Shown in pieces: positions 1 to 64,000 of a stretch of DNA of 64,000 nt. This DNA is from Marinibacterium anthonyi (GTDB lineage Bacteria; Pseudomonadota; Alphaproteobacteria; Rhodobacterales; Rhodobacteraceae), in NCBI GenBank assembly GCA_003217735.2, contig CP031585.1, positions 2,033,501 through 2,097,500 on the forward strand, given 5' to 3'. The position numbers and the translations under genes were made by a program. Every line of letters begins with the position of its first letter. The stretch's first letter is position 1. The notes beneath the pieces were generated by a model. It saw nothing but the letters and a program-made list of their open reading frames with translations, did not search any database and was not told the DNA's origin.

Positions 1-264
1 GGCGCGGATTTCGATGCCTACCCTGAGGCGTCGGTCATGTTGATGCCCGAGATGCTGCACCAGCGGATCGGGGCCGAGGCGCTGGGTGCGGCGCATGACT
101 GGTTCGACCGGGTGATCACCGGACCGGTGGTCGCGCGGGTGCGGGACGGAGACGGGGCCGGGGCGGCCCTGGCGACACGGTTGGGTTACGCGCGGCTGCG
201 CGCAATAGACGAGACCGGCGGGCAGGTTCTGCTTTTAAGGCGGAATTCGCCCCCGGCGGGCTGA
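1..264 (+). CDS. GNAT family N-acetyltransferase, C-terminal part (5' truncated by window)
   Basis: Reading frame 1 is open from the first base to a TGA at 262-264, so only the last 87 residues are present and the true start lies outside the window. The end of the protein (RLGYARLRAIDETGG, then a beta strand QVLLLRR) looks like the final strands of a GNAT fold, where a GY motif follows the acetyl-CoA-binding helix. The acetyl acceptor cannot be told. It is followed by fabF after about 90 bp. The family call rests on a short C-terminal pattern and is moderate. Confidence 0.6.
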   Translation, partial: GADFDAYPEASVMLMPEMLHQRIGAEALGAAHDWFDRVITGPVVARVRDGDGAGAALATRLGYARLRAIDETGGQVLLLRRNSPPAG

Positions 265-352
265 CACCGCCATCGGCGCGGTTCCCCTTGCCCATGGCCG
301 GGGGCGCGCGGTATGAGCGGTGCGCACAAGAGAGAGAGGCAAGAGGGCTGAA

Positions 353-1612
353 ATGCGCAGAGTGGTTGTGACAGGGCTGGGTCTGGTGACGCCCCTGGCG
401 AGCGGTGTCGAGGCGAGCTGGACGCGTCTTCTGGACGGTAAGTCGGGTGCCGGCACGATTGCCCGGTTCGACGCGGATCACCTGGCGACCAACTATGCCT
501 GCGAAGTGCCGCGGGGCGATGGATCGGATGGAACGTTCAATCCGGACCAGTGGATGGAGCCGAAGGAACAGCGCAAGGTCGATGACTTTATCCTGTTCGG
601 ATATGCCGCCGCCATCATGGCGGTCGAGGATTCGGGCTGGAAGCCCGAGGCCAAGGAAGACCGCGAACGCACCGGCGTGATGATCGGGTCGGGCATCGGG
701 GGGCTGAGTTCGATCGCGGACACGTCGATCCTGCTGCGCGACCGTGGTCCGCGCCGGGTGTCGCCGTTCTTCATTCCCGGGGCGCTGATCAACCTTGTGT
801 CGGGCCAGCTGAGCATCAAGTACGGTTTTCTGGGGCCCAACCATGCGGTCGTGACGGCCTGCGCCACCGGCACCCATGCCATCGGCGACGCCGCCCGGCT
901 GATCCAGTACGGCGATGCCGACGTGATGGTCGCCGGCGGCACCGAAGCCGCGATCTGCGAGATCGGCATTGCCGGGTTCAACGCCTGCAAGGCGCTGTCG
1001 ACCAAGTACCGCGACAACCCGATGGCCGCGAGCCGGCCCTATGACAGCGACCGGGACGGGTTCGTCATGGGCGAGGGCGCGGGCGTGGTGGTTCTGGAAG
1101 ACTACGACCACGCCGTGGCGCGTGGCGCCAAGATCTATGCCGAAGTTCTGGGCTATGGCCTGTCGGGCGACGCCTATCACATCACCGCCCCGTCCGAGGA
1201 CGGCGACGGCGCCGAACGCGCCATGCGCGCGGCGCTGAAGTCGGCCAGGATGGAACCCGATGCGGTCGACTACATCAACGCGCACGGCACCTCGACCATG
1301 GCCGACACGATCGAGCTGGGCGCGGTGGAGCGCCTGTTGGGCAATTCGGCGGGCAAGGTGACCATGTCGTCGACCAAGTCGGCCATCGGCCACCTGCTGG
1401 GCGCTGCCGGCGCGGTCGAGGCGATCTTTTCGATCCTGGCGATCCGCGACCAGGTCGCGCCGCCGACGATCAACCTGGACAACCCCGCCGTGGACACGCC
1501 GATCGACCTGGCGGCCAATGCCAAGGTGGAACGTGAGATCAACGTGGCGCTGTCGAATTCCTTCGGGTTCGGCGGCACCAATGCCTGCGTGATCTTCGGA
1601 AAGGCAGCGTGA
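353..1612 (+). CDS. fabF: beta-ketoacyl-ACP synthase II (FabF)
   Basis: Condenses malonyl-ACP with acyl-ACP in cytoplasmic fatty acid elongation. The 419-residue length is normal for FabF. The thiolase-fold triad is visible: Cys170 in VTACATGTH, His311 in NAHGTST and His347 in SAIGHLLG, with Lys342 before it. The C-terminal GFGGTNA loop is present. The frame is open from a GTG at 320, but the family N-terminus MRRVVVTGLG and a purine-rich stretch (agagggctgaa) just upstream favour the ATG at 353. The stop codon shares one base with the mltG start, so the two genes are probably cotranscribed. Confidence 0.95.
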   Translation: MRRVVVTGLGLVTPLASGVEASWTRLLDGKSGAGTIARFDADHLATNYACEVPRGDGSDGTFNPDQWMEPKEQRKVDDFILFGYAAAIMAVEDSGWKPEAKEDRERTGVMIGSGIGGLSSIADTSILLRDRGPRRVSPFFIPGALINLVSGQLSIKYGFLGPNHAVVTACATGTHAIGDAARLIQYGDADVMVAGGTEAAICEIGIAGFNACKALSTKYRDNPMAASRPYDSDRDGFVMGEGAGVVVLEDYDHAVARGAKIYAEVLGYGLSGDAYHITAPSEDGDGAERAMRAALKSARMEPDAVDYINAHGTSTMADTIELGAVERLLGNSAGKVTMSSTKSAIGHLLGAAGAVEAIFSILAIRDQVAPPTINLDNPAVDTPIDLAANAKVEREINVALSNSFGFGGTNACVIFGKAA

Positions 1613-2769
1613 TGTGGCGCAGCCTGGCGTCCAATGTTCTGACCTTGCTGATCATCGCCCTGTTCCTGGTGGGCGGTCTGGTGCTGTGGGGGCAGGAGGA
1701 ATACCGCGCGGAGGGGCCGCTGGAGGCGCCGATGTGCCTGCGCGTGGAAAGCGGGTCGAACATGACCCGCGTGTCGCGCAAGCTGGCCGACCAGGGGGCC
1801 GTGTCCAGTGAGAAGCTGTTCCGGATCGGCGCGGATTATTCCGGCAAGTCCAGCGATCTGAAGGCCGGATCCTTCCTGGTGCCCGAGGGCAGTTCCATGG
1901 AAGGCATCGTCGATCTGATCACCCGGGGCGGCGCCAGCACCTGCGGCACGCAGGTGGTGTATCGCGTGGGCGTGACCCGGATCACCGCCGAGGTCGTCAC
2001 TTATGATGCCGAGGCCGAAGGCATGGTGGAAGTCGCCGAGTTCGACCCCACGGGCGACGGCCCGGTGCCGCAGGAATACAGCGCCGCGCGCACCCAGAAG
2101 GACACGCGGTATCGCATCGTCGTCGCCGAGGGCACGACCGCCTGGCAGGTGGTCGAAGGCCTGAAGTCCATGGACATGCTGGACGGGGCCATCGACAATG
2201 TCCCGGACGAGGGTACGCTGGCACCGGACAACTACGACGTCGTCGAAGGCGATGCCCGACAGGCGCTGCTGGACGAGATGGGGGCATTGCAGGTGTTGCG
2301 CGTGGGCGCGGCCTGGGAGGCGCGGAACCCGGATATTCCGGTGAGCAGCCCCGAGGAGTTGTTAACGCTTGCCTCGATCATCGAGAAGGAGACCGGTGTT
2401 CCGGAAGAACGGCGCCAGGTGGCCAGTGTCTTCGAGAACCGGCTGGAACGCGGCATGCGGCTGCAGACGGACCCGACAGTGATCTATGGTGTCACAAAGG
2501 GTGAAGGCGTTCTGGGCCGGGGTCTGCGGCAAAGTGAGCTGCGCAAGGCAACGCCTTGGAATACCTACGTGATCGTGGGTCTTCCGCCGACGCCCATCGC
2601 CAACCCGGGGATGGCGAGCCTGGAAGCCGCGGCCAATCCGGCGGACACCGATTACCTGTTCTTCGTGGCCGATGGATCGGGCGGGCACGCGTTTTCCTCC
2701 ACGCTGGAGGAGCACAACGCCAATGTCGCCAAGTGGCGCCAGATCGAAGGCAATTCGGGCAGCAATTAA
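1612..2769 (+). CDS. mltG: endolytic murein transglycosylase MltG
   Basis: Membrane-anchored lytic transglycosylase that cuts nascent glycan strands and ends their elongation. An N-terminal membrane segment (residues about 8-25, LTLLIIALFLVGGLVL) is followed by a LysM-like region and the YceG catalytic domain. The catalytic glutamate is Glu258 in SIIEKETGVP, and RLQTDPTVIYG follows it. The 385-residue length fits the family. The start is the ATG in the TGATG overlap with fabF; a GTG one codon upstream (1609) is the alternative. It is the last conserved housekeeping gene before the GTA cluster. Confidence 0.93.
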   Translation: MWRSLASNVLTLLIIALFLVGGLVLWGQEEYRAEGPLEAPMCLRVESGSNMTRVSRKLADQGAVSSEKLFRIGADYSGKSSDLKAGSFLVPEGSSMEGIVDLITRGGASTCGTQVVYRVGVTRITAEVVTYDAEAEGMVEVAEFDPTGDGPVPQEYSAARTQKDTRYRIVVAEGTTAWQVVEGLKSMDMLDGAIDNVPDEGTLAPDNYDVVEGDARQALLDEMGALQVLRVGAAWEARNPDIPVSSPEELLTLASIIEKETGVPEERRQVASVFENRLERGMRLQTDPTVIYGVTKGEGVLGRGLRQSELRKATPWNTYVIVGLPPTPIANPGMASLEAAANPADTDYLFFVADGSGGHAFSSTLEEHNANVAKWRQIEGNSGSN

Positions 2770-2840
2770 CCTTTGATCCCGGGGCGGCTCGCTGGGCTCG
2801 GGTTCAGGATTTGGTAATGTTATCGGGCGCTTGAGGCGGG

Positions 2841-2856
2841 GGTGTTGTGCAACACC
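2841..2856. promoter_or_regulatory. 16-bp dyad abutting the GTA promoter
   Basis: GGTGTTG and CAACACC form perfect 7-bp arms around a TG centre. The dyad ends one base before the -35 hexamer at 2857, roughly positions -51 to -36, which is where an activator touching RNA polymerase would bind. A second, overlapping inverted pair, GTGCAAC (2847-2853) and GTTGCAC (2872-2878), spans the -35 box. The binding protein is unknown. In Rhodobacter capsulatus GafA activates the GTA promoter, so a GafA-type protein is one candidate, by inference only. Confidence 0.55.
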
Positions 2857-2885
2857 TTGACTTTGCGAACGGTTGCACGTAGAAG
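2857..2885 (+). promoter_or_regulatory. sigma-70-like promoter of the GTA operon
   Basis: TTGACT (2857-2862) and TAGAAG (2880-2885) are separated by exactly 17 bp, with transcription expected to start near 2892. It lies in the 233-bp gap between mltG and GTA gene g1, points into the cluster, and is the only well-formed promoter I can find there. The -35 is near consensus and the -10 matches only partly, which suits a promoter that depends on an activator. Confidence 0.6.
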
Positions 2886-2916
2886 TTGTGACATGCTGGA
2901 CAAGCTGTCGGCAAAG

Positions 2917-2948
2917 GCCGCTCGGGGGAAACCCCGGGCGGCTTTTTT
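2917..2948 (+). terminator. intrinsic terminator in the GTA leader
   Basis: An 11-bp GC-rich stem (GCCGCTCGGGG pairing with CCCCGGGCGGC, one G-T pair) closes a GAAA loop and is followed by six T. It lies only 25-57 nt downstream of the predicted GTA transcription start and 54 bp before g1. It may end mltG transcripts, or act as an attenuator for the GTA operon, or both. Confidence 0.8.
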
Positions 2949-3002
2949 CGTGGCCGGTCCGGACGGGGATAACAAGAACAAAAAACCCGAAGAGGCAGTC
3001 AC

Positions 3003-3344
3003 ATGACCCTTATTACCCAACAGGACCTGACCCAAGACACCGAGTCGACGCAGGAACTTCTCAAGGCGCTGCAGGCCAGCCTTGCGGATCTGCGCCGGAC
3101 CGCCATCGCGCTGAAGCTGCAGATCCAGTCCGGGGAAACCCGGGAGCTGGGCGGCGGCGCGAAGGAGATCGCGTCGGTGGATCAACTGGCCCGCAATTGC
3201 ATGAAAACGGAGGTGAGCCTTGCTGAAATCTGCAACCGGAAAGCCGGAATCGTGCGCGGAGGATACGCGCTTGACCTTGACGCCGCTCGGGTTGAGGTCG
3301 GGTGCCGCCTGGCTCGCCTGCGCACCTGCTGCGACAAGGGCTGA
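3003..3344 (+). CDS. GTA g1, small terminase-like protein
   Basis: A 113-residue protein in the position and of the size of RcGTA g1, the small terminase that works with the large terminase to package host DNA. Residues 10-60 are predicted helical (LLKALQASLADLRRTAIALK) and could form an oligomerising coiled coil. No DNA-binding helix-turn-helix is obvious. The end of the frame overlaps the start of the large terminase by up to 125 bp, so the last third (from about residue 73, Arg/Cys-rich) may be read through the terminase coding sequence. The role is assigned mainly from position and length. Confidence 0.7.
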   Translation: MTLITQQDLTQDTESTQELLKALQASLADLRRTAIALKLQIQSGETRELGGGAKEIASVDQLARNCMKTEVSLAEICNRKAGIVRGGYALDLDAARVEVGCRLARLRTCCDKG

Positions 3345-4626
3345 GTTCCTGGACGGACTTGGGGAGGGCGCGGTCTGCGCCCTTCCTTACCTGTTCGAGT
3401 TCTGGGCACTGGAGCACCAGTTGCCGCCCGAGGGCGCGTGGCGGTCCTGGGTCGTGATGGGCGGCCGGGGGGCCGGCAAGACGCGGGCCGGGGCGGAATG
3501 GGTGCGCAGCCGCGTCGAAGGCGGCAAGCCGACGGATCCGGGGCCGTGCCGGCGGATCGCGCTGGTGGGCGAAACGTTCGACCAGGTGCGGGACGTGATG
3601 ATCTTTGGCGACAGCGGGATCATGGCCTGTTCGCCCCCCGACCGGCGCCCCGAATGGAAGGCCGGCGAACGCAAGCTGATCTGGCACAACGGGGCCGAGG
3701 CGCAGGCGTTTTCGGCGCATGATCCCGAGGGCTTGCGCGGCCCGCAGTTCGACGGGGCCTGGGTGGATGAGCTGGCCAAGTGGAAGAAGGGCGAGGAGAC
3801 GTGGGACATGCTGCAGTTCGCGCTGCGGCTGGGGGACGATCCGCGGGTCTGTGTCACGACCACGCCGCGCAATGTGCTGGTGTTGAAGCGGCTGCTGGAG
3901 ACGCCGTCGACGGTGGTCACCCATGCGCCGACCGAGGCCAACCGGGCGAACCTGGCGGCGTCCTTCCTGGAGGAGGTCCGGGCGCGGTACGAGGGCTCGC
4001 GGCTGGGGCGGCAGGAATTGGACGGCGCGCTGCTGGAGGATGCGGAAGGGGCGCTGTGGACGGGGGCGATCCTGGACGAGGCCTATATCGAGAGGGTGCC
4101 GGAGCTGGACCGGGTGGTCGTGGCGCTGGACCCGTCTGTCGGGGGCAGCGATGCCTGCGGGATCGTGGCGGTGGGGGCCGTGACCCGGGGCGAGCCGAGG
4201 GACTGGCGGGCCTATGTGCTGGGGGACTGCACGGTTGAAGGCGTGTCCCCGACCGGGTGGGCCAGGGCGGCGATTGCGGCGATGGAACGGTTCGGTGGCG
4301 ACCGGCTGGTGGCGGAGGTGAACCAGGGCGGCAAGCTGGTGGACGAGGTGCTGCGGCAGGTGGATCCGATGGTATCGCTGAAGACGGTACATGCGAGCCA
4401 CGGGAAGGCGGCCAGGGCGGAGCCGGTGGCTTCGCTGTATGAACAGGGGCGGGTGAAACACGTGGCGGGGCTGGACCGGCTGGAGGAGCAGATGATGCAG
4501 ATGACCGTGAGCGGGTTCCAGGGGAAGGGATCGCCCGACCGGGTGGATGCGCTGGTCTGGGCGATCTTCGAGCTGATGATCGAGCCGGCGGCGAATCTGA
4601 ACAAGCCGAGGATGAGGGGGCTTTAG
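3220..4626 (+). CDS. GTA g2, large terminase (packaging ATPase/nuclease)
   Basis: The motor that pumps DNA into proheads and cuts it headful by headful. The Walker A motif GGRGAGKT is at residues 81-88, a Walker B-like strand with acidic residues follows (FDGAWVDELAKW), and an RNase H-like nuclease domain begins near VVALDPSVGG and ends with the acidic DRVDALVWA helix. The 468-residue length is normal. There is no ATG upstream of the conserved region. TTG at 3220 has GGAGG seven bases before it, and TTG at 3271 (residue 18) has GGAGGA seven bases before it, so the start could be either. Confidence 0.93.
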   Translation: MLKSATGKPESCAEDTRLTLTPLGLRSGAAWLACAPAATRAEFLDGLGEGAVCALPYLFEFWALEHQLPPEGAWRSWVVMGGRGAGKTRAGAEWVRSRVEGGKPTDPGPCRRIALVGETFDQVRDVMIFGDSGIMACSPPDRRPEWKAGERKLIWHNGAEAQAFSAHDPEGLRGPQFDGAWVDELAKWKKGEETWDMLQFALRLGDDPRVCVTTTPRNVLVLKRLLETPSTVVTHAPTEANRANLAASFLEEVRARYEGSRLGRQELDGALLEDAEGALWTGAILDEAYIERVPELDRVVVALDPSVGGSDACGIVAVGAVTRGEPRDWRAYVLGDCTVEGVSPTGWARAAIAAMERFGGDRLVAEVNQGGKLVDEVLRQVDPMVSLKTVHASHGKAARAEPVASLYEQGRVKHVAGLDRLEEQMMQMTVSGFQGKGSPDRVDALVWAIFELMIEPAANLNKPRMRGL

Positions 4627-4669
4627 AGGGGCCCTTGTCCCGGCGGGGACGCGGGGTGGAGGGTGCGGA

Positions 4670-4692
4670 AGGTATTTGAAGCCAAGAAGAAG
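4670..4692. repeat. dispersed intergenic element, copy 1 (inside GTA operon)
   Basis: GGTATTT-N4-CCAAGAAGAAG, identical over 23 bp to the left arm of the copy at 30741. It lies in the 254-bp gap between g2 and g3, directly before a terminator-like hairpin. Unlike the copies at 17434 and 24055 it has no flanking GC hairpins of its own. Confidence 0.75.
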
Positions 4693-4697
4693 CAGCA

Positions 4698-4728
4698 GGG
4701 CGGCGCGCAATGGCGGGCCGCCCTTTTT
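4698..4728 (+). terminator. intrinsic terminator between GTA g2 and g3
   Basis: GGGCGGC (4698-4704) pairs with GCCGCCC (4717-4723), and TTTTT follows. It is unusual to find such a structure inside a virus-like structural operon. It could lower expression of capsid genes relative to terminase, or need antitermination. The remaining gap to g3 (4729-4880) shows no gene and only the portal ribosome binding site. Confidence 0.7.
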
Positions 4729-4880
4729 GCGTTTTGGGGGCGGGATCGGGCGGGGGTGTTGCGGGGGTGGCGTGCGGTTCGTTTCGGAAGAGTTACCGAA
4801 ATTCATGGAAGAAGGTCCGCGAGCCTGGTTGGCGCCCCGTTCGGGTCGGCGGCGCAGGAGCGCAGGAAGGAGCATCTGGC

Positions 4881-6077
4881 ATGGTTTTCGACTTTCTTCG
4901 TCGCGATGGGGGAGCCCCGGCCCAGGGTGTGGCACCGGAGCGCAAGGCGAGTGCGGCGGGCCCCGTGGTGGCCTGGCACAGCCAGGGGCGCGTGGCCTGG
5001 AGCCCGCGGGATTCCGTTTCGCTGACGAAATCGGGCTTTGCCGGGAACCCTGTGGGCTTTCGTTCGGTCAAGCTGATCGCCGAGGCGGCGGCCGCGCTGC
5101 CGCTGGTGCTGCAGGATCGGGTGAAGCGGTACGAGATGCACCCGGTGATTTCGCTGGTGCGCCGGCCAAACCAGGCGCAGGGGCGCGCCGAGCTGATGGA
5201 AGCGCTTTACGGACAGCTGCTGCTGTCGGGGAACGCCTATGTCGAGGCGGTGCCGGGCGAGGAGGGTGAGCCGATCGAGCTGCATGTGCTGCGGTCGGAC
5301 CGGATGTCGGTGGTGCCGGGGGCGGATGGCTGGCCGGCGGCTTATGAATATGCGGTCGGCGGGCGCAAGCACCGGTTCGATGCGACGGGGCAGTCCACGG
5401 TGTGTCACGTCAAGATGTTCCATCCGCAGGACGACCATTACGGGCTGTCGCCGCTGCAGGCGGCGGCGATGGCGGTGGATGTGCACAATTCGGCCTCGCG
5501 CTGGTCGAAGTCGTTGCTGGACAATGCGGCGCGGCCGAGCGGCGCGCTGGTCTACAAGGGATCGGACGGGCAGGGGCAGATGGCCGATGACCAGTTCCGC
5601 CGTCTGTCGAGCGAGATCGAGACGTTTCACCAGGGCGCGCGCAACGCCGGGCGGCCGATGCTGCTGGAAGGCGGGCTGGATTGGAAGCCGATGGGGTTTT
5701 CGCCGTCCGACATGGAGTTCCAGAAGACCAAGGAGGCGGCGGCGCGCGAGATCGCGCTGGCCTTCGGGGTGCCGCCGATGCTGCTGGGGATCCAGGGGGA
5801 TGCGACCTATGCCAATTACCAGGAGGCCAACCGGGCGTTCTATCGCCTGACCGTTCTGCCGCTGGCGACGCGGGTGGCGGCGGCGCTGGGGGATTGGCTG
5901 GCGGGGTTCACCGGCGAGATGCTGGAGCTGAAGCCGGACCTGGACCAGGTGCCTGCGCTGTCCGCCGAGCGGGACGCGCAATGGGCCAGGGTCGCGCAGG
6001 CGGATTTCCTGAGCGAGGCCGAGAAGCGCGCCCTGCTGGGGCTGCCGGCGCTGCCGGGGGATCAGCACGATGAGTGA
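4881..6077 (+). CDS. GTA g3, portal protein (HK97 family)
   Basis: Dodecameric portal at the unique capsid vertex through which DNA enters and leaves. The core is typical of HK97-type portals: NPVGFRSVKLIAEAAA near the N-terminus, MHPVISLVRRPN, GLSPLQAAAMAVD, and the C-terminal GVPPMLLGIQGDATYANYQ (residues about 300-320). The frame is open from 4710, but the ATG at 4881 (MVFDFLRRD) fits the family and follows AGGAAGGAGC. The 398-residue length is normal. The last codons overlap g3.5 by 8 bp. Confidence 0.95.
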   Translation: MVFDFLRRDGGAPAQGVAPERKASAAGPVVAWHSQGRVAWSPRDSVSLTKSGFAGNPVGFRSVKLIAEAAAALPLVLQDRVKRYEMHPVISLVRRPNQAQGRAELMEALYGQLLLSGNAYVEAVPGEEGEPIELHVLRSDRMSVVPGADGWPAAYEYAVGGRKHRFDATGQSTVCHVKMFHPQDDHYGLSPLQAAAMAVDVHNSASRWSKSLLDNAARPSGALVYKGSDGQGQMADDQFRRLSSEIETFHQGARNAGRPMLLEGGLDWKPMGFSPSDMEFQKTKEAAAREIALAFGVPPMLLGIQGDATYANYQEANRAFYRLTVLPLATRVAAALGDWLAGFTGEMLELKPDLDQVPALSAERDAQWARVAQADFLSEAEKRALLGLPALPGDQHDE

Positions 6078-6297
6078 GGAGCGGCGGATCTACGAGGCCT
6101 TCGATTGTGCGCCGGGGCTGCGGCTGCAGGCGCATGAGCGGGTCAGCCAGATCCATCACGACACCCTGTGCCAGCGGCTGGATCGCATCGAGGAGATGAT
6201 GGAGCGGCTGGAGAAACGCCTGTGGCTGGCGGTCTACGGCGTGGCGGGCGCGATCCTGGCGCAGGCCTTTCAGTCGATCCTGTCGGTAACCCCCTGA
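6070..6297 (+). CDS. GTA g3.5, small membrane-anchored protein
   Basis: A 75-residue protein with an amphipathic charged helix (residues 30-48, LCQRLDRIEEMMERLEKRL) followed by one hydrophobic segment (LWLAVYGVAGAILAQAF). It matches the small ORF found between portal and protease in RcGTA clusters, whose function is not established. It starts within the last codons of the portal gene, which suggests translational coupling. A membrane role is inferred from the hydrophobic helix only. Confidence 0.75.
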   Translation: MSEERRIYEAFDCAPGLRLQAHERVSQIHHDTLCQRLDRIEEMMERLEKRLWLAVYGVAGAILAQAFQSILSVTP

Positions 6298-6314
6298 GAA
6301 CTGGAGAGATCACC

Positions 6315-6872
6315 ATGACCGAAGAGATGGGTCTGGAGCACAAGTTTGCCCGTTTCGGCGAGGCTGTCGCGGTCGAGGACGGCTGCCGTATCTCTGGATA
6401 TGCGAGCCTGTTCGGGGCGGCGGACCAGGGCAATGACGTGGTGTCGGCGGGGGCTTACGCGGCCTCGCTGGCGGCGCTGAAGGCGCGGGGCGGATCGGTG
6501 AAGATGCTGTGGCAGCACGATCCGGCGCAGCCGATCGGGGTCTGGGACGAGGTGCACGAAGATGCGCGTGGGCTGTTCGTGTCGGGCCGGCTGCTGGAGA
6601 GCGTCGAGAAGGGGCGCGAAGCCAAGGCGCTGATCGAGGCGGGGGCGATCGACGGGCTGTCGATCGGGTACCGCACGCGGCGGGCGAGCAAGAACGACAA
6701 GGGCCAGAGGGTCCTGACGGAACTGGAGCTTTGGGAGGTGTCGCTGGTGACCTTTCCGATGCTTCCCAGTGCGCGGGTGGCGGCGAAGGGCGACGAGCCC
6801 GCGGCCGGGGAAGCCTTGCGTGAAGTGGCGGCCGCCTTCGAGGGCGCGCGGCTTGAGCTGGCGCGGCGGTGA
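6315..6872 (+). CDS. GTA g4, HK97 family prohead protease
   Basis: Serine protease that trims the capsid protein during prohead maturation. Visible features are GYASLFGAADQGNDVVSAGAY, the His-containing strand KMLWQHDPAQPIG (catalytic His in WQHD), and the serine region GLSIGYRT with ELWEVSLVTFPMLP after it. The ATG at 6315 follows GGAGAGATCACC. A longer in-frame reading from 6168 would overlap g3.5 and has no family match. The 185-residue length is normal, and the major capsid gene follows after 30 bp. Confidence 0.93.
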   Translation: MTEEMGLEHKFARFGEAVAVEDGCRISGYASLFGAADQGNDVVSAGAYAASLAALKARGGSVKMLWQHDPAQPIGVWDEVHEDARGLFVSGRLLESVEKGREAKALIEAGAIDGLSIGYRTRRASKNDKGQRVLTELELWEVSLVTFPMLPSARVAAKGDEPAAGEALREVAAAFEGARLELARR

Positions 6873-6902
6873 CGCGCCCAACGTTCACCTGAGAGGAAGG
6901 AC

Positions 6903-8090
6903 ATGCCGATGAGCAAGACCCAAGGCGAGGCCCGGGTCGGGGAAGATGCACCCTTCGTTCGCGAGGTGAAGCAGGCGGTGACCGGCTTCGTGAGCGAATT
7001 CAAGGGCTTCCAGGCCGAAATCGAAACCAAATTGCAACAGACGGAAGAGCGACTGACCATGCTGGATCGTAAATCTCAACTTGCCGCGCGCCCGCAGCTG
7101 TCCGGCGCCGTGGATGCCGGTGCGCCGCATCAGAAGGCCTTTGACGCCTATCTGCGGACCGGCGACGACGACGCGCTGCGCGGCCTGGAATTCGAGAGCA
7201 AGTCGCTTTCGAGTGCCGTCAACAGCGACGGCGGCTACCTGGTCGACCCGGCCACGGCGCAGGCGATCAAGTCGGTGCTGTCGTCGACCGCGTCGCTGCG
7301 CGCCGTTGCGAGCGTTGTCAATGTCGAGGCGACATCCTACGACGTGCTGATCGATCACACCGATGTCGGCGCCGGCTGGACGGCGGAAACCGGTTCGGTG
7401 ACCGAGACGGCGTCGCCCTCGATCGACCGTATCTCGATCGCGCTGCATGAACTCAGCGCGCTGCCCAAGGCATCGCAGCGTCTGCTGGACGACAGTGCCT
7501 TCGACATCGAGACCTGGCTGGCGACGCGTATCGCCGACAAGTTCGCGCGGTCCGAGGCGGCGGCGTTCATCTCGGGCGATGGCAACGACAAGCCCAAGGG
7601 CATCCTGACCCATACCAAGGTCGACAACGACAGCTGGGCCTGGGATTCGCTGGGCTATGTTCCCACCGGCGTCGATGGCGGGATCGGTACGGGCGACGCG
7701 ATCGTCGACCTGGTCTACGCGCTTGGCGCGCAGTACCGGTCGAACGGCACCTTCGTGATGAATTCGAAGACCGCCGGCGTGGTGCGCAAGCTGAAGGACG
7801 GCGACGGCCGCTTCCTGTGGTCGGATGGCCTGTCGGCCGGGGAACCGGCGCGTCTGCTGGGGTATCCGGTGCTGATCGCCGAGGACATGCCGGACGTGGC
7901 GTCGGGGGCTTATGCGTTGGCCTTCGGTGACTTTGCCGCCGGCTACACCATCGCCGAACGTCCCGACCTGCGCATCCTGCGCGACCCGTTCAGCGCCAAG
8001 CCGCATGTCCTGTTCTATGCCACCAAGCGCGTGGGCGGCGACGTGTCGGACTTTGCGGCGATCAAGCTGCTGAAATTCGCCACCTCGTAA
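6903..8090 (+). CDS. GTA g5, HK97-fold major capsid protein
   Basis: Shell protein of the particle. The first 60 or so residues are charged and helical (TGFVSEFKGFQAEIETKLQQ), the scaffold-like delta domain that the g4 protease is expected to remove. The conserved SDGGYLVDP motif is at residues 108-116, which probably marks the start of the mature protein, and the E-loop/P-domain region IALHELSALPKASQRLLDD follows. The 395-residue length is typical. Start is ATG 6903 (or 6909) after GAGAGGAAGGA. A strong hairpin follows the stop codon. Confidence 0.95.
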   Translation: MPMSKTQGEARVGEDAPFVREVKQAVTGFVSEFKGFQAEIETKLQQTEERLTMLDRKSQLAARPQLSGAVDAGAPHQKAFDAYLRTGDDDALRGLEFESKSLSSAVNSDGGYLVDPATAQAIKSVLSSTASLRAVASVVNVEATSYDVLIDHTDVGAGWTAETGSVTETASPSIDRISIALHELSALPKASQRLLDDSAFDIETWLATRIADKFARSEAAAFISGDGNDKPKGILTHTKVDNDSWAWDSLGYVPTGVDGGIGTGDAIVDLVYALGAQYRSNGTFVMNSKTAGVVRKLKDGDGRFLWSDGLSAGEPARLLGYPVLIAEDMPDVASGAYALAFGDFAAGYTIAERPDLRILRDPFSAKPHVLFYATKRVGGDVSDFAAIKLLKFATS

Positions 8091-8103
8091 TCAGGGTGAC
8101 GAT

Positions 8104-8127
8104 GGCGGGGGCCCCGACGCCCCCGCC
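8104..8127 (+). other. GC-rich hairpin downstream of the capsid gene
   Basis: GGCGGGGGC and GCCCCCGCC form a perfect 9-bp stem around CCCGAC, 14 bases after the capsid stop codon and without a T tract. It sits in the 184-bp gap before g6, the largest gap in the downstream half of the operon. A 3'-protecting or processing hairpin that keeps the abundant capsid message stable is a reasonable reading but unproven. Confidence 0.55.
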
Positions 8128-8274
8128 AGGCGGGCACGTGTCGGCAAGACCTTCACGTCGCTGAGCTGCTTCCCTCCGTCCGAGCGGCGTGGAGCGGCGC
8201 GTGCCCGCCGAATTTCGGAATTCGCCCCTGACGGGGCCGGGCCCGGGACGGGACGATTTGCGCGGAGTGAATGC

Positions 8275-8874
8275 ATGATGTTGATCGAGGAGACCACCTT
8301 TGCCGATGCGGCACTGCCGGTGGAGGAATTCAAGGCGCATCTGAAGGTCGGGACCGGCTTTGCGGATGACACGCTGCAGGACGAGACGCTGATCAGCTTC
8401 CTGCGAGCTGCCATCGCCGCCATCGAGGCGCGGACCGGCAAGGCCTTGTTGGAACGGAACTGGGCCTGGACGATCCATGACTGGCGCAATGCGGAGGGCG
8501 AGGCCTTTCCGGTGGCGCCGGTGGGCGCGATTGCCGAGGTGGTGCGCACGGATATCGACGGGGATGACGAGGCGCTGTCGCTGTCGCTGGTGCGGATCGA
8601 GGCGGATATGCACCGCCCGCTGCTGCGCCCGCGGGGGACGTTGCTGCCGGGGGTGCCGACGGGCGGGTCGATGACGGTCCGCTTCTCGGCCGGGATCTCG
8701 GCCGACTGGGCGGGGCTGCCGGCGGATCTGCGCCATGCGGTGCTGATGCTGGCCACGCATTACTACGAATATCGCGACGATACCGCGCTGAGCGACGGCT
8801 GCATGCCCTTCGGGGTGACCAGCCTGATCCAGCGCTATCGCTCGACGCGGCTGACCATGGGGGCCGGCCAATGA
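8275..8874 (+). CDS. GTA g6, head-tail adaptor (phage conserved hypothetical phiE125 gp8 type)
   Basis: Connector protein that joins the portal to the tail. The N-terminal pattern PVEEFKAHLKVGTGFADDTLQDETLISFLRAA with AIEARTGKAL is that of the phage gp6/gp8-like adaptor family, which forms a helical ring under the portal. The 199-residue length fits. Two adjacent ATG codons (8275 and 8278) can start it, after GGAGTG. It is followed by g7 with a 4-bp ATGA overlap. Confidence 0.85.
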   Translation: MMLIEETTFADAALPVEEFKAHLKVGTGFADDTLQDETLISFLRAAIAAIEARTGKALLERNWAWTIHDWRNAEGEAFPVAPVGAIAEVVRTDIDGDDEALSLSLVRIEADMHRPLLRPRGTLLPGVPTGGSMTVRFSAGISADWAGLPADLRHAVLMLATHYYEYRDDTALSDGCMPFGVTSLIQRYRSTRLTMGAGQ

Positions 8875-9209
8875 AGCGGCCGGTGCTGAACCGCCAGCTG
8901 GCGCTGGAGAGCCCCGAGACGACGCCGGATGGCGCCGGGGGGACGACGCGGGCCTGGGTCGAGCTGGGGACGCTGTGGGCCGAGGTGACGGCGCGGACGG
9001 GGCGCGAGAGGGCCGAGGCCGGGGTGCCGGTGTCGTCCACGTCCTACCGGATTGTCGTGCGTGGGGCGCCGGTGGGCAACGCGCGACGGCCCCGGCCTGA
9101 CCAGCGGTTCCGGGATGGGGCGCGGACCTACAAGATCCGGGCGGTGGCCGAACGGGATGGCGCCGGGCGTTACCTGGTCTGCTTTGCGGACGAGGAGGTC
9201 GCGGCATGA
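8871..9209 (+). CDS. GTA g7, head closure / stopper protein
   Basis: A 112-residue beta-rich protein. LNRQLALESPETTPDGAGGTTRAWVELGTLWAEV followed by YRIVVRG and RFRDGARTYKIRAVAE is the pattern of the phage head closure (SPP1 gp16-like) family, which plugs the adaptor ring to hold DNA in. It overlaps its neighbours on both sides by 4 bp, consistent with coupled translation. Confidence 0.85.
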   Translation: MKRPVLNRQLALESPETTPDGAGGTTRAWVELGTLWAEVTARTGRERAEAGVPVSSTSYRIVVRGAPVGNARRPRPDQRFRDGARTYKIRAVAERDGAGRYLVCFADEEVAA

Positions 9210-9619
9210 GTTACGGAGTGGCGGCGGCCCTGCAGAAGGCAGTTTACGAGACGCTGGTGACCGACCCGGGCCTGACGGACCTGGTGGGCACGCAGGTCTT
9301 CGACGGGATGCCGACCGGCACGGTGCCGGGCACCTATGTCGCCATCGGGCCCGAAGAGGTGCGCGACCGGTCGGATGTGTCCGGCCGGGGGGCCGTGCAC
9401 CGGTTCACCGTCTCGGTGATCAGCGCGGAAGACGGCTTTGCCACGGTCAAGACAGTGGCCGCGGCGGTGACGGATGCGCTGGACGAGGCCGATCCGGTGC
9501 TTGAGCGCGGCCGGCTCGTGGGGCTCTGGTTCGAGCGGGCCTCGGCGAAACGCACGGGTCAGGCGGAGCTGCTTCGCCAGATCGATCTGAGGTTCCGCGC
9601 CCGCGTGGAAGACGACTAA
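9206..9619 (+). CDS. GTA g8, tail terminator (DUF3168 family)
   Basis: A 137-residue protein with the DUF3168 pattern: ALQKAVYETLVTDPGLTDLVG, VPGTYVAIGPEEVRDRSD, HRFTVSVISAE and LRQIDLRFRARVED. Members cap the tail tube and stop its growth so the tail can join the head. The order adaptor, stopper, terminator, tube is the same as in RcGTA. Overlap with g7 is 4 bp. Confidence 0.87.
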   Translation: MSYGVAAALQKAVYETLVTDPGLTDLVGTQVFDGMPTGTVPGTYVAIGPEEVRDRSDVSGRGAVHRFTVSVISAEDGFATVKTVAAAVTDALDEADPVLERGRLVGLWFERASAKRTGQAELLRQIDLRFRARVEDD

Positions 9620-9645
9620 CCCCCTAAGGTATCGGGAGAAAACTT

Positions 9646-10059
9646 ATGGTTGCCCAAAACGGCAAGGACCTTCTGGTCAAGGTGGACATGACCGGCGGCG
9701 GTCAGTTCGAAACGCTGGCGGGTCTGCGCGCGACGCGGATCAGCTTCAACGCGGAAAGTGTCGATGTCACCAGCCTGGAAAGCCAGGGCGGATGGCGCGA
9801 GCTGCTGTCGGGGGCCGGTGTGAAATCGGCCGCGATTTCGGGGTCCGGCGTGTTCAAGGACGCGACGACGGACGAACGCGCGCGCCAGATCTTCTTTGAC
9901 GGCACGACGCCGTCGTTCCAGGTGATCATCCCCGATTTCGGCATCGTCGAGGGGGCCTTCCAGGTGACTTCGATCGAATACGCCGGAACGCATGATGGCG
10001 AGGCGACCTATGAGCTGGCGATGGCCAGCGCCGGGGCGCTGACCTTCACGGCGGCCTGA
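9646..10059 (+). CDS. GTA g9, major tail tube protein
   Basis: A 137-residue tube subunit. It starts MVAQNGKDLLVKVDMTGGG and contains TRISFNAESVDVTSLESQGGWRELL, the pattern of the phage major tail protein (TP901-1 type) family that stacks as hexameric rings around the tape measure. It starts 27 bp after g8 behind a GGGAG ribosome binding site, one of the few GTA tail genes with its own strong site, as expected for a protein needed in many copies. Confidence 0.88.
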   Translation: MVAQNGKDLLVKVDMTGGGQFETLAGLRATRISFNAESVDVTSLESQGGWRELLSGAGVKSAAISGSGVFKDATTDERARQIFFDGTTPSFQVIIPDFGIVEGAFQVTSIEYAGTHDGEATYELAMASAGALTFTAA

Positions 10060-10062
10060 GCC

Positions 10063-10386
10063 ATGGCCAATCCCTGGACGGGGGAAGTGGCGCTGGTGAT
10101 CGACGGCGCGCCCCGGGTCATGAAACTGACACTGGGCGCGCTGGCCGAGCTTGAGGCGGCGCTGGAAGAAGGGTCGCTGGTGGCGCTGGTGCAGCGGTTC
10201 GAGGGCGGGGCGTTTTCGACGCGCGACGTGCTGGCGCTGCTGGCGGCGGGGCTGAAGGGCGGCGGCAACGCGATGCCGGCGGCGGACCTGGCGGGGGCCG
10301 AGATCGAGGGCGGCCCCATGGCGGCGGCACGGGCGGCGGCGGAGTTGCTGGCGCGGGCCTTTGTGTTGCCGGAGGCGGGGGAATGA
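10063..10386 (+). CDS. GTA g10, tail assembly chaperone-like protein
   Basis: A 107-residue protein with the GTA gp10 pattern: LVIDGAPRVMKLTLGALAELEAALEEGSLVALVQRFE, then GGNAMPAADLAGAEIEGG. This family sits between tail tube and tape measure, where tailed phages encode assembly chaperones, and is probably needed to assemble the tail on the tape measure. It overlaps the next gene by 4 bp, and no slippery frameshift site was noticed, so the two chaperone parts appear as separate proteins. Confidence 0.82.
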   Translation: MANPWTGEVALVIDGAPRVMKLTLGALAELEAALEEGSLVALVQRFEGGAFSTRDVLALLAAGLKGGGNAMPAADLAGAEIEGGPMAAARAAAELLARAFVLPEAGE

Positions 10387-10598
10387 GCCTGGACTGGCCC
10401 GCGATGATGCGGGCCGGGATGCTGGGGGCCGGGTTGCGACCGGCTGAATTCTGGGCGCTGACGCCTGCGGAATTGCGGTTGTTGCTGGGACAGACGGGGG
10501 CGGCTGCTCCGTTGAACCGAAAGGGACTGGACGCATTGCTGGCGGCCTACCCGGATCATGCGAAGGGATGCGAAGATGACGGATCTGGACGGGTTTGA
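10383..10598 (+). CDS. GTA g10.1, small tail assembly chaperone
   Basis: A 71-residue protein of the phage tail assembly chaperone type (rcc01693-like): LRPAEFWALTPAELRLLLGQ is the core, and the family is nearly always encoded between g10 and the tape measure gene. The end overlaps the tape measure start by about 20 bp. Its small size makes it easy to miss. The call is supported by the conserved FWALTPAEL pattern and position. Confidence 0.82.
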   Translation: MSLDWPAMMRAGMLGAGLRPAEFWALTPAELRLLLGQTGAAAPLNRKGLDALLAAYPDHAKGCEDDGSGRV

Positions 10599-11235
10599 CG
10601 CGCTGGATGACCGAGCCGAGGCGCTTGGCGACAGCCTTGGCAACGCGGCCGGGATGGCGGCGGGGTTCGACAGTGAATTGCGCCGCATCAACGAGGCGTT
10701 CCGGGCCACCGGTGCCGGGATCGCCGGGCTGGAACGTGGCCTGTCCAAGGGGCTGCGGCGGGCCTTTGACGGCGTGGTTTTCGACGGGATGAAGCTGTCG
10801 GATGCGCTGAATACGGTGACGCAGTCGATGGTGAACACGACCTATTCGGCGGCGATGAAGCCGGTGACGGACCATTTCGGCGGGCTGATCGCCAATGGCG
10901 TCGGTGGGTTGGTGAACGCCGCGCTGCCCTTTGCCAAGGGCGGCGCGTTCGCTGGCGGGCGCGTGACGCCCTTTGCCAGCGGCGGCGTGGTGTCGAGCCC
11001 GATGGGCTTTGCGATGCGTGGCGGCATGGGCCTGATGGGCGAGGCGGGACCGGAGGCGATCATGCCGCTGGCGCGCGGTCCCGACGGCAAGCTGGGGGTG
11101 CGGGGCGGCGGCGGTGGCGCCGTCAACGTGGTGATGAATATCCAGACGCCGGACGCGCAGAGCTTCCAGCGCAGCCAGGGCCAGATCGCCGCGCAGATGA
11201 GCCGCGCGCTGAGCCGTGGCAACCGCAATCGCTGA
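10576..11235 (+). CDS. GTA g11, tape measure protein
   Basis: Sets tail length. It has 219 residues from the ATG at 10576, preceded by AAGGGA; an ATG at 10558 is possible but lies before that site. The N-terminal half is helical (DDRAEALGDSLGNAAG, INEAFRATGAGIAGLERG). The C-terminal half is glycine-rich with the typical tape measure pattern FAKGGAFAGGRVTPFASGG and GLMGEAGPEAIMPLARG. At 1.5 A per helical residue the protein predicts a tail of only about 30 nm or slightly more, in line with a short siphovirus-like GTA tail. Confidence 0.88.
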   Translation: MTDLDGFDALDDRAEALGDSLGNAAGMAAGFDSELRRINEAFRATGAGIAGLERGLSKGLRRAFDGVVFDGMKLSDALNTVTQSMVNTTYSAAMKPVTDHFGGLIANGVGGLVNAALPFAKGGAFAGGRVTPFASGGVVSSPMGFAMRGGMGLMGEAGPEAIMPLARGPDGKLGVRGGGGGAVNVVMNIQTPDAQSFQRSQGQIAAQMSRALSRGNRNR

Positions 11236-11248
11236 GGAGGGACCCCAG

Positions 11249-11881
11249 ATGAATTTTCACGAAGTCCGCTTCCCCGCCTCGCTGAGCTTCGGCTCGGTCG
11301 GTGGGCCCGAACGGCGCACCGACGTGGTGACGCTGGCCAACGGGTTCGAGGAACGCAACACCCCCTGGGCCCATTCGCGCAGGCGCTATGACGCCGGGCT
11401 GGGGATGCGGTCGCTTGACGATATCGAGACGCTGATCGCCTTCTTCGAGGCTCGGCGGGGACAGATGTACGGGTTCCGCTGGAAGGACTGGTCGGATTTC
11501 AAATCCTGCGGGGCGAGCGCGGCGCCTGCTTTCGGGGACCAGGTGATTGCCGTCGCCGACGGGGTGACGGAGGTCTTTCAGCTGGTGAAGACCTATCGAT
11601 CCGGCGCGTTCACCTACGCGCGGCCCATTACCAAGCCGGTTGCGGGGTCGGTTCGTGTGGGCATCGAGCAGGACGAGATGGCCGAAGCGATCGATTACAC
11701 GCTGGATGTCGCCACGGGGCTGGTGACCTTCGTGCATCCGCCCGCGCCCGGTCAGCAGATCGTCGCGGGGTTCGAGTTCGACGTGCCGGTGCGGTTCGAT
11801 ACGGACCGCATCCAGACCTCGGTCGCGTCGTTCCAGGCGGGCGATGCGCCGAACGTACCGGTGGTGGAGGTGCGGGTCTGA
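11249..11881 (+). CDS. GTA g12, distal tail protein (DUF2460 family)
   Basis: A 210-residue ring protein joining tube and tip. The DUF2460 pattern is clear: FHEVRFPASLSFGSVGGPERRTD, RRRYDAGLGMRSLDDIETLIAFFEARRG and FRWKDWSDFKSC. The start at 11249 follows GAGGAGGGA. An earlier in-frame ATG (11216) lies inside g11 and has no family match. The TGA overlaps the next ATG. Confidence 0.92.
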   Translation: MNFHEVRFPASLSFGSVGGPERRTDVVTLANGFEERNTPWAHSRRRYDAGLGMRSLDDIETLIAFFEARRGQMYGFRWKDWSDFKSCGASAAPAFGDQVIAVADGVTEVFQLVKTYRSGAFTYARPITKPVAGSVRVGIEQDEMAEAIDYTLDVATGLVTFVHPPAPGQQIVAGFEFDVPVRFDTDRIQTSVASFQAGDAPNVPVVEVRV

Positions 11882-12768
11882 TGGCGGGGATGGATGCCGC
11901 ATTCCGGGCGCATGTGGAAAGCGGGCTGACGACCTTGGCGCGGTGCTGGGCGCTGACGCGCAAGGATGGGGTGACCTTTGGGTTCACCGATCACGATTGC
12001 GGGCTGGCGTTCGAGGGGATCGCCTTCAAGGCCGACACGGGGCTTTCGGCGCGGGCGGTGCAGCAGTCGACGGGGCTTTCGGTCGACAATTCCGAGGCAC
12101 TGGGGGCGTTGAGTGATGCCGCCGTGACCGAGGCCGATATCGAGGCGGGCCGGTTCGACAATGCGGAACTGCGGGCCTGGCTGGTGAACTGGGCGGACAC
12201 GGAGGTCCGCTGGCTGCAATTCCGCGGCACGATTGGCGAGATGCGGCGGTCGGCTGGTGCGTTCACGGCTGAGTTGCGCGGGTTGACGGCGGCGCTGAAC
12301 CGGCCCTTGGGGCGGGTCTATCAAAAGCCGTGCACGGCGGTTTTGGGGGATGCGAATTGCGGGTTCGATACCGCCACGCCGGGGTATGTGACCGAACGCG
12401 ACGTGCTGCAAGTGGAGGATGCGCGGCTGTTTAGGTGGGACAGCCTGGACGGGTTCGATGCCGATTGGTTCACGCGCGGACGGCTGGAGGTTCTGACGGG
12501 TCAGGCCAAGGGTCTGTGGGCGGCGATAAAGCGGGATGTGACCGACGACGGTGCCCGGCTGATCGAGACGTGGGAGCCGTTGCGGGCGCCGGTCAGGGCG
12601 GGGGATCGGGTGCGGTTGGTGGCGGGGTGTGACAAGCGGTTCGAGACCTGCCGACTGAAATTCAACAACCTTCTGAACTACCAGGGGTTTCCGGATATTC
12701 CCGGCGAGGATTGGGTGATGGCGGTGCCGAAGTCGAGCGCACCGAATACCGGCGGGAGCCGGCGATGA
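11881..12768 (+). CDS. GTA g13, tail hub protein (DUF2163 / phage BR0599 family)
   Basis: A 295-residue baseplate hub. The N-terminal DUF2163 part (RCWALTRKDGVTFGFTDHD) is followed by a BR0599-like C-terminal part ending NNLLNYQGFPDIPGEDW. Four cysteines (Cys151, Cys160, Cys250, Cys257, in KPCTAVLGDANCGF and GCDKRFETC) are placed like those that bind an iron-sulfur cluster in the related lambda tail tip protein gpL, so a metal cluster is likely by analogy. It overlaps g14 by 4 bp. Confidence 0.92.
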   Translation: MAGMDAAFRAHVESGLTTLARCWALTRKDGVTFGFTDHDCGLAFEGIAFKADTGLSARAVQQSTGLSVDNSEALGALSDAAVTEADIEAGRFDNAELRAWLVNWADTEVRWLQFRGTIGEMRRSAGAFTAELRGLTAALNRPLGRVYQKPCTAVLGDANCGFDTATPGYVTERDVLQVEDARLFRWDSLDGFDADWFTRGRLEVLTGQAKGLWAAIKRDVTDDGARLIETWEPLRAPVRAGDRVRLVAGCDKRFETCRLKFNNLLNYQGFPDIPGEDWVMAVPKSSAPNTGGSRR

Positions 12769-13196
12769 CTACCGCGGTGGTGGCGGCGGCACGGGGTTGG
12801 ATCGGCACGCCTTATCGACACCAGGCGTCCTGCAGGGGGGCCGGCACCGATTGCCTTGGGCTGATCCGGGGAATCTGGCGCGAGGTGCTGGGCCCCGAGC
12901 CGGTGTCGGTGCCGGCCTATTCGATGGACTGGTCGGAACCGCAGGGCGAGGAACGGCTGTGGCACGCCGCTCTGTCGTATCTGGTCGCGAAGCCGCTGGA
13001 TCAGGTGGCGGCCGGCGACGTGATCCTGTTCCGGATGCGGGCAGGTGCGGTGGCCAAGCATCTGGGGCTGGTGTCGATCCCGCATGAAAGGTTCATCCAC
13101 GCCTACAACCGGCGTGGCGTGATCGAAAGCCCGCTGAGTGCGCCCTGGGCGCGCCGGATCGTGGCGCGTTTTGCATTTCCCGAAAGGACCGGCTGA
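12765..13196 (+). CDS. GTA g14, NlpC/P60 family cell wall peptidase
   Basis: A 143-residue tail-associated peptidase thought to cut recipient peptidoglycan during DNA delivery. The catalytic cysteine is Cys30 in GTDCLGLI, and the histidine is His99 in AKHLGLV, followed by FIHAYNRRGV. The ATG at 12765 overlaps the g13 stop and gives the family N-terminus TAVVAAARGWIGTPYRH. A longer reading from 12711 is not needed. Confidence 0.92.
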   Translation: MTTAVVAAARGWIGTPYRHQASCRGAGTDCLGLIRGIWREVLGPEPVSVPAYSMDWSEPQGEERLWHAALSYLVAKPLDQVAAGDVILFRMRAGAVAKHLGLVSIPHERFIHAYNRRGVIESPLSAPWARRIVARFAFPERTG

Positions 13197-16100
13197 TGGC
13201 GACTATCCTTCTTTCGGCGGCTGGGGCCGCCATCGGTGGTTCCCTGGGCGGGACAGTGGCCGGCTTGTCGTCGGCGGTGCTGGGCCGGGCCGTGGGCGCG
13301 ACCTTGGGGCGGGTCATCGACCAGCGGCTGTTGGGGGCCGGCGCCGAGCCGGTTGAAACCGGCAAGGTCGACCGGTTCCGGCTGACCCAGGCCAGTGACG
13401 GGCAGCCGATCACGCAGGTCTATGGGCGGATGCGGGTCGGCGGACAGGTGATCTGGGCGTCGGATTTTCAGGAGAGCACCTCGACCTCCGGCGGGGGCAA
13501 GGGCGCGCCCAAGCCGCCCAGGACCACGCGCTATGCCTATTCGGTTTCGCTGGCGATTGCGCTGTGCGAGGGCGAGATCGAGCGGGTATCGCGCGTCTGG
13601 GCGGATGGCGAAGAGATCCCGCGCGAGGATCTGAACCTGCGGGTCTATCCCGGGACGAAGGATCAGCTGCCCGATCCGGTGATCGAGGCGATCGAGGGCG
13701 AGGGCATGGTGCCGGCGTACCGGGGTACGGCCTATGTCGTGATGGAGGATCTGGCGCTGGAGCCTTTCGGCAACCGGGTGCCGCAGTTCTCGTTCGAGGT
13801 GATCCGGGGGGAACAGCCGTCGTCCGAGTTCTACGATACTGATCCCGAACACGAGGCCCGCGCCGTGGCGTTGATTCCGGGGACGGGAGAATATGCGCTG
13901 GCGACGACTCCGGTCTACCTGAAATCGGAATACGGCGCGCGGCGGGTGGCGAACCTGAACGCGGTATCGAACGTCACCGACATGGCCTATGCGACCGAAG
14001 CGTTGGAGGGCGAATTGCCGGCCTGCAAGGCGGTGTCGATGGTGGTGTGCTGGTTCGGGGATGACCTGCGGTGTGGCGAATGTTCCATCGAACCCAAGGT
14101 CGAGCAGCAGGAAATGGACGGGGAGGGGATGCCCTGGTCGGTCTCGGGGCTGGGCCGCTACGACGCCGGCTTGATCGCGCAGGTGCAGGACCGGCCGGTC
14201 TATGGGGGCACACCGTCGGACCAGGCGGTGGTGGAAGGCATCCGGCATCTGCGCGAACAGGGTCAGGCGGTGATGTTCTACCCCTTCATCCTGATGGACC
14301 AGATGGACGGCAATGCGTTGCCCGACCCCTGGACCGGTGCCGAAAGCCAGCCGCCCTTGCCCTGGCGCGGGCGGATCACGCTGTCGGTTGCGCCGGGGCA
14401 GGAGGGGTCTCCGGACGGGACGATCGACGCGGATATCGAGGTCGGCGCGTTCTTTGGGACGGCAAGTGGCAGCGATTTCCAGGTCGGCGACGGGGTGGTC
14501 ACCTATGTCGGGTCCGAGGAATGGTCGTTCCGGCGTTTTATCCTGCACTATGCGGCGTTGTGCGCGGCGGCGGGGGGCGTGGATGCGTTTTGCATCGGGT
14601 CGGAACTGCGGTCGCTGACGCAGATCCGGGGGGCAGCGGGCTTTGCCGTGGTCGAGGAACTGCGAGCGCTTGCGGCGGATGTGCGGGCAATCCTTGGGCC
14701 TGACACGAAGATCGGCTACGCCGCCGATTGGTCGGAATATTTCGGCTATCAGCCGCAGGATGGTTCGGGCGACCGGTATTTTCACCTGGATCCGCTGTGG
14801 GCCGACACGAACATCGATTTCGTGGGCATCGACAATTACATGCCGCTGTCGGATTGGCGCGAAGGGGACGCGCACCTGGATGCGGATTGGGGCGATATCT
14901 ACAACCCCGATTACCTGGCCGGCAATGTCGAGGGCGGTGAGGGGTACGATTGGTTCTATCACTCCGATGCCGCGCGCAAGGCGCAGATCCGCACGCCGAT
15001 CACCGACGGGGACCATGATGAGCCCTGGATCTGGCGCTACAAGGACATCCGCAACTGGTGGCTGAACCCGCATCACGAACGCATCGGCGGCGAACGGCAG
15101 GCGCTGCCGACGGCCTGGGTGCCCGAAAGCAAGCCGATCTGGTTCACCGAACTGGGCTGTGCGGCCATCGACAAGGGGACCAACCAGCCGAACAAGTTCC
15201 TTGATCCCAAGTCATCGGAATCGAGCCTGCCCTATTTCTCGTCCGGGCGGCGCGATGATCTGATGCAGATGCAGTACCTGCGGGTCATGCTGTCCTACTG
15301 GGCGGATGGCGAACGCAACCCTGTGTCGGAGGAATACGGGGCCCGGATGCTGGACCTTGACCGGTGCTTTGTCTGGTCCTGGGATTCACGGCCCTTCCCG
15401 GTCTTCCCGAACAATGGCGAGGTCTGGTCGGACGGGGCGAACTACCGGCGCGGGCACTGGATTTCCGGGCGGATCGGCGGACGGTCTCTGGCCTCTGTCG
15501 TGGCCGAGATCTGCCGGCGGGCGGGTCTGACGAATTACGATGTCTCTGAGCTGTGGGGCTTTGTGCGCGGCTACGTGGTCGAGGACGTGGCGGACGCGCG
15601 TGCGGCGCTGCAGCCTTTGATGCTGCGGTTCGGGTTCGATGCGATCGAACGGGACGGGGTGCTGAAATTCGTACTGCGCGACGGGCGGGATCCGGTGGCG
15701 GTGGAGGCCGACGGCCTGGCCGAGAGCGATGATGTGCCGGGCCGGCTGGAGCAGTCGCGCGAGGCGGATGCGGAGCTGGCGGGGCGGGTGCGCCTGCGGT
15801 TCGTCGAGGCGGAGGCCAATCACGACGTCGTCGCCGAAGAAGCCGTGCTGCCCGATGACGCGACCCATTCGGTGACCAGCAACGATCTGGCCATGGCGAT
15901 GACGCGGGCCGAGGGGCGCGCGGTGGCCGAACGCTGGCTGGCCGAGGCGCGGGTGGCGCGGGATACCGCGCGGCTGGCGCTGCCGCCGTCGGCGTTGTCG
16001 GTGGGGGCGGGGGATGTGATCCGGCTGCCTGTCGAGACGGGCGAGACCGAGGCGCTGTACCGGGTGGATCAGGTCGAGATGACCGACCGCCAGGTGATCG

Positions 16101-17122
16101 AGGCGGTGCGGATCGAACCGGGGATCTACGAGCCGTCGGAAGCGCCGGAGGATCTGCCTTCGATCCGGGCCTTCGTGCCGCCGATGCCGGTGGAGCCGCT
16201 GTTTCTGGACCTGCCGCTGATGCGCGGGGACGAAGTGGAACACGCGCCGCACCTGGCGGTGACGGGCAACCCCTGGCCGGGCTCGGTTGCTCTTTACGCT
16301 TCCGATACGGATGAGGCGTATAGTCTGAGCCAAGTGATCGAGGCGCGCGCGATTGTCGGCGTGACCCAGACGCCGCTTGACGCGGCACCGACGGGTATCT
16401 GGGACAACGGGGCAGCCTTGCAGGTGCGGCTATACAGCGGCAGCCTGGAAACCAAGACGGAGGCATCGTTGTTTACGGGCGCGAACCTGATGGCGATCGG
16501 GTCGGGCACGGGCGCGGATTGGGAACTTTTCCAGTTCCGCGAGGCCGAGCTGATCGGGACCGACACATATCTGCTGACCGGCCGCCTGCGCGGCCAGTTG
16601 GGCACCGACGCGGTCATGCCAGATACATGGCCGGTCGGATCGCGGGTGGTGTTGATGGATGGCACGCCGGCACAGATCGACCTGGCCTCGTCGTCCCGGC
16701 GCATTGCGCGGCACTATCGGATCGGGCCGTCCCGGCGCGGCTACGACGACCCATCCTATACCCACGTGGTTGCGGCATTCGACGGGGTGGGCCTGCGGCC
16801 CTATGCGCCTTGTCACCTGTCGGCCAAGGCGGTCGGTGGCGGGCTGGAGCTGAGCTGGATCCGGCGAACGCGGATCGACGGCGATGGCTGGGAGCTGGAG
16901 GATGTGCCCCTGGGCGAGGACAGCGAACGCTACCGTGTGCGGATCCGGGCCGGTGACACGGTGCTGCGCGATGTGTCGGTGCCAAGCCAGGGCTGGAGCT
17001 ATGGGGCCGCGGATCTCGCGGCGGACCTGGCCGGGGGCGCCGATGCCTGGGAGGTGGCGCAGATGTCGGAGCGGTTCGGGGCTGGCCCGTTTGCCCGGCT
17101 GGACCTGGAGGGTGCCGCATGA
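13196..17122 (+). CDS. GTA g15, tail tip 'megatron' with GTA TIM-barrel domain
   Basis: The 1308-residue central tail-tip protein, thought to penetrate the recipient envelope. A glycine/alanine-rich hydrophobic N-terminus (residues 5-40) could insert in a membrane. Residues about 440-760 hold the glycoside-hydrolase-like TIM barrel of GTA proteins (AFCIGSELRSLTQIR, IDFVGIDNYMPLSDW, IWFTELGCAAIDKG near residue 650). The Phage-tail_3 hub domain and a C-terminal rift domain follow. Length and order match RcGTA gp15. It starts in the TGATG overlap with g14 and shows no frameshift. Confidence 0.95.
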   Translation: MATILLSAAGAAIGGSLGGTVAGLSSAVLGRAVGATLGRVIDQRLLGAGAEPVETGKVDRFRLTQASDGQPITQVYGRMRVGGQVIWASDFQESTSTSGGGKGAPKPPRTTRYAYSVSLAIALCEGEIERVSRVWADGEEIPREDLNLRVYPGTKDQLPDPVIEAIEGEGMVPAYRGTAYVVMEDLALEPFGNRVPQFSFEVIRGEQPSSEFYDTDPEHEARAVALIPGTGEYALATTPVYLKSEYGARRVANLNAVSNVTDMAYATEALEGELPACKAVSMVVCWFGDDLRCGECSIEPKVEQQEMDGEGMPWSVSGLGRYDAGLIAQVQDRPVYGGTPSDQAVVEGIRHLREQGQAVMFYPFILMDQMDGNALPDPWTGAESQPPLPWRGRITLSVAPGQEGSPDGTIDADIEVGAFFGTASGSDFQVGDGVVTYVGSEEWSFRRFILHYAALCAAAGGVDAFCIGSELRSLTQIRGAAGFAVVEELRALAADVRAILGPDTKIGYAADWSEYFGYQPQDGSGDRYFHLDPLWADTNIDFVGIDNYMPLSDWREGDAHLDADWGDIYNPDYLAGNVEGGEGYDWFYHSDAARKAQIRTPITDGDHDEPWIWRYKDIRNWWLNPHHERIGGERQALPTAWVPESKPIWFTELGCAAIDKGTNQPNKFLDPKSSESSLPYFSSGRRDDLMQMQYLRVMLSYWADGERNPVSEEYGARMLDLDRCFVWSWDSRPFPVFPNNGEVWSDGANYRRGHWISGRIGGRSLASVVAEICRRAGLTNYDVSELWGFVRGYVVEDVADARAALQPLMLRFGFDAIERDGVLKFVLRDGRDPVAVEADGLAESDDVPGRLEQSREADAELAGRVRLRFVEAEANHDVVAEEAVLPDDATHSVTSNDLAMAMTRAEGRAVAERWLAEARVARDTARLALPPSALSVGAGDVIRLPVETGETEALYRVDQVEMTDRQVIEAVRIEPGIYEPSEAPEDLPSIRAFVPPMPVEPLFLDLPLMRGDEVEHAPHLAVTGNPWPGSVALYASDTDEAYSLSQVIEARAIVGVTQTPLDAAPTGIWDNGAALQVRLYSGSLETKTEASLFTGANLMAIGSGTGADWELFQFREAELIGTDTYLLTGRLRGQLGTDAVMPDTWPVGSRVVLMDGTPAQIDLASSSRRIARHYRIGPSRRGYDDPSYTHVVAAFDGVGLRPYAPCHLSAKAVGGGLELSWIRRTRIDGDGWELEDVPLGEDSERYRVRIRAGDTVLRDVSVPSQGWSYGAADLAADLAGGADAWEVAQMSERFGAGPFARLDLEGAA

Positions 17123-17412
17123 GACCGATTCTGCCGGATGACGTGAACATTGCCGCCCGCGCGCTTCTGGCCGCGCCGATGGAGGGGCGGGAACGGCTGT
17201 GCCGCCGCATGATCGTCGAAGCCGACGCGGCGCTGGTGCATGTGAACCGGACGGGGGTGTTGCATCCGGCCTGGGGCAACGGTTCCCTGACGTCGGCCGC
17301 GCGGAAAAGGCGGCTGGCGCCACCGCCCGAGGGCGACGACCTGGATTATTGTCGCTGCATGGAGACGGTGGTGTTCTGCCTGATCGAGCATCAGGCGACG
17401 CTTCGGCATTAG
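17119..17412 (+). CDS. conserved hypothetical protein at the end of the GTA cluster
   Basis: A 97-residue protein, overlapping the g15 stop by 4 bp. Visible features are RPILPDDVNIAARALLAAPMEGRERLCRRMIVEADAALVH and a C-terminal DYCRCMETVVFCLIEHQ with two cysteines. A protein of this kind follows g15 in many Rhodobacterales GTA clusters, so it is probably part of the operon. Its function is unknown. It has no signal peptide or membrane segment. Confidence 0.75.
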   Translation: MRPILPDDVNIAARALLAAPMEGRERLCRRMIVEADAALVHVNRTGVLHPAWGNGSLTSAARKRRLAPPPEGDDLDYCRCMETVVFCLIEHQATLRH

Positions 17413-17433
17413 CGGGTATCGATGCGGGATGAA

Positions 17434-17495
17434 GGGGGCGCTGCCCCCGTCCGCCTCTGGCGGACTCCCCCGGGAGTATTTAGGCAAAGATGAAG
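17434..17495. repeat. dispersed intergenic element, copy 2, with two hairpins
   Basis: GGGGGC-GCT-GCCCCC and GTCCGCC-TCT-GGCGGAC form two adjacent hairpins, followed by GGGAGTATTTAGGCAAAGATGAAG, here quoted in parts as GAGTATTT and GGCAAAGATGAAG. The first 22 bases are identical to the copy at 24055. It lies just after the last GTA-linked gene, so it may also serve as the 3' end of that operon. Confidence 0.8.
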
Positions 17496-17591
17496 GGGAA
17501 GGCGGCGCGGGCGGATGGGACCCGGTCGCCTTTTTCTTGTGGTCGCGGGAATGGGGCTTGCCTGGCGGGTGGGATCGGGTTTCCTGGGGAA

Positions 17592-18509
17592 ATGACGAAA
17601 CGCGTACTGATGCACAAGGCGGACTCGGTCTACGAGGATGAACCGGATGTTGTCTACGACTTTCCCGGGTCCTACCTGAAGGAGATCCGGGAGGCCGTCG
17701 GCGATTGGGTTGTCTATTACGAGCCGGTCAAGGCCGGACCGCGTGGCTATTTCGCCGTGGCGCGGATTGCGCGGGTCATTGCCAAGCCGGGGGTCGAGGG
17801 GCGGTTCCTGGCGTTGATCGCGCCGGGAAGCTTTCTGCGTTTTGATCGGGATGTGCCGCGGCTGGTCGAGGGGCGGCCGCTTGAGGCGGCGCTGGCCGAG
17901 GCCGACGGCACGCTGAAACGCGGCGGTGCGGTGCAGTTGGCGGTGCGGCGCCTGCCGGAGCGGGAATTCGCACGGATCGTGAACCTTGGCCTGCCGGAGG
18001 ACCTGGAAGCGATGGAGGAGCGCCGGTACGATCCGCAGCCGGGGCTGGAGGAGCGGCCTGCGGCTTTCGAACGGCCGGTGCTGGAGCGGTTGACCCGGCG
18101 GAAATACCGCGATGTCGCGTTCCGGCGGAAGGTGCGGGAGGCCTATGACTACCGGTGCGCCATGTCCGGCCTGCGCCTGCGCAACGGCGGTGGCCGGCCC
18201 GAGGTGCAGGCGGCGCATATCGTGCCCGTTGCCGAGGATGGCAGCGATGCGGTGAGCAATGGGCTGGCGCTGTCCGCCACTCTGCACTGGATGTTCGATC
18301 GCGGGCTCGTCACCGTCGCCGACGACATGACGATCCTGGTGTCGCGCAACAAGGTGGCGGACGATGTCATCGACCGGCTGATCCTGCCGGGGCGCAGATT
18401 GCTTCCGCCGGTCGATCCGCGCGACAGCCCATTGCGGCGCAACCTGCGATGGCATCGGGAAAATGTCTTTGGCCAGGCCGCCATGGACGAGCCCTTGCCG
18501 TGGGATTGA
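17592..18509 (+). CDS. HNH endonuclease domain protein
   Basis: A 305-residue protein. The C-terminal HNH module (HNH_2 type) shows RCAMSGLRLRNGG (Cys189), AAHIVPVAEDGSD (His209), NGLALSATLHWMFDRG (Asn223, His232). The N-terminal half (YDFPGSYLKEIREAVGDWVVYYEP, then GYFAVARIARV) resembles small-molecule or DNA-base-binding folds attached to such nucleases, but I cannot name it. The ATG at 17592 follows TGGGGA. Related proteins are often called restriction endonucleases; no methyltransferase partner is adjacent. It lies between the GTA operon and cysE, so DNA handling linked to GTA is possible but unsupported. Confidence 0.85.
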   Translation: MTKRVLMHKADSVYEDEPDVVYDFPGSYLKEIREAVGDWVVYYEPVKAGPRGYFAVARIARVIAKPGVEGRFLALIAPGSFLRFDRDVPRLVEGRPLEAALAEADGTLKRGGAVQLAVRRLPEREFARIVNLGLPEDLEAMEERRYDPQPGLEERPAAFERPVLERLTRRKYRDVAFRRKVREAYDYRCAMSGLRLRNGGGRPEVQAAHIVPVAEDGSDAVSNGLALSATLHWMFDRGLVTVADDMTILVSRNKVADDVIDRLILPGRRLLPPVDPRDSPLRRNLRWHRENVFGQAAMDEPLPWD

Positions 18510-18633
18510 GACCTCCGGTCCCACCGGTGGACCCGCAGCCCATACCATGGTGTGATGGTGCGCATAACGAATTTGCGTTTTGGGAAATCTCCCTTATGTG
18601 GCTATCCTGAGGTCCAACCGAGGGAGTGCCCCC

Positions 18634-19440
18634 ATGGCCGAACCGAGAACCAACGTGACCCGTGTCGACCCCGTCTGGGACGAGATCACGGAAGACGCGC
18701 GCCAAGCGGTGCGGGACGAACCGATCATGGGCGGGCTGGTTCATGCCTGCATCCTGCACCATCGCTCTCTGGACCGCGCGCTGAGCTACCGTTTCGCGGC
18801 CAAGCTGAGTTCGAACGAGATGTCCATGGTCATCCTGCGCGAGATCGCGGACGAGGCCTATACGGACGCGCCCGAGCTGGTCGAGGCGGCGCGGGCCGAC
18901 TTGATGGCCATCTACGAACGCGATCCGGCCTGTCACCGGCTTTTGCAGCCGATCCTGTATTTCAAGGGATTCCAGGCGGTTCAGGCCTACCGCATCGCCC
19001 ATTGGCTGTACCAGCACGGGCGCTTTGACCTGGCCTATTTCATCCAGATGCGCGTGTCCGAGCTGTATTCGATCGACATCCACCCGGCGGCCAAGGTCGG
19101 CCGCGGCATCATGATCGACCATGCCCATTCCGTCGTCATCGGCGAGACCGCGGTGGTCGGCGACAACGTGTCGATGCTGCACGGGGTCACCCTTGGCGGG
19201 ACCGGCAAGGAGGATGGCGACCGTCATCCCAAGATCGGCAATGGCGTCCTGATCGGGGCCGGGGCGAAGGTGCTGGGCAATATCACCGTCGGGCATTGTT
19301 CGCGCATCGCGGCCGGGTCCGTGGTGCTGCAGGAGGTGCCGCCGTGCAAGACCGTCGCCGGTGTGCCCGCCAAGATCGTGGGCGAGGCGGGCTGTGATCA
19401 GCCGTCGGTCAAGATGGACCAGATGTGCTGGGGCAAGTAA
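18634..19440 (+). CDS. cysE: serine O-acetyltransferase
   Basis: Makes O-acetylserine from serine and acetyl-CoA, the first step of cysteine synthesis. The 268-residue protein has the helical N-terminal SATase domain (DPVWDEITEDARQAV) and the left-handed beta-helix of hexapeptide repeats, with DIHPAAKVGRGIMIDHAHSVVIGE holding the catalytic His, and GVTLGGTGKEDGDRHP. ATG 18634 follows GAGGGAG. cysE next to the GTA cluster is a known arrangement in Rhodobacterales. A terminator follows directly. Confidence 0.97.
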   Translation: MAEPRTNVTRVDPVWDEITEDARQAVRDEPIMGGLVHACILHHRSLDRALSYRFAAKLSSNEMSMVILREIADEAYTDAPELVEAARADLMAIYERDPACHRLLQPILYFKGFQAVQAYRIAHWLYQHGRFDLAYFIQMRVSELYSIDIHPAAKVGRGIMIDHAHSVVIGETAVVGDNVSMLHGVTLGGTGKEDGDRHPKIGNGVLIGAGAKVLGNITVGHCSRIAAGSVVLQEVPPCKTVAGVPAKIVGEAGCDQPSVKMDQMCWGK

Positions 19441-19463
19441 CGCCTTGACCCGGCCGGAATGGA

Positions 19464-19489
19464 AAAGGGCACCCGCCGGGGTGCCCTTT
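19464..19489. terminator. bidirectional terminator between cysE and pdhC
   Basis: AAAGGGCACCC and GGGTGCCCTTT form an 11-bp stem around GCCG, so both strands end the stem in T. It separates the convergent cysE and pdhC genes and can serve both. Confidence 0.85.
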
Positions 19490-19512
19490 GTCGTTTCGGG
19501 GATGTCTGCCTG

Positions 19513-20823
19513 TCAGGCCAGCATCAGAAGCGGGTTCTCGATGTTCTCGGCGATGGCCTTCAGGAATTCCGCCCCCAGGGCACCGTCGATGACCCGGTGA
19601 TCGACCGACAGCGTCACCGACATGACGGTTGCGACGGCGATCTCTCCATCCTTGCCGACGACGGGCTTCTTGACGCCGGCGCCCACGGCCAGGATCGACC
19701 CGTGCGGCGGGTTGATGACCGCGTCGAAATTGTCGATGCCGAACATGCCCAGGTTCGAGATCGCGAAGGAACCGCCCTGGTATTCATGCGGCGCAAGCTT
19801 GCGGTCGCGGGCACGGCTGGCCAGGTCCTTCATCTCGCTCGACAGCGTCGACAGCGATTTCTGATGCGCGTCCCGCAGCACGGGCGTGAAGAGCCCGCCT
19901 TCGATGGCAACCGCCACGGCAACGTCGGACGGCTTCAGCTTGATGATCCGGTCACCGGCCCAGACGGCATTGGCATTCGGCACCGCCTGCAGGGCCAGCG
20001 CACAGGCCTTGATGATGAAGTCGTTGACCGACAGTTTCACGCCACGGGCCGAGAGCTGACCGTTCAGGTCGCCCCGGAATTTCATCAGCGCGTCCAGCTG
20101 GATGTCGCGGCGCAGGTAGAAATGCGGGATGGTCTGCTTGGCTTCGGTCAGGCGCGCGGCGATGGTCTTGCGCATACCGTCCAGCTTGACCTCTTCGGTT
20201 TCGCGGTCGGCATACATCTTGATGACGGCGTCGGCCGAGGGACCCGCCGGTGCCGGAGCGGCGGGGGCTGCGGCGGACGGCGTGGTCGCGGGGGCTTCGG
20301 CCTTGGCGACCGGAGCGGAAGACGCGCCTTCGACGTCGGCCTTCACGATGCGGCCATGCGGGCCGGAGCCCTTGAGCGTGGCCAGGTCCAGACCCTTTTG
20401 TGCGGCGATGCGCCGGGCAAGGGGAGAGGCGAAGATGCGGTTGCCGTCGGCGGATTTGGGCGCTGCGGGGGCCGTTTCGGCCTTGGGCGCGGGCGCCTCG
20501 TCGCTCTCTTGCGAGACCGCCTCGGAAGGGGCGGGCGAGCTGGCCGCCGGAGCCGACGTGTCGATGTCGTCGGCGCTTTCACCCTCTTCCAGAAGGACCG
20601 CGATGGGGGTGTTGACCTTGACCCCTTCGGTGCCCTCGGCAATCAGGATCTTGCCGACGACACCTTCATCGACGGCTTCGAATTCCATCGTCGCCTTGTC
20701 GGTCTCGATCTCGGCCAGCAGGTCGCCCGACGACACGGTGTCGCCTTCCTTGACCAGCCATTTCGCCAGCGTGCCTTCCTCCATCGTGGGGGACAGGGCG
20801 GGCATGAGGATTTCGGTAGGCAT
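19513..20823 (-). CDS. pdhC: pyruvate dehydrogenase E2, dihydrolipoamide acetyltransferase
   Basis: Core of the pyruvate dehydrogenase complex; transfers the acetyl group to CoA. Order in the 436-residue protein: one lipoyl domain (lysine in [13 protein letters not shown]), an Ala/Pro/Glu-rich linker, the E1/E3-binding domain ([17 protein letters not shown], about residues 130-165), a second linker, and the catalytic domain ending in [17 protein letters not shown] with the active-site His and Asp. It is the third gene of pdhABC, 12 bp after pdhB. Its lipoyl domain is nearly identical to that of PdhB. Confidence 0.96.
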
Positions 20824-20835
20824 GGGTTCTGCTCC

Positions 20836-22215
<1,380 letters not shown>

Positions 22216-22230
22216 AGTCGTGTCTCCTCC

Positions 22231-23241
22231 TCAGGCGGTCTGCGGTGCTACGTCGGTGATGATGTCGGTCCAAAGCTCTTCGGGCGCCGGCTCCGGGCTT
22301 TCCTTGGCGAATTCGGCCGAGGCGTTGACCACGGCCTTGATGTCCTTGTCGATCGCCTTGAGGTCTTCCTCGGTCGCGTGGCCGCCGGTCAGCAGCAGGT
22401 CGCGCACATGCTCGATCGCGTCCTTTTCCTCGCGCACCTTCTGGACCTCTTCGCGGGTCCGGTACTTGGCCGGGTCGGACATCGAATGCCCGCGATAACG
22501 GTAGGTCTTGACCTCGAGGATGTAGGGGCCGTTTCCTTCGCGGCAGTGCTTGACCGCCTTCTCGCCGGCTTCCTTGACGGCCAGAACGTCCATGCCGTCG
22601 ACCGCTTCGCCCGGGATGCCGAAGGCGGCGCCACGGTGATAGATGTCGGGCGACGAGGTCGACCGCTTCTGCGACGTGCCCATGGCGTACTGGTTGTTCT
22701 CGATGACGAAGACGACGGGCAGCTTCCACAGCGCGGCCATGTTGAAGGTCTCGTAGACCTGGCCCTGGTTCGCGGCGCCGTCACCGAAATAGGTGAAGGT
22801 CACGCGCCCGTTCTCCAGGTACTTGTCGGCGAATGCCAGGCCCGCGCCAAGCGGCACGTTGGCGCCCACGATGCCGTGTCCGCCGTAAAAATCCTTCTCC
22901 TTCGAGAACATGTGCATCGAGCCGCCCTTGCCGCGGGAATAACCGCCTTCGCGGCCGGTCAGCTCGGCCATGACGCCGTTGGGGTCCATGCCGCAGGCCA
23001 GCATGTGGCCGTGATCGCGATAGGTCGTGATCCGTTTGTCGCCCTCTTCGGTCGCGGCCTCCAGGCCGACGACAACGGCCTCCTGGCCGATATAGAGGTG
23101 ACAGAAACCGCCGATCAGACCCATGCCATACAGCTGCCCGGCCTTCTCTTCGAATCGCCGGATCAGCAACATGTCCTTGTAGAAGGCCTTGAGTTCGTCG
23201 GCTGAAACGTTCGGTTTCTTGGTGGTTCTCCGGGCTGCCAT
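22231..23241 (-). CDS. pdhA: pyruvate dehydrogenase E1 alpha subunit
   Basis: Thiamine diphosphate-dependent decarboxylase subunit, first gene of the operon. The cofactor-binding motif is GDGAANQGQVYETFNMAALW to the following NNQ, and the phosphorylation-loop-like RYRGHSMSDPAKYRT region is conserved. The 336-residue length is normal. The minus-strand start ATG at 23241 follows GGAGGGGAG. A 20-bp palindrome 27 bp upstream matches one before lpd, the gene for the E3 subunit, which is not in this operon. Confidence 0.97.
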   Translation of the reverse strand: MAARRTTKKPNVSADELKAFYKDMLLIRRFEEKAGQLYGMGLIGGFCHLYIGQEAVVVGLEAATEEGDKRITTYRDHGHMLACGMDPNGVMAELTGREGGYSRGKGGSMHMFSKEKDFYGGHGIVGANVPLGAGLAFADKYLENGRVTFTYFGDGAANQGQVYETFNMAALWKLPVVFVIENNQYAMGTSQKRSTSSPDIYHRGAAFGIPGEAVDGMDVLAVKEAGEKAVKHCREGNGPYILEVKTYRYRGHSMSDPAKYRTREEVQKVREEKDAIEHVRDLLLTGGHATEEDLKAIDKDIKAVVNASAEFAKESPEPAPEELWTDIITDVAPQTA

Positions 23242-23267
23242 TGCGCGTGCTCCCCTCCGCAGAAGAA

Positions 23268-23287
23268 ATAGTTCAACGTTAAACTAT
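23268..23287. promoter_or_regulatory. palindromic operator upstream of pdhA
   Basis: ATAGTTCAACGTTAAACTAT is a 20-bp palindrome with one mismatched pair, 27 bp before the pdhA start. Its core TAGTTCAACGTTAAACTA matches TAGTTTAATGCTAAACTA before lpd at 15 of 18 positions. The compact, AT-rich palindrome resembles sites for MarR-type winged-helix regulators. The regulator itself is not in this window as far as I can tell. Confidence 0.7.
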
Positions 23288-23667
23288 CCATTATCGCAAA
23301 AGGCGGAGGCAGGCGAGGGTTAATGTGACGCGGGTGTCTGGCCGGCTGTCAGAGCCGGGCTGGGTCGCCTGGTCCGCCTCGTGTATCGTGGTCATTTGTC
23401 CTGTGCCGATCAGATAGGGCGACGATCGCGATGGCAAGGAAAACCGACTGTTTCGCCAGGATCGGTGCGTTTCCACTGGCCGGGCCGACGCCCGGTCTGT
23501 CGGCGCCGGTGACCTTGCCGCAGATCCAGAGGTGGACCCGGCCATGTGTCCTTTGACCGTCGGGCATGCGGCTGTGACAAGGCGGCGGGGGAAGCGTACC
23601 GGCAGTTCAGGCCAATGCGCGGGAGCATGACCTGACCCGGCAGCTGCCGCCGGCCTGGTCCGTGTGA
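23288..23667. other. 380-bp stretch without a recognisable gene
   Basis: The gap between the pdhA operator and ftsB. Short open frames occur on the minus strand (for example 23291-23545) but have an Arg/Ser/Pro-rich composition typical of antisense frames in GC-rich DNA, no ribosome binding site, and no known motif. A small palindrome, GTGATC-AGCG-GATCAC, overlaps the ftsB stop codon. An upstream pdh promoter or a small RNA could lie here; I see nothing that proves either. Confidence 0.5.
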
Positions 23668-23973
23668 TCAGCGGATCACGATCTCGTCGGCGCGGATAAG
23701 GCCGAGGACCGATCGTGCCTGCTGGTCCAGCAGGTCCAGGTCCAGGTAGGTGTCCGACAGGCGGTGCGTGAGGTTGTCCATCCGGTCCACTTCGGTGTCG
23801 AGGCGATCGAGGTCCTGTTTCAGGGACTCGGCCTCTGCCGAGATCTCAACCCGGCGGAACAGGCCGTAATCCCCCTGCACGGCGGCGAATGTGAAATAGA
23901 TCCCCAGCGCGAAGGCCAGGGTGAAATAGATCAGCGCGCCGAAGGACGGACGGTTGGTGCGGGGTACGCTCAT
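23668..23973 (-). CDS. FtsB/DivIC family septum formation initiator
   Basis: A 101-residue bitopic division protein. One membrane segment near residues 12-30 (ALIYFTLAFALGIYFTFAAV) is followed by a periplasmic coiled coil (AEAESLKQDLDRLDTEVDRMDNL) and LLDQQARSVLGLIRADEIVI, the usual FtsB end. It should act with FtsL and FtsQ in the divisome. The ATG at 23973 gives the family start; the longer open frame to 24264 runs through the intergenic repeat and is rejected. The position upstream of pdhA is common in alphaproteobacteria. Confidence 0.88.
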   Translation of the reverse strand: MSVPRTNRPSFGALIYFTLAFALGIYFTFAAVQGDYGLFRRVEISAEAESLKQDLDRLDTEVDRMDNLTHRLSDTYLDLDLLDQQARSVLGLIRADEIVIR

Positions 23974-24054
23974 GTGCCTCTGTGCCCGGATTGTTCTTGT
24001 TGGGCTTGCACTTAGTATCGCACAGCCGAATCGGCTTGTGAATCCCCTATTTAT

Positions 24055-24117
24055 GGGGGCGCTGCCCCCGTCCGCCATGGGCGGACTCCCCCGGAGGTAT
24101 TTGGGCCAAGAAGAAGA
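24055..24117. repeat. dispersed intergenic element, copy 3, with two hairpins
   Basis: GGGGGC-GCT-GCCCCC, then GTCCGCC-ATG-GGCGGAC, then GGAGGTATTTGGGCC and AAGAAGAAG. It is nearly collinear with the copy at 17434. It lies between ftsB and the aldolase gene and is followed by a long terminator hairpin and an inverted fragment of itself. Confidence 0.8.
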
Positions 24118-24127
24118 TTGGCAAAAG

Positions 24128-24167
24128 AACAGGGGCGCGATCCCTGGATGGAGCGCGCGCCCCTGTT
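24128..24167. terminator. bidirectional terminator downstream of the aldolase gene
   Basis: AACAGGGGCGCG pairs with CGCGCCCCTGTT over 12 bp around a 16-nt loop. T-rich runs lie beyond the stem on both strands (CTTTCTCTTT on plus, CTTTTG on minus). It is bracketed by the repeat at 24055 and its inverted half-copy at 24177. Confidence 0.8.
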
Positions 24168-24176
24168 TCTTTCTCT

Positions 24177-24194
24177 TTCCAAATACCCGCGCCG
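24177..24194 (-). repeat. inverted fragment of the dispersed element
   Basis: CCAAATACCCGCG is the reverse complement of the CGCGGGTATTTGG core of the dispersed element. Together with the copy at 24055 it frames the terminator, the same inverted arrangement seen in compact form at 30741-30796. Confidence 0.5.
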
Positions 24195-24217
24195 CAGGCA
24201 TGGCGCGGCAGCGGCAT

Positions 24218-25111
24218 TCAGCCCGCGACGGAGGCCGCGTGGATGCTGCCGACCGCTGCGCCAAGGGTGGCGTCGAAGTCTACGTCGCTTTGCTGTGCCG
24301 ACAGACCTTCGGTCAGGGCGCGCGAGAAGCTGGCGATGATGCCGGTGTTCTGGCTGAGCTTCTCGTTGGCCTCGTCGCGCGAATAGCCGCCCGACAGTGC
24401 CACGACCTTCAGCACCTTCGGGTGATCGACCAGCGCCTTGTAGGTATTGGCCACCGTCGGCAGCGTGAGCTTGAGCATCACGATCTGGTCGTCGGGCAGG
24501 ACGTCGAGATGGGCCAGGATCTCGGTCTTCAGGATCTCTTCGGCCTCGGCCTTGTCGGGGATCGAAATGGTCACCTCGGGCTCGATGATCGGAACCAGGC
24601 CGTGGGCCAGGATCTGCTTGCCGATCTCGAACTGCTGGTCGACGATCGCCTTGATGCCGACCGGGTCGGCGGCGTCGACCACCGACCGCATCTTGGTGCC
24701 GTACATGCCCTTGGCGACGGCGCGTTCGAGCAGGGCGTCGAGGCCGGGGATCGGTTTCATCAGCTTCACGCCGTTTTCGGCGTCGGCCAGGCCCTTGTCC
24801 ACCTTCAGGAAGGGCACCACGCCGCAGGTTTCCCACAGGTATTCGGCGGTGGGCGTGCCGTCGATATCGCGGTCCATGGTCTGTTCGAACAGGATGGCGC
24901 CGACGATCTTGTCGCCACTGAAGGCGGGGGACTTGATGATGCGCGCGCGCATCTGGTGGATCAGGTCGAACATCTCGGGCTCGGAGCCATAGGCGTCTTC
25001 CTCGATCCCGTATAGCTTCAGGGCCTTCGGGGTCGAGCCGCCGCTTTGGTCGAGCGCGGCGATGAAGCCCTGGCCTTTGGAAATCTTGTCGGTCTGGGTC
25101 GGGTTGGGCAT
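24218..25111 (-). CDS. class I fructose-bisphosphate aldolase
   Basis: Splits fructose 1,6-bisphosphate into dihydroxyacetone phosphate and glyceraldehyde 3-phosphate, with a lysine Schiff base and no metal. The 297-residue protein shows [49 protein letters not shown] and [14 protein letters not shown], the pattern of short bacterial class I aldolases. The likely Schiff-base lysine is in MLKLTLPT. It lies downstream of pgk in the same direction, with a 120-bp gap that holds a GTTAGCGC-type operator, so it has its own promoter. Confidence 0.94.
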
Positions 25112-25198
25112 TTTCGAATGTCCGTTTTTGTCAATGAGCCGGGCGCGATCCGCGACCGCGTCCCGTGCTTAAGTCATTGAGTCAGCGTCATGCAATGA

Positions 25199-25211
25199 GG
25201 TTAGCGCAACC
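25199..25211. promoter_or_regulatory. GTTAGCGC-type operator upstream of the aldolase gene
   Basis: GGTTAGCGCAACC lies 88 bp before the aldolase start. The GTTAGCGCyAAC pattern is typical of LacI-family regulators, and near-identical sites precede both gap genes here. CceR, a LacI-family regulator of central carbon metabolism in Rhodobacter, is a possible owner by inference. Confidence 0.5.
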
Positions 25212-25231
25212 ACATGACGGGCGCGCGACGA

Positions 25232-26422
25232 TCAGCCGTCAAGGGCGGCGACGCCGGGCAGAACCTTGCCTTCCATCCATTCCAGGAACGCGCCGCCGGC
25301 TGTCGAGATATAGGTGAACCGATCCGCGGCGCCGGCCTGATTCAGCGCCGCGACCGTATCGCCGCCGCCCGCGACCGACACCAGCGTGCCGTCGGTTGTC
25401 AGATCCGCCGCCGTCTGGGCCGCGGCGTTGGTGGCCTTGTCGAAGGGCGCGATTTCGAAGGCGCCAAGAGGGCCGTTCCAGATCAGCGTCCTGGCGGATT
25501 TCAGCACGCTGGCGATCCGGGCCACCGTGTCGGGGCCGGCGTCAAGGATCATCGCGTCGGCCGGGCAGGCGTCGGCGGCCACGGTTTCATGGGCGGCATG
25601 GGCCTTGAATTCGCGCGCGACCACGACGTCGGAGGGCAGGATGATCTCGCAGCCTGCCGCGCGGGCCTTTTCCATGATCCTGGTCGCGGTGGGGGTCATG
25701 TCGTGTTCGGCCAGCGACTTGCCCACGTCGATGCCTTGCGCGGCCAGGAAGGTGTTGGCCATGCCGCCGCCGATCACCAGGTGATCGACCTTGGCCACCA
25801 GGTTGCCCAGCAGATCCAGCTTGGACGACACTTTCGCACCGCCGACCACGGCGACGACCGGGCGCACCGGATCGCCAAGCGCGGCTTCCAGTGCCGAAAG
25901 TTCGGCCTGCATCAGCCGGCCGGCGCAGGCGGGCAGCAGGCGGGCCAGCGCTTCGGTCGAGGCATGGGCGCGGTGGGCGGCCGAGAAGGCATCGTTGCAA
26001 TAGACGTCGCCCAGTTCGGCGAAGCCCGCCGCCAGGTCGGGGTCGTTCTTTTCCTCGCCCGGGTAGAAGCGGGTGTTTTCCAGCAGCACCACGCCGCCCG
26101 GCGCGACCGAGTCGATGGCGGCCTGCGCGGCGGGTCCGCGGCAGTCGGCGGCGAAGGTCACGGGCATCCCGCAGGCGGCTTCCAGCGCGGGCACCACGGG
26201 GCGCAGCGACATCTCGGGGACGTGCTTGCCCTTGGGACGGCCGAAGTGGGCCAGCAGGACGGGCGTGCCGCCGGCGGCGACGATGTCCTTCAGCGTCGGC
26301 ACGATGCGGTCGATGCGGGTGGTGTCGGTGACGTTGCCGTCGTCCATGGGAACGTTCAGGTCCACACGGGTCAGCACGCGCTTGCCCGCCAGATCCATGT
26401 CGTCGAGGGTTTTCCAGGCCAT
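25232..26422 (-). CDS. pgk: phosphoglycerate kinase
   Basis: Cytoplasmic glycolytic and gluconeogenic enzyme that moves a phosphate between 1,3-bisphosphoglycerate and ADP. The 396-residue protein has [59 protein letters not shown] and the C-terminal [12 protein letters not shown]. The start follows GGAGGAG. It diverges from the cyclophilin gene at 26547 across 124 bp. Confidence 0.97.
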
Positions 26423-26546
26423 GGGAGGCTCCTCCGGTCACGTTGGGTCAGCGTTAGTTCACCGGTTCGCGGGGCCGGGTCAATGCCCGGCTTGGCAATC
26501 GGCCGCCCTGCGCTTAGGTATCGTCCGACTGTGACAGGAGAGACCC

Positions 26547-27059
26547 ATGGCCGAGATCAAGGACCCGGAGAACACTATCCTCATCGAGCTGAAGGACGGC
26601 ACCGTCGTCATCGAGCTTCTGCCCGACGTGGCCCCCGAGCATAGCGCCCGGATGAAAGAGCTGGCGCGCGCCGGCCATTACGACAACGTCTGCTTCCATC
26701 GCGTGATCGACGGCTTCATGGCCCAGACCGGCGATGTGCAGCACGGCGACATGGAAGACGGCTTCAACATCCGCATGGCGGGCACCGGCGGATCCGACCT
26801 GCCCGACCTGCCGGCCGAATTTTCGCGTCTGCCCCACGACCGGGGCACGCTGGGCGCGGCGCGGTCGCAGAACCCGAATTCGGCCAACAGCCAGTTCTTC
26901 ATCAACTTCAAGGACAACCACTTCCTGAACGGCCAGTACACCGTTTACGGACGGGTGATCGACGGCATGGAATTCGTCGATGCCATCGTGCGCGGCGAGC
27001 CGCCTGCGGCCCCGGACCGCATGATCACCGTGAAGGTGGCCGCAGATGCAGATGCGTAA
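26547..27059 (+). CDS. peptidylprolyl isomerase, cyclophilin type, cytoplasmic
   Basis: Speeds cis-trans isomerisation of proline peptide bonds. The 170-residue protein has the cyclophilin core: FHRVIDGFMAQTGD, QNPNSANSQFFINF and LNGQYTVYGRVIDGME. There is no signal peptide, so it should be cytoplasmic. It starts after AGGAGAG. The last 14 bases overlap the next gene, which encodes an exported cyclophilin. Confidence 0.95.
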   Translation: MAEIKDPENTILIELKDGTVVIELLPDVAPEHSARMKELARAGHYDNVCFHRVIDGFMAQTGDVQHGDMEDGFNIRMAGTGGSDLPDLPAEFSRLPHDRGTLGAARSQNPNSANSQFFINFKDNHFLNGQYTVYGRVIDGMEFVDAIVRGEPPAAPDRMITVKVAADADA

Positions 27060-27603
27060 GCTGGTCGTTGCGCTGGCTCTGCTGGCGGCCGGACCGGCCG
27101 CCGCGACCGAGCTTGAGATCCAGATCGCGGGCGAGGGCGCCAATGGCACCGTCACCGTCGACCTGTTCGACGACGTCGCGCCGGGGCACGTGGAACGCAT
27201 CACCACGCTGGCGGACGAAGGCGCCTATGACGGCGTCTACTTTCACCGGGTGATCGACGGGTTCATGGCCCAGACCGGGGACGTCGAATTCGCCAAGAAG
27301 GGCGGCGACATGCGCAAGGCCGGGATGGGCGGATCCAAGTATCCGGACCTGAAGGCCGAATTCTCGGACGAGGATTTCGACCGTGGGGTAATCGGCATGG
27401 CCCGGTCCTCCGATCCCGACAGCGCCAACAGCCAGTTCTTCATCATGTTCGCGCCCGCGCCCCATCTGAACGGCCAGTACACGGTGGTCGGCAAGGTGAT
27501 CGACGGCATGGACGTGGTCGACCAGATCAAGCGCGGCACCGGCCCGAACGGCGCCGTGATCGGCGAGCCCGACCGCATGGTGTCGGTGCGCGTGGTCGAA
27601 TAA
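27046..27603 (+). CDS. peptidylprolyl isomerase, cyclophilin type, exported
   Basis: Same fold as its neighbour (FHRVIDGFMAQTGD, SDPDSANSQFFIMF, LNGQYTVVGKVIDGMD), but with an N-terminal signal peptide: MRKLVVALALLAAGPAAA, with cleavage likely after AAA. It should therefore work in the periplasm on envelope proteins. The 185-residue form starts at ATG 27046 or 27052. The two genes look like an old tandem duplication followed by a change of compartment. Confidence 0.94.
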   Translation: MQMRKLVVALALLAAGPAAATELEIQIAGEGANGTVTVDLFDDVAPGHVERITTLADEGAYDGVYFHRVIDGFMAQTGDVEFAKKGGDMRKAGMGGSKYPDLKAEFSDEDFDRGVIGMARSSDPDSANSQFFIMFAPAPHLNGQYTVVGKVIDGMDVVDQIKRGTGPNGAVIGEPDRMVSVRVVE

Positions 27604-27662
27604 GGCCCGGCATTCCCCGGCGCCCGTGTTTGGTGTGGTGTCGGTGCGCGTGTCGAGGTCAA

Positions 27663-27685
27663 GGGGGCGTTCGCGCCCCCTTTTT
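27663..27685 (+). terminator. intrinsic terminator after the cyclophilin genes
   Basis: GGGGGCG-TTCG-CGCCCCC followed by five T, 60 bp after the last cyclophilin stop codon. Confidence 0.88.
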
Positions 27686-27766
27686 CGTTTGCGCCAGACC
27701 GACGCCTGGCCTGGCCCTGCAGGACGGCCAAGGGGCGGCGGGGGCGGGACGCGGATGCCCGAACGC

Positions 27767-27803
27767 AAAAGGGGCGACGCGGGCCTCTGCCTGCGTCGCC
27801 CCT
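27767..27803 (-). terminator. intrinsic terminator after the bactofilin gene
   Basis: On the minus strand GGGGCGACGC pairs with GCGTCGCCCC (extended by an A-T pair) and is followed by TTTT. It lies just past the bactofilin stop. Confidence 0.8.
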
Positions 27804-27824
27804 GAATTTGGCGGTATCGACGGA

Positions 27825-28337
27825 TCAGGTGTCCGTGGACGGTGCCGCTGCTGCGGGCGCCGGTGCGCCGGGCTTGCGGCCCTGGCTCAGCGGATCGTCC
27901 TGGCGCTGCACGGAGCCTTCGAAATGGGCGCCGCTTTCGATCGCGATGGTCTTGTGGATGATGTCGCCTTCGACCCGCGCGGTGGCGGTCAGGCGGACCT
28001 TCAGGCCCCGCACGCGGCCCACGATGCGGCCGTTCACGACGACGTCGTCGGCGGTGACCTCGCCCTTGATCGTCGCGGTCTCGCCGATGGTCAGCAGATG
28101 CGCGCGGATGTCACCTTCGACGGTGCCCTCGACCTGGATGTCGCCGCTGGTCTTGATGTTGCCGGTGATGTGCAGATCCGACGACAGGACCGATGCAGGG
28201 GGCTTGGCCTTGGGCGGCGTGGGCTTGTAGTCGGTCTGACGCGGAGCCGACGGCATCTCGGGCGTTGCAGCAGGCGCAGGCTTGTCGCCTTCGGGGCCCT
28301 TGGGGCCGGGCTCATTGATTTTGCTCTTAGAAAACAT
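27825..28337 (-). CDS. bactofilin (polymer-forming cytoskeletal protein)
   Basis: A 170-residue protein. A Pro/Ala/Lys-rich, unstructured N-terminus (residues 1-50, PAAPETPSAPRQ type) precedes a right-handed beta-helix domain (SVLSSDLHITGNIKTSGDIQ, VEGTVEGDIRAHLLTIGE, IKGEVTADDVVVNGRIVG), as in bactofilins that self-assemble without nucleotide at the membrane. It overlaps the upstream M23 peptidase gene by 11 bp. Bactofilin and peptidase pairs shape cell wall growth in other bacteria, and the same role is likely here. Confidence 0.95.
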   Translation of the reverse strand: MFSKSKINEPGPKGPEGDKPAPAATPEMPSAPRQTDYKPTPPKAKPPASVLSSDLHITGNIKTSGDIQVEGTVEGDIRAHLLTIGETATIKGEVTADDVVVNGRIVGRVRGLKVRLTATARVEGDIIHKTIAIESGAHFEGSVQRQDDPLSQGRKPGAPAPAAAAPSTDT

Positions 28338-29652
28338 CTTTCGCAGCCTTGATATAGGTCATCGGATTGACGGCAGTCCCGTTCACACGGACTTCATAGT
28401 GCAAATGCACGCCCGTCACACGTCCGGAAGCTCCCATATCACCAATCCGGTCCCCGCGCGAGACCCTTTGCCCGACCTTCACGCGGATTTTCGACATATG
28501 CCCGTAGCGTGTCTCGATCCCGAAGTCGTGCTTGATGGTGACCAGGCGCCCGTATCCGTTTTCCCAGCCGGCATGGGTCACCACGCCGTCGCCGGTCGAA
28601 TAGATCGGTGTGCCCGTGGAGGCGGCAAAGTCGACGCCCTTGTGCATCCGGCGGCCGCCGGTCTTGGGATCGCGGCGGTAGCCGAAGCCGGATGTGAAGC
28701 GGAACGCGTCATGGACCGGGACCGCAAAGGGCGCCTTCGAGGCGGCGATGCGATAGAGGTTCAGCGTGTCCATTTCCTTGAGCGCGCGGTTGGCGCGGAT
28801 CTGGTCGGGCGAGGGTTCTTCGCCCCGGGTCGAGAAGCTGAGCGGTGTCAGCGGGCCGCCCTGGCCGGAATAGCCCCGGCGAACCTGTTCAATCAACCGG
28901 TCGGTGTTCAGGCCCGCGGCGCGGAACATCTTGTCCAGGGGTTCGACGGACACGGTCATCGCGTCCTCGATCTGGCGGAAGATCATGTCGTTGCGGTCTT
29001 GCATCAGGCCCAGTTCGCGTTCCAGGTCGTCGGCGCGGGTCAGCGCCTGGGCCGCGTCGGCCCGGATCTGGTCGCGTTCGCGCGCGGTGCGCTCAAGGGC
29101 CTCGGCCAGCAATTCGGTCGGCGCGCCGTTGCCCTCGGCGAGGGCAGGGGTACGCGGATCGTCCATCTCGGCCTCGACGGCGGCCAGCTTGCTGCGCGCG
29201 GCTTCGCGGTCCTTCATCGTGGACCGCAAGGTGGACTGGATCACGCCGATCCCGGTCTCAAGCTCGATCCGGCGGGTTTCCGAGGCCAGCAGTTCGGACT
29301 GCATGGCCGAGATCTGCGTCAGCGCCGCGTTGAAGCGGTCCTGCGCGGCCAGCGCCTCGTCGGCGCGGGCATCGCGCTGTTCGGCCAGGGCATCCAGCCG
29401 GGCGCTGTAGGTTTCCAGGTCCCGCTTGGCCTGTTCCCGGTAACTGCCCGACCCGATGCCATCCATCGCCACGATCGCCGTTGCCAGGATCGCCCAGCAC
29501 AGAACGCCCCCACCCACCGTGTAGGCGGCCAGTTGCGTGACCGGCCGCAGGCGAATGAACCGCGTATCCGTATCGGATTTCAAAAAAACGCGCCGTTCCG
29601 GGAACCATGGTTCCACGACACGGTTTATCTTTACAGCAAGACGCTTTTGCAC
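28327..29652 (-). CDS. M23 family metallopeptidase with membrane anchor
   Basis: Peptidoglycan endopeptidase. The first 45 residues are cytoplasmic, followed by one membrane segment (AAYTVGGGVLCWAILATAIV), a long coiled coil (about 90-230) and a C-terminal LytM domain with the zinc ligands in MHKGVDFA and VHLHYEVRVNG plus YGHMSK. The frame is open to 29736, but GTG at 29652 (VQKRLAVKIN) has AGGAAGG eight bases before it, giving 441 residues. It lies upstream of and overlaps the bactofilin gene, so the two are coupled, as for LmdC and bactofilin in other alphaproteobacteria. Confidence 0.9.
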   Translation of the reverse strand: MQKRLAVKINRVVEPWFPERRVFLKSDTDTRFIRLRPVTQLAAYTVGGGVLCWAILATAIVAMDGIGSGSYREQAKRDLETYSARLDALAEQRDARADEALAAQDRFNAALTQISAMQSELLASETRRIELETGIGVIQSTLRSTMKDREAARSKLAAVEAEMDDPRTPALAEGNGAPTELLAEALERTARERDQIRADAAQALTRADDLERELGLMQDRNDMIFRQIEDAMTVSVEPLDKMFRAAGLNTDRLIEQVRRGYSGQGGPLTPLSFSTRGEEPSPDQIRANRALKEMDTLNLYRIAASKAPFAVPVHDAFRFTSGFGYRRDPKTGGRRMHKGVDFAASTGTPIYSTGDGVVTHAGWENGYGRLVTIKHDFGIETRYGHMSKIRVKVGQRVSRGDRIGDMGASGRVTGVHLHYEVRVNGTAVNPMTYIKAAKDVF

Positions 29653-29717
29653 GCTGTACCTTCCTGTCCCATCCCCATGGGAGCCCCGCCTTGGCGGCAG
29701 TTGTCCCTTGGCCACAG

Positions 29718-29746
29718 TGAATACAATTCGATACACTTTCGGGCAA
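29718..29746 (-). promoter_or_regulatory. predicted promoter for the M23 peptidase-bactofilin operon
   Basis: On the minus strand TTGCCC and TATTCA are exactly 17 bp apart, about 65 bp before the GTG start of the peptidase gene. It is in an AT-richer patch of the intergenic region. Both hexamers match the sigma-70 consensus only partly. Confidence 0.4.
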
Positions 29747-29846
29747 TCCGCTTGTTCCGTCCGCCGCTGGATCCGGGCGAAATGGCGCCATTTGAGCGGG
29801 ATCTTGCCGGTTTCAGGTGTCGCACCGCTGCATGTAGTGTGTTGCC

Positions 29847-30671
29847 TTAACGCAACGCGGGCGGAATTTCGTCGGCAAGCGGCCAGTAGAAATCAGGCGG
29901 CAGGCCGGCGTCGGCGCGCTTTTCCTCGTTGAAGGGCGGCTTCAGAGCGCCATGAAAATAACGGCGCACAAGGCCATGGAACGCATCCTTGGGGTCCAGG
30001 TTGTCGCGCCCGCACAGGAAGTGGAACCACTTCGACCCATAGGCCACATGACCCACTTCTTCGGAATAGATGATTTTCAGGGCATCCACGGCGTATTGTA
30101 TACCGGCCTTCTCGAAAATGGCGATCATGCCGGGGGTAACATCCAGCCCGCGGGCCTCCAGCACCATCGGCACGACGGCCAGCCGGCCCATCAGGTCGCC
30201 TTTGGTATCCTCGGCGGCACGCCACATGCCGGCATGGGCGGGCAGGGCGCCGTACGCGCTGTCCAGCGCCTCGAGGCAGTCGCACATCAGGTTGAAATGC
30301 TTGGATTCCTCGTCCGCCGCCTTGACCCAGTCGTCATAGAACCCGGGCGGCATCGGGATATCGGCGAACCGCGCGATGATGTCCCAGTGCAAATCGACGG
30401 CATTCAGCTCGATATGGGCGACCGCGTGCAACAGGGCGATGCGCCCCGCGGGACTGCCCGGCTTGCGCTTGGGCACGTCGCGCGGACCCAGCAGGACGGG
30501 CCGGTCGGGCCGCGCCGGCTGGTCCGGCGGAGACGCGGCGCCGACCTCCGGCATCTCGCCCCGCGCGCGGGCCTCAAACCATTCGGCCGCGTATTTGCGC
30601 GACAAGGCGGTCTTGGCGCGTCCGTCGGCGGTGGTCAGGACCTCGGTGGCAAGCTCGGCAAGGGGGCGCAT
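29847..30671 (-). CDS. DUF455 family ferritin-like protein
   Basis: A 274-residue soluble helical protein. It has four carboxylate/histidine helices typical of a dinuclear metal site: HAVAHIELNAVDLHWD, KAADEESKHFNLM, VPMVLEARGLDVTP and IYSEEVGHVAYG. DUF455 is related to the ferritin-like MiaE group, so a diiron oxygenase or oxidase activity is plausible, but no reaction is known. It stands alone, with an intergenic repeat upstream. Confidence 0.9.
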   Translation of the reverse strand: MRPLAELATEVLTTADGRAKTALSRKYAAEWFEARARGEMPEVGAASPPDQPARPDRPVLLGPRDVPKRKPGSPAGRIALLHAVAHIELNAVDLHWDIIARFADIPMPPGFYDDWVKAADEESKHFNLMCDCLEALDSAYGALPAHAGMWRAAEDTKGDLMGRLAVVPMVLEARGLDVTPGMIAIFEKAGIQYAVDALKIIYSEEVGHVAYGSKWFHFLCGRDNLDPKDAFHGLVRRYFHGALKPPFNEEKRADAGLPPDFYWPLADEIPPALR

Positions 30672-30740
30672 GAGGAACCTCGTTCAGGGAATTTCGCGCC
30701 CTCTTCTGGAATGTCGGGTCGGGCGGTGCAAGGCGCGCCG

Positions 30741-30796
30741 AGGTATTTGAAGCCAAGAAGAAGCCATTATTTTCTTCTTCTTGGTAATAAATACCT
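30741..30796. repeat. dispersed intergenic element, copy 4, as a long palindrome
   Basis: Two 23-nt arms (30741-30763 and 30774-30796) are inverted copies of GGTATTT-N4-CCAAGAAGAAG, matching at 19 of 23 positions around a 10-nt loop. Differences are confined to the N4 spacer. It lies between the peroxiredoxin and DUF455 genes (both minus strand). As RNA it would fold into a strong, AT-containing hairpin, which could end peroxiredoxin transcripts. Confidence 0.85.
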
Positions 30797-30830
30797 AAGA
30801 TCCACACTGGCCAAACCGTGGCTCGCCGGG

Positions 30831-31292
30831 TCAGAGCGCGCGGACGGCCTCGAGCACCTCCTGGACATGGCCGGGCACCTTCACCTTGTGCCAGGCGCGG
30901 GCGATCTTGCCGTCGGCACCGATCAGGAAGGTCGACCGTTCGATCCCCATGAAGGTCTTGCCGTACATCTTCTTTTCCTTCCAGACACCGTAATCCTCGC
31001 AGGTGGTGCCGTTTTCGTCCGACAGCATCACCGTGCTCAGCCCGTGTTTGGCGACGAACTTGTCGTGGCTGGCGACGCTGTCCCTGGAGATCCCGAAAAC
31101 CTTGGCGCCGGCGTCGGCAAACTCCTGCAATGCTTCGGAAAATCCGATGGATTCCGTCGTGCAACCCGAGGTATCATCGCGCGGATAGAAAAAAAGCACG
31201 ACGGCAGACCCGCGCAGATCGCTCAGGGTCACGGTTTCGCCGCCGTCGCGGGGCAGTGTGAAATCGGGTGCAGTGTCTTGTGCATCCACCAT
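30831..31292 (-). CDS. bcp: thioredoxin-dependent peroxiredoxin, BCP type (1-Cys)
   Basis: Reduces hydrogen peroxide and organic peroxides in the cytoplasm. The 153-residue protein has PDFTLPRDGGETVTLSDLRG, then FFYPRDDTSGCTTE with the peroxidatic Cys44. Where many BCPs have a resolving Cys five residues later, this one has Ile49, so it must use a 1-Cys cycle or an outside thiol. The frame extends to 31697 but MVDAQDTAPDF at 31292 is the family start. It diverges from the AsmA-like gene. Confidence 0.93.
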   Translation of the reverse strand: MVDAQDTAPDFTLPRDGGETVTLSDLRGSAVVLFFYPRDDTSGCTTESIGFSEALQEFADAGAKVFGISRDSVASHDKFVAKHGLSTVMLSDENGTTCEDYGVWKEKKMYGKTFMGIERSTFLIGADGKIARAWHKVKVPGHVQEVLEAVRAL

Positions 31293-31443
31293 TGGGGCCT
31301 CCGGGGTCCAGTTTACGATGTCGTCCAGCCAGTTGGCCGGGCGAAGCTTAGTGCGGGCCCGGCCGGTGTAAAGGCCCGGGGCGCGGGCAACGGATCCGGG
31401 CAGGCCGGGCGGAAAGGACCGGCCATTGGGAGCGGAAGGGCAG

Positions 31444-34400
31444 ATGCCTTCAGTGCCTGAGACCGAAACGCCCGACACGACGGTCCGCCGCGTGCCGGTG
31501 GAGGAGGCGCGCGCCGCGGCCAAGGGGGGCCGCAGGGGCAAGCCGGCGCGCCGCAGGCCGCATCTGCGCAGGGTGCTGTGGCGCCACAGCTGCCGGGTGA
31601 CGTTGCTGGGCGCCTTCTGCGTGCTGCTGATGGTCATGTTCATTGGGCAGACGCTGTCAGCTCCGCCCTGGCTGCGTGAGCTGGTGTCGGCGCGCATCGA
31701 ACTGGCGATGCCGGGCTACAAGGTCGATTTCGGCAATGTTCATTTCGTCATCCGCAAGGGCTGGCGGCCCAGGGTCGGGGTCAATGACCTGCGGATATCC
31801 GATGACGGGGGCCGGCCGATCCTGGAATTGTCCAGCGCCGAGGCCAGCCTTGCGATGCGCCCGCTGCTGCGCGGCAAGGTGAACCCCAAGAAGATCACCC
31901 TGACCGGGGCCCGCATTGCGCTGCGCCGCAATGTCGACGGCGCCGTGGCGCTGGACGTGGGCGAAAGCGGGCGCTTCGTGGAAGAGGCCGAGGATCTGCC
32001 GAAGCTGATCGAGGGCTGGGAAGACCGGCTGCTGTCCGACCCGCTGACCGCGCTGACCGAATTCGAACTGACAGGCGTGACGCTGACCTATGACGACCTG
32101 GCGTCGGGGCGCAGCTGGACGGTGGATGACGGGCGGCTGGAACTGACGCGCCACGGCGACCGGCTGAGCATTTCGGCCGGGTTGAACGTGCTGTCCGGGC
32201 GCAGCTATGCTGCGACGCTCGAGGCCAGTTACGACAGTTCGATCCCCACCCGGGCCGCCACTTTCGGCATCCAGGTGACCGACATGGCGGCCCAGGACAT
32301 CGCCCTGCAGACCCCGGCGCTTGGCTGGCTGGAACCGTTGCGGGCGCCGATTTCGGGATCGCTCAGGGGCGGGATCGGGGCGGATGGCGCGGTGCTGCCG
32401 CTGAATGCCACGCTAAGGATCGGGGCCGGGGCGCTGCAGCCCACCGATGCCACCCGGCCGATCCCCTTCCGGGGCGCGCGGGCCTATGTGTCCTTCGATC
32501 CCAAGGAAGAATTGCTGACCTTTGACGAACTCTGGCTCGACAGCGCCTGGGGCAAGGGCACGGTCGAAGGGCGGGCTTCGATCTCGGGGCTGGAGGAAGG
32601 GCGGCTGGATGCGCTGGTGGGGCAGTTTTCGGCCAACAACCTCACGCTGAACCCGGCCGGCGTCTATGACGAGCCGCTGACGCTGTCGGGGGCCCATGCC
32701 GATTTCCGCCTGCGCCTGCATCCGTTCGAACTGACCCTGGGCGAGGCGCTGATCCGGGATGGCGACGATCCGATCCGGCTGGACGGCATGGTGCAGGCCA
32801 CGGACGCGGGCTGGCGCTATGCGCTCAACGGCCGGATCGAGGAGATCGACGCGACCCGCCTGCTTGAGATCTGGCCCGAGGCGGCGCTGGAAAAACCGCG
32901 CGACTGGGTGCACGAGAACGTGCTGTCGGGGCGGATCCAGGACGTGGATGTCGCCGTGCGGGGCGAACCGGGCATGGCCGATCCCGACGTCTATGCGGAT
33001 TTCGATTTCGACGGGGCCGAGGTGACCTTTTCGCCCAACCTGCCGCCGCTGAAGGGGGCCAGCGGGCAGGCGAGCTTTGTCGACAACCGCCTGGCGGCCT
33101 ATGCCACCACAGGCCGGATCGAGGCTGAACAGGGCGGCGCAATCGACGTGTCGGGCAGTTCCTTCATCGTGCCGGACGTGCGGGTCAAGCCGGCCACGCC
33201 GGCCGTTGTGCGGTTCAAGGCCAATGGCGCGCCGACGGCGGTGCTGTCGCTGCTGGACCGGCCGCCGCTGAGCGTGCTGAGCAAGGCGAACCTGCCCGTC
33301 GACCTGGCCGAGGGACACGTGGCGGTGACCGGAACGCTGGCGCTGCCGATGCAGAAGAAGGTCGATCTGTCGGACATGGATTTCCATGTGAACGGCACCG
33401 TCACCGATGTGCGCAGCGATGTGCTGGTCCCGGGTCACGAGCTGGTCGGCGATGATCTGAAGGTCTTTGTCGACAATTCCCATGTCGAGATTTCGGGAGA
33501 TGGCCAGATCAGCGGCATTCCGGCCAGCTTCAAGTGGACCCAGCCGATCGGCGTCGAAGGCGCCGGCAGCCAGGTCGAAGGACGCGTGGCGCTGTCGCAA
33601 AAGGCGGTGGACGTGTTCAAGCTGGGTCTGCCGGACGGGTCGGTCAGCGGCGAGGGCCAGGCCGATTTCGCGCTGACTATCGGGCAGGGCAGCGCGCCGC
33701 GGATCAAGTTGTCGTCGGACCTGGCGGGCATCGGGCTGAGCGTGCCGGCGCTGGGGTGGCGGATGTCGCAGGGGGCGACCGGATCGCTGGACGTGGATGC
33801 CACGCTGGGCACCCAGCCCGAGGTCAACCGGGTGACGCTGTCGGGCGCCGGCTTGACGATGTCGGGCCGGGTGCTGACCCGGCCGGGCGGGGCCTTTGAC
33901 CGGGCGGTGTTCGACAGCCTCAGGATTGGCAGCTGGCTGAACGTCTCGGCCGAGCTGAGCGCGCGGGGCGTGGGTCTGGCTCCCGCGGTGCGGATCAATG
34001 GCGGCACGCTGGATCTGCAGGGGGCCCAGTTCGGCGAAGGCACGGGCGGGGATTCGCCGCCGCTGTCGGTTTCTCTCGACCGGTTGCAGATCGCCAAGGG
34101 GATGGCCGTCACCGCGCTGAACGCGGATCTGACGACCAATGGCGGGCTGAGCGGCACGTTCACCGGGCGGGTCAATGGCGGCACGCCCATCAGCGGCAAG
34201 GTCATCCCGCAGGGCGCGCGCAGCGCGTTCCAGATCACCGCGTCCGATGCGGGGGGCGTGTTCCGCGATGCGGGCATCATCAAGCAGGCCCACGGCGGCG
34301 CCATGTCGCTGACCCTGCTGCCGGCGCCGGAAGACAGCAGCTATGACGGCACGCTGAAGGTCACCAACACCAACGTGAAGGAGGATTCCGGCGTCGGCGC

Positions 34401-34908
34401 GCTGCTGAACGCGATCAGCCTGGTGGGGCTGATCGACGAACTGGCGGGCAAGGGGATCTCGTTCCTGGAGGTCGACGCGAAATTCCGCCTGTCGCCGACA
34501 AGGTTCACCCTGCTCAGCGCCTCGGCCATCGGGCCGTCGATCGGCGTGTCGCTGGACGGGATATACGACATGGTCACCGACCGGCTGGACATGCAGGGGG
34601 TGCTGTCGCCGCTTTATGCGCTCAACATCATCGGCAGCGTGATGACCCGCAAGGGCGAGGGGCTGATCGGCATCAACTTCGGCCTGCAGGGCCCCGCATC
34701 GGACCCCAAGATCAAGGTCTACCCGCTGTCGGCGCTGGCGCCCGGGTTCCTGCGTGAATTGTTCCGCGACCCGGCGCCCACCGTCAGCAAAAGCCGGACC
34801 GAAGGCGTGCCCCTGACCGGTCCCGTCACGGGGCCCGCCACCGGCACTCCGCAGCCCCAACAGGACGAGGTGCCGCGCGTGCGTCCGCTTGGCGGCGAGG
34901 ATCGCTGA
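31444..34908 (+). CDS. AsmA-like / DUF3971 envelope protein (YhdP-type)
   Basis: A 1154-residue bitopic protein. A basic cytoplasmic tail ([14 protein letters not shown]) is followed by one membrane segment near residues 55-75 ([20 protein letters not shown]) and a very long beta-rich periplasmic part with repeated short strands. The DUF3971 region is central and the AsmA-like end has [20 protein letters not shown] and [17 protein letters not shown]. Relatives such as YhdP and TamB bridge the two membranes and are linked to phospholipid transport. The ATG at 31444 follows GGAAGGG. Confidence 0.9.
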
Positions 34909-34954
34909 CACCAGCGGTTGCAATTCCCGGCGAACCCGCGCAAGGGGCGCGGCC

Positions 34955-36028
34955 ATGAGACTGAGCGATTTCGATTTCGACCTGCCAGAGCAGCTGATTG
35001 CCACGCGGCCCGCCAGGCCGCGGTCGTCGGCGCGCCTGCTGGTGGCCAAGGGCGCGGCGATCCGCGATGCCCATGTGTACGACCTGCCGGGCCTGCTGCG
35101 CCCCGGTGACCGGCTGGTGCTGAACGACACGCGGGTGATCCCGGCGCGCCTGTCCGGCGTGCGCCGGCGCGACGGCGCGCAGGGCCTGACCGAAGCGCGG
35201 ATCGAGGCGACGCTGCTGGGCCCGCGCGCCGATGGCACCTGGGGCGCGCTGATCAAGCCGCTCAAGAAGCTGCGGATCGGCGAGGACGTGGTCTTTGGCG
35301 CGGGGCTTTCGGCCCGGCTGGAGGCGGTCGCGGACGGGCAGGGGCACCTGCGGTTCAATCTTGAAGGCGACGCGTTCCAGGCGGCGCTGGCCGAGGCCGG
35401 CGCGATGCCCTTGCCGCCCTACATCGCCGCCAAGCGTCCCGCGGACGCGCAGGACCGCGAGGATTACCAGACCGTCTGGGCCGAAAAGACCGGCGCCGTG
35501 GCCGCGCCCACCGCTTCGCTGCATTTCGACACGGCGCTGCTGGCGGCGCTGGCGGCGCGGGGCGTGGCGTTCACCCATGTCACGCTGCACGTGGGCGCGG
35601 GCACCTTCCTGCCGGTCAAGGTCGACGACATCAGCGACCACAAGATGCATTCCGAATGGGGACAGGTCAGCGAAACCGCCGCCGCCGAGATCGCCGCGAC
35701 CCGCGCGGCGGGCGGCCGGGTGATCCCGGTGGGCACCACCGCGCTGCGCCTGATCGAGACGGCGGCGCGCGACACGGGCGAGATCCGGGCCTGGGAGGGC
35801 GATACCGACATCTTTATCCGCCCCGGTTTCCGGTTCAACGTGACAGACGCGCTGATGACCAATTTCCACCTGCCGAAATCCACGCTGATGATGCTGGTCT
35901 CGGCGCTGATGGGCGTCGACGAGGTGCGGGCGATCTATGCCCATGCCGTTGCGCATGAGTACCGGTTCTTTTCCTACGGGGACGCTTCTCTTTTGATCCC
36001 GGACCGGGATGTGTCAAATGCGGCTTAA
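34955..36028 (+). CDS. queA: S-adenosylmethionine:tRNA ribosyltransferase-isomerase
   Basis: Adds the ribosyl part of SAM to preQ1 in tRNA to form epoxyqueuosine. The 357-residue protein shows [84 protein letters not shown] and the end [12 protein letters not shown]. The ATG at 34955 gives the family N-terminus. It is 46 bp after the AsmA-like gene. Confidence 0.97.
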
Positions 36029-36112
36029 CAATTGTCGCGGAAGCTACCGGTGGCACGACGGCGATTCGAACAGACCGGACACAACTGAACGATCCAAAGG
36101 GAGGTCCCGGCG

Positions 36113-37390
36113 ATGAAGCAGGTCCTATCGAGCGCCTGGGCACTGATGCTTGGCATGATGTTCCTGATGCTGGGCAACGGTATCCAGTCGACCCTGCTGG
36201 GCGTGCGCGGCGGGATGGAGGATTTTTCCACCCTGCAGATGTCCTTTGTCATGGCCGGGTACTTCCTGGGCTTCCTGGGCGGATCACGCCTGGCGCCCGA
36301 GATGATCCGCCGCGTGGGACATGTGCGGGTGTTTGCCGCGCTGGCCTCGCTGATCTCGGCGGTGATGATCCTGTATCCCTATCCGATCTTCACCAACCCG
36401 ATCGCCTGGACCATCGGGCGCTGCGTGGTGGGCTTCTGCTTTTCGGGCGTCTACGTGACCGCCGAAAGCTGGCTGAACAACGCCGCGACGAATGAAACCC
36501 GGGGCCAGTCGCTGTCGATGTACATGATCGTGCAGACGCTGGGCATCATCGGCGCGCAGGCGACGCTGCTGGTCGCCGATCCGGGCGGATACGAATTGTT
36601 CGTCATCGCCTCGGTGCTGGTGTCTGTGTCCTTTGCGCCAATTCTGTTGTCGGTCACGCCGACCCCGGCCTACGAGACATCCAAGCCGATGACCCTGCGC
36701 CGGCTCTTCGAAAGCTCGCCACTGGGCTGCGTCGGCATTTTCCTGCTGGGCGGCGTCTATTCCGGTCTCTTCGGGATGAGCGCGGTCTACGGCGCCGCCG
36801 TGGGGCTGACGCTGGCGCAGATCTCGACCTTCGTGGCGACCTTCTATGTCGGCGCGCTGATCCTGCAATATCCCATCGGCTGGCTGTCGGACCGGATGGA
36901 CCGGCGGACGCTGATCTTTGTCGGCGGCCTGATCGGCGGCACGGCTGCCATCGCCGGCATGTGGGGAGAGGCCGGATTCTGGATCATCCTGACCGCCGCC
37001 TTCGTGGTGGGGGGGATGACCAACCCGCTCTATTCGCTGCTGCTGGCCCATACCAACGACCACATCGACTATGAAGACATGGCCTCGGCTTCGGGCGGGC
37101 TGCTGTTCATCAACGGACTGGGCGCCATTGCCGGCCCGCTGATCACCGGCTGGCTGATGGGCCCGCACGTCTTCGGACCGTCCGGGTTCTTCCTGTTCAT
37201 CGCCATGCTGCTGCTGGCGCTGGCGGGCTACGCGGCCTACCGGACGACCAAGCGCGCCTCTATCCCGGTCTCGGTGTCGGGTTCCTATGCCGCCGTGGCC
37301 CCGACCCTGACGCCGGTTGGCATGGAAGTTGCACAGGAAATGACCAAAGAGGCCGACATGGACGACAACGACACGAATGCCGCGGCCTGA
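36113..37390 (+). CDS. MFS transporter
   Basis: A 425-residue inner-membrane protein with about 12 hydrophobic segments. The MFS signature between segments 2 and 3 appears as GGSRLAPEMIRRVGHVRV, and between 8 and 9 as GWLSDRMDRRTLIF. TIGRCVVGFCFSGVYVTAESWLN is typical of the small YcaD-like MFS group. The substrate is unknown. The C-terminal 40 residues are acidic and soluble. The start follows GGGAGG. Confidence 0.92.
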   Translation: MKQVLSSAWALMLGMMFLMLGNGIQSTLLGVRGGMEDFSTLQMSFVMAGYFLGFLGGSRLAPEMIRRVGHVRVFAALASLISAVMILYPYPIFTNPIAWTIGRCVVGFCFSGVYVTAESWLNNAATNETRGQSLSMYMIVQTLGIIGAQATLLVADPGGYELFVIASVLVSVSFAPILLSVTPTPAYETSKPMTLRRLFESSPLGCVGIFLLGGVYSGLFGMSAVYGAAVGLTLAQISTFVATFYVGALILQYPIGWLSDRMDRRTLIFVGGLIGGTAAIAGMWGEAGFWIILTAAFVVGGMTNPLYSLLLAHTNDHIDYEDMASASGGLLFINGLGAIAGPLITGWLMGPHVFGPSGFFLFIAMLLLALAGYAAYRTTKRASIPVSVSGSYAAVAPTLTPVGMEVAQEMTKEADMDDNDTNAAA

Positions 37391-37511
37391 CCGAGACACG
37401 GGCGTCATCGTGATGTCATGCTGGTTACAATTCGTGATTGTTCGAAGAAGCCCGGACGTCATTAACTGAATATGAACGAACCAAGTGCGCGCATAACGGA
37501 GGAACGTCGCG

Positions 37512-38090
37512 ATGGTGGGTGCGGAAGACGTCCTGGCCTTTTGGCTGGACGAAGTCGGAGAAAAGGGCTGGTACAAGCAGGACGATGCGGTGGACCAGCT
37601 GATCCGTGACAAGTTCGAAGCGGCGTGGACCGCGGCTTCGGAAGGGTCGTATTCGATGTGGCTGACGTACCCGTCCGGGGCGCTGGCCTATATCATCCTG
37701 ACGGACCAGTTTCCGCGGAACATGTTCCGGGGCGAGGCGCGCGCCTATGCGACGGACCGTCCGGCGCTGGCGGCGGCCAAGGTGGCGATCCACAAGGGCT
37801 GGGACATGCAGATCGACGAACCGGCGCGGCAGTTCTTCTACCTGCCGCTGATGCATTCCGAAAGCCTGTGCGACCAGGACCGCTGTGTCCGGCTGCTGGC
37901 CGACCGGATGCCGCAAAGCGGGGCGCCGAACATGTTGCATGCCCGTGCGCATCGCGCGGTCATCCGCCAGTTCGGCCGGTTCCCCTATCGCAACCAGGCG
38001 CTGTCGCGGTCGACCACCGCGAACGAGGATGCCTACGTGAACGCGGGCGGCTACGGGCAGACCGTGCGGGAATTGCAGGCCGCCGAATAA
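37512..38090 (+). CDS. DUF924 family protein
   Basis: A 192-residue soluble, all-helical protein with the DUF924 pattern: AEDVLAFWLDEVGEKGWYKQDDAVD, ALAYIILTDQFPRNMFRG, LAAAKVAIHKGWDMQ and FFYLPLMHSESLCDQDRCV. The fold is TPR-like and no reaction is established. It starts at ATG 37512 after CGGAGGAACG. Confidence 0.92.
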   Translation: MVGAEDVLAFWLDEVGEKGWYKQDDAVDQLIRDKFEAAWTAASEGSYSMWLTYPSGALAYIILTDQFPRNMFRGEARAYATDRPALAAAKVAIHKGWDMQIDEPARQFFYLPLMHSESLCDQDRCVRLLADRMPQSGAPNMLHARAHRAVIRQFGRFPYRNQALSRSTTANEDAYVNAGGYGQTVRELQAAE

Positions 38091-38108
38091 CGCCGATTGA
38101 CCTTGGGG

Positions 38109-38573
38109 TCAGTTGCCGCCGCTTTCGTCGATCGAAGGCGGCGGCGTTTCGTCCAGCAGGGCCTGCATCATGTGCAGGCCCATCCGCATCAGGTCGATGA
38201 GATCGCCGCGCGGATCGCCCGACAATTCGTCGGGAAGGGCGCGCAATTCGGCGACCCTGTCCTGCATGCTGTCGATCTTGGCCTGGATCTGGTCGATCTG
38301 GGCCCGGGCCGCCACCATGGCGGCATCCGCCTGGTCCCCGGCGCCGGTCGCCATTGTGTCCAGGTCGGACCGAAGGCCCGCCACCTCGTCCTGAAGCCCC
38401 TGCAGTTCGATTGTCACGGGTTCGATGCGGGCGACCACCTGGGTGGCCTGTTCGGCGATGCGTTCCGCGCTGTGGCTGACCTTGAGCGCCAGGAAAAGGC
38501 ATAGCGCGACGAGGATCAGCGTGGCATTGATCAGCGCAAGCACGAGGTCCTTGAGAACTTTCCACATCGACAT
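38109..38573 (-). CDS. single-pass membrane protein with coiled coil
   Basis: A 154-residue protein that I do not recognise. One membrane segment lies near residues 8-30 (LVLALINATLILVALCLFLAL), followed by a long heptad-like helix (AERIAEQATQVVARIEPVTI, then QIDQIQAKIDSMQDRVAELR) facing the periplasm or cytoplasm. The start at 38573 or two codons later both fit the GGAG at 38577. It diverges from lpd, and the pdh-type palindrome lies between them, so it may share that control. Confidence 0.7.
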   Translation of the reverse strand: MSMWKVLKDLVLALINATLILVALCLFLALKVSHSAERIAEQATQVVARIEPVTIELQGLQDEVAGLRSDLDTMATGAGDQADAAMVAARAQIDQIQAKIDSMQDRVAELRALPDELSGDPRGDLIDLMRMGLHMMQALLDETPPPSIDESGGN

Positions 38574-38676
38574 ACACTCCGTGTCAGGCGCCGCCAGCAT
38601 CGTGCGGCTGCAGTATTCGGTCAAGCAGGCGATGTTCCAATTGTCGCGGGCCGTGCCATTGATGGCGTCGCGGAAG

Positions 38677-38694
38677 TAGTTTAATGCTAAACTA
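38677..38694. promoter_or_regulatory. palindromic operator upstream of lpd
   Basis: TAGTTTAATGCTAAACTA: perfect 7-bp arms TAGTTTA and TAAACTA around ATGC, 32 bp before the lpd start. It matches the pdhA-upstream palindrome at 15 of 18 positions. It lies in a divergent intergenic region and could also affect the coiled-coil membrane protein gene. Confidence 0.72.
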
Positions 38695-38726
38695 ATTTCC
38701 GATGCGCCGGGTCAGGAGGACAGGAC

Positions 38727-40121
38727 ATGGCCGAGAAAACCTATGACGTCATCGTAATCGGGGCAGGGCCGGGCGGCTATGTCGCAGCGATCCGTGCCGC
38801 GCAGCTTGGGCTGAAGACGGTGGTCGTTGAACGCGAACACATGGGCGGTATCTGCCTCAACTGGGGCTGCATTCCGACCAAGGCGCTGCTGCGCTCGGCC
38901 GAGGTGTTCCACCTGATGGAGCGGGCCAAGGACTTTGGCCTGAGCGCCGACAAGATCGGTTACGACATCGACGCGGTCGTGAAACGGTCGCGCGGGGTGG
39001 CCAAGCAGCTGAGTTCGGGCGTGACGCACCTGGTCAAGAAGAACAAGATCGACGCCATCATGGGCGAAGCGAAACTTGCCGGCAACGGCAAGGTGAGCGT
39101 GACCACCGACAAGGGCACCGAGACGCTGGCCGCCAAGAGCATCATCCTGGCCACCGGCGCGCGGGCCCGCGAACTGCCCGGGCTGGAAGCCGACGGCGAC
39201 CTGGTCTGGACCTACAAGCACGCGCTGGTGCCGCCGCGCATGCCAAAGAAGTTGCTGGTCATCGGGTCCGGCGCCATCGGCATCGAATTCGCCAGCTTCT
39301 ACAACACGCTGGGCGCCGACACGACCGTCGTCGAGGTGATGGACCGCATCCTGCCCGTCGAAGACGCCGAGATCGCCGCCTTTGCCAAGAAGCAGTTCGT
39401 CAAGCAAGGCATGAAGATCATGGAAAAAGCCATGGTCAAGCAGCTGGACCGCGCCAAAGGCAAGGTCACCGCGCATATCGAAATGGGCGGCAAGGTCGAG
39501 AAGATCGACTTTGACACCGTGATCTCGGCCGTGGGCATTGTCGGCAATGTCGAAAACCTCGGGCTGGAAGAACTGGGCGTGAAGGTCGACCGGACCCACG
39601 TGGTGACGGACGAATATTGCCGCACCGGGGTCGAGGGGCTGTATGCCATCGGCGACATCGCCGGCGCGCCCTGGCTGGCGCACAAGGCGTCGCACGAAGG
39701 CGTGATGGTGGCGGAACTGATCGCCGGGGGCCATCCGCATCCGGTCAAGCCGGAATCCATTGCCGGGTGCACCTATTGCCAGCCCCAGATCGCCAGCGTC
39801 GGCTATACCGAGGCCAAGGCGAAGGAGCTGGGCTATGACGTCAAGGTCGGCAAGTTCCCCTTTATCGGCAACGGCAAGGCCATCGCCCTGGGCGAATCCG
39901 AGGGCATGGTCAAGACGGTCTTCGAAGCCAAGACCGGCGAGCTTCTGGGCGCCCACATGGTCGGCGCCGAGGTGACCGAGCTGATCCAGGGGTACGTGGT
40001 CGGCCGCCAGCTTGAGACGACCGAGGAGGACCTGATGAACACGGTCTTCCCGCATCCGACCCTGTCGGAGATGATGCACGAAAGCGTGCTGGACGCCTAC
40101 GGGCGGGCCATCCACTTCTGA
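38727..40121 (+). CDS. lpdA: dihydrolipoyl dehydrogenase (E3)
   Basis: FAD enzyme that reoxidises dihydrolipoamide with NAD+. The 464-residue protein has the FAD motif VIGAGPGGYVA, the redox pair Cys43 and Cys48 in GGICLNWGCIPTK, the NAD motif VIGSGAIGIEFASF, and the C-terminal base in FPHPTLSEMMHES. It is likely the E3 of the pyruvate dehydrogenase complex encoded at 19513-23241, because the two loci share an upstream palindrome. It starts after AGGAGGACAGG. Confidence 0.97.
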   Translation: MAEKTYDVIVIGAGPGGYVAAIRAAQLGLKTVVVEREHMGGICLNWGCIPTKALLRSAEVFHLMERAKDFGLSADKIGYDIDAVVKRSRGVAKQLSSGVTHLVKKNKIDAIMGEAKLAGNGKVSVTTDKGTETLAAKSIILATGARARELPGLEADGDLVWTYKHALVPPRMPKKLLVIGSGAIGIEFASFYNTLGADTTVVEVMDRILPVEDAEIAAFAKKQFVKQGMKIMEKAMVKQLDRAKGKVTAHIEMGGKVEKIDFDTVISAVGIVGNVENLGLEELGVKVDRTHVVTDEYCRTGVEGLYAIGDIAGAPWLAHKASHEGVMVAELIAGGHPHPVKPESIAGCTYCQPQIASVGYTEAKAKELGYDVKVGKFPFIGNGKAIALGESEGMVKTVFEAKTGELLGAHMVGAEVTELIQGYVVGRQLETTEEDLMNTVFPHPTLSEMMHESVLDAYGRAIHF

Positions 40122-40176
40122 TGGTCCTGCGGCTGGGGGCGCGACGCGCCCTCAGCGTTGACGGGGCAATCCGCCC

Positions 40177-40530
40177 TTACAGATCGTAGGGCGTCCCGTT
40201 GATGATCAGGCGGGTCGCCCGCATCCGGTAGGCGGTGTCCTGGGCCTGGTGGCCCTGCACCGTAAGTTCCATCCCCACCGTCAGTTGCAGCCCGACCGGC
40301 TGGTCGTTGGCATTGGCCGGGACATGGGGAAAGTCGACCGTCCAGGTCTCGCCCCCTGCATCCACGATCAGCGTTCCGGCGTCTGCGTGATCCAGGTAGC
40401 CGGTAATCTCCACAAGACCGTTGTCCAGGCGATGACTGCCATGTTCGGCGGCCAGCGCCGGTGCCGCCAGCGCGGCGGCCGTGGCCAGGGCCATGGCCAG
40501 GCGACGGGTCAGGGATGATTCGGTAGACAT
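40177..40530 (-). CDS. small exported protein (DUF6152-like)
   Basis: A 117-residue protein with a signal peptide (TRRLAMALATAAALAAPALA, cleavage before AEHGSH). The mature part is beta-rich (LVEITGYLDHADAGTLIVDA, GETWTVDFPHV, MRATRLIINGTPYDL), close in pattern to the DUF6152 family of periplasmic proteins. The function is unknown. The start at 40530 gives the signal peptide; the open frame runs 20 codons further without support. It lies just upstream of a small lipoprotein gene. Confidence 0.75.
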   Translation of the reverse strand: MSTESSLTRRLAMALATAAALAAPALAAEHGSHRLDNGLVEITGYLDHADAGTLIVDAGGETWTVDFPHVPANANDQPVGLQLTVGMELTVQGHQAQDTAYRMRATRLIINGTPYDL

Positions 40531-40564
40531 GTCGGGGCTCCGTCCTTGGTGATGTCCGTCGATC

Positions 40565-40810
40565 CTACTGGCAGGCCAGCGCATTGCCACCCATTGCGCC
40601 GGCGCCGGCGCCCGCGGCCGTCATCACGGAATTTCCCTTGCCGCTGCCAAGCTGGTGTCCGAGGACCCCGCCGACAACCCCGCCGGCCACGGTTCCGGCG
40701 GCGCAGGTGGCGTCGCGTCGCTGGGCCTGGCCCTCGTAGGTGTTCGCCGGGGCGCAGGCCTGCAGGGCGACAAGCGTCATGAGGGGCAAGGTCAGTGCAA
40801 TGAATTTCAT
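40565..40810 (-). CDS. small glycine-zipper lipoprotein
   Basis: An 81-residue outer-membrane-type lipoprotein. The signal peptide ends in the lipobox LQAC (MKFIALTLPLMTLVALQAC), and the mature part has two glycine-rich zipper segments (AAGTVAGGVVGGVLGHQLGSG and AAGAGAGAMGGNALA) like the 2TM glycine zipper family (SlyB, Pcp). It starts at ATG 40810; the reading from 40873 adds no signal. Its role in the envelope is unknown. Confidence 0.82.
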   Translation of the reverse strand: MKFIALTLPLMTLVALQACAPANTYEGQAQRRDATCAAGTVAGGVVGGVLGHQLGSGKGNSVMTAAGAGAGAMGGNALACQ

Positions 40811-40949
40811 GTCGTATCTCGCAACTTGTTGGTGTGCGTCGTGACGTAGATCATGCGGAAGGGATTGCAACAATGGGCCGGTCTGGGGGGCGGCGTCACT
40901 CCGCCGGTGGTGCGCGTGTCAGGCGAGGCGGATCGCGCCCTGCGCGATG

Positions 40950-40982
40950 CCTCCGGCGGAGGGTATTTGGGCCAAGAAGAAG
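40950..40982. repeat. dispersed intergenic element, copy 5
   Basis: CCTCC-GGC-GGAGG hairpin followed by GGTATTTGGGCC and AAGAAGAAG. It lies 48 bp before the methyltransferase start and is read in frame in the open region upstream of that gene, which is probably why the frame extends so far. Confidence 0.78.
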
Positions 40983-41029
40983 GAGGACGCACGCTGGACG
41001 GGGAGCAGGCGCGTGGATTAGCCTTTGGC

Positions 41030-41590
41030 ATGGTCAGTCTGAACCGTGTGGTCATGCAGAAATCCAGCCGGGCGCTTGTCAGGGCGCTGGGACCCGAGCG
41101 GCTGGACGTGGCGGAGGTGTCGGGGAAGTGGGGGCGGAACTTTGCCTTTCGGTCCTATCGGCAGTTTCTGTATCCGGACTGGGACATCTGTGCGGGGCCC
41201 TACGCGGAGGACGGCAAGGCGCTGAAGTTCGACCTGGTGCTGGCCAACCAGGTCTGGGAGCACCTGGACCGGCCCTATGCGGCAACGATGAACGTGCGGC
41301 GGATGCTGCGCAGGGGCGGGCATTTCTGGTTGGCGGTGCCGTTCTTCGTGCCGTATCACGGCGCGCCCATGGACAATTCGCGCTGGTCGGCGCGCGGGTT
41401 GAAGAACCTGCTGATCGAGGCGGGTTTTGCCGAGGACGCCATCGTGGCGGATCAATGGGGCAACCGGGACGCGGCGCGGCGCAACCTTGACGGGGACCGG
41501 TGGCCGCCCGAATACGACGCGGCGCGTGACACGCTGGAGAACGATCCGGACATGCCGATCTGTGCCTGGGCGCTGGCGCAGAAGACCTGA
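41030..41590 (+). CDS. class I SAM-dependent methyltransferase (short)
   Basis: A 186-residue protein. A degenerate motif I (LDVAEVSGKWG) near residues 24-34 is followed by FDLVLANQVWEHLDRPYAATMNVRRMLRRGG, the usual methyltransferase motifs II and III, and FWLAVPFFVPYHG. The substrate is unknown. The open frame reaches 40853 but runs through the intergenic repeat, so ATG 41030 is preferred although its ribosome binding site is weak. The short N-terminus and missing GxGxG make the SAM-binding capacity less certain. Confidence 0.72.
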   Translation: MVSLNRVVMQKSSRALVRALGPERLDVAEVSGKWGRNFAFRSYRQFLYPDWDICAGPYAEDGKALKFDLVLANQVWEHLDRPYAATMNVRRMLRRGGHFWLAVPFFVPYHGAPMDNSRWSARGLKNLLIEAGFAEDAIVADQWGNRDAARRNLDGDRWPPEYDAARDTLENDPDMPICAWALAQKT

Positions 41591-41730
41591 GCGGTCTTTT
41601 GGCCGCGTGACGGTGGCATCGCGGGGAATGTGCCCTATATGCGCGAGGGTCGCGCATCGCGTGGCGCGGTGACGGGGTTTTTGCAGGCACCCGCCGACGT
41701 CTGGTGCAGCGGCCGTCGGCCGGATCGGAA

Positions 41731-41745
41731 GTTTACCTTTTGTTC
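41731..41745. promoter_or_regulatory. SOS box (LexA operator) upstream of uvrA
   Basis: GTTT-N7-GTTC (GTTTACCTTTTGTTC), one base from the GTTC-N7-GTTC LexA site of Rhodobacter-type alphaproteobacteria. It is 62 bp before the uvrA start, in the expected promoter region. Confidence 0.7.
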
Positions 41746-41806
41746 TTGCTTTTCGCTTGGCGGCCCTGCCGGGATCGCCTACCTTTGCCGCATTGAGAGG
41801 TCTGCC

Positions 41807-44695
41807 ATGCCTGAACAGAAGTTCATCGAAGTCCGCGGCGCGCGCGAGCACAATCTGAAGTCCATCGACGTGGACATTCCCCGCGACGAACTTGTTGTCA
41901 TCACGGGGCTTTCCGGGTCGGGCAAGTCGTCGCTGGCGTTCGACACGATCTATGCCGAGGGCCAGCGCCGCTATGTCGAATCGCTGTCGGCCTATGCGCG
42001 GCAGTTCCTGGACATGATGGAGAAGCCGGATGTGGATCACATATCCGGCCTGAGCCCGGCGATTTCCATCGAACAGAAGACCACGTCGAAGAACCCGCGG
42101 TCGACCGTCGGCACGGTGACCGAGATCTACGATTACCTGCGGCTGCTGTTCGCGCGGGCCGGGACGCCCTATTCGCCGGCCACGGGCCTGCCGATCGAGG
42201 CGCAGCAGGTGCAGGACATGGTCGACCGGATCGTGGCGATGGACGACGGCACGCGGGCCTACCTGCTGGCGCCCATCGTGCGGGACCGCAAGGGCGAGTA
42301 CCGCAAGGAGATGCTGGAGCTGCGCAAGCAGGGCTTCCAGCGGGTGAAGGTGGACGGGACGTTCCACGAGCTGGACGAGCCGCCGACCCTGGACAAGAAG
42401 TTCCGCCATGACATCGACGTGGTGGTCGACCGGATTGTCGTGCGCGAAGGCATGGAACAGCGGCTGGCGGACAGCTTGCGCACCGCGCTGGACCTGGCCG
42501 ACGGGATCGCGATCCTGGAAACCGCGCCGTCCGAGGGAGAGCCCGAGCGGATCACCTTTTCCGAGAATTTCGCCTGCCCGGTCAGTGGCTTCACCATCCC
42601 CGAGATCGAGCCGCGGCTGTTTTCCTTCAACGCGCCCTTCGGGGCCTGCCCGGTGTGTGACGGGCTGGGGATGGAGCTGTTCTTTGACGAACGCCTGGTG
42701 GTGCCGGATGTCACGCTGAAGGTGGCCGACGGGGCGCTGGCGCCCTGGCGCAAGGGCAAGTCGCCGTATTTCCTGCAGACCATCGAGGCCATCGCCAAGC
42801 ATTACGAATTCAACAAGAACGACCGCTGGAAGGACCTGCCGGCGCATGTGCAGCAGGTGTTCCTGCATGGCTCGGGCGAGGACGAGATCCCGTTCCGCTA
42901 TGACGAGGGTGGCCGGGTCTACAACGTGACCCGCGTCTTCGAAGGCGTGATTCCGAACATGGAACGGCGCTATCGCGAGACCGACAGCAACTGGATCCGC
43001 GAGGAATTCGAGCGGTACCAGAACAACCGGCCCTGTGGCGCCTGCCACGGCTATCGCCTGCGCGACGAGGCGCTGGCGGTCAAGATCGGCCCGGCCGGCG
43101 GGCCCGCCGAGGACCGTCTGCATATCGGCCAGGTGGTGCAGATGTCGATCCGCGAGGCATTCGACTGGATCGACCGCGTGCCCGCCCAGCTGAGCCCCCA
43201 GAAGAACGAGATCGCGCGCACCATCCTGAAGGAGATCCGCGAGCGGCTTGGGTTCCTGAACAACGTGGGCCTGGAATACCTGACGCTGTCGCGCAATGCC
43301 GGCACGTTGTCGGGCGGCGAAAGCCAGCGGATCCGGCTGGCATCGCAGATCGGGTCGGGCCTGACCGGGGTGTTGTACGTGCTGGACGAACCGTCCATCG
43401 GGTTGCACCAGCGCGACAATGACCGGCTGCTGCAGACGCTGAAGAACCTGCGCGACCAGGGCAACACCGTCATCGTCGTCGAACACGACGAAGAGGCGAT
43501 CCGCGAGGCCGATTACGTCTTTGACATCGGCCCCGGCGCCGGGGTGCATGGTGGCCAGGTGACAAGCCACGGCACCCCCGCCCAGATCGCCGCCGATCCG
43601 AATTCGATCACCGGGCAATACCTGTCGGGCGTGCGCGAGATCGCCGTGCCGGGCGAACGGCGCAAGGGGAAGAAGGGCAAGAAGAAGCTGACGGTGGTCA
43701 AGGCCACGGGCAACAACCTTCAGGACGTGACCGTCGATTTCCCGCTGGGCAAGTTCGTCTGCGTGACCGGCGTGTCGGGCGGGGGCAAGTCGACCCTGAC
43801 GATCGAGACGCTGTTCAAGACCGCGTCGATGCGGCTGAACGGGGCGCGCCAAACTCCGGCGCCGTGCGAGACGATCAAGGGGCTGGAACACCTGGACAAG
43901 GTCATCGACATCGACCAGCGGCCCATCGGGCGCACGCCCCGGTCGAACCCGGCGACCTATACGGGGGCCTTTACCCCCATTCGTGACTGGTTCGCGGGCC
44001 TGCCCGAAGCCAAGACGCGCGGCTACAAGCCCGGGCGGTTTTCCTTCAACGTGAAGGGTGGCCGGTGCGAGGCCTGCCAGGGCGACGGTGTCATCAAGAT
44101 CGAGATGCACTTTCTGCCGGACGTCTACGTCACCTGCGAGACCTGCCAGGGCAAGCGGTATAACCGCGAGACGCTTGAAGTCACGTTCAAGGGCAAGTCC
44201 ATCGCCGATGTCCTTGATATGACGGTGGAAGATGCGCAGACCTTCTTTCAGGCCGTGCCGTCGATCCGCGACAAGATGGATGCGCTGGCGCGTGTCGGGC
44301 TGGGCTATGTCAAGGTCGGCCAGCAGGCGACGACGCTGTCGGGGGGCGAAGCGCAGCGGGTGAAGCTGGCCAAGGAGCTGTCCAAACGGTCGACCGGCCG
44401 AACGCTGTACATCCTGGATGAACCCACCACGGGCCTGCATTTCGAGGATGTGCGCAAGCTGCTGGAAGTGCTGCACGAACTGGTCGATCAGGGCAACACG
44501 GTGGTGGTGATCGAACACAACCTCGACGTGGTCAAGACCGCCGACTGGATCATCGACATCGGCCCCGAGGGCGGCGATGGCGGTGGAACGGTGGTGGCGA
44601 CCGGCACGCCCGAAGAGGTGGCCGAGGTCGAGGCCAGCCACACGGGCCGCTACCTCAAGCCGATGCTGAACCCCAAGCGGGTCGCAGCCGAATAA
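41807..44695 (+). CDS. uvrA: excinuclease ABC subunit A
   Basis: DNA damage sensor of nucleotide excision repair, 962 residues, two ABC ATPase halves. Walker A motifs are GLSGSGKSS and GVSGGGKST, signatures are [12 protein letters not shown] and [12 protein letters not shown]. The second zinc module is complete (CEACQGDG ... CETCQGK). The first has CPVSGF instead of the CPxC of E. coli, leaving three cysteines, a variation I believe is common in alphaproteobacteria. The ATG at 41807 follows GAGAGG. An SOS box lies upstream. Confidence 0.98.
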
Positions 44696-44722
44696 CATCG
44701 GCATAAAATCGGGGCAAAACAA

Positions 44723-44748
44723 ATCCCGCCAGCTTGCACTGGCGGGAT
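44723..44748. terminator. terminator between uvrA and the exported paralog
   Basis: ATCCCGCCAG and CTGGCGGGAT form a 10-bp stem around CTTGCA. On the minus strand TTTGTTTT follows, so it should end the gene at 44811. It may also stop uvrA transcripts. Confidence 0.75.
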
Positions 44749-44810
44749 CGCACACTCGTTATCGCGAAACTTCCAGAGGGACCGCGTTACAGCGAACCCA
44801 TCCTGCAGGA

Positions 44811-45215
44811 TCAGTTCAGGATGTCCGAGACAGCGCCGATCAGGTTCAGCACTTCGCGCGTGTTCTGGTCGATGCGGTAGACGTAATTGCCCGAGGTCAC
44901 GTAATAGCCGTTGCGCAGCCCGTAGCGGTCGGGGTTCTGGATCCGCACGTAATCGGGCAGCCTGTCGCCGTGGCCGTATTTCTTGGCCTGTCCCGGCGGC
45001 ACGCACGGCGGGTTCTTCTTCGCCAGGCCCGGCGGGCAGCTTGAGACGTATTGCGGCTGGACGTATTTCTGGGACGTGTTGTCGTGCTTCACGGGCTGGT
45101 TGCCCTGCGCATTGCCATGGCCGTTGCCCTGACCGTTGCCGTTGTTCTTGGCCATCGCGGCCCCGGCGCCAAGGCTCATCGTGCCGGCAAGCAGGACGAT
45201 CATGAGCGTTTTCAT
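44811..45215 (-). CDS. exported hypothetical protein, paralog 1
   Basis: A 134-residue protein with a signal peptide (MKTLMIVLLAGTMSLGAGAAMA), an Asn/Gly-rich repeat (NNGNGQGNGHGNAQGNQ), a short Cys/Pro region (SCPPGLAKKNPPCVPPGQ) and a conserved C-terminal domain of about 45 residues (DRYGLRNGYYVTSGNYVYRI, LIGAVSDILN). ATG 45215 follows AAGGAGA. The same C-terminal domain ends the next gene, so this is a tandem pair. The periplasmic function is unknown. Such proteins should not be called excinuclease subunits despite lying next to uvrA. Confidence 0.78.
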   Translation of the reverse strand: MKTLMIVLLAGTMSLGAGAAMAKNNGNGQGNGHGNAQGNQPVKHDNTSQKYVQPQYVSSCPPGLAKKNPPCVPPGQAKKYGHGDRLPDYVRIQNPDRYGLRNGYYVTSGNYVYRIDQNTREVLNLIGAVSDILN

Positions 45216-45400
45216 GGGGGTCTCCTTCAGTGTCTTCACCGGATCTGCGCATGTTCTGCCGCCCGATATCTTGCAAGAATAACACGAGCGCGGGGCTTCG
45301 GTTCCGCCTTCTGCGCGTCAATCGGCAATAATTCGCGAAGTAATGAAGTTTTGGCGCCGCGGCCTTCCGGTCGCGACGCCTCTGGATCAGGGGCCCCCCC

Positions 45401-45928
45401 TTAGTTCAGGATGTCGGCCACGGCGCCGATCAGGTTGATGACCTTCTGGGTGTTCGGGTCCACCTGGTAGACGTAGTTGCCAGAGGTCACGTAATTCCCG
45501 TTCCGCTGCAGCCCGTAGCGGTGCGGATCCTGAATGCGGTGGGGATCGGGCAAGACCTCGCCCGGGCCATGTCTGGGGCCGGGCTGGTTCATGCCGTGCT
45601 GGTCATGACCCGGCTTGGGCTGTCCCTGGGGCGGTTGTCCCTGATGCTGTTGCTGGCCCTGCTGTTGCTGTCCCTGCGGCGGCTTGCCCTGCGGTGGCTG
45701 GCCCTGATGGGGTTGCTGACCTTTGGGCGGCTGCCCCTGGTTCGGCTGACCCTGCTGGGCCTGTTGCGGTTGGCCCTGGGGCGCGCAATTGCCGCCCTTG
45801 CCATTCTGGCCCGACCCGCAATTGCCCTGCGGGTTCGATGGCGGCTTGTTCCCCTGTCCCTCGGCCATGGCGGGCCCGGAACTCATGCTTATGGCGCTGA
45901 TCAACAGCATGCTCGCAAGCTTCTTCAT
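45401..45928 (-). CDS. exported Gln/Pro/Gly-rich protein, paralog 2
   Basis: A 175-residue protein. The signal peptide (KKLASMLLISAISMSSGPAMA) is followed by about 90 residues of low complexity (GQPPQGKPPQGQQQQGQQQ type) with two cysteines near its start. It ends with the same domain as paralog 1 (HRYGLQRNGNYVTSGNYVYQ, LIGAVADILN). The linker expanded while the end stayed conserved, which suggests the C-terminus is the working part and the linker a spacer, perhaps through peptidoglycan. It starts after AAGGAGATCCCC. Confidence 0.75.
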   Translation of the reverse strand: MKKLASMLLISAISMSSGPAMAEGQGNKPPSNPQGNCGSGQNGKGGNCAPQGQPQQAQQGQPNQGQPPKGQQPHQGQPPQGKPPQGQQQQGQQQHQGQPPQGQPKPGHDQHGMNQPGPRHGPGEVLPDPHRIQDPHRYGLQRNGNYVTSGNYVYQVDPNTQKVINLIGAVADILN

Positions 45929-46215
45929 GGGGATCTCCTTTCACGTGTTCTCGGCGGCAGTCTCACTTCTTGTCCGCCTTCAAAGAGTTACACGGGGGAG
46001 GTCGGAAATTCTGTCGCGGGCCTTACGCGCAATTGCGGCGCATTCGTGCCGGGTCGGCGGAAAGGTGCCGGGGGGGTCGTGACAGGGAGATCATGAAAAG
46101 GAGATCATGACGGGGCGCCCGGGGCAGGCCGGGGCAGGCCGGGTCAGGACGGGCTGCCCATGCGCGCATGGCAGGGGTATTGGGACGGGGACGACACCCC
46201 CGTCCCGGTGGGCGG

Positions 46216-47088
46216 TCAGCCGCGGCCGCGCTTTTCGAACCGGGGCAGCATGGCGCTGAAATCCATGCCCTTGCCGCCTTCGCCTTCGACGAAGGTGGTG
46301 TAAAGCGCCTGGGCCAGTTCGCCCATCGGCGTGTCGGCATCGGCGGCTTCGGCGGCCTGTTGCGACAGGCGCAGGTCCTTCAGCATCAGTTCGGCCGCGA
46401 AGCCGGGCTTGTAGTCGTTGTCGGCGGGCGAGGTCGGGCCGACGCCCGGCGCGGGGCAATAGGCGTTCATCGACCAGGAATAACCGGACGAGGTCGAGAC
46501 CACGTCGAACATCTTGTCGCGCGCGAGGCCCAGCTTGTCGGCCAGCGCGAAGGCCTCGCAGGTGGCGATCATGGTGACGCCCAGGATCATGTTGTTGCAG
46601 ATCTTGGCCGCCTGGCCCGCGCCGGCCGTTCCGCAATGCACGGCCTTCTGGCCCATGATGTCGAACAGCGGCTTGGCCACGGCAAAGGCATCGTCCGATC
46701 CGCCGGCCATGAAGGTCAGCGTGCCGCCGGCGGCGCCCCCGATGCCGCCGGACACGGGCGCGTCGACGGCCTTTAGGCCCGCGGCCTCGGCCTGTTCGGC
46801 CACCGCGCGCGCGCTTTCCACGTCCACGGTCGAGCAATCGACGAACGTCGCGCCCTTGGTCATCGCGGGGATGATGTCGGCGGCCACGGCGCGCAGGATC
46901 TGACCGTTGGGCAGCATGGTCACCACCACGTCGGCGCCGGTCGCGGCCTCGGTCGCGGTGGCGGCGTTGGAGACGCCCTCGACGGTCACGCCAGCGGTGT
47001 CAAAACCCGTGACCTCGTGACCGGCCTTGGCCAGGTTGGCGGCCATCGGCGCGCCCATGTTGCCCAGCCCGATGAATCCTATCTTCAT
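46216..47088 (-). CDS. mmsB: 3-hydroxyisobutyrate dehydrogenase
   Basis: Oxidises 3-hydroxyisobutyrate to methylmalonate semialdehyde in valine breakdown. The 290-residue protein has IGFIGLGNMGAPMAANLAKAG (NAD motif), FVDCSTVDVESAR, DAPVSGGIGGAAGGTLTFM and the catalytic lysine in GAGQAAKICNNM. The ATG at 47088 overlaps the upstream hydrolase stop by 4 bp. The open frame extends far beyond 47088 but only as antisense-like sequence. It is the third gene of a valine operon running 49276 to 46216. Confidence 0.95.
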   Translation of the reverse strand: MKIGFIGLGNMGAPMAANLAKAGHEVTGFDTAGVTVEGVSNAATATEAATGADVVVTMLPNGQILRAVAADIIPAMTKGATFVDCSTVDVESARAVAEQAEAAGLKAVDAPVSGGIGGAAGGTLTFMAGGSDDAFAVAKPLFDIMGQKAVHCGTAGAGQAAKICNNMILGVTMIATCEAFALADKLGLARDKMFDVVSTSSGYSWSMNAYCPAPGVGPTSPADNDYKPGFAAELMLKDLRLSQQAAEAADADTPMGELAQALYTTFVEGEGGKGMDFSAMLPRFEKRGRG

Positions 47089-48131
47089 GGTCTTTCCTCT
47101 TCGTCGAATGTCAGCTCGTCGGCGGCCAGCGGGTCCAGCAGCGCGGTCACATCCGCCGCGTCGAGGCTTTCCAGCGTGTCGCGCCAGGTTGGCGTGCGGT
47201 CCTTGTCGATGATCTGCGCGCGGACCCCTTCCAGGAAATCCGCGTGTTCCATCGCGCGCCAGGTGAACCGGTATTCCAGGCGCAGGGCGTCCCTGATGGT
47301 GAACGTGTCCAGCGCCTTCAGCCGGTTGATGATGGCCAGCGTGACGCCCATGGCGATGGGCGATCCCCGGCGCAGGGCCTTGGCGGCGGATACCGCAAGA
47401 TCGTCCTCGCGTCCGTCCAGCGCGGCCAGCATGGCGCGCGGCGTGTCGGCGGTGAAGGCCGCGTCGATGGCGGGGAAGGCGGCGACCAGGGGGGCGGCCG
47501 GATCCGAGGCCTGGGGGATCACGTCGGTGGTGCCGCTGTCCTGAAGCGCGGCGATCACTGCGGGCCAGTCGTCTTCGGGCACGAAGGCATCGGCGAAGCC
47601 GGCCCTGATCGCATCGCCCGGTCCCATGCGGGCGCCGGTGAGGCCCAGGTACGCGCCCATCCGACCGGGCGCGCGCGCCAGCAGGCAGGTGCCGCCCACG
47701 TCCGGCACCAGGCCGATGCCGCATTCGGGCATCGCCATTTTGCTGCTTTCGCCGACGATCCGGTGCGATCCGTGGCAGCCAAGCCCGACACCACCGCCCA
47801 TGACGAAGCCCTGCATGAAGCTGACGATGGGCTTGGGGTAGGCGGCGATGCGGGCGTTCATCCGGTATTCATCGCGCCAGAAGTCGCGGGCATAGCCATG
47901 ATCGCCCGCCTTGCCGGTCTGGTACAGCTGCGCGATGTCGCCCCCGGCGCAAAAGGCCTTTTCACCTTCGGCATCCATGATGACCAGGTCGACCTGCGGA
48001 TCGTCGGCCCAGGCGATCAGCGCCTTGTCGATTTCAAGGCACATGTCGTAGCTCAGCGCATTCAGCGCCTTGGGCCGGGTCAGGGTGATACGGCCGGCGC
48101 GGCCGACGATGCGGGTTGCGACGTCGCCCAT
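47085..48131 (-). CDS. 3-hydroxyisobutyryl-CoA hydrolase (enoyl-CoA hydratase superfamily)
   Basis: Releases CoA from 3-hydroxyisobutyryl-CoA in valine catabolism. The 348-residue length is that of HIBCH rather than of a simple enoyl-CoA hydratase. Visible motifs are ITLTRPKALNALSYDM, KAFCAGGDIAQLYQTG (oxyanion hole), GFVMGGGVGLGCHGSHRI and MPECGIGLVPDVGGT with the catalytic glutamate. It starts 2 bp after the upstream acyl-CoA dehydrogenase stop and overlaps mmsB, so the three form one operon. Confidence 0.93.
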   Translation of the reverse strand: MGDVATRIVGRAGRITLTRPKALNALSYDMCLEIDKALIAWADDPQVDLVIMDAEGEKAFCAGGDIAQLYQTGKAGDHGYARDFWRDEYRMNARIAAYPKPIVSFMQGFVMGGGVGLGCHGSHRIVGESSKMAMPECGIGLVPDVGGTCLLARAPGRMGAYLGLTGARMGPGDAIRAGFADAFVPEDDWPAVIAALQDSGTTDVIPQASDPAAPLVAAFPAIDAAFTADTPRAMLAALDGREDDLAVSAAKALRRGSPIAMGVTLAIINRLKALDTFTIRDALRLEYRFTWRAMEHADFLEGVRAQIIDKDRTPTWRDTLESLDAADVTALLDPLAADELTFDEEERP

Positions 48132-48133
48132 CT

Positions 48134-49276
48134 TCAGCGTTCCGCCAGCAGGCTGCGGGCCACGATCATGCGCATGATTTCGTTGGTTCCTTCCAGGATC
48201 TGGTGCACGCGCAGGTCGCGGACCAGTTTCTCGATCCCGTAATCGGCCAGGTAGCCGTAGCCGCCGTGCAATTGCAGGCATTGGTCGACCACGCGGGATC
48301 CGGTTTCGGTGACGAATTTCTTGGCCATGGCACAGAACTTGGTGGCGTCGGGCTGCCGGGTGTCCAGTTTCCAGGCCGCCTGGCGCAGGAATGTGCGGGC
48401 CGCCTGAAGTTCGATTTCCATGTCGGCCAGGCGGAACTGAAGCGCCTGGAACTGGTCGATGGTTTTCCCGAAGGCCTTGCGTTCGCCCATGTAGGCCAGG
48501 GTCGAGGTCAGCGCGGTCTGGGCCGCGCCCAGCGAACAGGCGGCGATGTTCAGCCGGCCGCCGTCAAGGCCCATCATGGCATAGGTGAAGCCCTTGCCTT
48601 CCTCGCCGATCAGGTTGCCGGCGGGAATGGCGCAATCGTCGAACTGGACCTGGGCGGTGGGCTGGCTTCTCCAGCCCATCTTGTCTTCCAGCGCGCCGAA
48701 GGAGAGGCCGGGCGTGCCGTCCTCGACATAGACGGTGGACACCCCCTTGGGCCCGTCGTCGCCGGTGCGCACCATGCAGACGTAGCCATCGGAATAGCCG
48801 CCGCCCGAGATGAATGCCTTGGTGCCGTTCAGCCGATAGCCGTCATTGCTGCGCTCGGCCCGGGTCTTCAATGCGGCGGCGTCCGAGCCCGATCCGGGTT
48901 CGGTAAGGCAATAGGACAGCACGGTCTCCATCGTCAGCACCTTCGGCAGCAACCGCGCCTTGAGCTCGTCCGAGGCGAAACTGTCGATCATGCGGGCGCA
49001 CATGTTGTGGATCGACAGGAAGGCGGCGACGGACGGGCAGGCCATCGACAGCGCTTCGAAGACCAGCGTGGCATCCAGACGCCCAAGGCAGGTGCCGCCG
49101 CTGTCTTCGCTGACATAAAGTCCGCCGAAGCCCAGTTCGGCAATGCGCGGCCACAAGTCCCTGGGGATCGTGCCTTGACGTTCCCAGTCACGCGCGAAGG
49201 GCGCGATGTTGTCCTGGCCAAAGGCATGGGCCATCTCGAATATGGCCGCCTGTTCCTCGCTCAACGCAAAATCCAT
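48134..49276 (-). CDS. acyl-CoA dehydrogenase, probably isobutyryl-CoA dehydrogenase
   Basis: FAD enzyme, 380 residues. FALSEEQAAIFEMAHAFGQD at the start, YCLTEPGSGSDAAALKTRA, the FAD/ETF region QCLQLHGGYGYLADYGIEK, and the catalytic glutamate in HQILEGTNEIMR. Its operon partners HIBCH and mmsB act on the product of isobutyryl-CoA oxidation, so this substrate is inferred from context. The start follows GGGGAG. It is the first gene of the operon. Confidence 0.92.
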   Translation of the reverse strand: MDFALSEEQAAIFEMAHAFGQDNIAPFARDWERQGTIPRDLWPRIAELGFGGLYVSEDSGGTCLGRLDATLVFEALSMACPSVAAFLSIHNMCARMIDSFASDELKARLLPKVLTMETVLSYCLTEPGSGSDAAALKTRAERSNDGYRLNGTKAFISGGGYSDGYVCMVRTGDDGPKGVSTVYVEDGTPGLSFGALEDKMGWRSQPTAQVQFDDCAIPAGNLIGEEGKGFTYAMMGLDGGRLNIAACSLGAAQTALTSTLAYMGERKAFGKTIDQFQALQFRLADMEIELQAARTFLRQAAWKLDTRQPDATKFCAMAKKFVTETGSRVVDQCLQLHGGYGYLADYGIEKLVRDLRVHQILEGTNEIMRMIVARSLLAER

Positions 49277-49394
49277 GGCACGCTCCCCCCTCGTTTCATG
49301 GCTGGTTTTCCCTTGTCAGTGATCTAGCCTTTGCATCGGGGAGGGAGCAAGGCGCAGCAGCGCAAATTCGTCTTGCGCGATTTCGGGTGCCGGG

Positions 49395-49440
49395 AAAAAA
49401 TTCGTTGAATTTTTCGCCAAAAATTTCCGGGAAATTTTTG
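49395..49440 (-). terminator. tandem AT-rich palindromes, likely terminator of the ligase gene
   Basis: The first dyad has 11-bp arms CAAAAATTTCC and GGAAATTTTTG (49418-49440). The second has AAAAATTC and GAATTTTT arms around GTT (49395-49414) and ends on the minus strand in six T. Both lie 8-53 bp past the ligase stop codon. Such AT-rich stems are unusual in this GC-rich window, where other terminators have GC stems. Confidence 0.65.
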
Positions 49441-49447
49441 CCCCCCC

Positions 49448-50566
49448 TCAGAGGTCGGCGTGAAATTCCTCGATCAGGTGGCGCACCACAGCGCGCCCTG
49501 GGTCCTCGCCACGTGCCAGCGCTTCGGCATGCACCCTGCGTTGGCGGGTGGACGACGTTCCGTCTTCGGCAATCCGCCTCAGCCGCGCGATCCATTCCAG
49601 CGACCCCAGCGCCTCGGCATCCTCGGCGAGCAGCCCGGTCAGTTCGTCCATCAGCTGGGTCATCGGCTTGATCTGGCGTTCGCCGAAGTCGATCAACCCC
49701 TCGGTCACGCCGTAGCGCTGCGCGCGCCAGCGGTTCTCGGCGATCAGGAACCGGTCGTATTCGCGCCAGCGCAGGTTGCGTTCCCGCAGGCGCATCAGCA
49801 TCCGGATCAGGGCCTGCACCATGGCCGCCAGCGAAATCGCATGATCCAGCCGGGGGCAGACATCCATGATCCGGGTTTCCAGCGTGGGAAAGCGGTGCGA
49901 CGGGCGCAGGTCCCACCAGATCTTGGTCGTGTCCTCGATCACCCCCAGTTCGATCAGCGCGCCGGATGTGCGCTGGTATTCGTCCCAGCTGCCGAACCGG
50001 GGCGGAAGGCCGGTGCGGGGCAGGTTGTCGAAGACCGTCAGCCGGTAAGACGCCAGGTTGGTATCCTCGCCCCCCCAGAACGGCGACGAGGTCGACAGCG
50101 CCAGCAGGTGGGGCAGGAAATAGCAAAGCTGGGGCATCAGGTCGATGCGGCGGGCGTCGTCCTTGATCCCGACGTGGACGTGCATGCCGCAGATCAGCAT
50201 GCGCCGGGCAACGCTGCCAAGCGCGTGGTGCAGGTCGTCGTAGCGGTCCTTGCGTGTATGGTGCTGCGCCTTCCAGTCGGCAAAGGGATGGCAGCTGACG
50301 GCGATCGGGGCCAGGTTGAATTCGGCCGCCTTTTCGGACACCAGGCTGCGCAGGCGGCGCAGGTCGTCGCGCGCCTCGGCGATGGTGGTGCAGACCCGGG
50401 TGCCGACCTCGATCTGGCATTGCAGGAATTCGGGGCTGACCTGGCCTTCCATGTCCGCCTGGCAGGCGCGCATCAGCGCCTCGGGCGCCTGGGCCAGATC
50501 CAGCGTGTCGCGGTCGACGAGGAGGTATTCCTCTTCGATCCCCAGCGTGAAATCCTGTTGAATGAT
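49448..50566 (-). CDS. YbdK-type carboxylate-amine ligase (glutamate-cysteine ligase GCS2), non-canonical start
   Basis: ATP-dependent ligase of the GCS2 family; members join glutamate to cysteine weakly and the true substrate is unclear. The first ATG (50473) would lose the essential nucleotide-binding start of the domain. The frame stays open upstream and encodes [19 protein letters not shown] directly before it. With this part the protein has 372 residues, the normal YbdK length. No ATG, GTG or TTG exists there: ATC (50566) or ATT (50563) must start it, behind a strong CGGAGGGGAG. Other motifs: GMHVHVGI and RDRYDD-type loops. Confidence 0.85.
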
Positions 50567-50704
50567 CCTGCTCCCCTCCGGTCCCTGCGGACGAGTGAAG
50601 CCCGAAGATGCGCGTCTGCCAAGGAAAATCCGGCCGGGACCTGTTGCACATGGCCGGTCCCGCGCCTAAGGCGAAAGCCTGTGACACCAGGAAGGGCAAG
50701 GGCC

Positions 50705-51544
50705 ATGGCCAGACGCAAGTTTCCGCAGATGAACGCCATGCTGGACGAGCTGGACGTGGCATTGGTCGACAAGCACGAGCTGCGCGCCGAACGCGCCCGG
50801 CTTGAGGCGTTCGAGGCGCGCGGTGGGCTGAACGGGCCGGCCTATGCGCTGTCGCCGGGGATGGAGGGGTTCGACATCGCGCCGCTGGTGGCCGATTACG
50901 CGGCCTGCGTCGATGACCTTGAACGGCTGAAGACCAGTTCGACCACCGGTTACAGCCCGAACAACGGCTATTACGACAGCCCCGATGCCGAGGCGCTGTA
51001 CATGATGATCCGCCGGTACCGGCCGAGCCGGGTGATCGAGGTGGGGTGCGGCAATTCCACCCGCGTGACGCGCCAGGCGCTGATCGACGGTGGCATCGAC
51101 GGCACGATCACGGCGATCGACCCCTGGCCGCGCGCCGATATCGCCGGCGTCGTGGACCGGTTCGAACAGAACAATGTCGAGGCGGTCGCGCCGGGGATCT
51201 TTGCCGAGCTGCGATCGGGCGACGTCCTGTTCATCGATTCCAGCCATGTGCTGCGGATGTCCAACGACGTGGCGCACCTGTTCTGCCGGATCATCCCCGC
51301 GCTGCCGGCCGGTGTCGTGATCCACGTGCACGACGTGTTCCTGCCGTACGAATATCCCAAGCGGTTCTTCTACGACTGCCCGGGCTGGGGCGAGCAGTAC
51401 ATGCTGCACGCGCTGATCCAGGGCGGCGGGTACGAGATCCTGTGGCCGGGCTATTTCCTGCAGAAGGAACGCCCCGACGCGGCCGAGGCGCTGCCGTTCC
51501 TGAACGACGGGCGCGCGCAGAGCTTCTGGATCCGCAAGCGCTGA
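50705..51544 (+). CDS. class I SAM-dependent methyltransferase
   Basis: A 279-residue protein. After a helical N-terminal region (NAMLDELDVALVDKHELRAE), the Rossmann core starts with VIEVGCGNSTRVTRQAL (motif I, about residue 112), then ITAIDPWPRA, SGDVLFIDSSHVL and VVIHVHDVFLPYE. This is the Methyltransferase_24-type pattern seen in enzymes acting on sugars or small molecules; the substrate is unknown. The ATG at 50705 is preferred; the much longer frame upstream is antisense to the ligase gene. Confidence 0.87.
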   Translation: MARRKFPQMNAMLDELDVALVDKHELRAERARLEAFEARGGLNGPAYALSPGMEGFDIAPLVADYAACVDDLERLKTSSTTGYSPNNGYYDSPDAEALYMMIRRYRPSRVIEVGCGNSTRVTRQALIDGGIDGTITAIDPWPRADIAGVVDRFEQNNVEAVAPGIFAELRSGDVLFIDSSHVLRMSNDVAHLFCRIIPALPAGVVIHVHDVFLPYEYPKRFFYDCPGWGEQYMLHALIQGGGYEILWPGYFLQKERPDAAEALPFLNDGRAQSFWIRKR

Positions 51545-51562
51545 ATGCAAAGCTGAATGCAA

Positions 51563-51594
51563 AAAGGGCCGGAGCTGCGAAGCTCCGGCCCTTT
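51563..51594. terminator. bidirectional terminator between methyltransferase and L,D-transpeptidase genes
   Basis: AAAGGGCCGGAGCT and AGCTCCGGCCCTTT form a perfect 14-bp stem around GCGA, ending in T on both strands. The two flanking genes converge on it. Confidence 0.92.
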
Positions 51595-51618
51595 GCCGTC
51601 GGAATGAACGTGATCAGG

Positions 51619-52221
51619 TCACAGCAGGCGCACCTGGGTGCCGAGCTGGACCAGCGGGTACAGTTCTTCGACGTGCTGGTTGTAAAGGCCGATGCAGCCC
51701 GAGGAGCTTTGCCGGCCGATCTTGCGCGTGTCATGGGTGCCGTGCACCAGGTAGGCGGGCCAGCTGAGGTACATGGCCCGGGTGCCCAGCGGGTTGCCCG
51801 GATCGCCGCCTTCGATGTGATCGGGCAGCGTGGGATCGCGTTCGCGCATCGACGATGTGGGCGTCCAGCTGGGGAATTCGGTCTTGCGCATGACTTCGGC
51901 ATAACCGCGGCGGGTCAGTTCCTCGCTCAGCGGAACGGAGGACGGGTACAGCTTGTAGGTCACCCCGTCGGGGCCCCAGTAATGCAACGCGCGGCTGGTG
52001 ATGTCGGCCAGCATGCAGCCATCGCCCAGGGTTTCGAAATGGTCCTGCCAATCCTGCGTCTTGAAGGACGAGATGTTGCGCTGCACCGGCACCTGGTCGC
52101 GGATCGCGGGTTCGTCCTGTGGGAAGGCGTCGCTGGATTGCGCGCGTGCAACCGTCGGGGCGGCCAGGGCCGCGGCGCCGGTCAGGATCAGATTGCGGCG
52201 GGACAGTCGATTATCCGTCAT
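51619..52221 (-). CDS. L,D-transpeptidase (YkuD domain), Tat-exported
   Basis: Cross-links peptidoglycan 3-3 or attaches proteins to it. The 200-residue protein starts with a twin-arginine signal (LSRRNLILTGAAALAAPTVARA), followed by the YkuD domain with the active-site region HGTHDTRKIGRQSSSGCIGLYN, where the Cys is nucleophile. The family pattern is usually SHGC or SxGC; here it is SSGC. The domain is close to the C-terminus. Cofactor-free export by Tat is typical for this group in alphaproteobacteria. Confidence 0.93.
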   Translation of the reverse strand: MTDNRLSRRNLILTGAAALAAPTVARAQSSDAFPQDEPAIRDQVPVQRNISSFKTQDWQDHFETLGDGCMLADITSRALHYWGPDGVTYKLYPSSVPLSEELTRRGYAEVMRKTEFPSWTPTSSMRERDPTLPDHIEGGDPGNPLGTRAMYLSWPAYLVHGTHDTRKIGRQSSSGCIGLYNQHVEELYPLVQLGTQVRLL

Positions 52222-52402
52222 TATGCTCGGTCCTCACTTGCTGGTCTTACGGGCTGATTTTTGCATGCAGATACTCCTATGTGACCGCAGCGGCCAGTGG
52301 GCATGACGCAGGAACCGGGGATTTCACGAAGAGTTCAGAAGCCGTTGCGCAAGGCTTCGGCACGCTGGAAGCCCTTGTTGCGTCAGTGGACGATGCGGGC
52401 CG

Positions 52403-52828
52403 TCAGACCTTGCCGGCATGGATCAGCAGGTCGCGAAAGCTGCGTTCGGGCTGGCCAAGCAGGGCCAGCGCGTCGGCCTCGTTGTCCTGGATCAAAGGGA
52501 TCACGCCGTCGAAGGGTTCCCACGACCGCAGGATGATCCGCGACAGGTCGCGTTCGATGGGGCCGGGCGCGTGGTAGACCATCAGCGTCTCGACACCGCC
52601 GGCGGAAAAGACATCGACCTTTTTAGCCTGAATCGCGATGAGGTTGGCGAAATCCCGTTCGAAGCCGGTGATCCCGGCCAGGTCGACCAGTTGCTTCTGG
52701 CCGGGCCGGCAGTGGGGGTGCTGCATGTATTCGCCGAAGACCCTGAGGGTGTCCTCTATTCTCAGGAAACCTTCGTATTGTACAAAGACCAGGCCGCGGT
52801 TCGGGAAAATTCGGAAACTCAGTGACAT
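52403..52828 (-). CDS. hypothetical protein, STAS/SpoIIAA-like
   Basis: A 141-residue soluble protein. The pattern FRIFPNRGLVFVQYEGFL (two strands), KQLVDLAGITGFERDFANL and VETLMVYHAPG resembles the alternating strand-helix layout of SpoIIAA-like/STAS proteins, but I do not recognise a named family. The start at 52828 lies just after the mmsA terminator; an earlier ATG at 52870 has an AAGGGA but sits inside that terminator stem, so it is less likely. Confidence 0.68.
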   Translation of the reverse strand: MSLSFRIFPNRGLVFVQYEGFLRIEDTLRVFGEYMQHPHCRPGQKQLVDLAGITGFERDFANLIAIQAKKVDVFSAGGVETLMVYHAPGPIERDLSRIILRSWEPFDGVIPLIQDNEADALALLGQPERSFRDLLIHAGKV

Positions 52829-52851
52829 GACGCCAGGGTGAAGCCAGAACG

Positions 52852-52881
52852 AAAAAGGGACCGGCACCATGCCGATCCCTT
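52852..52881 (-). terminator. intrinsic terminator after mmsA
   Basis: On the minus strand AAGGGATCGGC pairs with GCCGGTCCCTT (one mismatch) around ATGGT and is followed by TTTTT. It is about 60 bp past the mmsA stop codon. Confidence 0.82.
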
Positions 52882-52940
52882 CTGAAAACATGCTTTGACC
52901 AGGTGGTCAATGCGATGGTCGGACTGACGTGGCGAACCGG

Positions 52941-54440
52941 TCAGTCCATGGCTTTGAAGTTGAATTCGCCGCCTTCCTTGATGCCCGAGAACCAGCGCGC
53001 CGTGACGGTCTTGGTCTTGGTGTAGAACCGGAAGGCATCGGGGCCGTACTGGTTGAGGTCGCCAAAGGCCGACTTTTTCCAGCCGCCGAAGGTGTGGTAG
53101 CTCAGCGGCACCGGGATGGGGAAGTTGATGCCGACCATGCCCACGTTCACACGGTGCGCAAAGTCGCGCGCGGTGTCGCCGTCGGCGGTGTAGATCGCGG
53201 TGCCGTTGCCATAGGGGTTGTCCATGGTCAGCTTCAGCGCGTCTTCGTAGCTGTCGGCGCGGACCTGGCTGAGGACGGGACCAAAGATCTCTTCCTTGTA
53301 GATGTCCATGTCCGGCGTGACGTTGTCGAACAGCGTCGGGCCGACATAGAAGCCTTCCTCGTAGCCTTGCAGGCTGAAGTCGCGGCCGTCGCGGACCAGC
53401 GTCGCGCCCTGGTCGACACCCGAGGTGATCAGCCCCTTGATGCGGTCCTGGGCCTGCTTGGTGATGACGGGGCCGTAATCCACGTCGTCGCCGGCGGTGT
53501 AGGGGCCGACCTTCAGCTTGTCGATGCGCGGCACCAGCTTCTCGATCAGCGCGTCGGCGGCTTCCTTGCCGACGGGCACGGCGACCGAAATGGCCATGCA
53601 GCGTTCACCGGCCGCGCCGAACCCGGCGCCGACCAGCGCGTCGGCGGCCTTGTCCATGTCCGCGTCGGGCATGATGATCATGTGGTTCTTGGCGCCGCCG
53701 AAGCACTGGGCGCGCTTGCCGTTCGAAGTGGCGCGGCCATAGATGTACTGCGCGATCGGGGTCGAGCCCACGAAGCCAACGGCCTGGATCGTCTCGTTGT
53801 CGAGGATCGTGTCCACGGCCAGCTTGTCGCCGTTGATGACCTGCAGGACACCGGCCGGCAGACCGGCTTCGGTGATCAGTTCGGCCAGCAGCAGCGAGGT
53901 CGACGGGCAGCGTTCCGACGGCTTCAGGATCATCGCGTTGCCCGAAGCCAGCGCGGGGCCCATTTTCCACAGCGGGATCATGGCGGGGAAGTTGAACGGC
54001 GTGATGCCGGCAACCACACCCAGCGGCTGGCGCATGGAATACAGGTCGATGCCGGGGCCGCCGTTGTCGGTGAATTCGCCCTTCAGCATGTGGGGCGCGC
54101 CCATGCAGACCTCGATCACTTCCAGGCCGCGCTGAACGTCGCCGCGTCCGTCGGGCAGGGTCTTGCCGTGTTCGCGGCTGACCAGCTCTGCCAGCTTGTC
54201 CATGTTCTCGTTGATGAGCTGGCCGAACTTCATCATCACGCGGGCGCGACGCTGCGGGTTGGTGGCGCCCCAGGCCTTCTGGGCCTCGGCGGCGGCGGCG
54301 ATGGCCGCGTCCATCTCTTCGACGCTGGCCAGCGGAACCTTGGCCTGAACTTCACCCGTGGCGGGATTGAAGATCTCGGTATAACGGCCGGACGTCCCCT
54401 TGACGCGCTCGCCGTTGATAAAATGGCAGATCTCTTCCAT
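52941..54440 (-). CDS. mmsA: methylmalonate-semialdehyde dehydrogenase (CoA-acylating)
   Basis: Last step of valine breakdown: methylmalonate semialdehyde to propionyl-CoA. The 499-residue protein starts MEEICHFINGERVKGTSGRY after GGAGGAGAG, with the NAD site GFVGSTPIAQYIYG and the catalytic cysteine in GAAGERCMAISVAV. The substrate type follows from the characteristic EICHFINGERV start and the valine operon 4 kb away. It diverges from a LysR gene that probably controls it. Confidence 0.95.
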   Translation of the reverse strand: MEEICHFINGERVKGTSGRYTEIFNPATGEVQAKVPLASVEEMDAAIAAAAEAQKAWGATNPQRRARVMMKFGQLINENMDKLAELVSREHGKTLPDGRGDVQRGLEVIEVCMGAPHMLKGEFTDNGGPGIDLYSMRQPLGVVAGITPFNFPAMIPLWKMGPALASGNAMILKPSERCPSTSLLLAELITEAGLPAGVLQVINGDKLAVDTILDNETIQAVGFVGSTPIAQYIYGRATSNGKRAQCFGGAKNHMIIMPDADMDKAADALVGAGFGAAGERCMAISVAVPVGKEAADALIEKLVPRIDKLKVGPYTAGDDVDYGPVITKQAQDRIKGLITSGVDQGATLVRDGRDFSLQGYEEGFYVGPTLFDNVTPDMDIYKEEIFGPVLSQVRADSYEDALKLTMDNPYGNGTAIYTADGDTARDFAHRVNVGMVGINFPIPVPLSYHTFGGWKKSAFGDLNQYGPDAFRFYTKTKTVTARWFSGIKEGGEFNFKAMD

Positions 54441-54520
54441 CTGGTCTCTCCTCCGAGTGGGATGTTTCTGTCGTCGCGCACCATAGGCTTGCAGAAAAGT
54501 GCTGAACAGGGGCAAGATCT

Positions 54521-54534
54521 CAAAAACGTTTTGC
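54521..54534. promoter_or_regulatory. candidate operator between mmsA and the LysR gene
   Basis: CAAAAACGTTTTGC contains the palindrome AAAACGTTTT, in the 116-bp divergent region. A LysR protein commonly binds such a spot to control the neighbouring operon and itself. The site is only a candidate because the palindrome is short. Confidence 0.4.
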
Positions 54535-54556
54535 AAAAATTCAGGGGTGCGCCGGG

Positions 54557-55450
54557 ATGGAGCCACATTGGGACGATATGCGGGTGTTCCTGGCTGTCGC
54601 GCGCGAGGAAAGCCTGTCGGGCGCGGGCCGCAAGCTGAAGCTGGACCCGGCGACCGTGGGGCGGCGGATCACCCGGCTTGAGGCGGCGGTCGAGGCGCCC
54701 TTGTTCCTGAAATCGCCGCAGGGCTACACGCTGACGCCGCCGGGCGAACGGCTGCTGGCCCATGGGGAACGGGTGGAACAGGCGATGCGGGCGGGGATGG
54801 ATGCGATCACCGGCTCGACCGACCGGTTGAGCGGGCAGATCCGCATCGGCGCGCCGGACGGCTGCGCGACCTACCTTTTGCCGCAGGTCTGTCTTTCGAT
54901 TGCCCATGAGAACCCGGACCTGGACATCCAGATCGTGGCGCAGCCGCGCGTGGTGAACCTGTCCCGGCGCGAGGCCGACATGGCCATCACCGTCAGCCGG
55001 CCCACCGCCGGGCAACTGCTGGTGCAGAAGATCGCCGATTACCACCTGCACCTGGCGGGGTCGGCCGATTACCTGGCTGCACAGGCGATCCAAAGCCCCG
55101 CCGACCTGCGCGGCCTGCCGATGGTGGGCTACATCCCCGACATGATCTTCGATGCGGAACTGGATTACCTGCATGAACTGGGCGTGGACCGGGTGGCGAT
55201 GGCGTCGAATTCGGTGCCGGTGCAGCTGCGGCTGACCGAAGGCGGGCAGGGGTTGTGCGTGGCCCATGACTTTGCCCTGCCGTCCCATCCCGGCCTGCGC
55301 CGGGTCCTGACCGACGAGATCGCGCTGACCCGCGCCTTCTACCTGGTTCGTCACCAGAGCGACCAGCGCAGCGAGCGCCTTAACCGTTTCTCAATACTCC
55401 TGGTCGAGCGTCTGAGGGCCGAAGTTGCCCGTCTGGAAGGTGCAACTTGA
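54557..55450 (+). CDS. LysR family transcriptional regulator
   Basis: A 297-residue regulator. The N-terminal winged helix-turn-helix is MRVFLAVAREESLSGAGRKL with DPATVGRRITRLEAAVEAPLF (residues about 8-50). The substrate-binding domain begins about residue 90 (IRIGAPDGCATYLLPQ). It is transcribed away from mmsA, so control of valine catabolism is the natural inference. The family is firm, the ligand is not known. Confidence 0.93.
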   Translation: MEPHWDDMRVFLAVAREESLSGAGRKLKLDPATVGRRITRLEAAVEAPLFLKSPQGYTLTPPGERLLAHGERVEQAMRAGMDAITGSTDRLSGQIRIGAPDGCATYLLPQVCLSIAHENPDLDIQIVAQPRVVNLSRREADMAITVSRPTAGQLLVQKIADYHLHLAGSADYLAAQAIQSPADLRGLPMVGYIPDMIFDAELDYLHELGVDRVAMASNSVPVQLRLTEGGQGLCVAHDFALPSHPGLRRVLTDEIALTRAFYLVRHQSDQRSERLNRFSILLVERLRAEVARLEGAT

Positions 55451-55527
55451 CTTTGAAGATTATTGCGGTGACGTTTTTGTAATAGAAGAAAAAAAGTCCA
55501 TTGGAACAAAGCATGGGAGGAGACATC

Positions 55528-55962
55528 ATGCTCGTTCACCAGATTCTCAGGTCCAAGCCCGGTGAGGGTGTCGTGACCGTGGGGCCGGATGCGTCCATCG
55601 CGGAAGCTGTCGCCATTCTGGCGGACCGGCGTATCGGGACGGTGCTGATCAGCGACGACGGCAAGACTGCCCTGGGGATTCTTTCGGAACGCGACGTGGT
55701 GCGCGAACTGGCCCGTGCGGGCGCCGTCTGCCTGTCGCGCTCGGTGTCCGATTACATGACCCGGACCGTGATCACCTGCACCGCGCAGTCGAATGTGTCC
55801 GAGGTTCTGACCAAGATGACCGAAGGCCGGTTCCGGCACATGCCGGTGGTCGATGGGGACCAGTTGGTGGGGCTGATTTCGCTGGGCGACGTCGTCAAGG
55901 CCCAGCTTACGAAACTCGAAATGGAAAAGGATGCGCTTCAAGGCATGATTATGGGCTACTAG
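55528..55962 (+). CDS. CBS domain protein
   Basis: A 144-residue protein made of two CBS motifs (MLVHQILRSKPGEGVVTVGPDASI, GILSERDVVRELA, then YMTRTVITCTAQSNV and RHMPVVDGDQLVGLISLGDVV). Such stand-alone proteins bind adenine nucleotides and act as energy sensors or redox modulators. The ATG at 55528 follows GGGAGGAG. It is 63 bp before coaD. Confidence 0.92.
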   Translation: MLVHQILRSKPGEGVVTVGPDASIAEAVAILADRRIGTVLISDDGKTALGILSERDVVRELARAGAVCLSRSVSDYMTRTVITCTAQSNVSEVLTKMTEGRFRHMPVVDGDQLVGLISLGDVVKAQLTKLEMEKDALQGMIMGY

Positions 55963-56025
55963 CCCGTTGCATCCCCGACGAAATTTTGTTTCGGTGCGAT
56001 CCGTTGCGGCAGTGGGAGGACCAAT

Positions 56026-56520
56026 ATGCGCATCGGGTTGTACCCGGGAACTTTCGACCCGGTCACGCTTGGTCATGTCGACATCATTCGCCGCGCTTCC
56101 GCGCTGGTGGACAAGCTTGTCATCGGCGTGGCGATCAATCGGGACAAGGGCCCGCTGTTCTCTCTGGAGGAACGCGTGGCGCTGCTTGAACCCGTCCTTG
56201 CGGACCTGTCGGAACAGACCGGAACCGAGATCGTCGCCCACCCGTTCGAGAACCTGCTGATCGATTGTGCCAATGATGTGGGCGCGTCGATCATCGTGCG
56301 CGGACTGCGCGCCGTGGCCGATTTCGAATACGAATACCAGATGGTGGGAATGAACCGGGTTCTCGACAATTCCGTCGAGACGGTCTTCCTGATGGCCGAG
56401 GCCCGCCACCAGGCGATCGCCTCCAAGCTGGTAAAGGAGATCTGTCGGCTGAACGGGGACGTGTCCAAGTTCGTCCCGCCGGCGGTGAACGACGCGTTGA
56501 TCCGGCGGCTGCACGGCTGA
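56026..56520 (+). CDS. coaD: pantetheine-phosphate adenylyltransferase
   Basis: Adenylylates 4'-phosphopantetheine in coenzyme A synthesis. The 164-residue protein has GLYPGTFDPVTLGHVDII (TxGH motif), DKGPLFSLEERVALLE, IIVRGLRAVADFEYEYQM and FLMAEARHQAIASKLVKEI. Start ATG 56026 follows GGGAGG. A strong terminator follows. Confidence 0.97.
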   Translation: MRIGLYPGTFDPVTLGHVDIIRRASALVDKLVIGVAINRDKGPLFSLEERVALLEPVLADLSEQTGTEIVAHPFENLLIDCANDVGASIIVRGLRAVADFEYEYQMVGMNRVLDNSVETVFLMAEARHQAIASKLVKEICRLNGDVSKFVPPAVNDALIRRLHG

Positions 56521-56535
56521 TATCCGGACATTAAC

Positions 56536-56574
56536 AAAGGCCCGCACCCTATTGTGGTTGCGGGCCTTTATTTT
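56536..56574. terminator. bidirectional terminator between coaD and gap
   Basis: AAAGGCCCGCA and TGCGGGCCTTT form an 11-bp stem; TATTTT follows on plus and TTAA on minus. It separates the convergent coaD and gap genes. Confidence 0.88.
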
Positions 56575-56590
56575 GCGTGGAACCTTGAGT

Positions 56591-57589
56591 TCAGAGGCTG
56601 GCCATCGCCACGGCGGTGTCGGCCATCCGGTTCGAAAAGCCCCATTCGTTGTCGTACCAGGTCAGGATGCGGACCATGTTGCCGTCCATCACCTTGGTCT
56701 GATCAAGGTGGAAGATCGACGAATGCGGGTTGTGGTTGAAGTCGATCGAGACGTTCGGCTTGTCGGTATAGCCCAGGATCCCCTTCAGCGGCCCGTCCGC
56801 GGCGGCCCTGATCGCGTCGTTGATCTCGTCGACCGAGGTGGCGCGGTTGGCGATGAAGGTCAGGTCGACCACCGAGACATTGGGCGTCGGCACCCGGATC
56901 GCCACGCCGTCCAGCTTGCCGTTCAGTTCCGGCAGCACCAGGCCCACGGCCTTGGCGGCCCCTGTCGAAGTCGGGATCATCGACATCGCCGCCGCGCGGC
57001 CGCGGTAGAGATCCTTGTGCATCGTGTCCAGCGTCGGCTGGTCGCCGGTGTAGCTGTGGATCGTGGTCATGAAGCCCTTTTCGATGCCCACGGTGTCGTT
57101 CAGCACCTTGGCCACCGGCGACAGGCAGTTCGTGGTGCACGATGCGTTGGACACGACCACGTGGTCGGCGGTCAGCTTGTCGTGGTTCACGCCATAGACC
57201 ACCGTCAGGTCCGCGCCCGAGGCGGGGGCGGAGACCAGGACCTTCTTCGATCCGTTTTCCAGGTGCACCGCGGCCTTGTCGCGCGCGGTGAAGATCCCGG
57301 TGCATTCCAGCGCGATGTCGACGCCGTCCCAGGGCAACTTGGCCGGATCGCGTTCGGCCGTGACCTTGATCGGCCCGTAGCCCACGTCGATCGCATCGCC
57401 CACGACCGTCACCTCGGCCGGGAACCGGCCGTGTACGCTGTCGAACTGCAGAAGGTGAGCGTTGGTTTCGACCGGCCCCAGGTCGTTGATCGCGACGACC
57501 TGGATATCGGTGCGTCCGCTTTCGACGATCCCACGCAGAACATTGCGCCCGATGCGTCCGAATCCGTTGATGGCAACTTTGACTGTCAT
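56591..57589 (-). CDS. gap: glyceraldehyde-3-phosphate dehydrogenase, NAD-type
   Basis: Oxidises glyceraldehyde 3-phosphate to 1,3-bisphosphoglycerate. The 332-residue protein has [16 protein letters not shown], the NAD-specific Asp36 in VVAINDLG, the catalytic cysteine in [11 protein letters not shown] and [11 protein letters not shown] second copy with a different coenzyme site lies at 57939. The start at 57589 follows GGAGAGGACAG. A GTTAGCGC-type operator is 74 bp upstream. Confidence 0.97.
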
Positions 57590-57662
57590 CTGTCCTCTCC
57601 CGGCTGGCGGGCCGCGGGACCCGCTGTGGCGCCCAGGGGCGCCCGTGATGAATACCTGCCTA

Positions 57663-57674
57663 GGTAGCGCTAAC
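57663..57674. promoter_or_regulatory. GTTAGCGC-type operator upstream of gap
   Basis: GGTAGCGCTAAC is one base from the ideal palindrome GTTAGCGCTAAC (as read on the minus strand, GTTAGCGCTACC). It lies 74 bp before the gap start. Similar sites occur before the second gap gene and the aldolase gene. Confidence 0.5.
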
Positions 57675-57718
57675 AACACAGGGCGACCCCGCTTGTCAAC
57701 CGGCAGTCGCCCCTGCGG

Positions 57719-57862
57719 CTAGCGCCAGAATGCCATCCAGTCGATCAATGCGTAAAGTTTCTTTCCCAGAAATATCATGTGCTCGGTGCCATAGACCCAA
57801 AGGTCGGCGCCGATCGCGAGGACGATCACGATCCCGAGACAGAGGGCAAGGCGGTCGGTCAT
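57719..57862 (-). CDS. small membrane protein between the two gap genes
   Basis: A 47-residue protein. MTDRLALCLGIVIVLAIGADLWVYG is a membrane helix, followed by GTEHMIFLGKKLYALIDWMAFW. I do not recognise a function. It lies on the same strand as both gap genes and reads between them. The longer frame running upstream from 57862 is antisense-like. It has no strong ribosome binding site, which lowers confidence. Confidence 0.6.
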   Translation of the reverse strand: MTDRLALCLGIVIVLAIGADLWVYGTEHMIFLGKKLYALIDWMAFWR

Positions 57863-57938
57863 GGAAGATGCTGTCCGCAAAAGAAAAGGCCCGGCCAGAT
57901 ATGACTGACCGGGCCCGATGCTACAAGCTCGCCGCGGC

Positions 57939-58961
57939 TCAGGCGGCGACCCGCGCCGCCTTCTGCACGCGGCCCATGGCGACGGCAACGTCGGCCATGC
58001 GGGCCGAAAAGCCCCATTCGTTGTCGTACCAGGCCAACACGCGCACCATGCGGCCATCGACCACGCGGGTCTGGTCGGGCGCAAAGATCGAACTTTCCTC
58101 GGTGTGGTTGAAGTCGACCGAGACCTTGTGTTCGGTGTCATAGGACATGACCCGCGCCATCTTGCCCCTGATCGCGGCCTGGACGGCGGCGTTGACTTCC
58201 TCGGCCGACACCTCGCGCCCGGCGCGGAAGGTCAGGTCCACGGCCGACACGTTCGGCGTGGGCACCCGGATCGACGACCCGTCCAGCTTGCCCTTCAGCT
58301 TGGGCAGAACTTCGCCCAGGGCCTTGGCGGCGCCGGTGGTGGTGGGGATCATCGCCATGGCGGCGGCCCGGGCGCGGTACAGGTCCGAATGGCGGCGGTC
58401 GATGGTCGACTGGTCGCCGGTGTAGGAATGGACCGTCGTCATGATGCCGTGTTCGATGCCGAAGGCGTCGTCCAGCACCTTGGCCAGCGGCGCCAGGCAG
58501 TTTGTGGTGCACGACCCGTTCGACACCATGGTGGTGTCGGCGGTCAGTTCATGATCGTTGACGCCGTAGACGATGGTCTTTTGCACGTTCTTGGCCGGGG
58601 CCGAGATCAGCACGGCGCCGGCGCCCTGGTCCAGGTGCACGGCGGCCTTGTCGCCGTCGTTGAACTTGCCGGTGCATTCCAGCACCACGTCACAGCCCGA
58701 CCAGTCGATGTCGGACGGATCATAGGTCGAATACATCTGGATCGGGCCGGTGCCCAGGTCCATGGTGTCGCCAGCGACGGTGATCTGGCCGGGGAAGCGT
58801 CCGTGCACGCTGTCGTAGCGCATCAGGTGCGCGGCCGTCTCAAGCGGACCGGTGGCGTTCACCTTGACGACACGGATGTCGTCCCGGCCCGACTGGGCGA
58901 TATGCGAAAGGGTGCAACGGCCGATGCGGCCAAAACCGTTGATGCCGACGTGGATTACCAT
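57939..58961 (-). CDS. glyceraldehyde-3-phosphate dehydrogenase paralog, probably NADP-accepting
   Basis: A 340-residue GAPDH with [17 protein letters not shown], the catalytic cysteine in NGSCTTNCLAPL and SYTGDQSTIDRR. The residue that fixes NAD use (Asp36 in the neighbour) is Ala36 here (VVKVNATG). At the positions near LP in the Bacillus enzyme it has RR. Loss of that Asp allows NADP in GapB-type enzymes, so this copy may work in gluconeogenesis or the Calvin direction. The start at 58961 has GGAG eight bases upstream. Confidence 0.9.
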   Translation of the reverse strand: MVIHVGINGFGRIGRCTLSHIAQSGRDDIRVVKVNATGPLETAAHLMRYDSVHGRFPGQITVAGDTMDLGTGPIQMYSTYDPSDIDWSGCDVVLECTGKFNDGDKAAVHLDQGAGAVLISAPAKNVQKTIVYGVNDHELTADTTMVSNGSCTTNCLAPLAKVLDDAFGIEHGIMTTVHSYTGDQSTIDRRHSDLYRARAAAMAMIPTTTGAAKALGEVLPKLKGKLDGSSIRVPTPNVSAVDLTFRAGREVSAEEVNAAVQAAIRGKMARVMSYDTEHKVSVDFNHTEESSIFAPDQTRVVDGRMVRVLAWYDNEWGFSARMADVAVAMGRVQKAARVAA

Positions 58962-59050
58962 GAAACGCGCTCCGAAAAAGGGTTTCCTTTCGGCGTCATA
59001 TAGACGCTGCAGAGCAGCACGAAAAGGCAAAAGGGGCGTGTTTTTAATAT

Positions 59051-59081
59051 GTTAGCGCAAACCCGACGCGATTGCGCTAAC
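59051..59081. promoter_or_regulatory. paired GTTAGCGC operators before the second gap gene
   Basis: GTTAGCGCAA (59051-59060) and its exact inverse TTGCGCTAAC (59072-59081), 11 bp apart, form a perfect 10-bp-arm inverted repeat. Each arm also resembles the single operator at 25199. The pair lies between divergent genes, 90 bp before the GAPDH start and 64 bp before the DUF808 start. Confidence 0.6.
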
Positions 59082-59144
59082 GCTTGCCCGGGCGCGCAAA
59101 AGCACTAGGCTTCCCACGCGCATGAAATTCGAAAGGCAGGCGGA

Positions 59145-60122
59145 ATGAGCGGATTATTGGCGTTGTTGGACGACGTGGCGGGTATTGCCAAAGTGGCGGC
59201 TGCCTCGGTCGATGATATCGCCGGCCAGGCCGCCAAGGCCGGGTCCAAGGCGGCGGGCGCGCTGATCGACGATGCGGCGGTTTCGCCGAAATACGTGCAT
59301 GGCTTCGACGCCAGTCGCGAGATCCCGATCATCTGGCGGATCACCCGGGGGTCGCTGATCAACAAGCTGGTCATCCTTCTGCCCATCGCCATCCTGCTGT
59401 CGCAGTTCGCGCCGTGGGCGATTTCGCCGTTGCTGATGCTGGGCGGCTGTTACCTGTGTTTCGAGGGGGCCGAGAAGATCGCGCATTCGCTGCACCCGGG
59501 CGAGGGCCACGGCCCCGAGGTCAATCCGACCCCCGTCGATGCGGGCCACCTGGAGGAAAAGAGGGCGCGCGGTGCGATCAAGACGGATTTCATCCTCTCG
59601 GCCGAGATCATGACCATCGCGCTTTCCGCCATCCCGGACGAGAACTGGATCTGGATGGCGGCAGTGCTGGCCATCGTGGGGATCGGCGTCACCATCGCGG
59701 TCTATGGCGCGGTGGCGCTGATCGTGAAGATGGACGATTTCGGGCTGTTCCTGGCCAAAAGCGGGTCCGGCTTCGTCAGCGGGCTGGGCTGCTGGATCGT
59801 GCGGGTCATGCCCTGGTTCATGAAGGCGCTGACCATCGTGGGCACGGCGGCGATGCTGTGGGTCGGCGGGCAGATCGTCGTTCACGGTCTCAGCGAACTG
59901 GGCTTTGCCGTGATTGGCGACTGGATCCACCACGCGGCCGAAGTGGTGGGGCACATGGTGCCGGAAAACATGGTCGCGGCCACGGAATGGATCGTCTCGG
60001 CGTTTTTCTACGGGATCTTTGGCGTGGCGCTTGGCGCGCTGCTGCTGCCGGTGGCCAATTACGTGATCGCGCCCATCCTGGGGCTGTTCACGGGCGGCAA
60101 AAAGGAAGGGGCCGGCCATTGA
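59145..60122 (+). CDS. DUF808 family membrane protein
   Basis: A 325-residue inner-membrane protein of the YedI type. The N-terminus is SGLLALLDDVAGIAKVAAAS, with ARGAIKTDFILSAEIMTIAL and YGAVALIVKMDDFGLFLAK conserved, and about six hydrophobic segments. The role is unknown in any species. It diverges from the second GAPDH gene and may share its operator. Confidence 0.92.
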   Translation: MSGLLALLDDVAGIAKVAAASVDDIAGQAAKAGSKAAGALIDDAAVSPKYVHGFDASREIPIIWRITRGSLINKLVILLPIAILLSQFAPWAISPLLMLGGCYLCFEGAEKIAHSLHPGEGHGPEVNPTPVDAGHLEEKRARGAIKTDFILSAEIMTIALSAIPDENWIWMAAVLAIVGIGVTIAVYGAVALIVKMDDFGLFLAKSGSGFVSGLGCWIVRVMPWFMKALTIVGTAAMLWVGGQIVVHGLSELGFAVIGDWIHHAAEVVGHMVPENMVAATEWIVSAFFYGIFGVALGALLLPVANYVIAPILGLFTGGKKEGAGH

Positions 60123-60173
60123 TGGCCGGCCCCTCGATCCGATGGCGGCCCGGGGCGAACCGGGCAGGGGGCG

Positions 60174-62192
60174 TCAGCCCAGAAGCGCCTTGGCCTTCTC
60201 GGCCACGGCCTCGGCGGTGATGCCGAACTTTTCGTAAAGGACTTCCGCCGGGGCAGAGGCGCCAAAGCTGTCCATGCCGACGAAGGCCGACTTGCCCTCG
60301 CGTCCACGTTCGCCCAGCAGCCAGCGGTCCCACCCCTGGCGCACGGCGGCCTCGATGCCCACGCGCACGGCGTTGCCGGGCAGCACACGCTTGCGGTAGG
60401 CCTCGTCCTGCTGCGCGAACAGCTCCATGCAGGGCATCGAGACGACGCGCGTGCCGATGCCTTCGGCCTGCAGCGCCTCGCGCGCGGCTAGGGCGATTTC
60501 CACTTCGGACCCGGTGGCGATCAGGATCACCTGGCGCTTGCCTTCGGATTCGGCCAGCACATAGGCGCCCTGGGCGGTCAGGTTCTTGGGCTTGTAGTCG
60601 GTGCGCACGGTCGGCAGGTTCTGGCGCGTCAGCGACAGGACCGAGGGCGTCGTTTTCTGCGACAGCGCGATTTCCCAGGCCTCGGCGGTTTCCACCGTGT
60701 CGGCGGGACGGAACACCAGCGTGTTGGGCGTGGCCCGGCTGATCGCCAGGTGCTCGACCGGCTGGTGGGTCGGGCCGTCTTCGCCCAGGCCGATGGAATC
60801 GTGGGTCATCACGAAGACCGTCGGCACCTTCATCAGCGCGGCCAGGCGCATCGCCGGGCGGGCATAATCGGTAAAGCACATGAACGTGCCGCCATAGGGG
60901 CGGATGCCGCCGTGCAGCGCCATGCCATTCATCGCCGCCGCCATGCCGTGTTCACGGATGCCGTAGTGGATGTAGCGGCCCTTGCGGTTGTCCGTGTCGA
61001 AGATGCCCAGGTCGCCGGTCCTGGTGTTGTTCGACCCCGTCAGGTCTGCGGACCCGCCGATGGTTTCGGTGACAAGCGGGTTGATCACCTCCAGCACCAT
61101 TTCCGAACTCTTGCGGGTGGCGACCTTCGGCAGGCTTTCGCTGACCTGCTTCTTCAGCGCGCGGATGGTGTTTTCGAACCGCTTGGGCATGTCGCCGGAC
61201 ATCACCCGTTCGAACCGTGTCCGCTTGCCCGGGCTCAGCGCGGCCATGCGGTCATCCCAGGCGGCCTTCTCGGCAGCGCCCTTGCGGCCGATCTCTTCCC
61301 AGGCGGCCTTGACCTCGGCCGGGACGTCGAAGGCACCGCCGGGCGCGCCATAGGCGGCCTTGGCGTCGGCGATCAGCGTGGCGTCGGTCAGCGCGCCGTG
61401 GCCCTTGGACGTGTCCTGGGCCGAGGATCCCAGCGCGATGTGGGTCTTGCAGGCGATCATCGAAGGCTTGCGCGTGGACTTGGCGGCGGTGATCGCGGCG
61501 TCGATGGCGTCGGGGTCGTGGCCGTCGATTTCCTGAACGTGCCAGCCGCTGGCCTTGAACCGCGCGACCTGGTTGGTGCGGTCGGCCAGGTCGACGGTGC
61601 CGTCGATGGTGATGTTGTTGTTGTCCCAGAAGACCACCAGGTGGTCCAGTTCCTGGCGGCCGGCCAGCGCGATGGCTTCCTGGCTGACGCCTTCCATCAG
61701 GCACCCGTCACCGGCGATCACATAGGTATAATGGTCGACGACCGAACGTCCGAAATGCGCCCGCAGGCTGGCTTCGGCAATGGCGAAACCGACCGAATTG
61801 GCGATGCCCTGGCCCAGCGGGCCGGTGGTGGTCTCGATGCCCTGGGCCAGGAAGTTTTCCGGGTGGCCGGCGGTCTTGGCGCCCCACTGGCGGAAATTCT
61901 TGATCTGATCCAGCGTGATCTCGTCCGATCCGGTCAGGTACAGCAGCGAATAGATCAGCATGGATCCATGGCCGGCCGACAGGATGAACCGATCGCGGTC
62001 GGGCCATTGCGGGTTGGCCGCGTCGAACTTCAGATGCTTTTCAAAGAGCACGGTGGCGACATCGGCCATGCCCATCGGCATGCCGGAGTGGCCGGAATTG
62101 GCCGCGGCGACGGCATCCAGCGTCAGGGTCCGGATGGCGGCCGCCTTGGCCCAGTGTTCGGGGTTGGCAGTGCGCAGCGCAGTGAGATCCAC
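60174..62192 (-). CDS. tkt: transketolase
   Basis: Thiamine diphosphate enzyme moving two-carbon units between sugar phosphates. The 672-residue protein has [33 protein letters not shown] (cofactor motif), [19 protein letters not shown] and [14 protein letters not shown]. It begins with GTG at 62192 after AAGGAGAG. It fits with the gap, pgk and aldolase genes nearby as central carbon metabolism. Confidence 0.97.
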
Positions 62193-62407
62193 CGGAACTC
62201 TCCTTGAATTGATCTCGGGTCGTCGCTCAATACCAATCGGGGGGCAAAGTTCAAGGCGCGTGGTCCTGCTTCAGGAGTAGCCTCCAAGTGCTTGATTGCA
62301 ATGGGCGGGCAATTCGGGTTGGCATTCGGTAAAGTGATGTCAACTTCCGATGCTTGCGATTCGCGCGCAGGGAGACAACGATAACCGCACGAAATAAGGT
62401 GACGGGC

Positions 62408-62923
62408 ATGAGCGATATCGAGGAATTGCAGGGGCGGATCGTGGCCGCGATGCAGCGGATCCGGTCCGGGCTGGAAGACCTGGGCCCCATCATCGAGGTG
62501 CCCGACCCGGCACGGATCAGGTCGCTGGAAGACGCGCTCGAGGAGGAACGGGTCGCCAATACCCAGCTTGAACAGCGCCTGGCGACGGTTCGCGCCCGCC
62601 ACGCGACCGAGCTGAAGACGCTGAAAGCCGAAATCGAAGCGCAATCCGAGGCGATGGCCCGCCTGGACATGGATGTTCAGCGCCTACGCCACGCCAACGA
62701 CCAGCTGCGCGACAGCAATGCACAGCTGCGGGCAGCCAACCTGGAAGGGGTCGGTGCGCCGGACCTGATCAACAAGGCGATGCTGGCCGAACTGGAAGCC
62801 CTGCGCGCCGCGCGGGCGACCGAGACGGCCGAAGCCGGGGCGATCCTGTCCAAGCTTCAGCCGCTGCTGGCCGCCGCCTCGGCGACGCTGGCCGACGATA
62901 CCACCGACGAGGAGGAAGCCTGA
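62408..62923 (+). CDS. coiled-coil protein upstream of zapA (ZauP-like candidate)
   Basis: A 171-residue soluble protein, almost all coiled coil (residues 35-105: ALEEERVANTQLEQRLATVR, LKTLKAEIEAQSEAMARLD, LRHANDQLRDSNAQLR). It starts at 62408 (MSDIEELQGR) and overlaps zapA by one base, so the two are made together. In Caulobacter the coiled-coil protein ZauP, encoded just upstream of zapA, works with ZapA at the division ring. This is a positional and structural match only. Confidence 0.75.
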   Translation: MSDIEELQGRIVAAMQRIRSGLEDLGPIIEVPDPARIRSLEDALEEERVANTQLEQRLATVRARHATELKTLKAEIEAQSEAMARLDMDVQRLRHANDQLRDSNAQLRAANLEGVGAPDLINKAMLAELEALRAARATETAEAGAILSKLQPLLAAASATLADDTTDEEEA

Positions 62924-63420
62924 TGCCCGAGGTGACGATTCACATCGGTGGCCGCCCGTTCGAGGTGGCCTGCCAGGAGGGCGAGGAGAGCTATCTGCAG
63001 TCCGCCGCCGCCATGCTGGACGAGGAAGCGCAGGTTCTTGCCGATCAGATCGGGCGGATGCCCGAGGGCCGGATGCTGCTGATGGCCGGGCTGATGCTGG
63101 CCGACAAGACCGCCGCGGTCGAGGACAAGATCAAGGAGGTCGAGGCCCGGCTTGCCGCCACCGAGGCCGAGCTGACCGCCCTGCGCGAGGCCCCCAAGCC
63201 ACCGCCGGAACGGGTCGAGGTGCCGGTGGTGCCGGCCAGTGTCACGGATACCCTGGCCGAGCTGGCCGCGCAGGCGGAATCCCTGGCCGCATCGGTCGAG
63301 GAGAAGGTCACGCCCGAAGCGCCGATGGCCATAGATGCCGAGCCGGAAGAGGAGGGCGTCGTCACCCAGATGTCGCCCGAACCTTTTGATTCAGAAAAGG
63401 AAACGCCGCCCCAGGGCTAA
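62923..63420 (+). CDS. zapA: cell division protein ZapA
   Basis: Cross-links FtsZ filaments at midcell. The N-terminal domain has TIHIGGRPFEVACQEGEESYL and LDEEAQVLADQIGRMPEGRMLLMAGLMLADK, the standard ZapA pattern, then a coiled coil (VEDKIKEVEARLAATEAEL). At 165 residues it is longer than the usual ~110 because of an acidic, Pro/Glu-rich tail. The ATG is inside the upstream TGATG. Confidence 0.93.
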   Translation: MPEVTIHIGGRPFEVACQEGEESYLQSAAAMLDEEAQVLADQIGRMPEGRMLLMAGLMLADKTAAVEDKIKEVEARLAATEAELTALREAPKPPPERVEVPVVPASVTDTLAELAAQAESLAASVEEKVTPEAPMAIDAEPEEEGVVTQMSPEPFDSEKETPPQG

Positions 63421-63532
63421 GGGGCGGTGACCCGCCTGTCGGGGTGCCGGCCGCCGGGCGGGAAAAAAAGTCCGACGGAATGGACGGGCCGCTGCGTACG
63501 AAGGTCATAAGAACCTCGAACAGGAGCAGCTG

Positions 63533-64000
63533 ATGAAAACCCTTTTGATCGCTTCCCAAGTCCTTGTCGTGTCGGCCGCCGCGGCCTTCGCGCAGACCGC
63601 GCCCGACGCCCAGGCCCCCGCGTCCACGACGCCCCCGGCCCAGGGACAGATCCAGGAACAGACCCAGGATGAACCCGGCAAGGGGCCCAAACCCGAGCAC
63701 TGGAACAAGGGCGACAAGCCGCACCATTCGCAGATGCGCATGGGCCAGGGCGGCCCCGGCATGGGGAAAGGCCACGGCCAGGGAATGGGCCAAGGCATGG
63801 GCCAGGGAATGAGCCAGGGAATGGGCCAGGGAATGGGAATGGGCTACGGCATGATGCCCGGCTACGCCATGGTCCCGGGCTACGTGATGGTGCCCGGCTA
63901 TGTGCCGGTGCCCATGATGCCGATGATGCCGATGGGGCAGGGCATGATGCCCCAGATGATGCCCCAGATGATGCCCCAGATGATGCCGATGATGCCCGGA
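63533..64000 (+). CDS. exported Met/Gly/Pro-rich protein (3' truncated by window)
   Basis: The frame is open from the ATG at 63533, after AGGAGCAGC, to the end of the window (156 residues seen). A signal peptide (MKTLLIASQVLVVSAAAAFA) is followed by a Gln/Pro/Glu-rich stretch and repeats GQGMGQGMGQGM, VPGYVMVPGYV and MMPQMMPQMMPQMM. Nearly every second or third residue is Met in the last 90. Methionine clusters of this kind bind copper(I) in periplasmic copper proteins, so metal binding is plausible. Neither the family nor the end is known. Confidence 0.75.
   Translation, partial: MKTLLIASQVLVVSAAAAFAQTAPDAQAPASTTPPAQGQIQEQTQDEPGKGPKPEHWNKGDKPHHSQMRMGQGGPGMGKGHGQGMGQGMGQGMSQGMGQGMGMGYGMMPGYAMVPGYVMVPGYVPVPMMPMMPMGQGMMPQMMPQMMPQMMPMMPG

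Follow-up and report, generated by a model that had tools for sequence, protein, structure and literature searches.

The window, a stretch of 64,000 nucleotides from Marinibacterium anthonyi, carries the genes of the pyruvate dehydrogenase (PDH) complex at two separate places. On the reverse strand, pdhA (E1 alpha, 22231..23241) is followed by pdhB (E1 beta with an N-terminal lipoyl domain, 20836..22215) and pdhC (E2 dihydrolipoamide acetyltransferase, 19513..20823). The E3 gene lpd, coding for dihydrolipoamide dehydrogenase, stands apart on the forward strand (38727..40121). The four products score above the cut-offs of TIGR03182, PRK11892, TIGR01349 and TIGR01350, respectively, and the E1/E2 operon and separate E3 gene proposed by an earlier, sequence-only reading hold by these models.

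Upstream of both units lies an 18-nucleotide palindrome: TAGTTCAACGTTAAACTA at 23269..23286, which reads TAGTTTAACGTTGAACTA on the reverse strand that carries pdhA, and TAGTTTAATGCTAAACTA at 38677..38694 on the forward strand, before lpd. Their sequence, and their conservation before the same two genes in relatives, make them predicted operators. The earlier reading was exact in these matters. The positions are confirmed; the two 18-mers are identical at 15 of 18 positions; both are palindromic, with base pairs kept at 8/9 in the first and 7/9 in the second; and 27 bp separate the palindrome from the start codon of pdhA, 32 bp from that of lpd. It also held a chance origin to be unlikely, and 100 shuffled versions of the window yielded no match. 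At up to three mismatches, the window has no further copy.

A predicted third target and the conservation of the sites

Scanning the whole 6.8 Mb genome with the pattern TAGTTYAANGNTAAACTA yields three sites at 0 mismatches and five at exactly 3 mismatches, the reversed-pattern control giving 11/3 at up to 3 mismatches. When the limit is set at two mismatches (with slightly different patterns), just three sites are found, with 0/0 in the reversed control. The genome-wide search proposed by the sequence-only reading thus returns three good copies, not hundreds, and these precede pdhA, lpd and a third gene, maeB. This last site, TAGTTTAACGCTAAACTA (L003:1501-1518), lies outside the window and ends 24 bp 5′ of a malic enzyme gene. 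The first 492 residues of its product – the extent of the locus – match positions 4-493 of the 764 of the NCBIfam model for NADP-dependent malic enzyme with 745.9 bits, the model cut-off of 1178 bits being meant for the whole protein. The idea of a PDH regulon is therefore supported, but the earlier reading missed maeB as a target and left the protein that reads the palindrome unnamed.

The same reading had asked for conservation in related genomes. Allowing two mismatches, a site is present in 37 of 61 genomes (our own and 60 relatives), that is in 29 of 37 members of the family, our own included, against 8 of 24 genomes from other families. The 28 family genomes besides our own hold 66 sites, one to four each, and 58 of the 66 stand immediately before pdhA (25), lpd (16) or maeB (17): the sites are kept before the same genes across the family. 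The eight others are scattered: two in carB (L053 and L103, the gene being identified by reading), one in another coding frame, two between convergent frames (L046, L061), one before aroC and two in G035, a genome 74% complete. Those in carB and between convergent frames were treated as chance matches. The copy before aroC, TAGTTTAACGTTAAACCA, is near-perfect and found in G013 about 80 bp 5′ of this chorismate synthase gene (L066:1261-1278); it is either a lone additional target or the product of chance. Elsewhere, in G068, three motif-like sites with 2 mismatches crowd within 5 kb (G068:C15:92428-97105), perhaps as extra targets.

When oriented and aligned, 72 sites (37 from pdhA, 17 from lpd and 18 from maeB, taken from promoters with a site at up to 3 mismatches only) give the consensus TAGTTTAACGTTAAACTA, with 26.8 bits over both strands. 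MarR proteins recognise operators of palindromic form. The 72 sites have the form of a MarR-type operator, palindromic, about 16-20 bp long and placed over the target promoters, and are predicted to be bound as such.

A candidate MarR regulator and its co-occurrence with the motif

Candidates for the protein reading the motif were sought with PF01047 (MarR) in eight genomes, MarR being the one family screened. The smallness of G032, a site-bearing genome of 2.4 Mb, is convenient here: it has five matches, which on reading are two Lrp-type proteins (L114, L145), one that we take from sequence likeness to be LdtR-like, one presumably PetP-like (such a MarR is also seen in G014 and in our own genome) and a third MarR (L122/L184). 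The LdtR-like protein is common to the eight genomes screened, but it was rejected: of 28 genomes that are edge cases or do not have the candidate, 19 retain it. The orthologue of the third MarR in our genome is a protein of 147 amino acids encoded at G000:C1:5294039-5294479, outside the window and unlinked to its presumed targets. Nor did a regulator gene adjoin the targets in the eight odd loci whose frames were read; the remaining 58 loci were matched against pdhA, pdhB, pdhC, lpd and maeB only.

The gene of this regulator has grxC and ubiG beside it; in relatives a carbon-nitrogen hydrolase gene lies between, and all three neighbours are found within 2 kb of it in 72 of 80 named loci. In our own genome the hydrolase, just upstream of the regulator (L157:1938-2264), is a frame of 108 amino acids, as against 277-278 in four loci of relatives; it looks internally deleted, with only the sequence of its two ends kept. 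The closest named orthologue of the regulator, 93% identical, is from Marinibacterium profundimaris, and the protein is present in named members of Ruegeria, Roseovarius and Phaeobacter. Six in-family loci of the regulator (L266, L269-L273) were scanned, and none has a site before the gene; L271 has one 3-mismatch match inside it.

Several features place the protein in the MarR group. It reaches 41.5 bits with Pfam MarR_2 (cut-off 27) and, with 23.3 bits, falls just below the cut-off of PF01047 (24.6). The GntR model gives 12.9 bits for a cut-off of 27, and no effector domain of the GntR/FadR type appears among the eight families listed. Among the named MarR subfamilies of NCBIfam (HpaR, FabT, SlyA, OhrR and others), the highest score is 28.6 bits, where the cut-off is 220. 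AlphaFold2, run on the 93%-identical Marinibacterium orthologue with 33 alignment rows, predicts a MarR winged helix with pLDDT 92.9 and pTM 0.81 (the five models have pLDDT 92.9, 90.9, 69.7, 62.5 and 57.1), in which a helix at 66-78 coincides with the segment of the covarying residues discussed below. The first four PDB matches to the model are of MarR type, with TM 0.73-0.81, and DNA complexes of ST1710, MarR, MftR and HpaR are among the closest solved structures. These proteins resemble the regulator in fold and size, yet they share with it only about 19-27% identity, and the presumed targets of the latter belong to central carbon metabolism. The protein of our genome has no cysteine, which makes thiol oxidation an unlikely trigger of release.

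Regulator and motif go together. In 43 genomes searched with the protein, 37 of them from the family, a strong match (E<1e-49) was found in 31 of the 37, the protein being missing or weak in G006, G010, G016, G019, G031 and G035. The first five have neither a strong regulator nor a motif site; in four of them (G006, G010, G016, G031) no site was found within 200 bp of pdhA even at 6 mismatches. G035, whose genome is incomplete as noted above, has a perfect pdhA site and no regulator match. Three genomes with the regulator and no site at up to 2 mismatches (G017, G022, G027) have weak sites that start 33-47 bp before pdhA, with 3, 5 and 3 mismatches.

A larger sample, 246 genomes of the family with a completeness of 95 or more, has the protein (E<=1e-20) in 222 and the motif (at most 2 mismatches) in 215: 213 genomes have both, 9 the regulator only, 2 the motif only and 22 neither, four of the regulator-less ones (G214, G257, G272, G277) having been assigned by elimination and G277 alone then confirmed by direct search. 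The motif is thus found in 213 of 222 genomes with the regulator versus 2 of 24 without it (Fisher p=3.8e-22, a guide only because the species are not independent).

Of the two motif-only genomes, G085 has a single site, with 5/4 in the reversed control and no pdhA site at up to 4 mismatches, and G277 has sites before pdhA, lpd and maeB while the regulator was not found in its 360 contigs. Among the nine with the regulator only, five (G017, G027, G087, G158, G237) keep a 3-mismatch site directly before pdhA, G158 having another before maeB, and G022 has a 5-mismatch site before pdhA. In G118 the homologue, which lies in the grxC neighbourhood, is diverged, and the pdhA promoter has no site with 3 mismatches or fewer. 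For G213, also with the regulator only, and for G134, no pdhA was matched at the chosen thresholds; both have diverged regulators. Taken one by one, the pdhA promoters of 13 of 15 regulator-positive genomes, and of 0 of 14 regulator-negative ones, have a site with no more than 3 mismatches; these are hand-picked edge cases rather than a sample, and the limit was chosen once the data had been seen. A 4-mismatch site at -47 of pdhA in the regulator-negative G167 may be a relic. As a separate observation, 10 of the 24 regulator-less genomes (G019, G073, G080, G091, G095, G113, G119, G136, G163, G191) have no E1-alpha match at the thresholds used, and may use another type of PDH.

Homologues in nitroreductase operons

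In 340 genomes of the class, a homologue (E<=1e-18) is found in 28, 22 of them outside the family. In these other alphaproteobacterial families the homologues are 34-47% identical to the regulator and mostly lie behind a nitroreductase-like gene. The same operator is there as well, associated with a K-G-A or R-G-A recognition helix: in 15 of the 22 loci outside the family it occurs as tandem copies 20-24 bp apart. What differs is that two operators in tandem precede the neighbouring nitroreductase-like gene.

Thirty homologues were compared, the 22 from outside the family and eight diverged or additional copies inside it, and 26 of the 30 adjoin a nitroreductase-like gene; two such genes, tested as examples, exceed the NCBIfam cut-off for FMN oxidoreductases of the Acg family. 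The recognition helix of the homologue and the DNA in front of the nitroreductase-like gene vary together. Where the helix has K-G-A or R-G-A (16 of 26), the motif is present upstream of this gene, with at most 3 mismatches, in 16 of 16, and 15 of these carry it twice, with a spacing of 20-24 bp. Where it has another sequence (10 of 26), a single motif-like site is seen in 2 of 10 (p=2.9e-5, for helix classes set after seeing the data and genomes several of which are close kin). All these motif counts come from a pattern scan, and an unsupervised search for tandem palindromes found the motif pair in part of the promoters only.

Paralogues with V-P-K-T-T/S have tandem TAGTACGATATCGCACTA-like palindromes instead (L263, L265, L293, L296, L297), a change that reads as a natural switch of specificity within this MarR group. 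We predict that a helix going from V-T-R-G-A to V-P-K-T-T would be accompanied by a half-site going from TAGTTTAA to TAGTACGA.

Outside the count of 26 operons, the four homologues without a nitroreductase gene (L280, L378, L379, L380) also have K-G-A or R-G-A. Three of them, L378-L380, still adjoin grxC and look like diverged orthologues; L280 (G442), with K-G-A and no nitroreductase neighbour, has no site in the stretch examined. G039 and G045, the two genomes with homologues of the nitroreductase type whose pdhA promoters were scanned, have no site there. In the four genomes seen to have both the PDH regulator and a nitroreductase-operon paralogue (G017, G026, G081, G275), the helix of the paralogue is a different one and the motif is absent from its operon. 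G010, without the PDH regulator, has a nitroreductase-operon paralogue with K-G-A and a weak motif copy.

As to how this came about, we would lay an even bet on the following scenario: a MarR protein that guards its own nitroreductase-like (Acg-type) operon in other Alphaproteobacteria would, in the family of our organism, have moved to a new neighbourhood and been recruited to central carbon metabolism, its operator unchanged and spreading to pdhA, lpd and maeB. A tree of the regulators groups the family clade loosely (83/35) with five nitroreductase-type sequences. Rooting with other MarR proteins failed, the outgroup branches being 2.5 to 10 changes per column long; the tree is unrooted and compatible with either direction of change. 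If the scenario is true, we would have a natural example of a regulon replaced while its binding site was conserved, and in addition a MarR protein that senses the pyruvate/acetyl-CoA node. The covariation of helix and operator is a natural data set for MarR specificity.

Sign of control, alternatives and meaning

Repressors usually bind over a core promoter or start point. At pdhA, a putative -10 element, GATAAT (23290..23295, reverse strand), stands directly upstream of the operator; at lpd, a putative -35 element, TTGATG (38659..38664, forward strand), precedes it by 12 bp. Read by eye and with simple counts across the promoters, one of the triplets TAT, TAA and TAG occurs in the roughly 11 bp before the operator in 31 of 37 pdhA promoters, 2 of 17 lpd promoters and 3 of 18 maeB promoters. 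A -35-like TT is present in 13 of 17 lpd promoters (TTG in 12 of 17) and in 13 of 18 maeB promoters (TTG in 3 of 18), and in both cases the operator starts at a fixed distance, 12 bp, 3′ of this element. Operators thus likely cover part of the core promoter or the transcription start at all three genes, and this position suggests a repressor rather than an activator.

Most likely, the palindromes are operators of one MarR regulator, the 147-amino-acid protein with orthologues across the family, which would repress pdhABC, lpd and maeB until a ligand displaces it. A MarR-like repressor was what the sequence-only reading had guessed, and a PDH regulon read by such a protein is supported by the co-occurrence of regulator and motif, by the operons of the homologues and by helix-operator covariation. 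A dimer would bind TAGTTTAACGTTAAACTA over the -10/start region of the three units and block their transcription. A small ligand – our guess is pyruvate, a CoA ester or some other compound of this metabolic node – would release it, and the enzymes leading from malate to pyruvate to acetyl-CoA would be induced together with the E3 subunit. In other families, the homologue would act on two such operators in tandem and so control its own operon, which includes the nitroreductase-like gene.

Could the protein read the motif and yet activate some or all of the three promoters? Some members of the group are activators, and LdtR is termed one in published abstracts. We find this unlikely, for the pdhA operator lies just 3′ of the -10-like stretch, and those of lpd and maeB 3′ of the -35-like element. 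It is decidedly unlikely that the motif is the operator of a different transcription factor with which the MarR protein co-occurs merely by shared ancestry. The regulator gene is unlinked to the targets, and a single family was screened, which leave room for this view; but the tandem motif in the promoter of an operon that encodes the homologue, in other families, is an independent link, and the covariation of helix and operator speaks against mere co-occurrence. The LdtR-like MarR, which the small genome G032 has as well, is disqualified by its retention in 19 of the 28 genomes noted above, edge cases or without the candidate.

Control by a known alphaproteobacterial carbon regulator such as CceR, of the LacI family, is more doubtful still, indeed very improbable. 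The LacI-type consensus is TGNAANCGNTTNCA, and no such site exists in the 600 bp around each of the three sites of our genome. Nor is the centre of the motif a fixed CG: among the 72 sites, position 9 is C in 43 and T in 25, and position 10 is G in 59 and A in 13. What speaks for CceR is a predicted action on both PdhAB and malic enzyme in Rhodobacter sphaeroides (RSP_1663; PMC4344238) and a lower amount of MaeB protein reported for a Paracoccus cceR mutant (PMC11323563). CceR has predicted or observed effects on the two enzymes that our regulator would control, but it is a global regulator of another family. Finally, chance, or a promoter or terminator sequence with no dedicated protein, would account for the few of the 66 sites found within coding frames or between convergent ones (L046, L061, L053, L084, L103), and has next to no weight as a general explanation in view of the shuffles without a match, the small number of sites per family genome, mostly before the same genes, and the loss of the motif along with one regulator.

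The system that best invites comparison with our proposed MarR repressor is PdhR of gammaproteobacteria, described in PMC5343134 as a pyruvate-responsive regulator of aceEF-lpdA belonging to the GntR family. PdhR is a dedicated, local regulator of the PDH complex, lpd included, as the MarR protein would be, and its regulon is small in some lineages. PdhR is a GntR protein, whereas here we have a MarR protein, split target operons and a malic enzyme among the targets. Among the open-access literature matches listed, there is no earlier description of a MarR regulator of PDH in the group of our organism, though subscription papers could hold one.

PDH and malic enzyme stand at the branch point of glycolysis, gluconeogenesis and the TCA cycle. 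Very probably we are dealing with a small switch from malate and pyruvate to acetyl-CoA, run by one previously unassigned MarR-type protein. To the question of how a large, mostly marine family switches PDH and malic enzyme, this gives a testable answer: one small regulator, present in 222 of 246 sampled species, would govern three operons.
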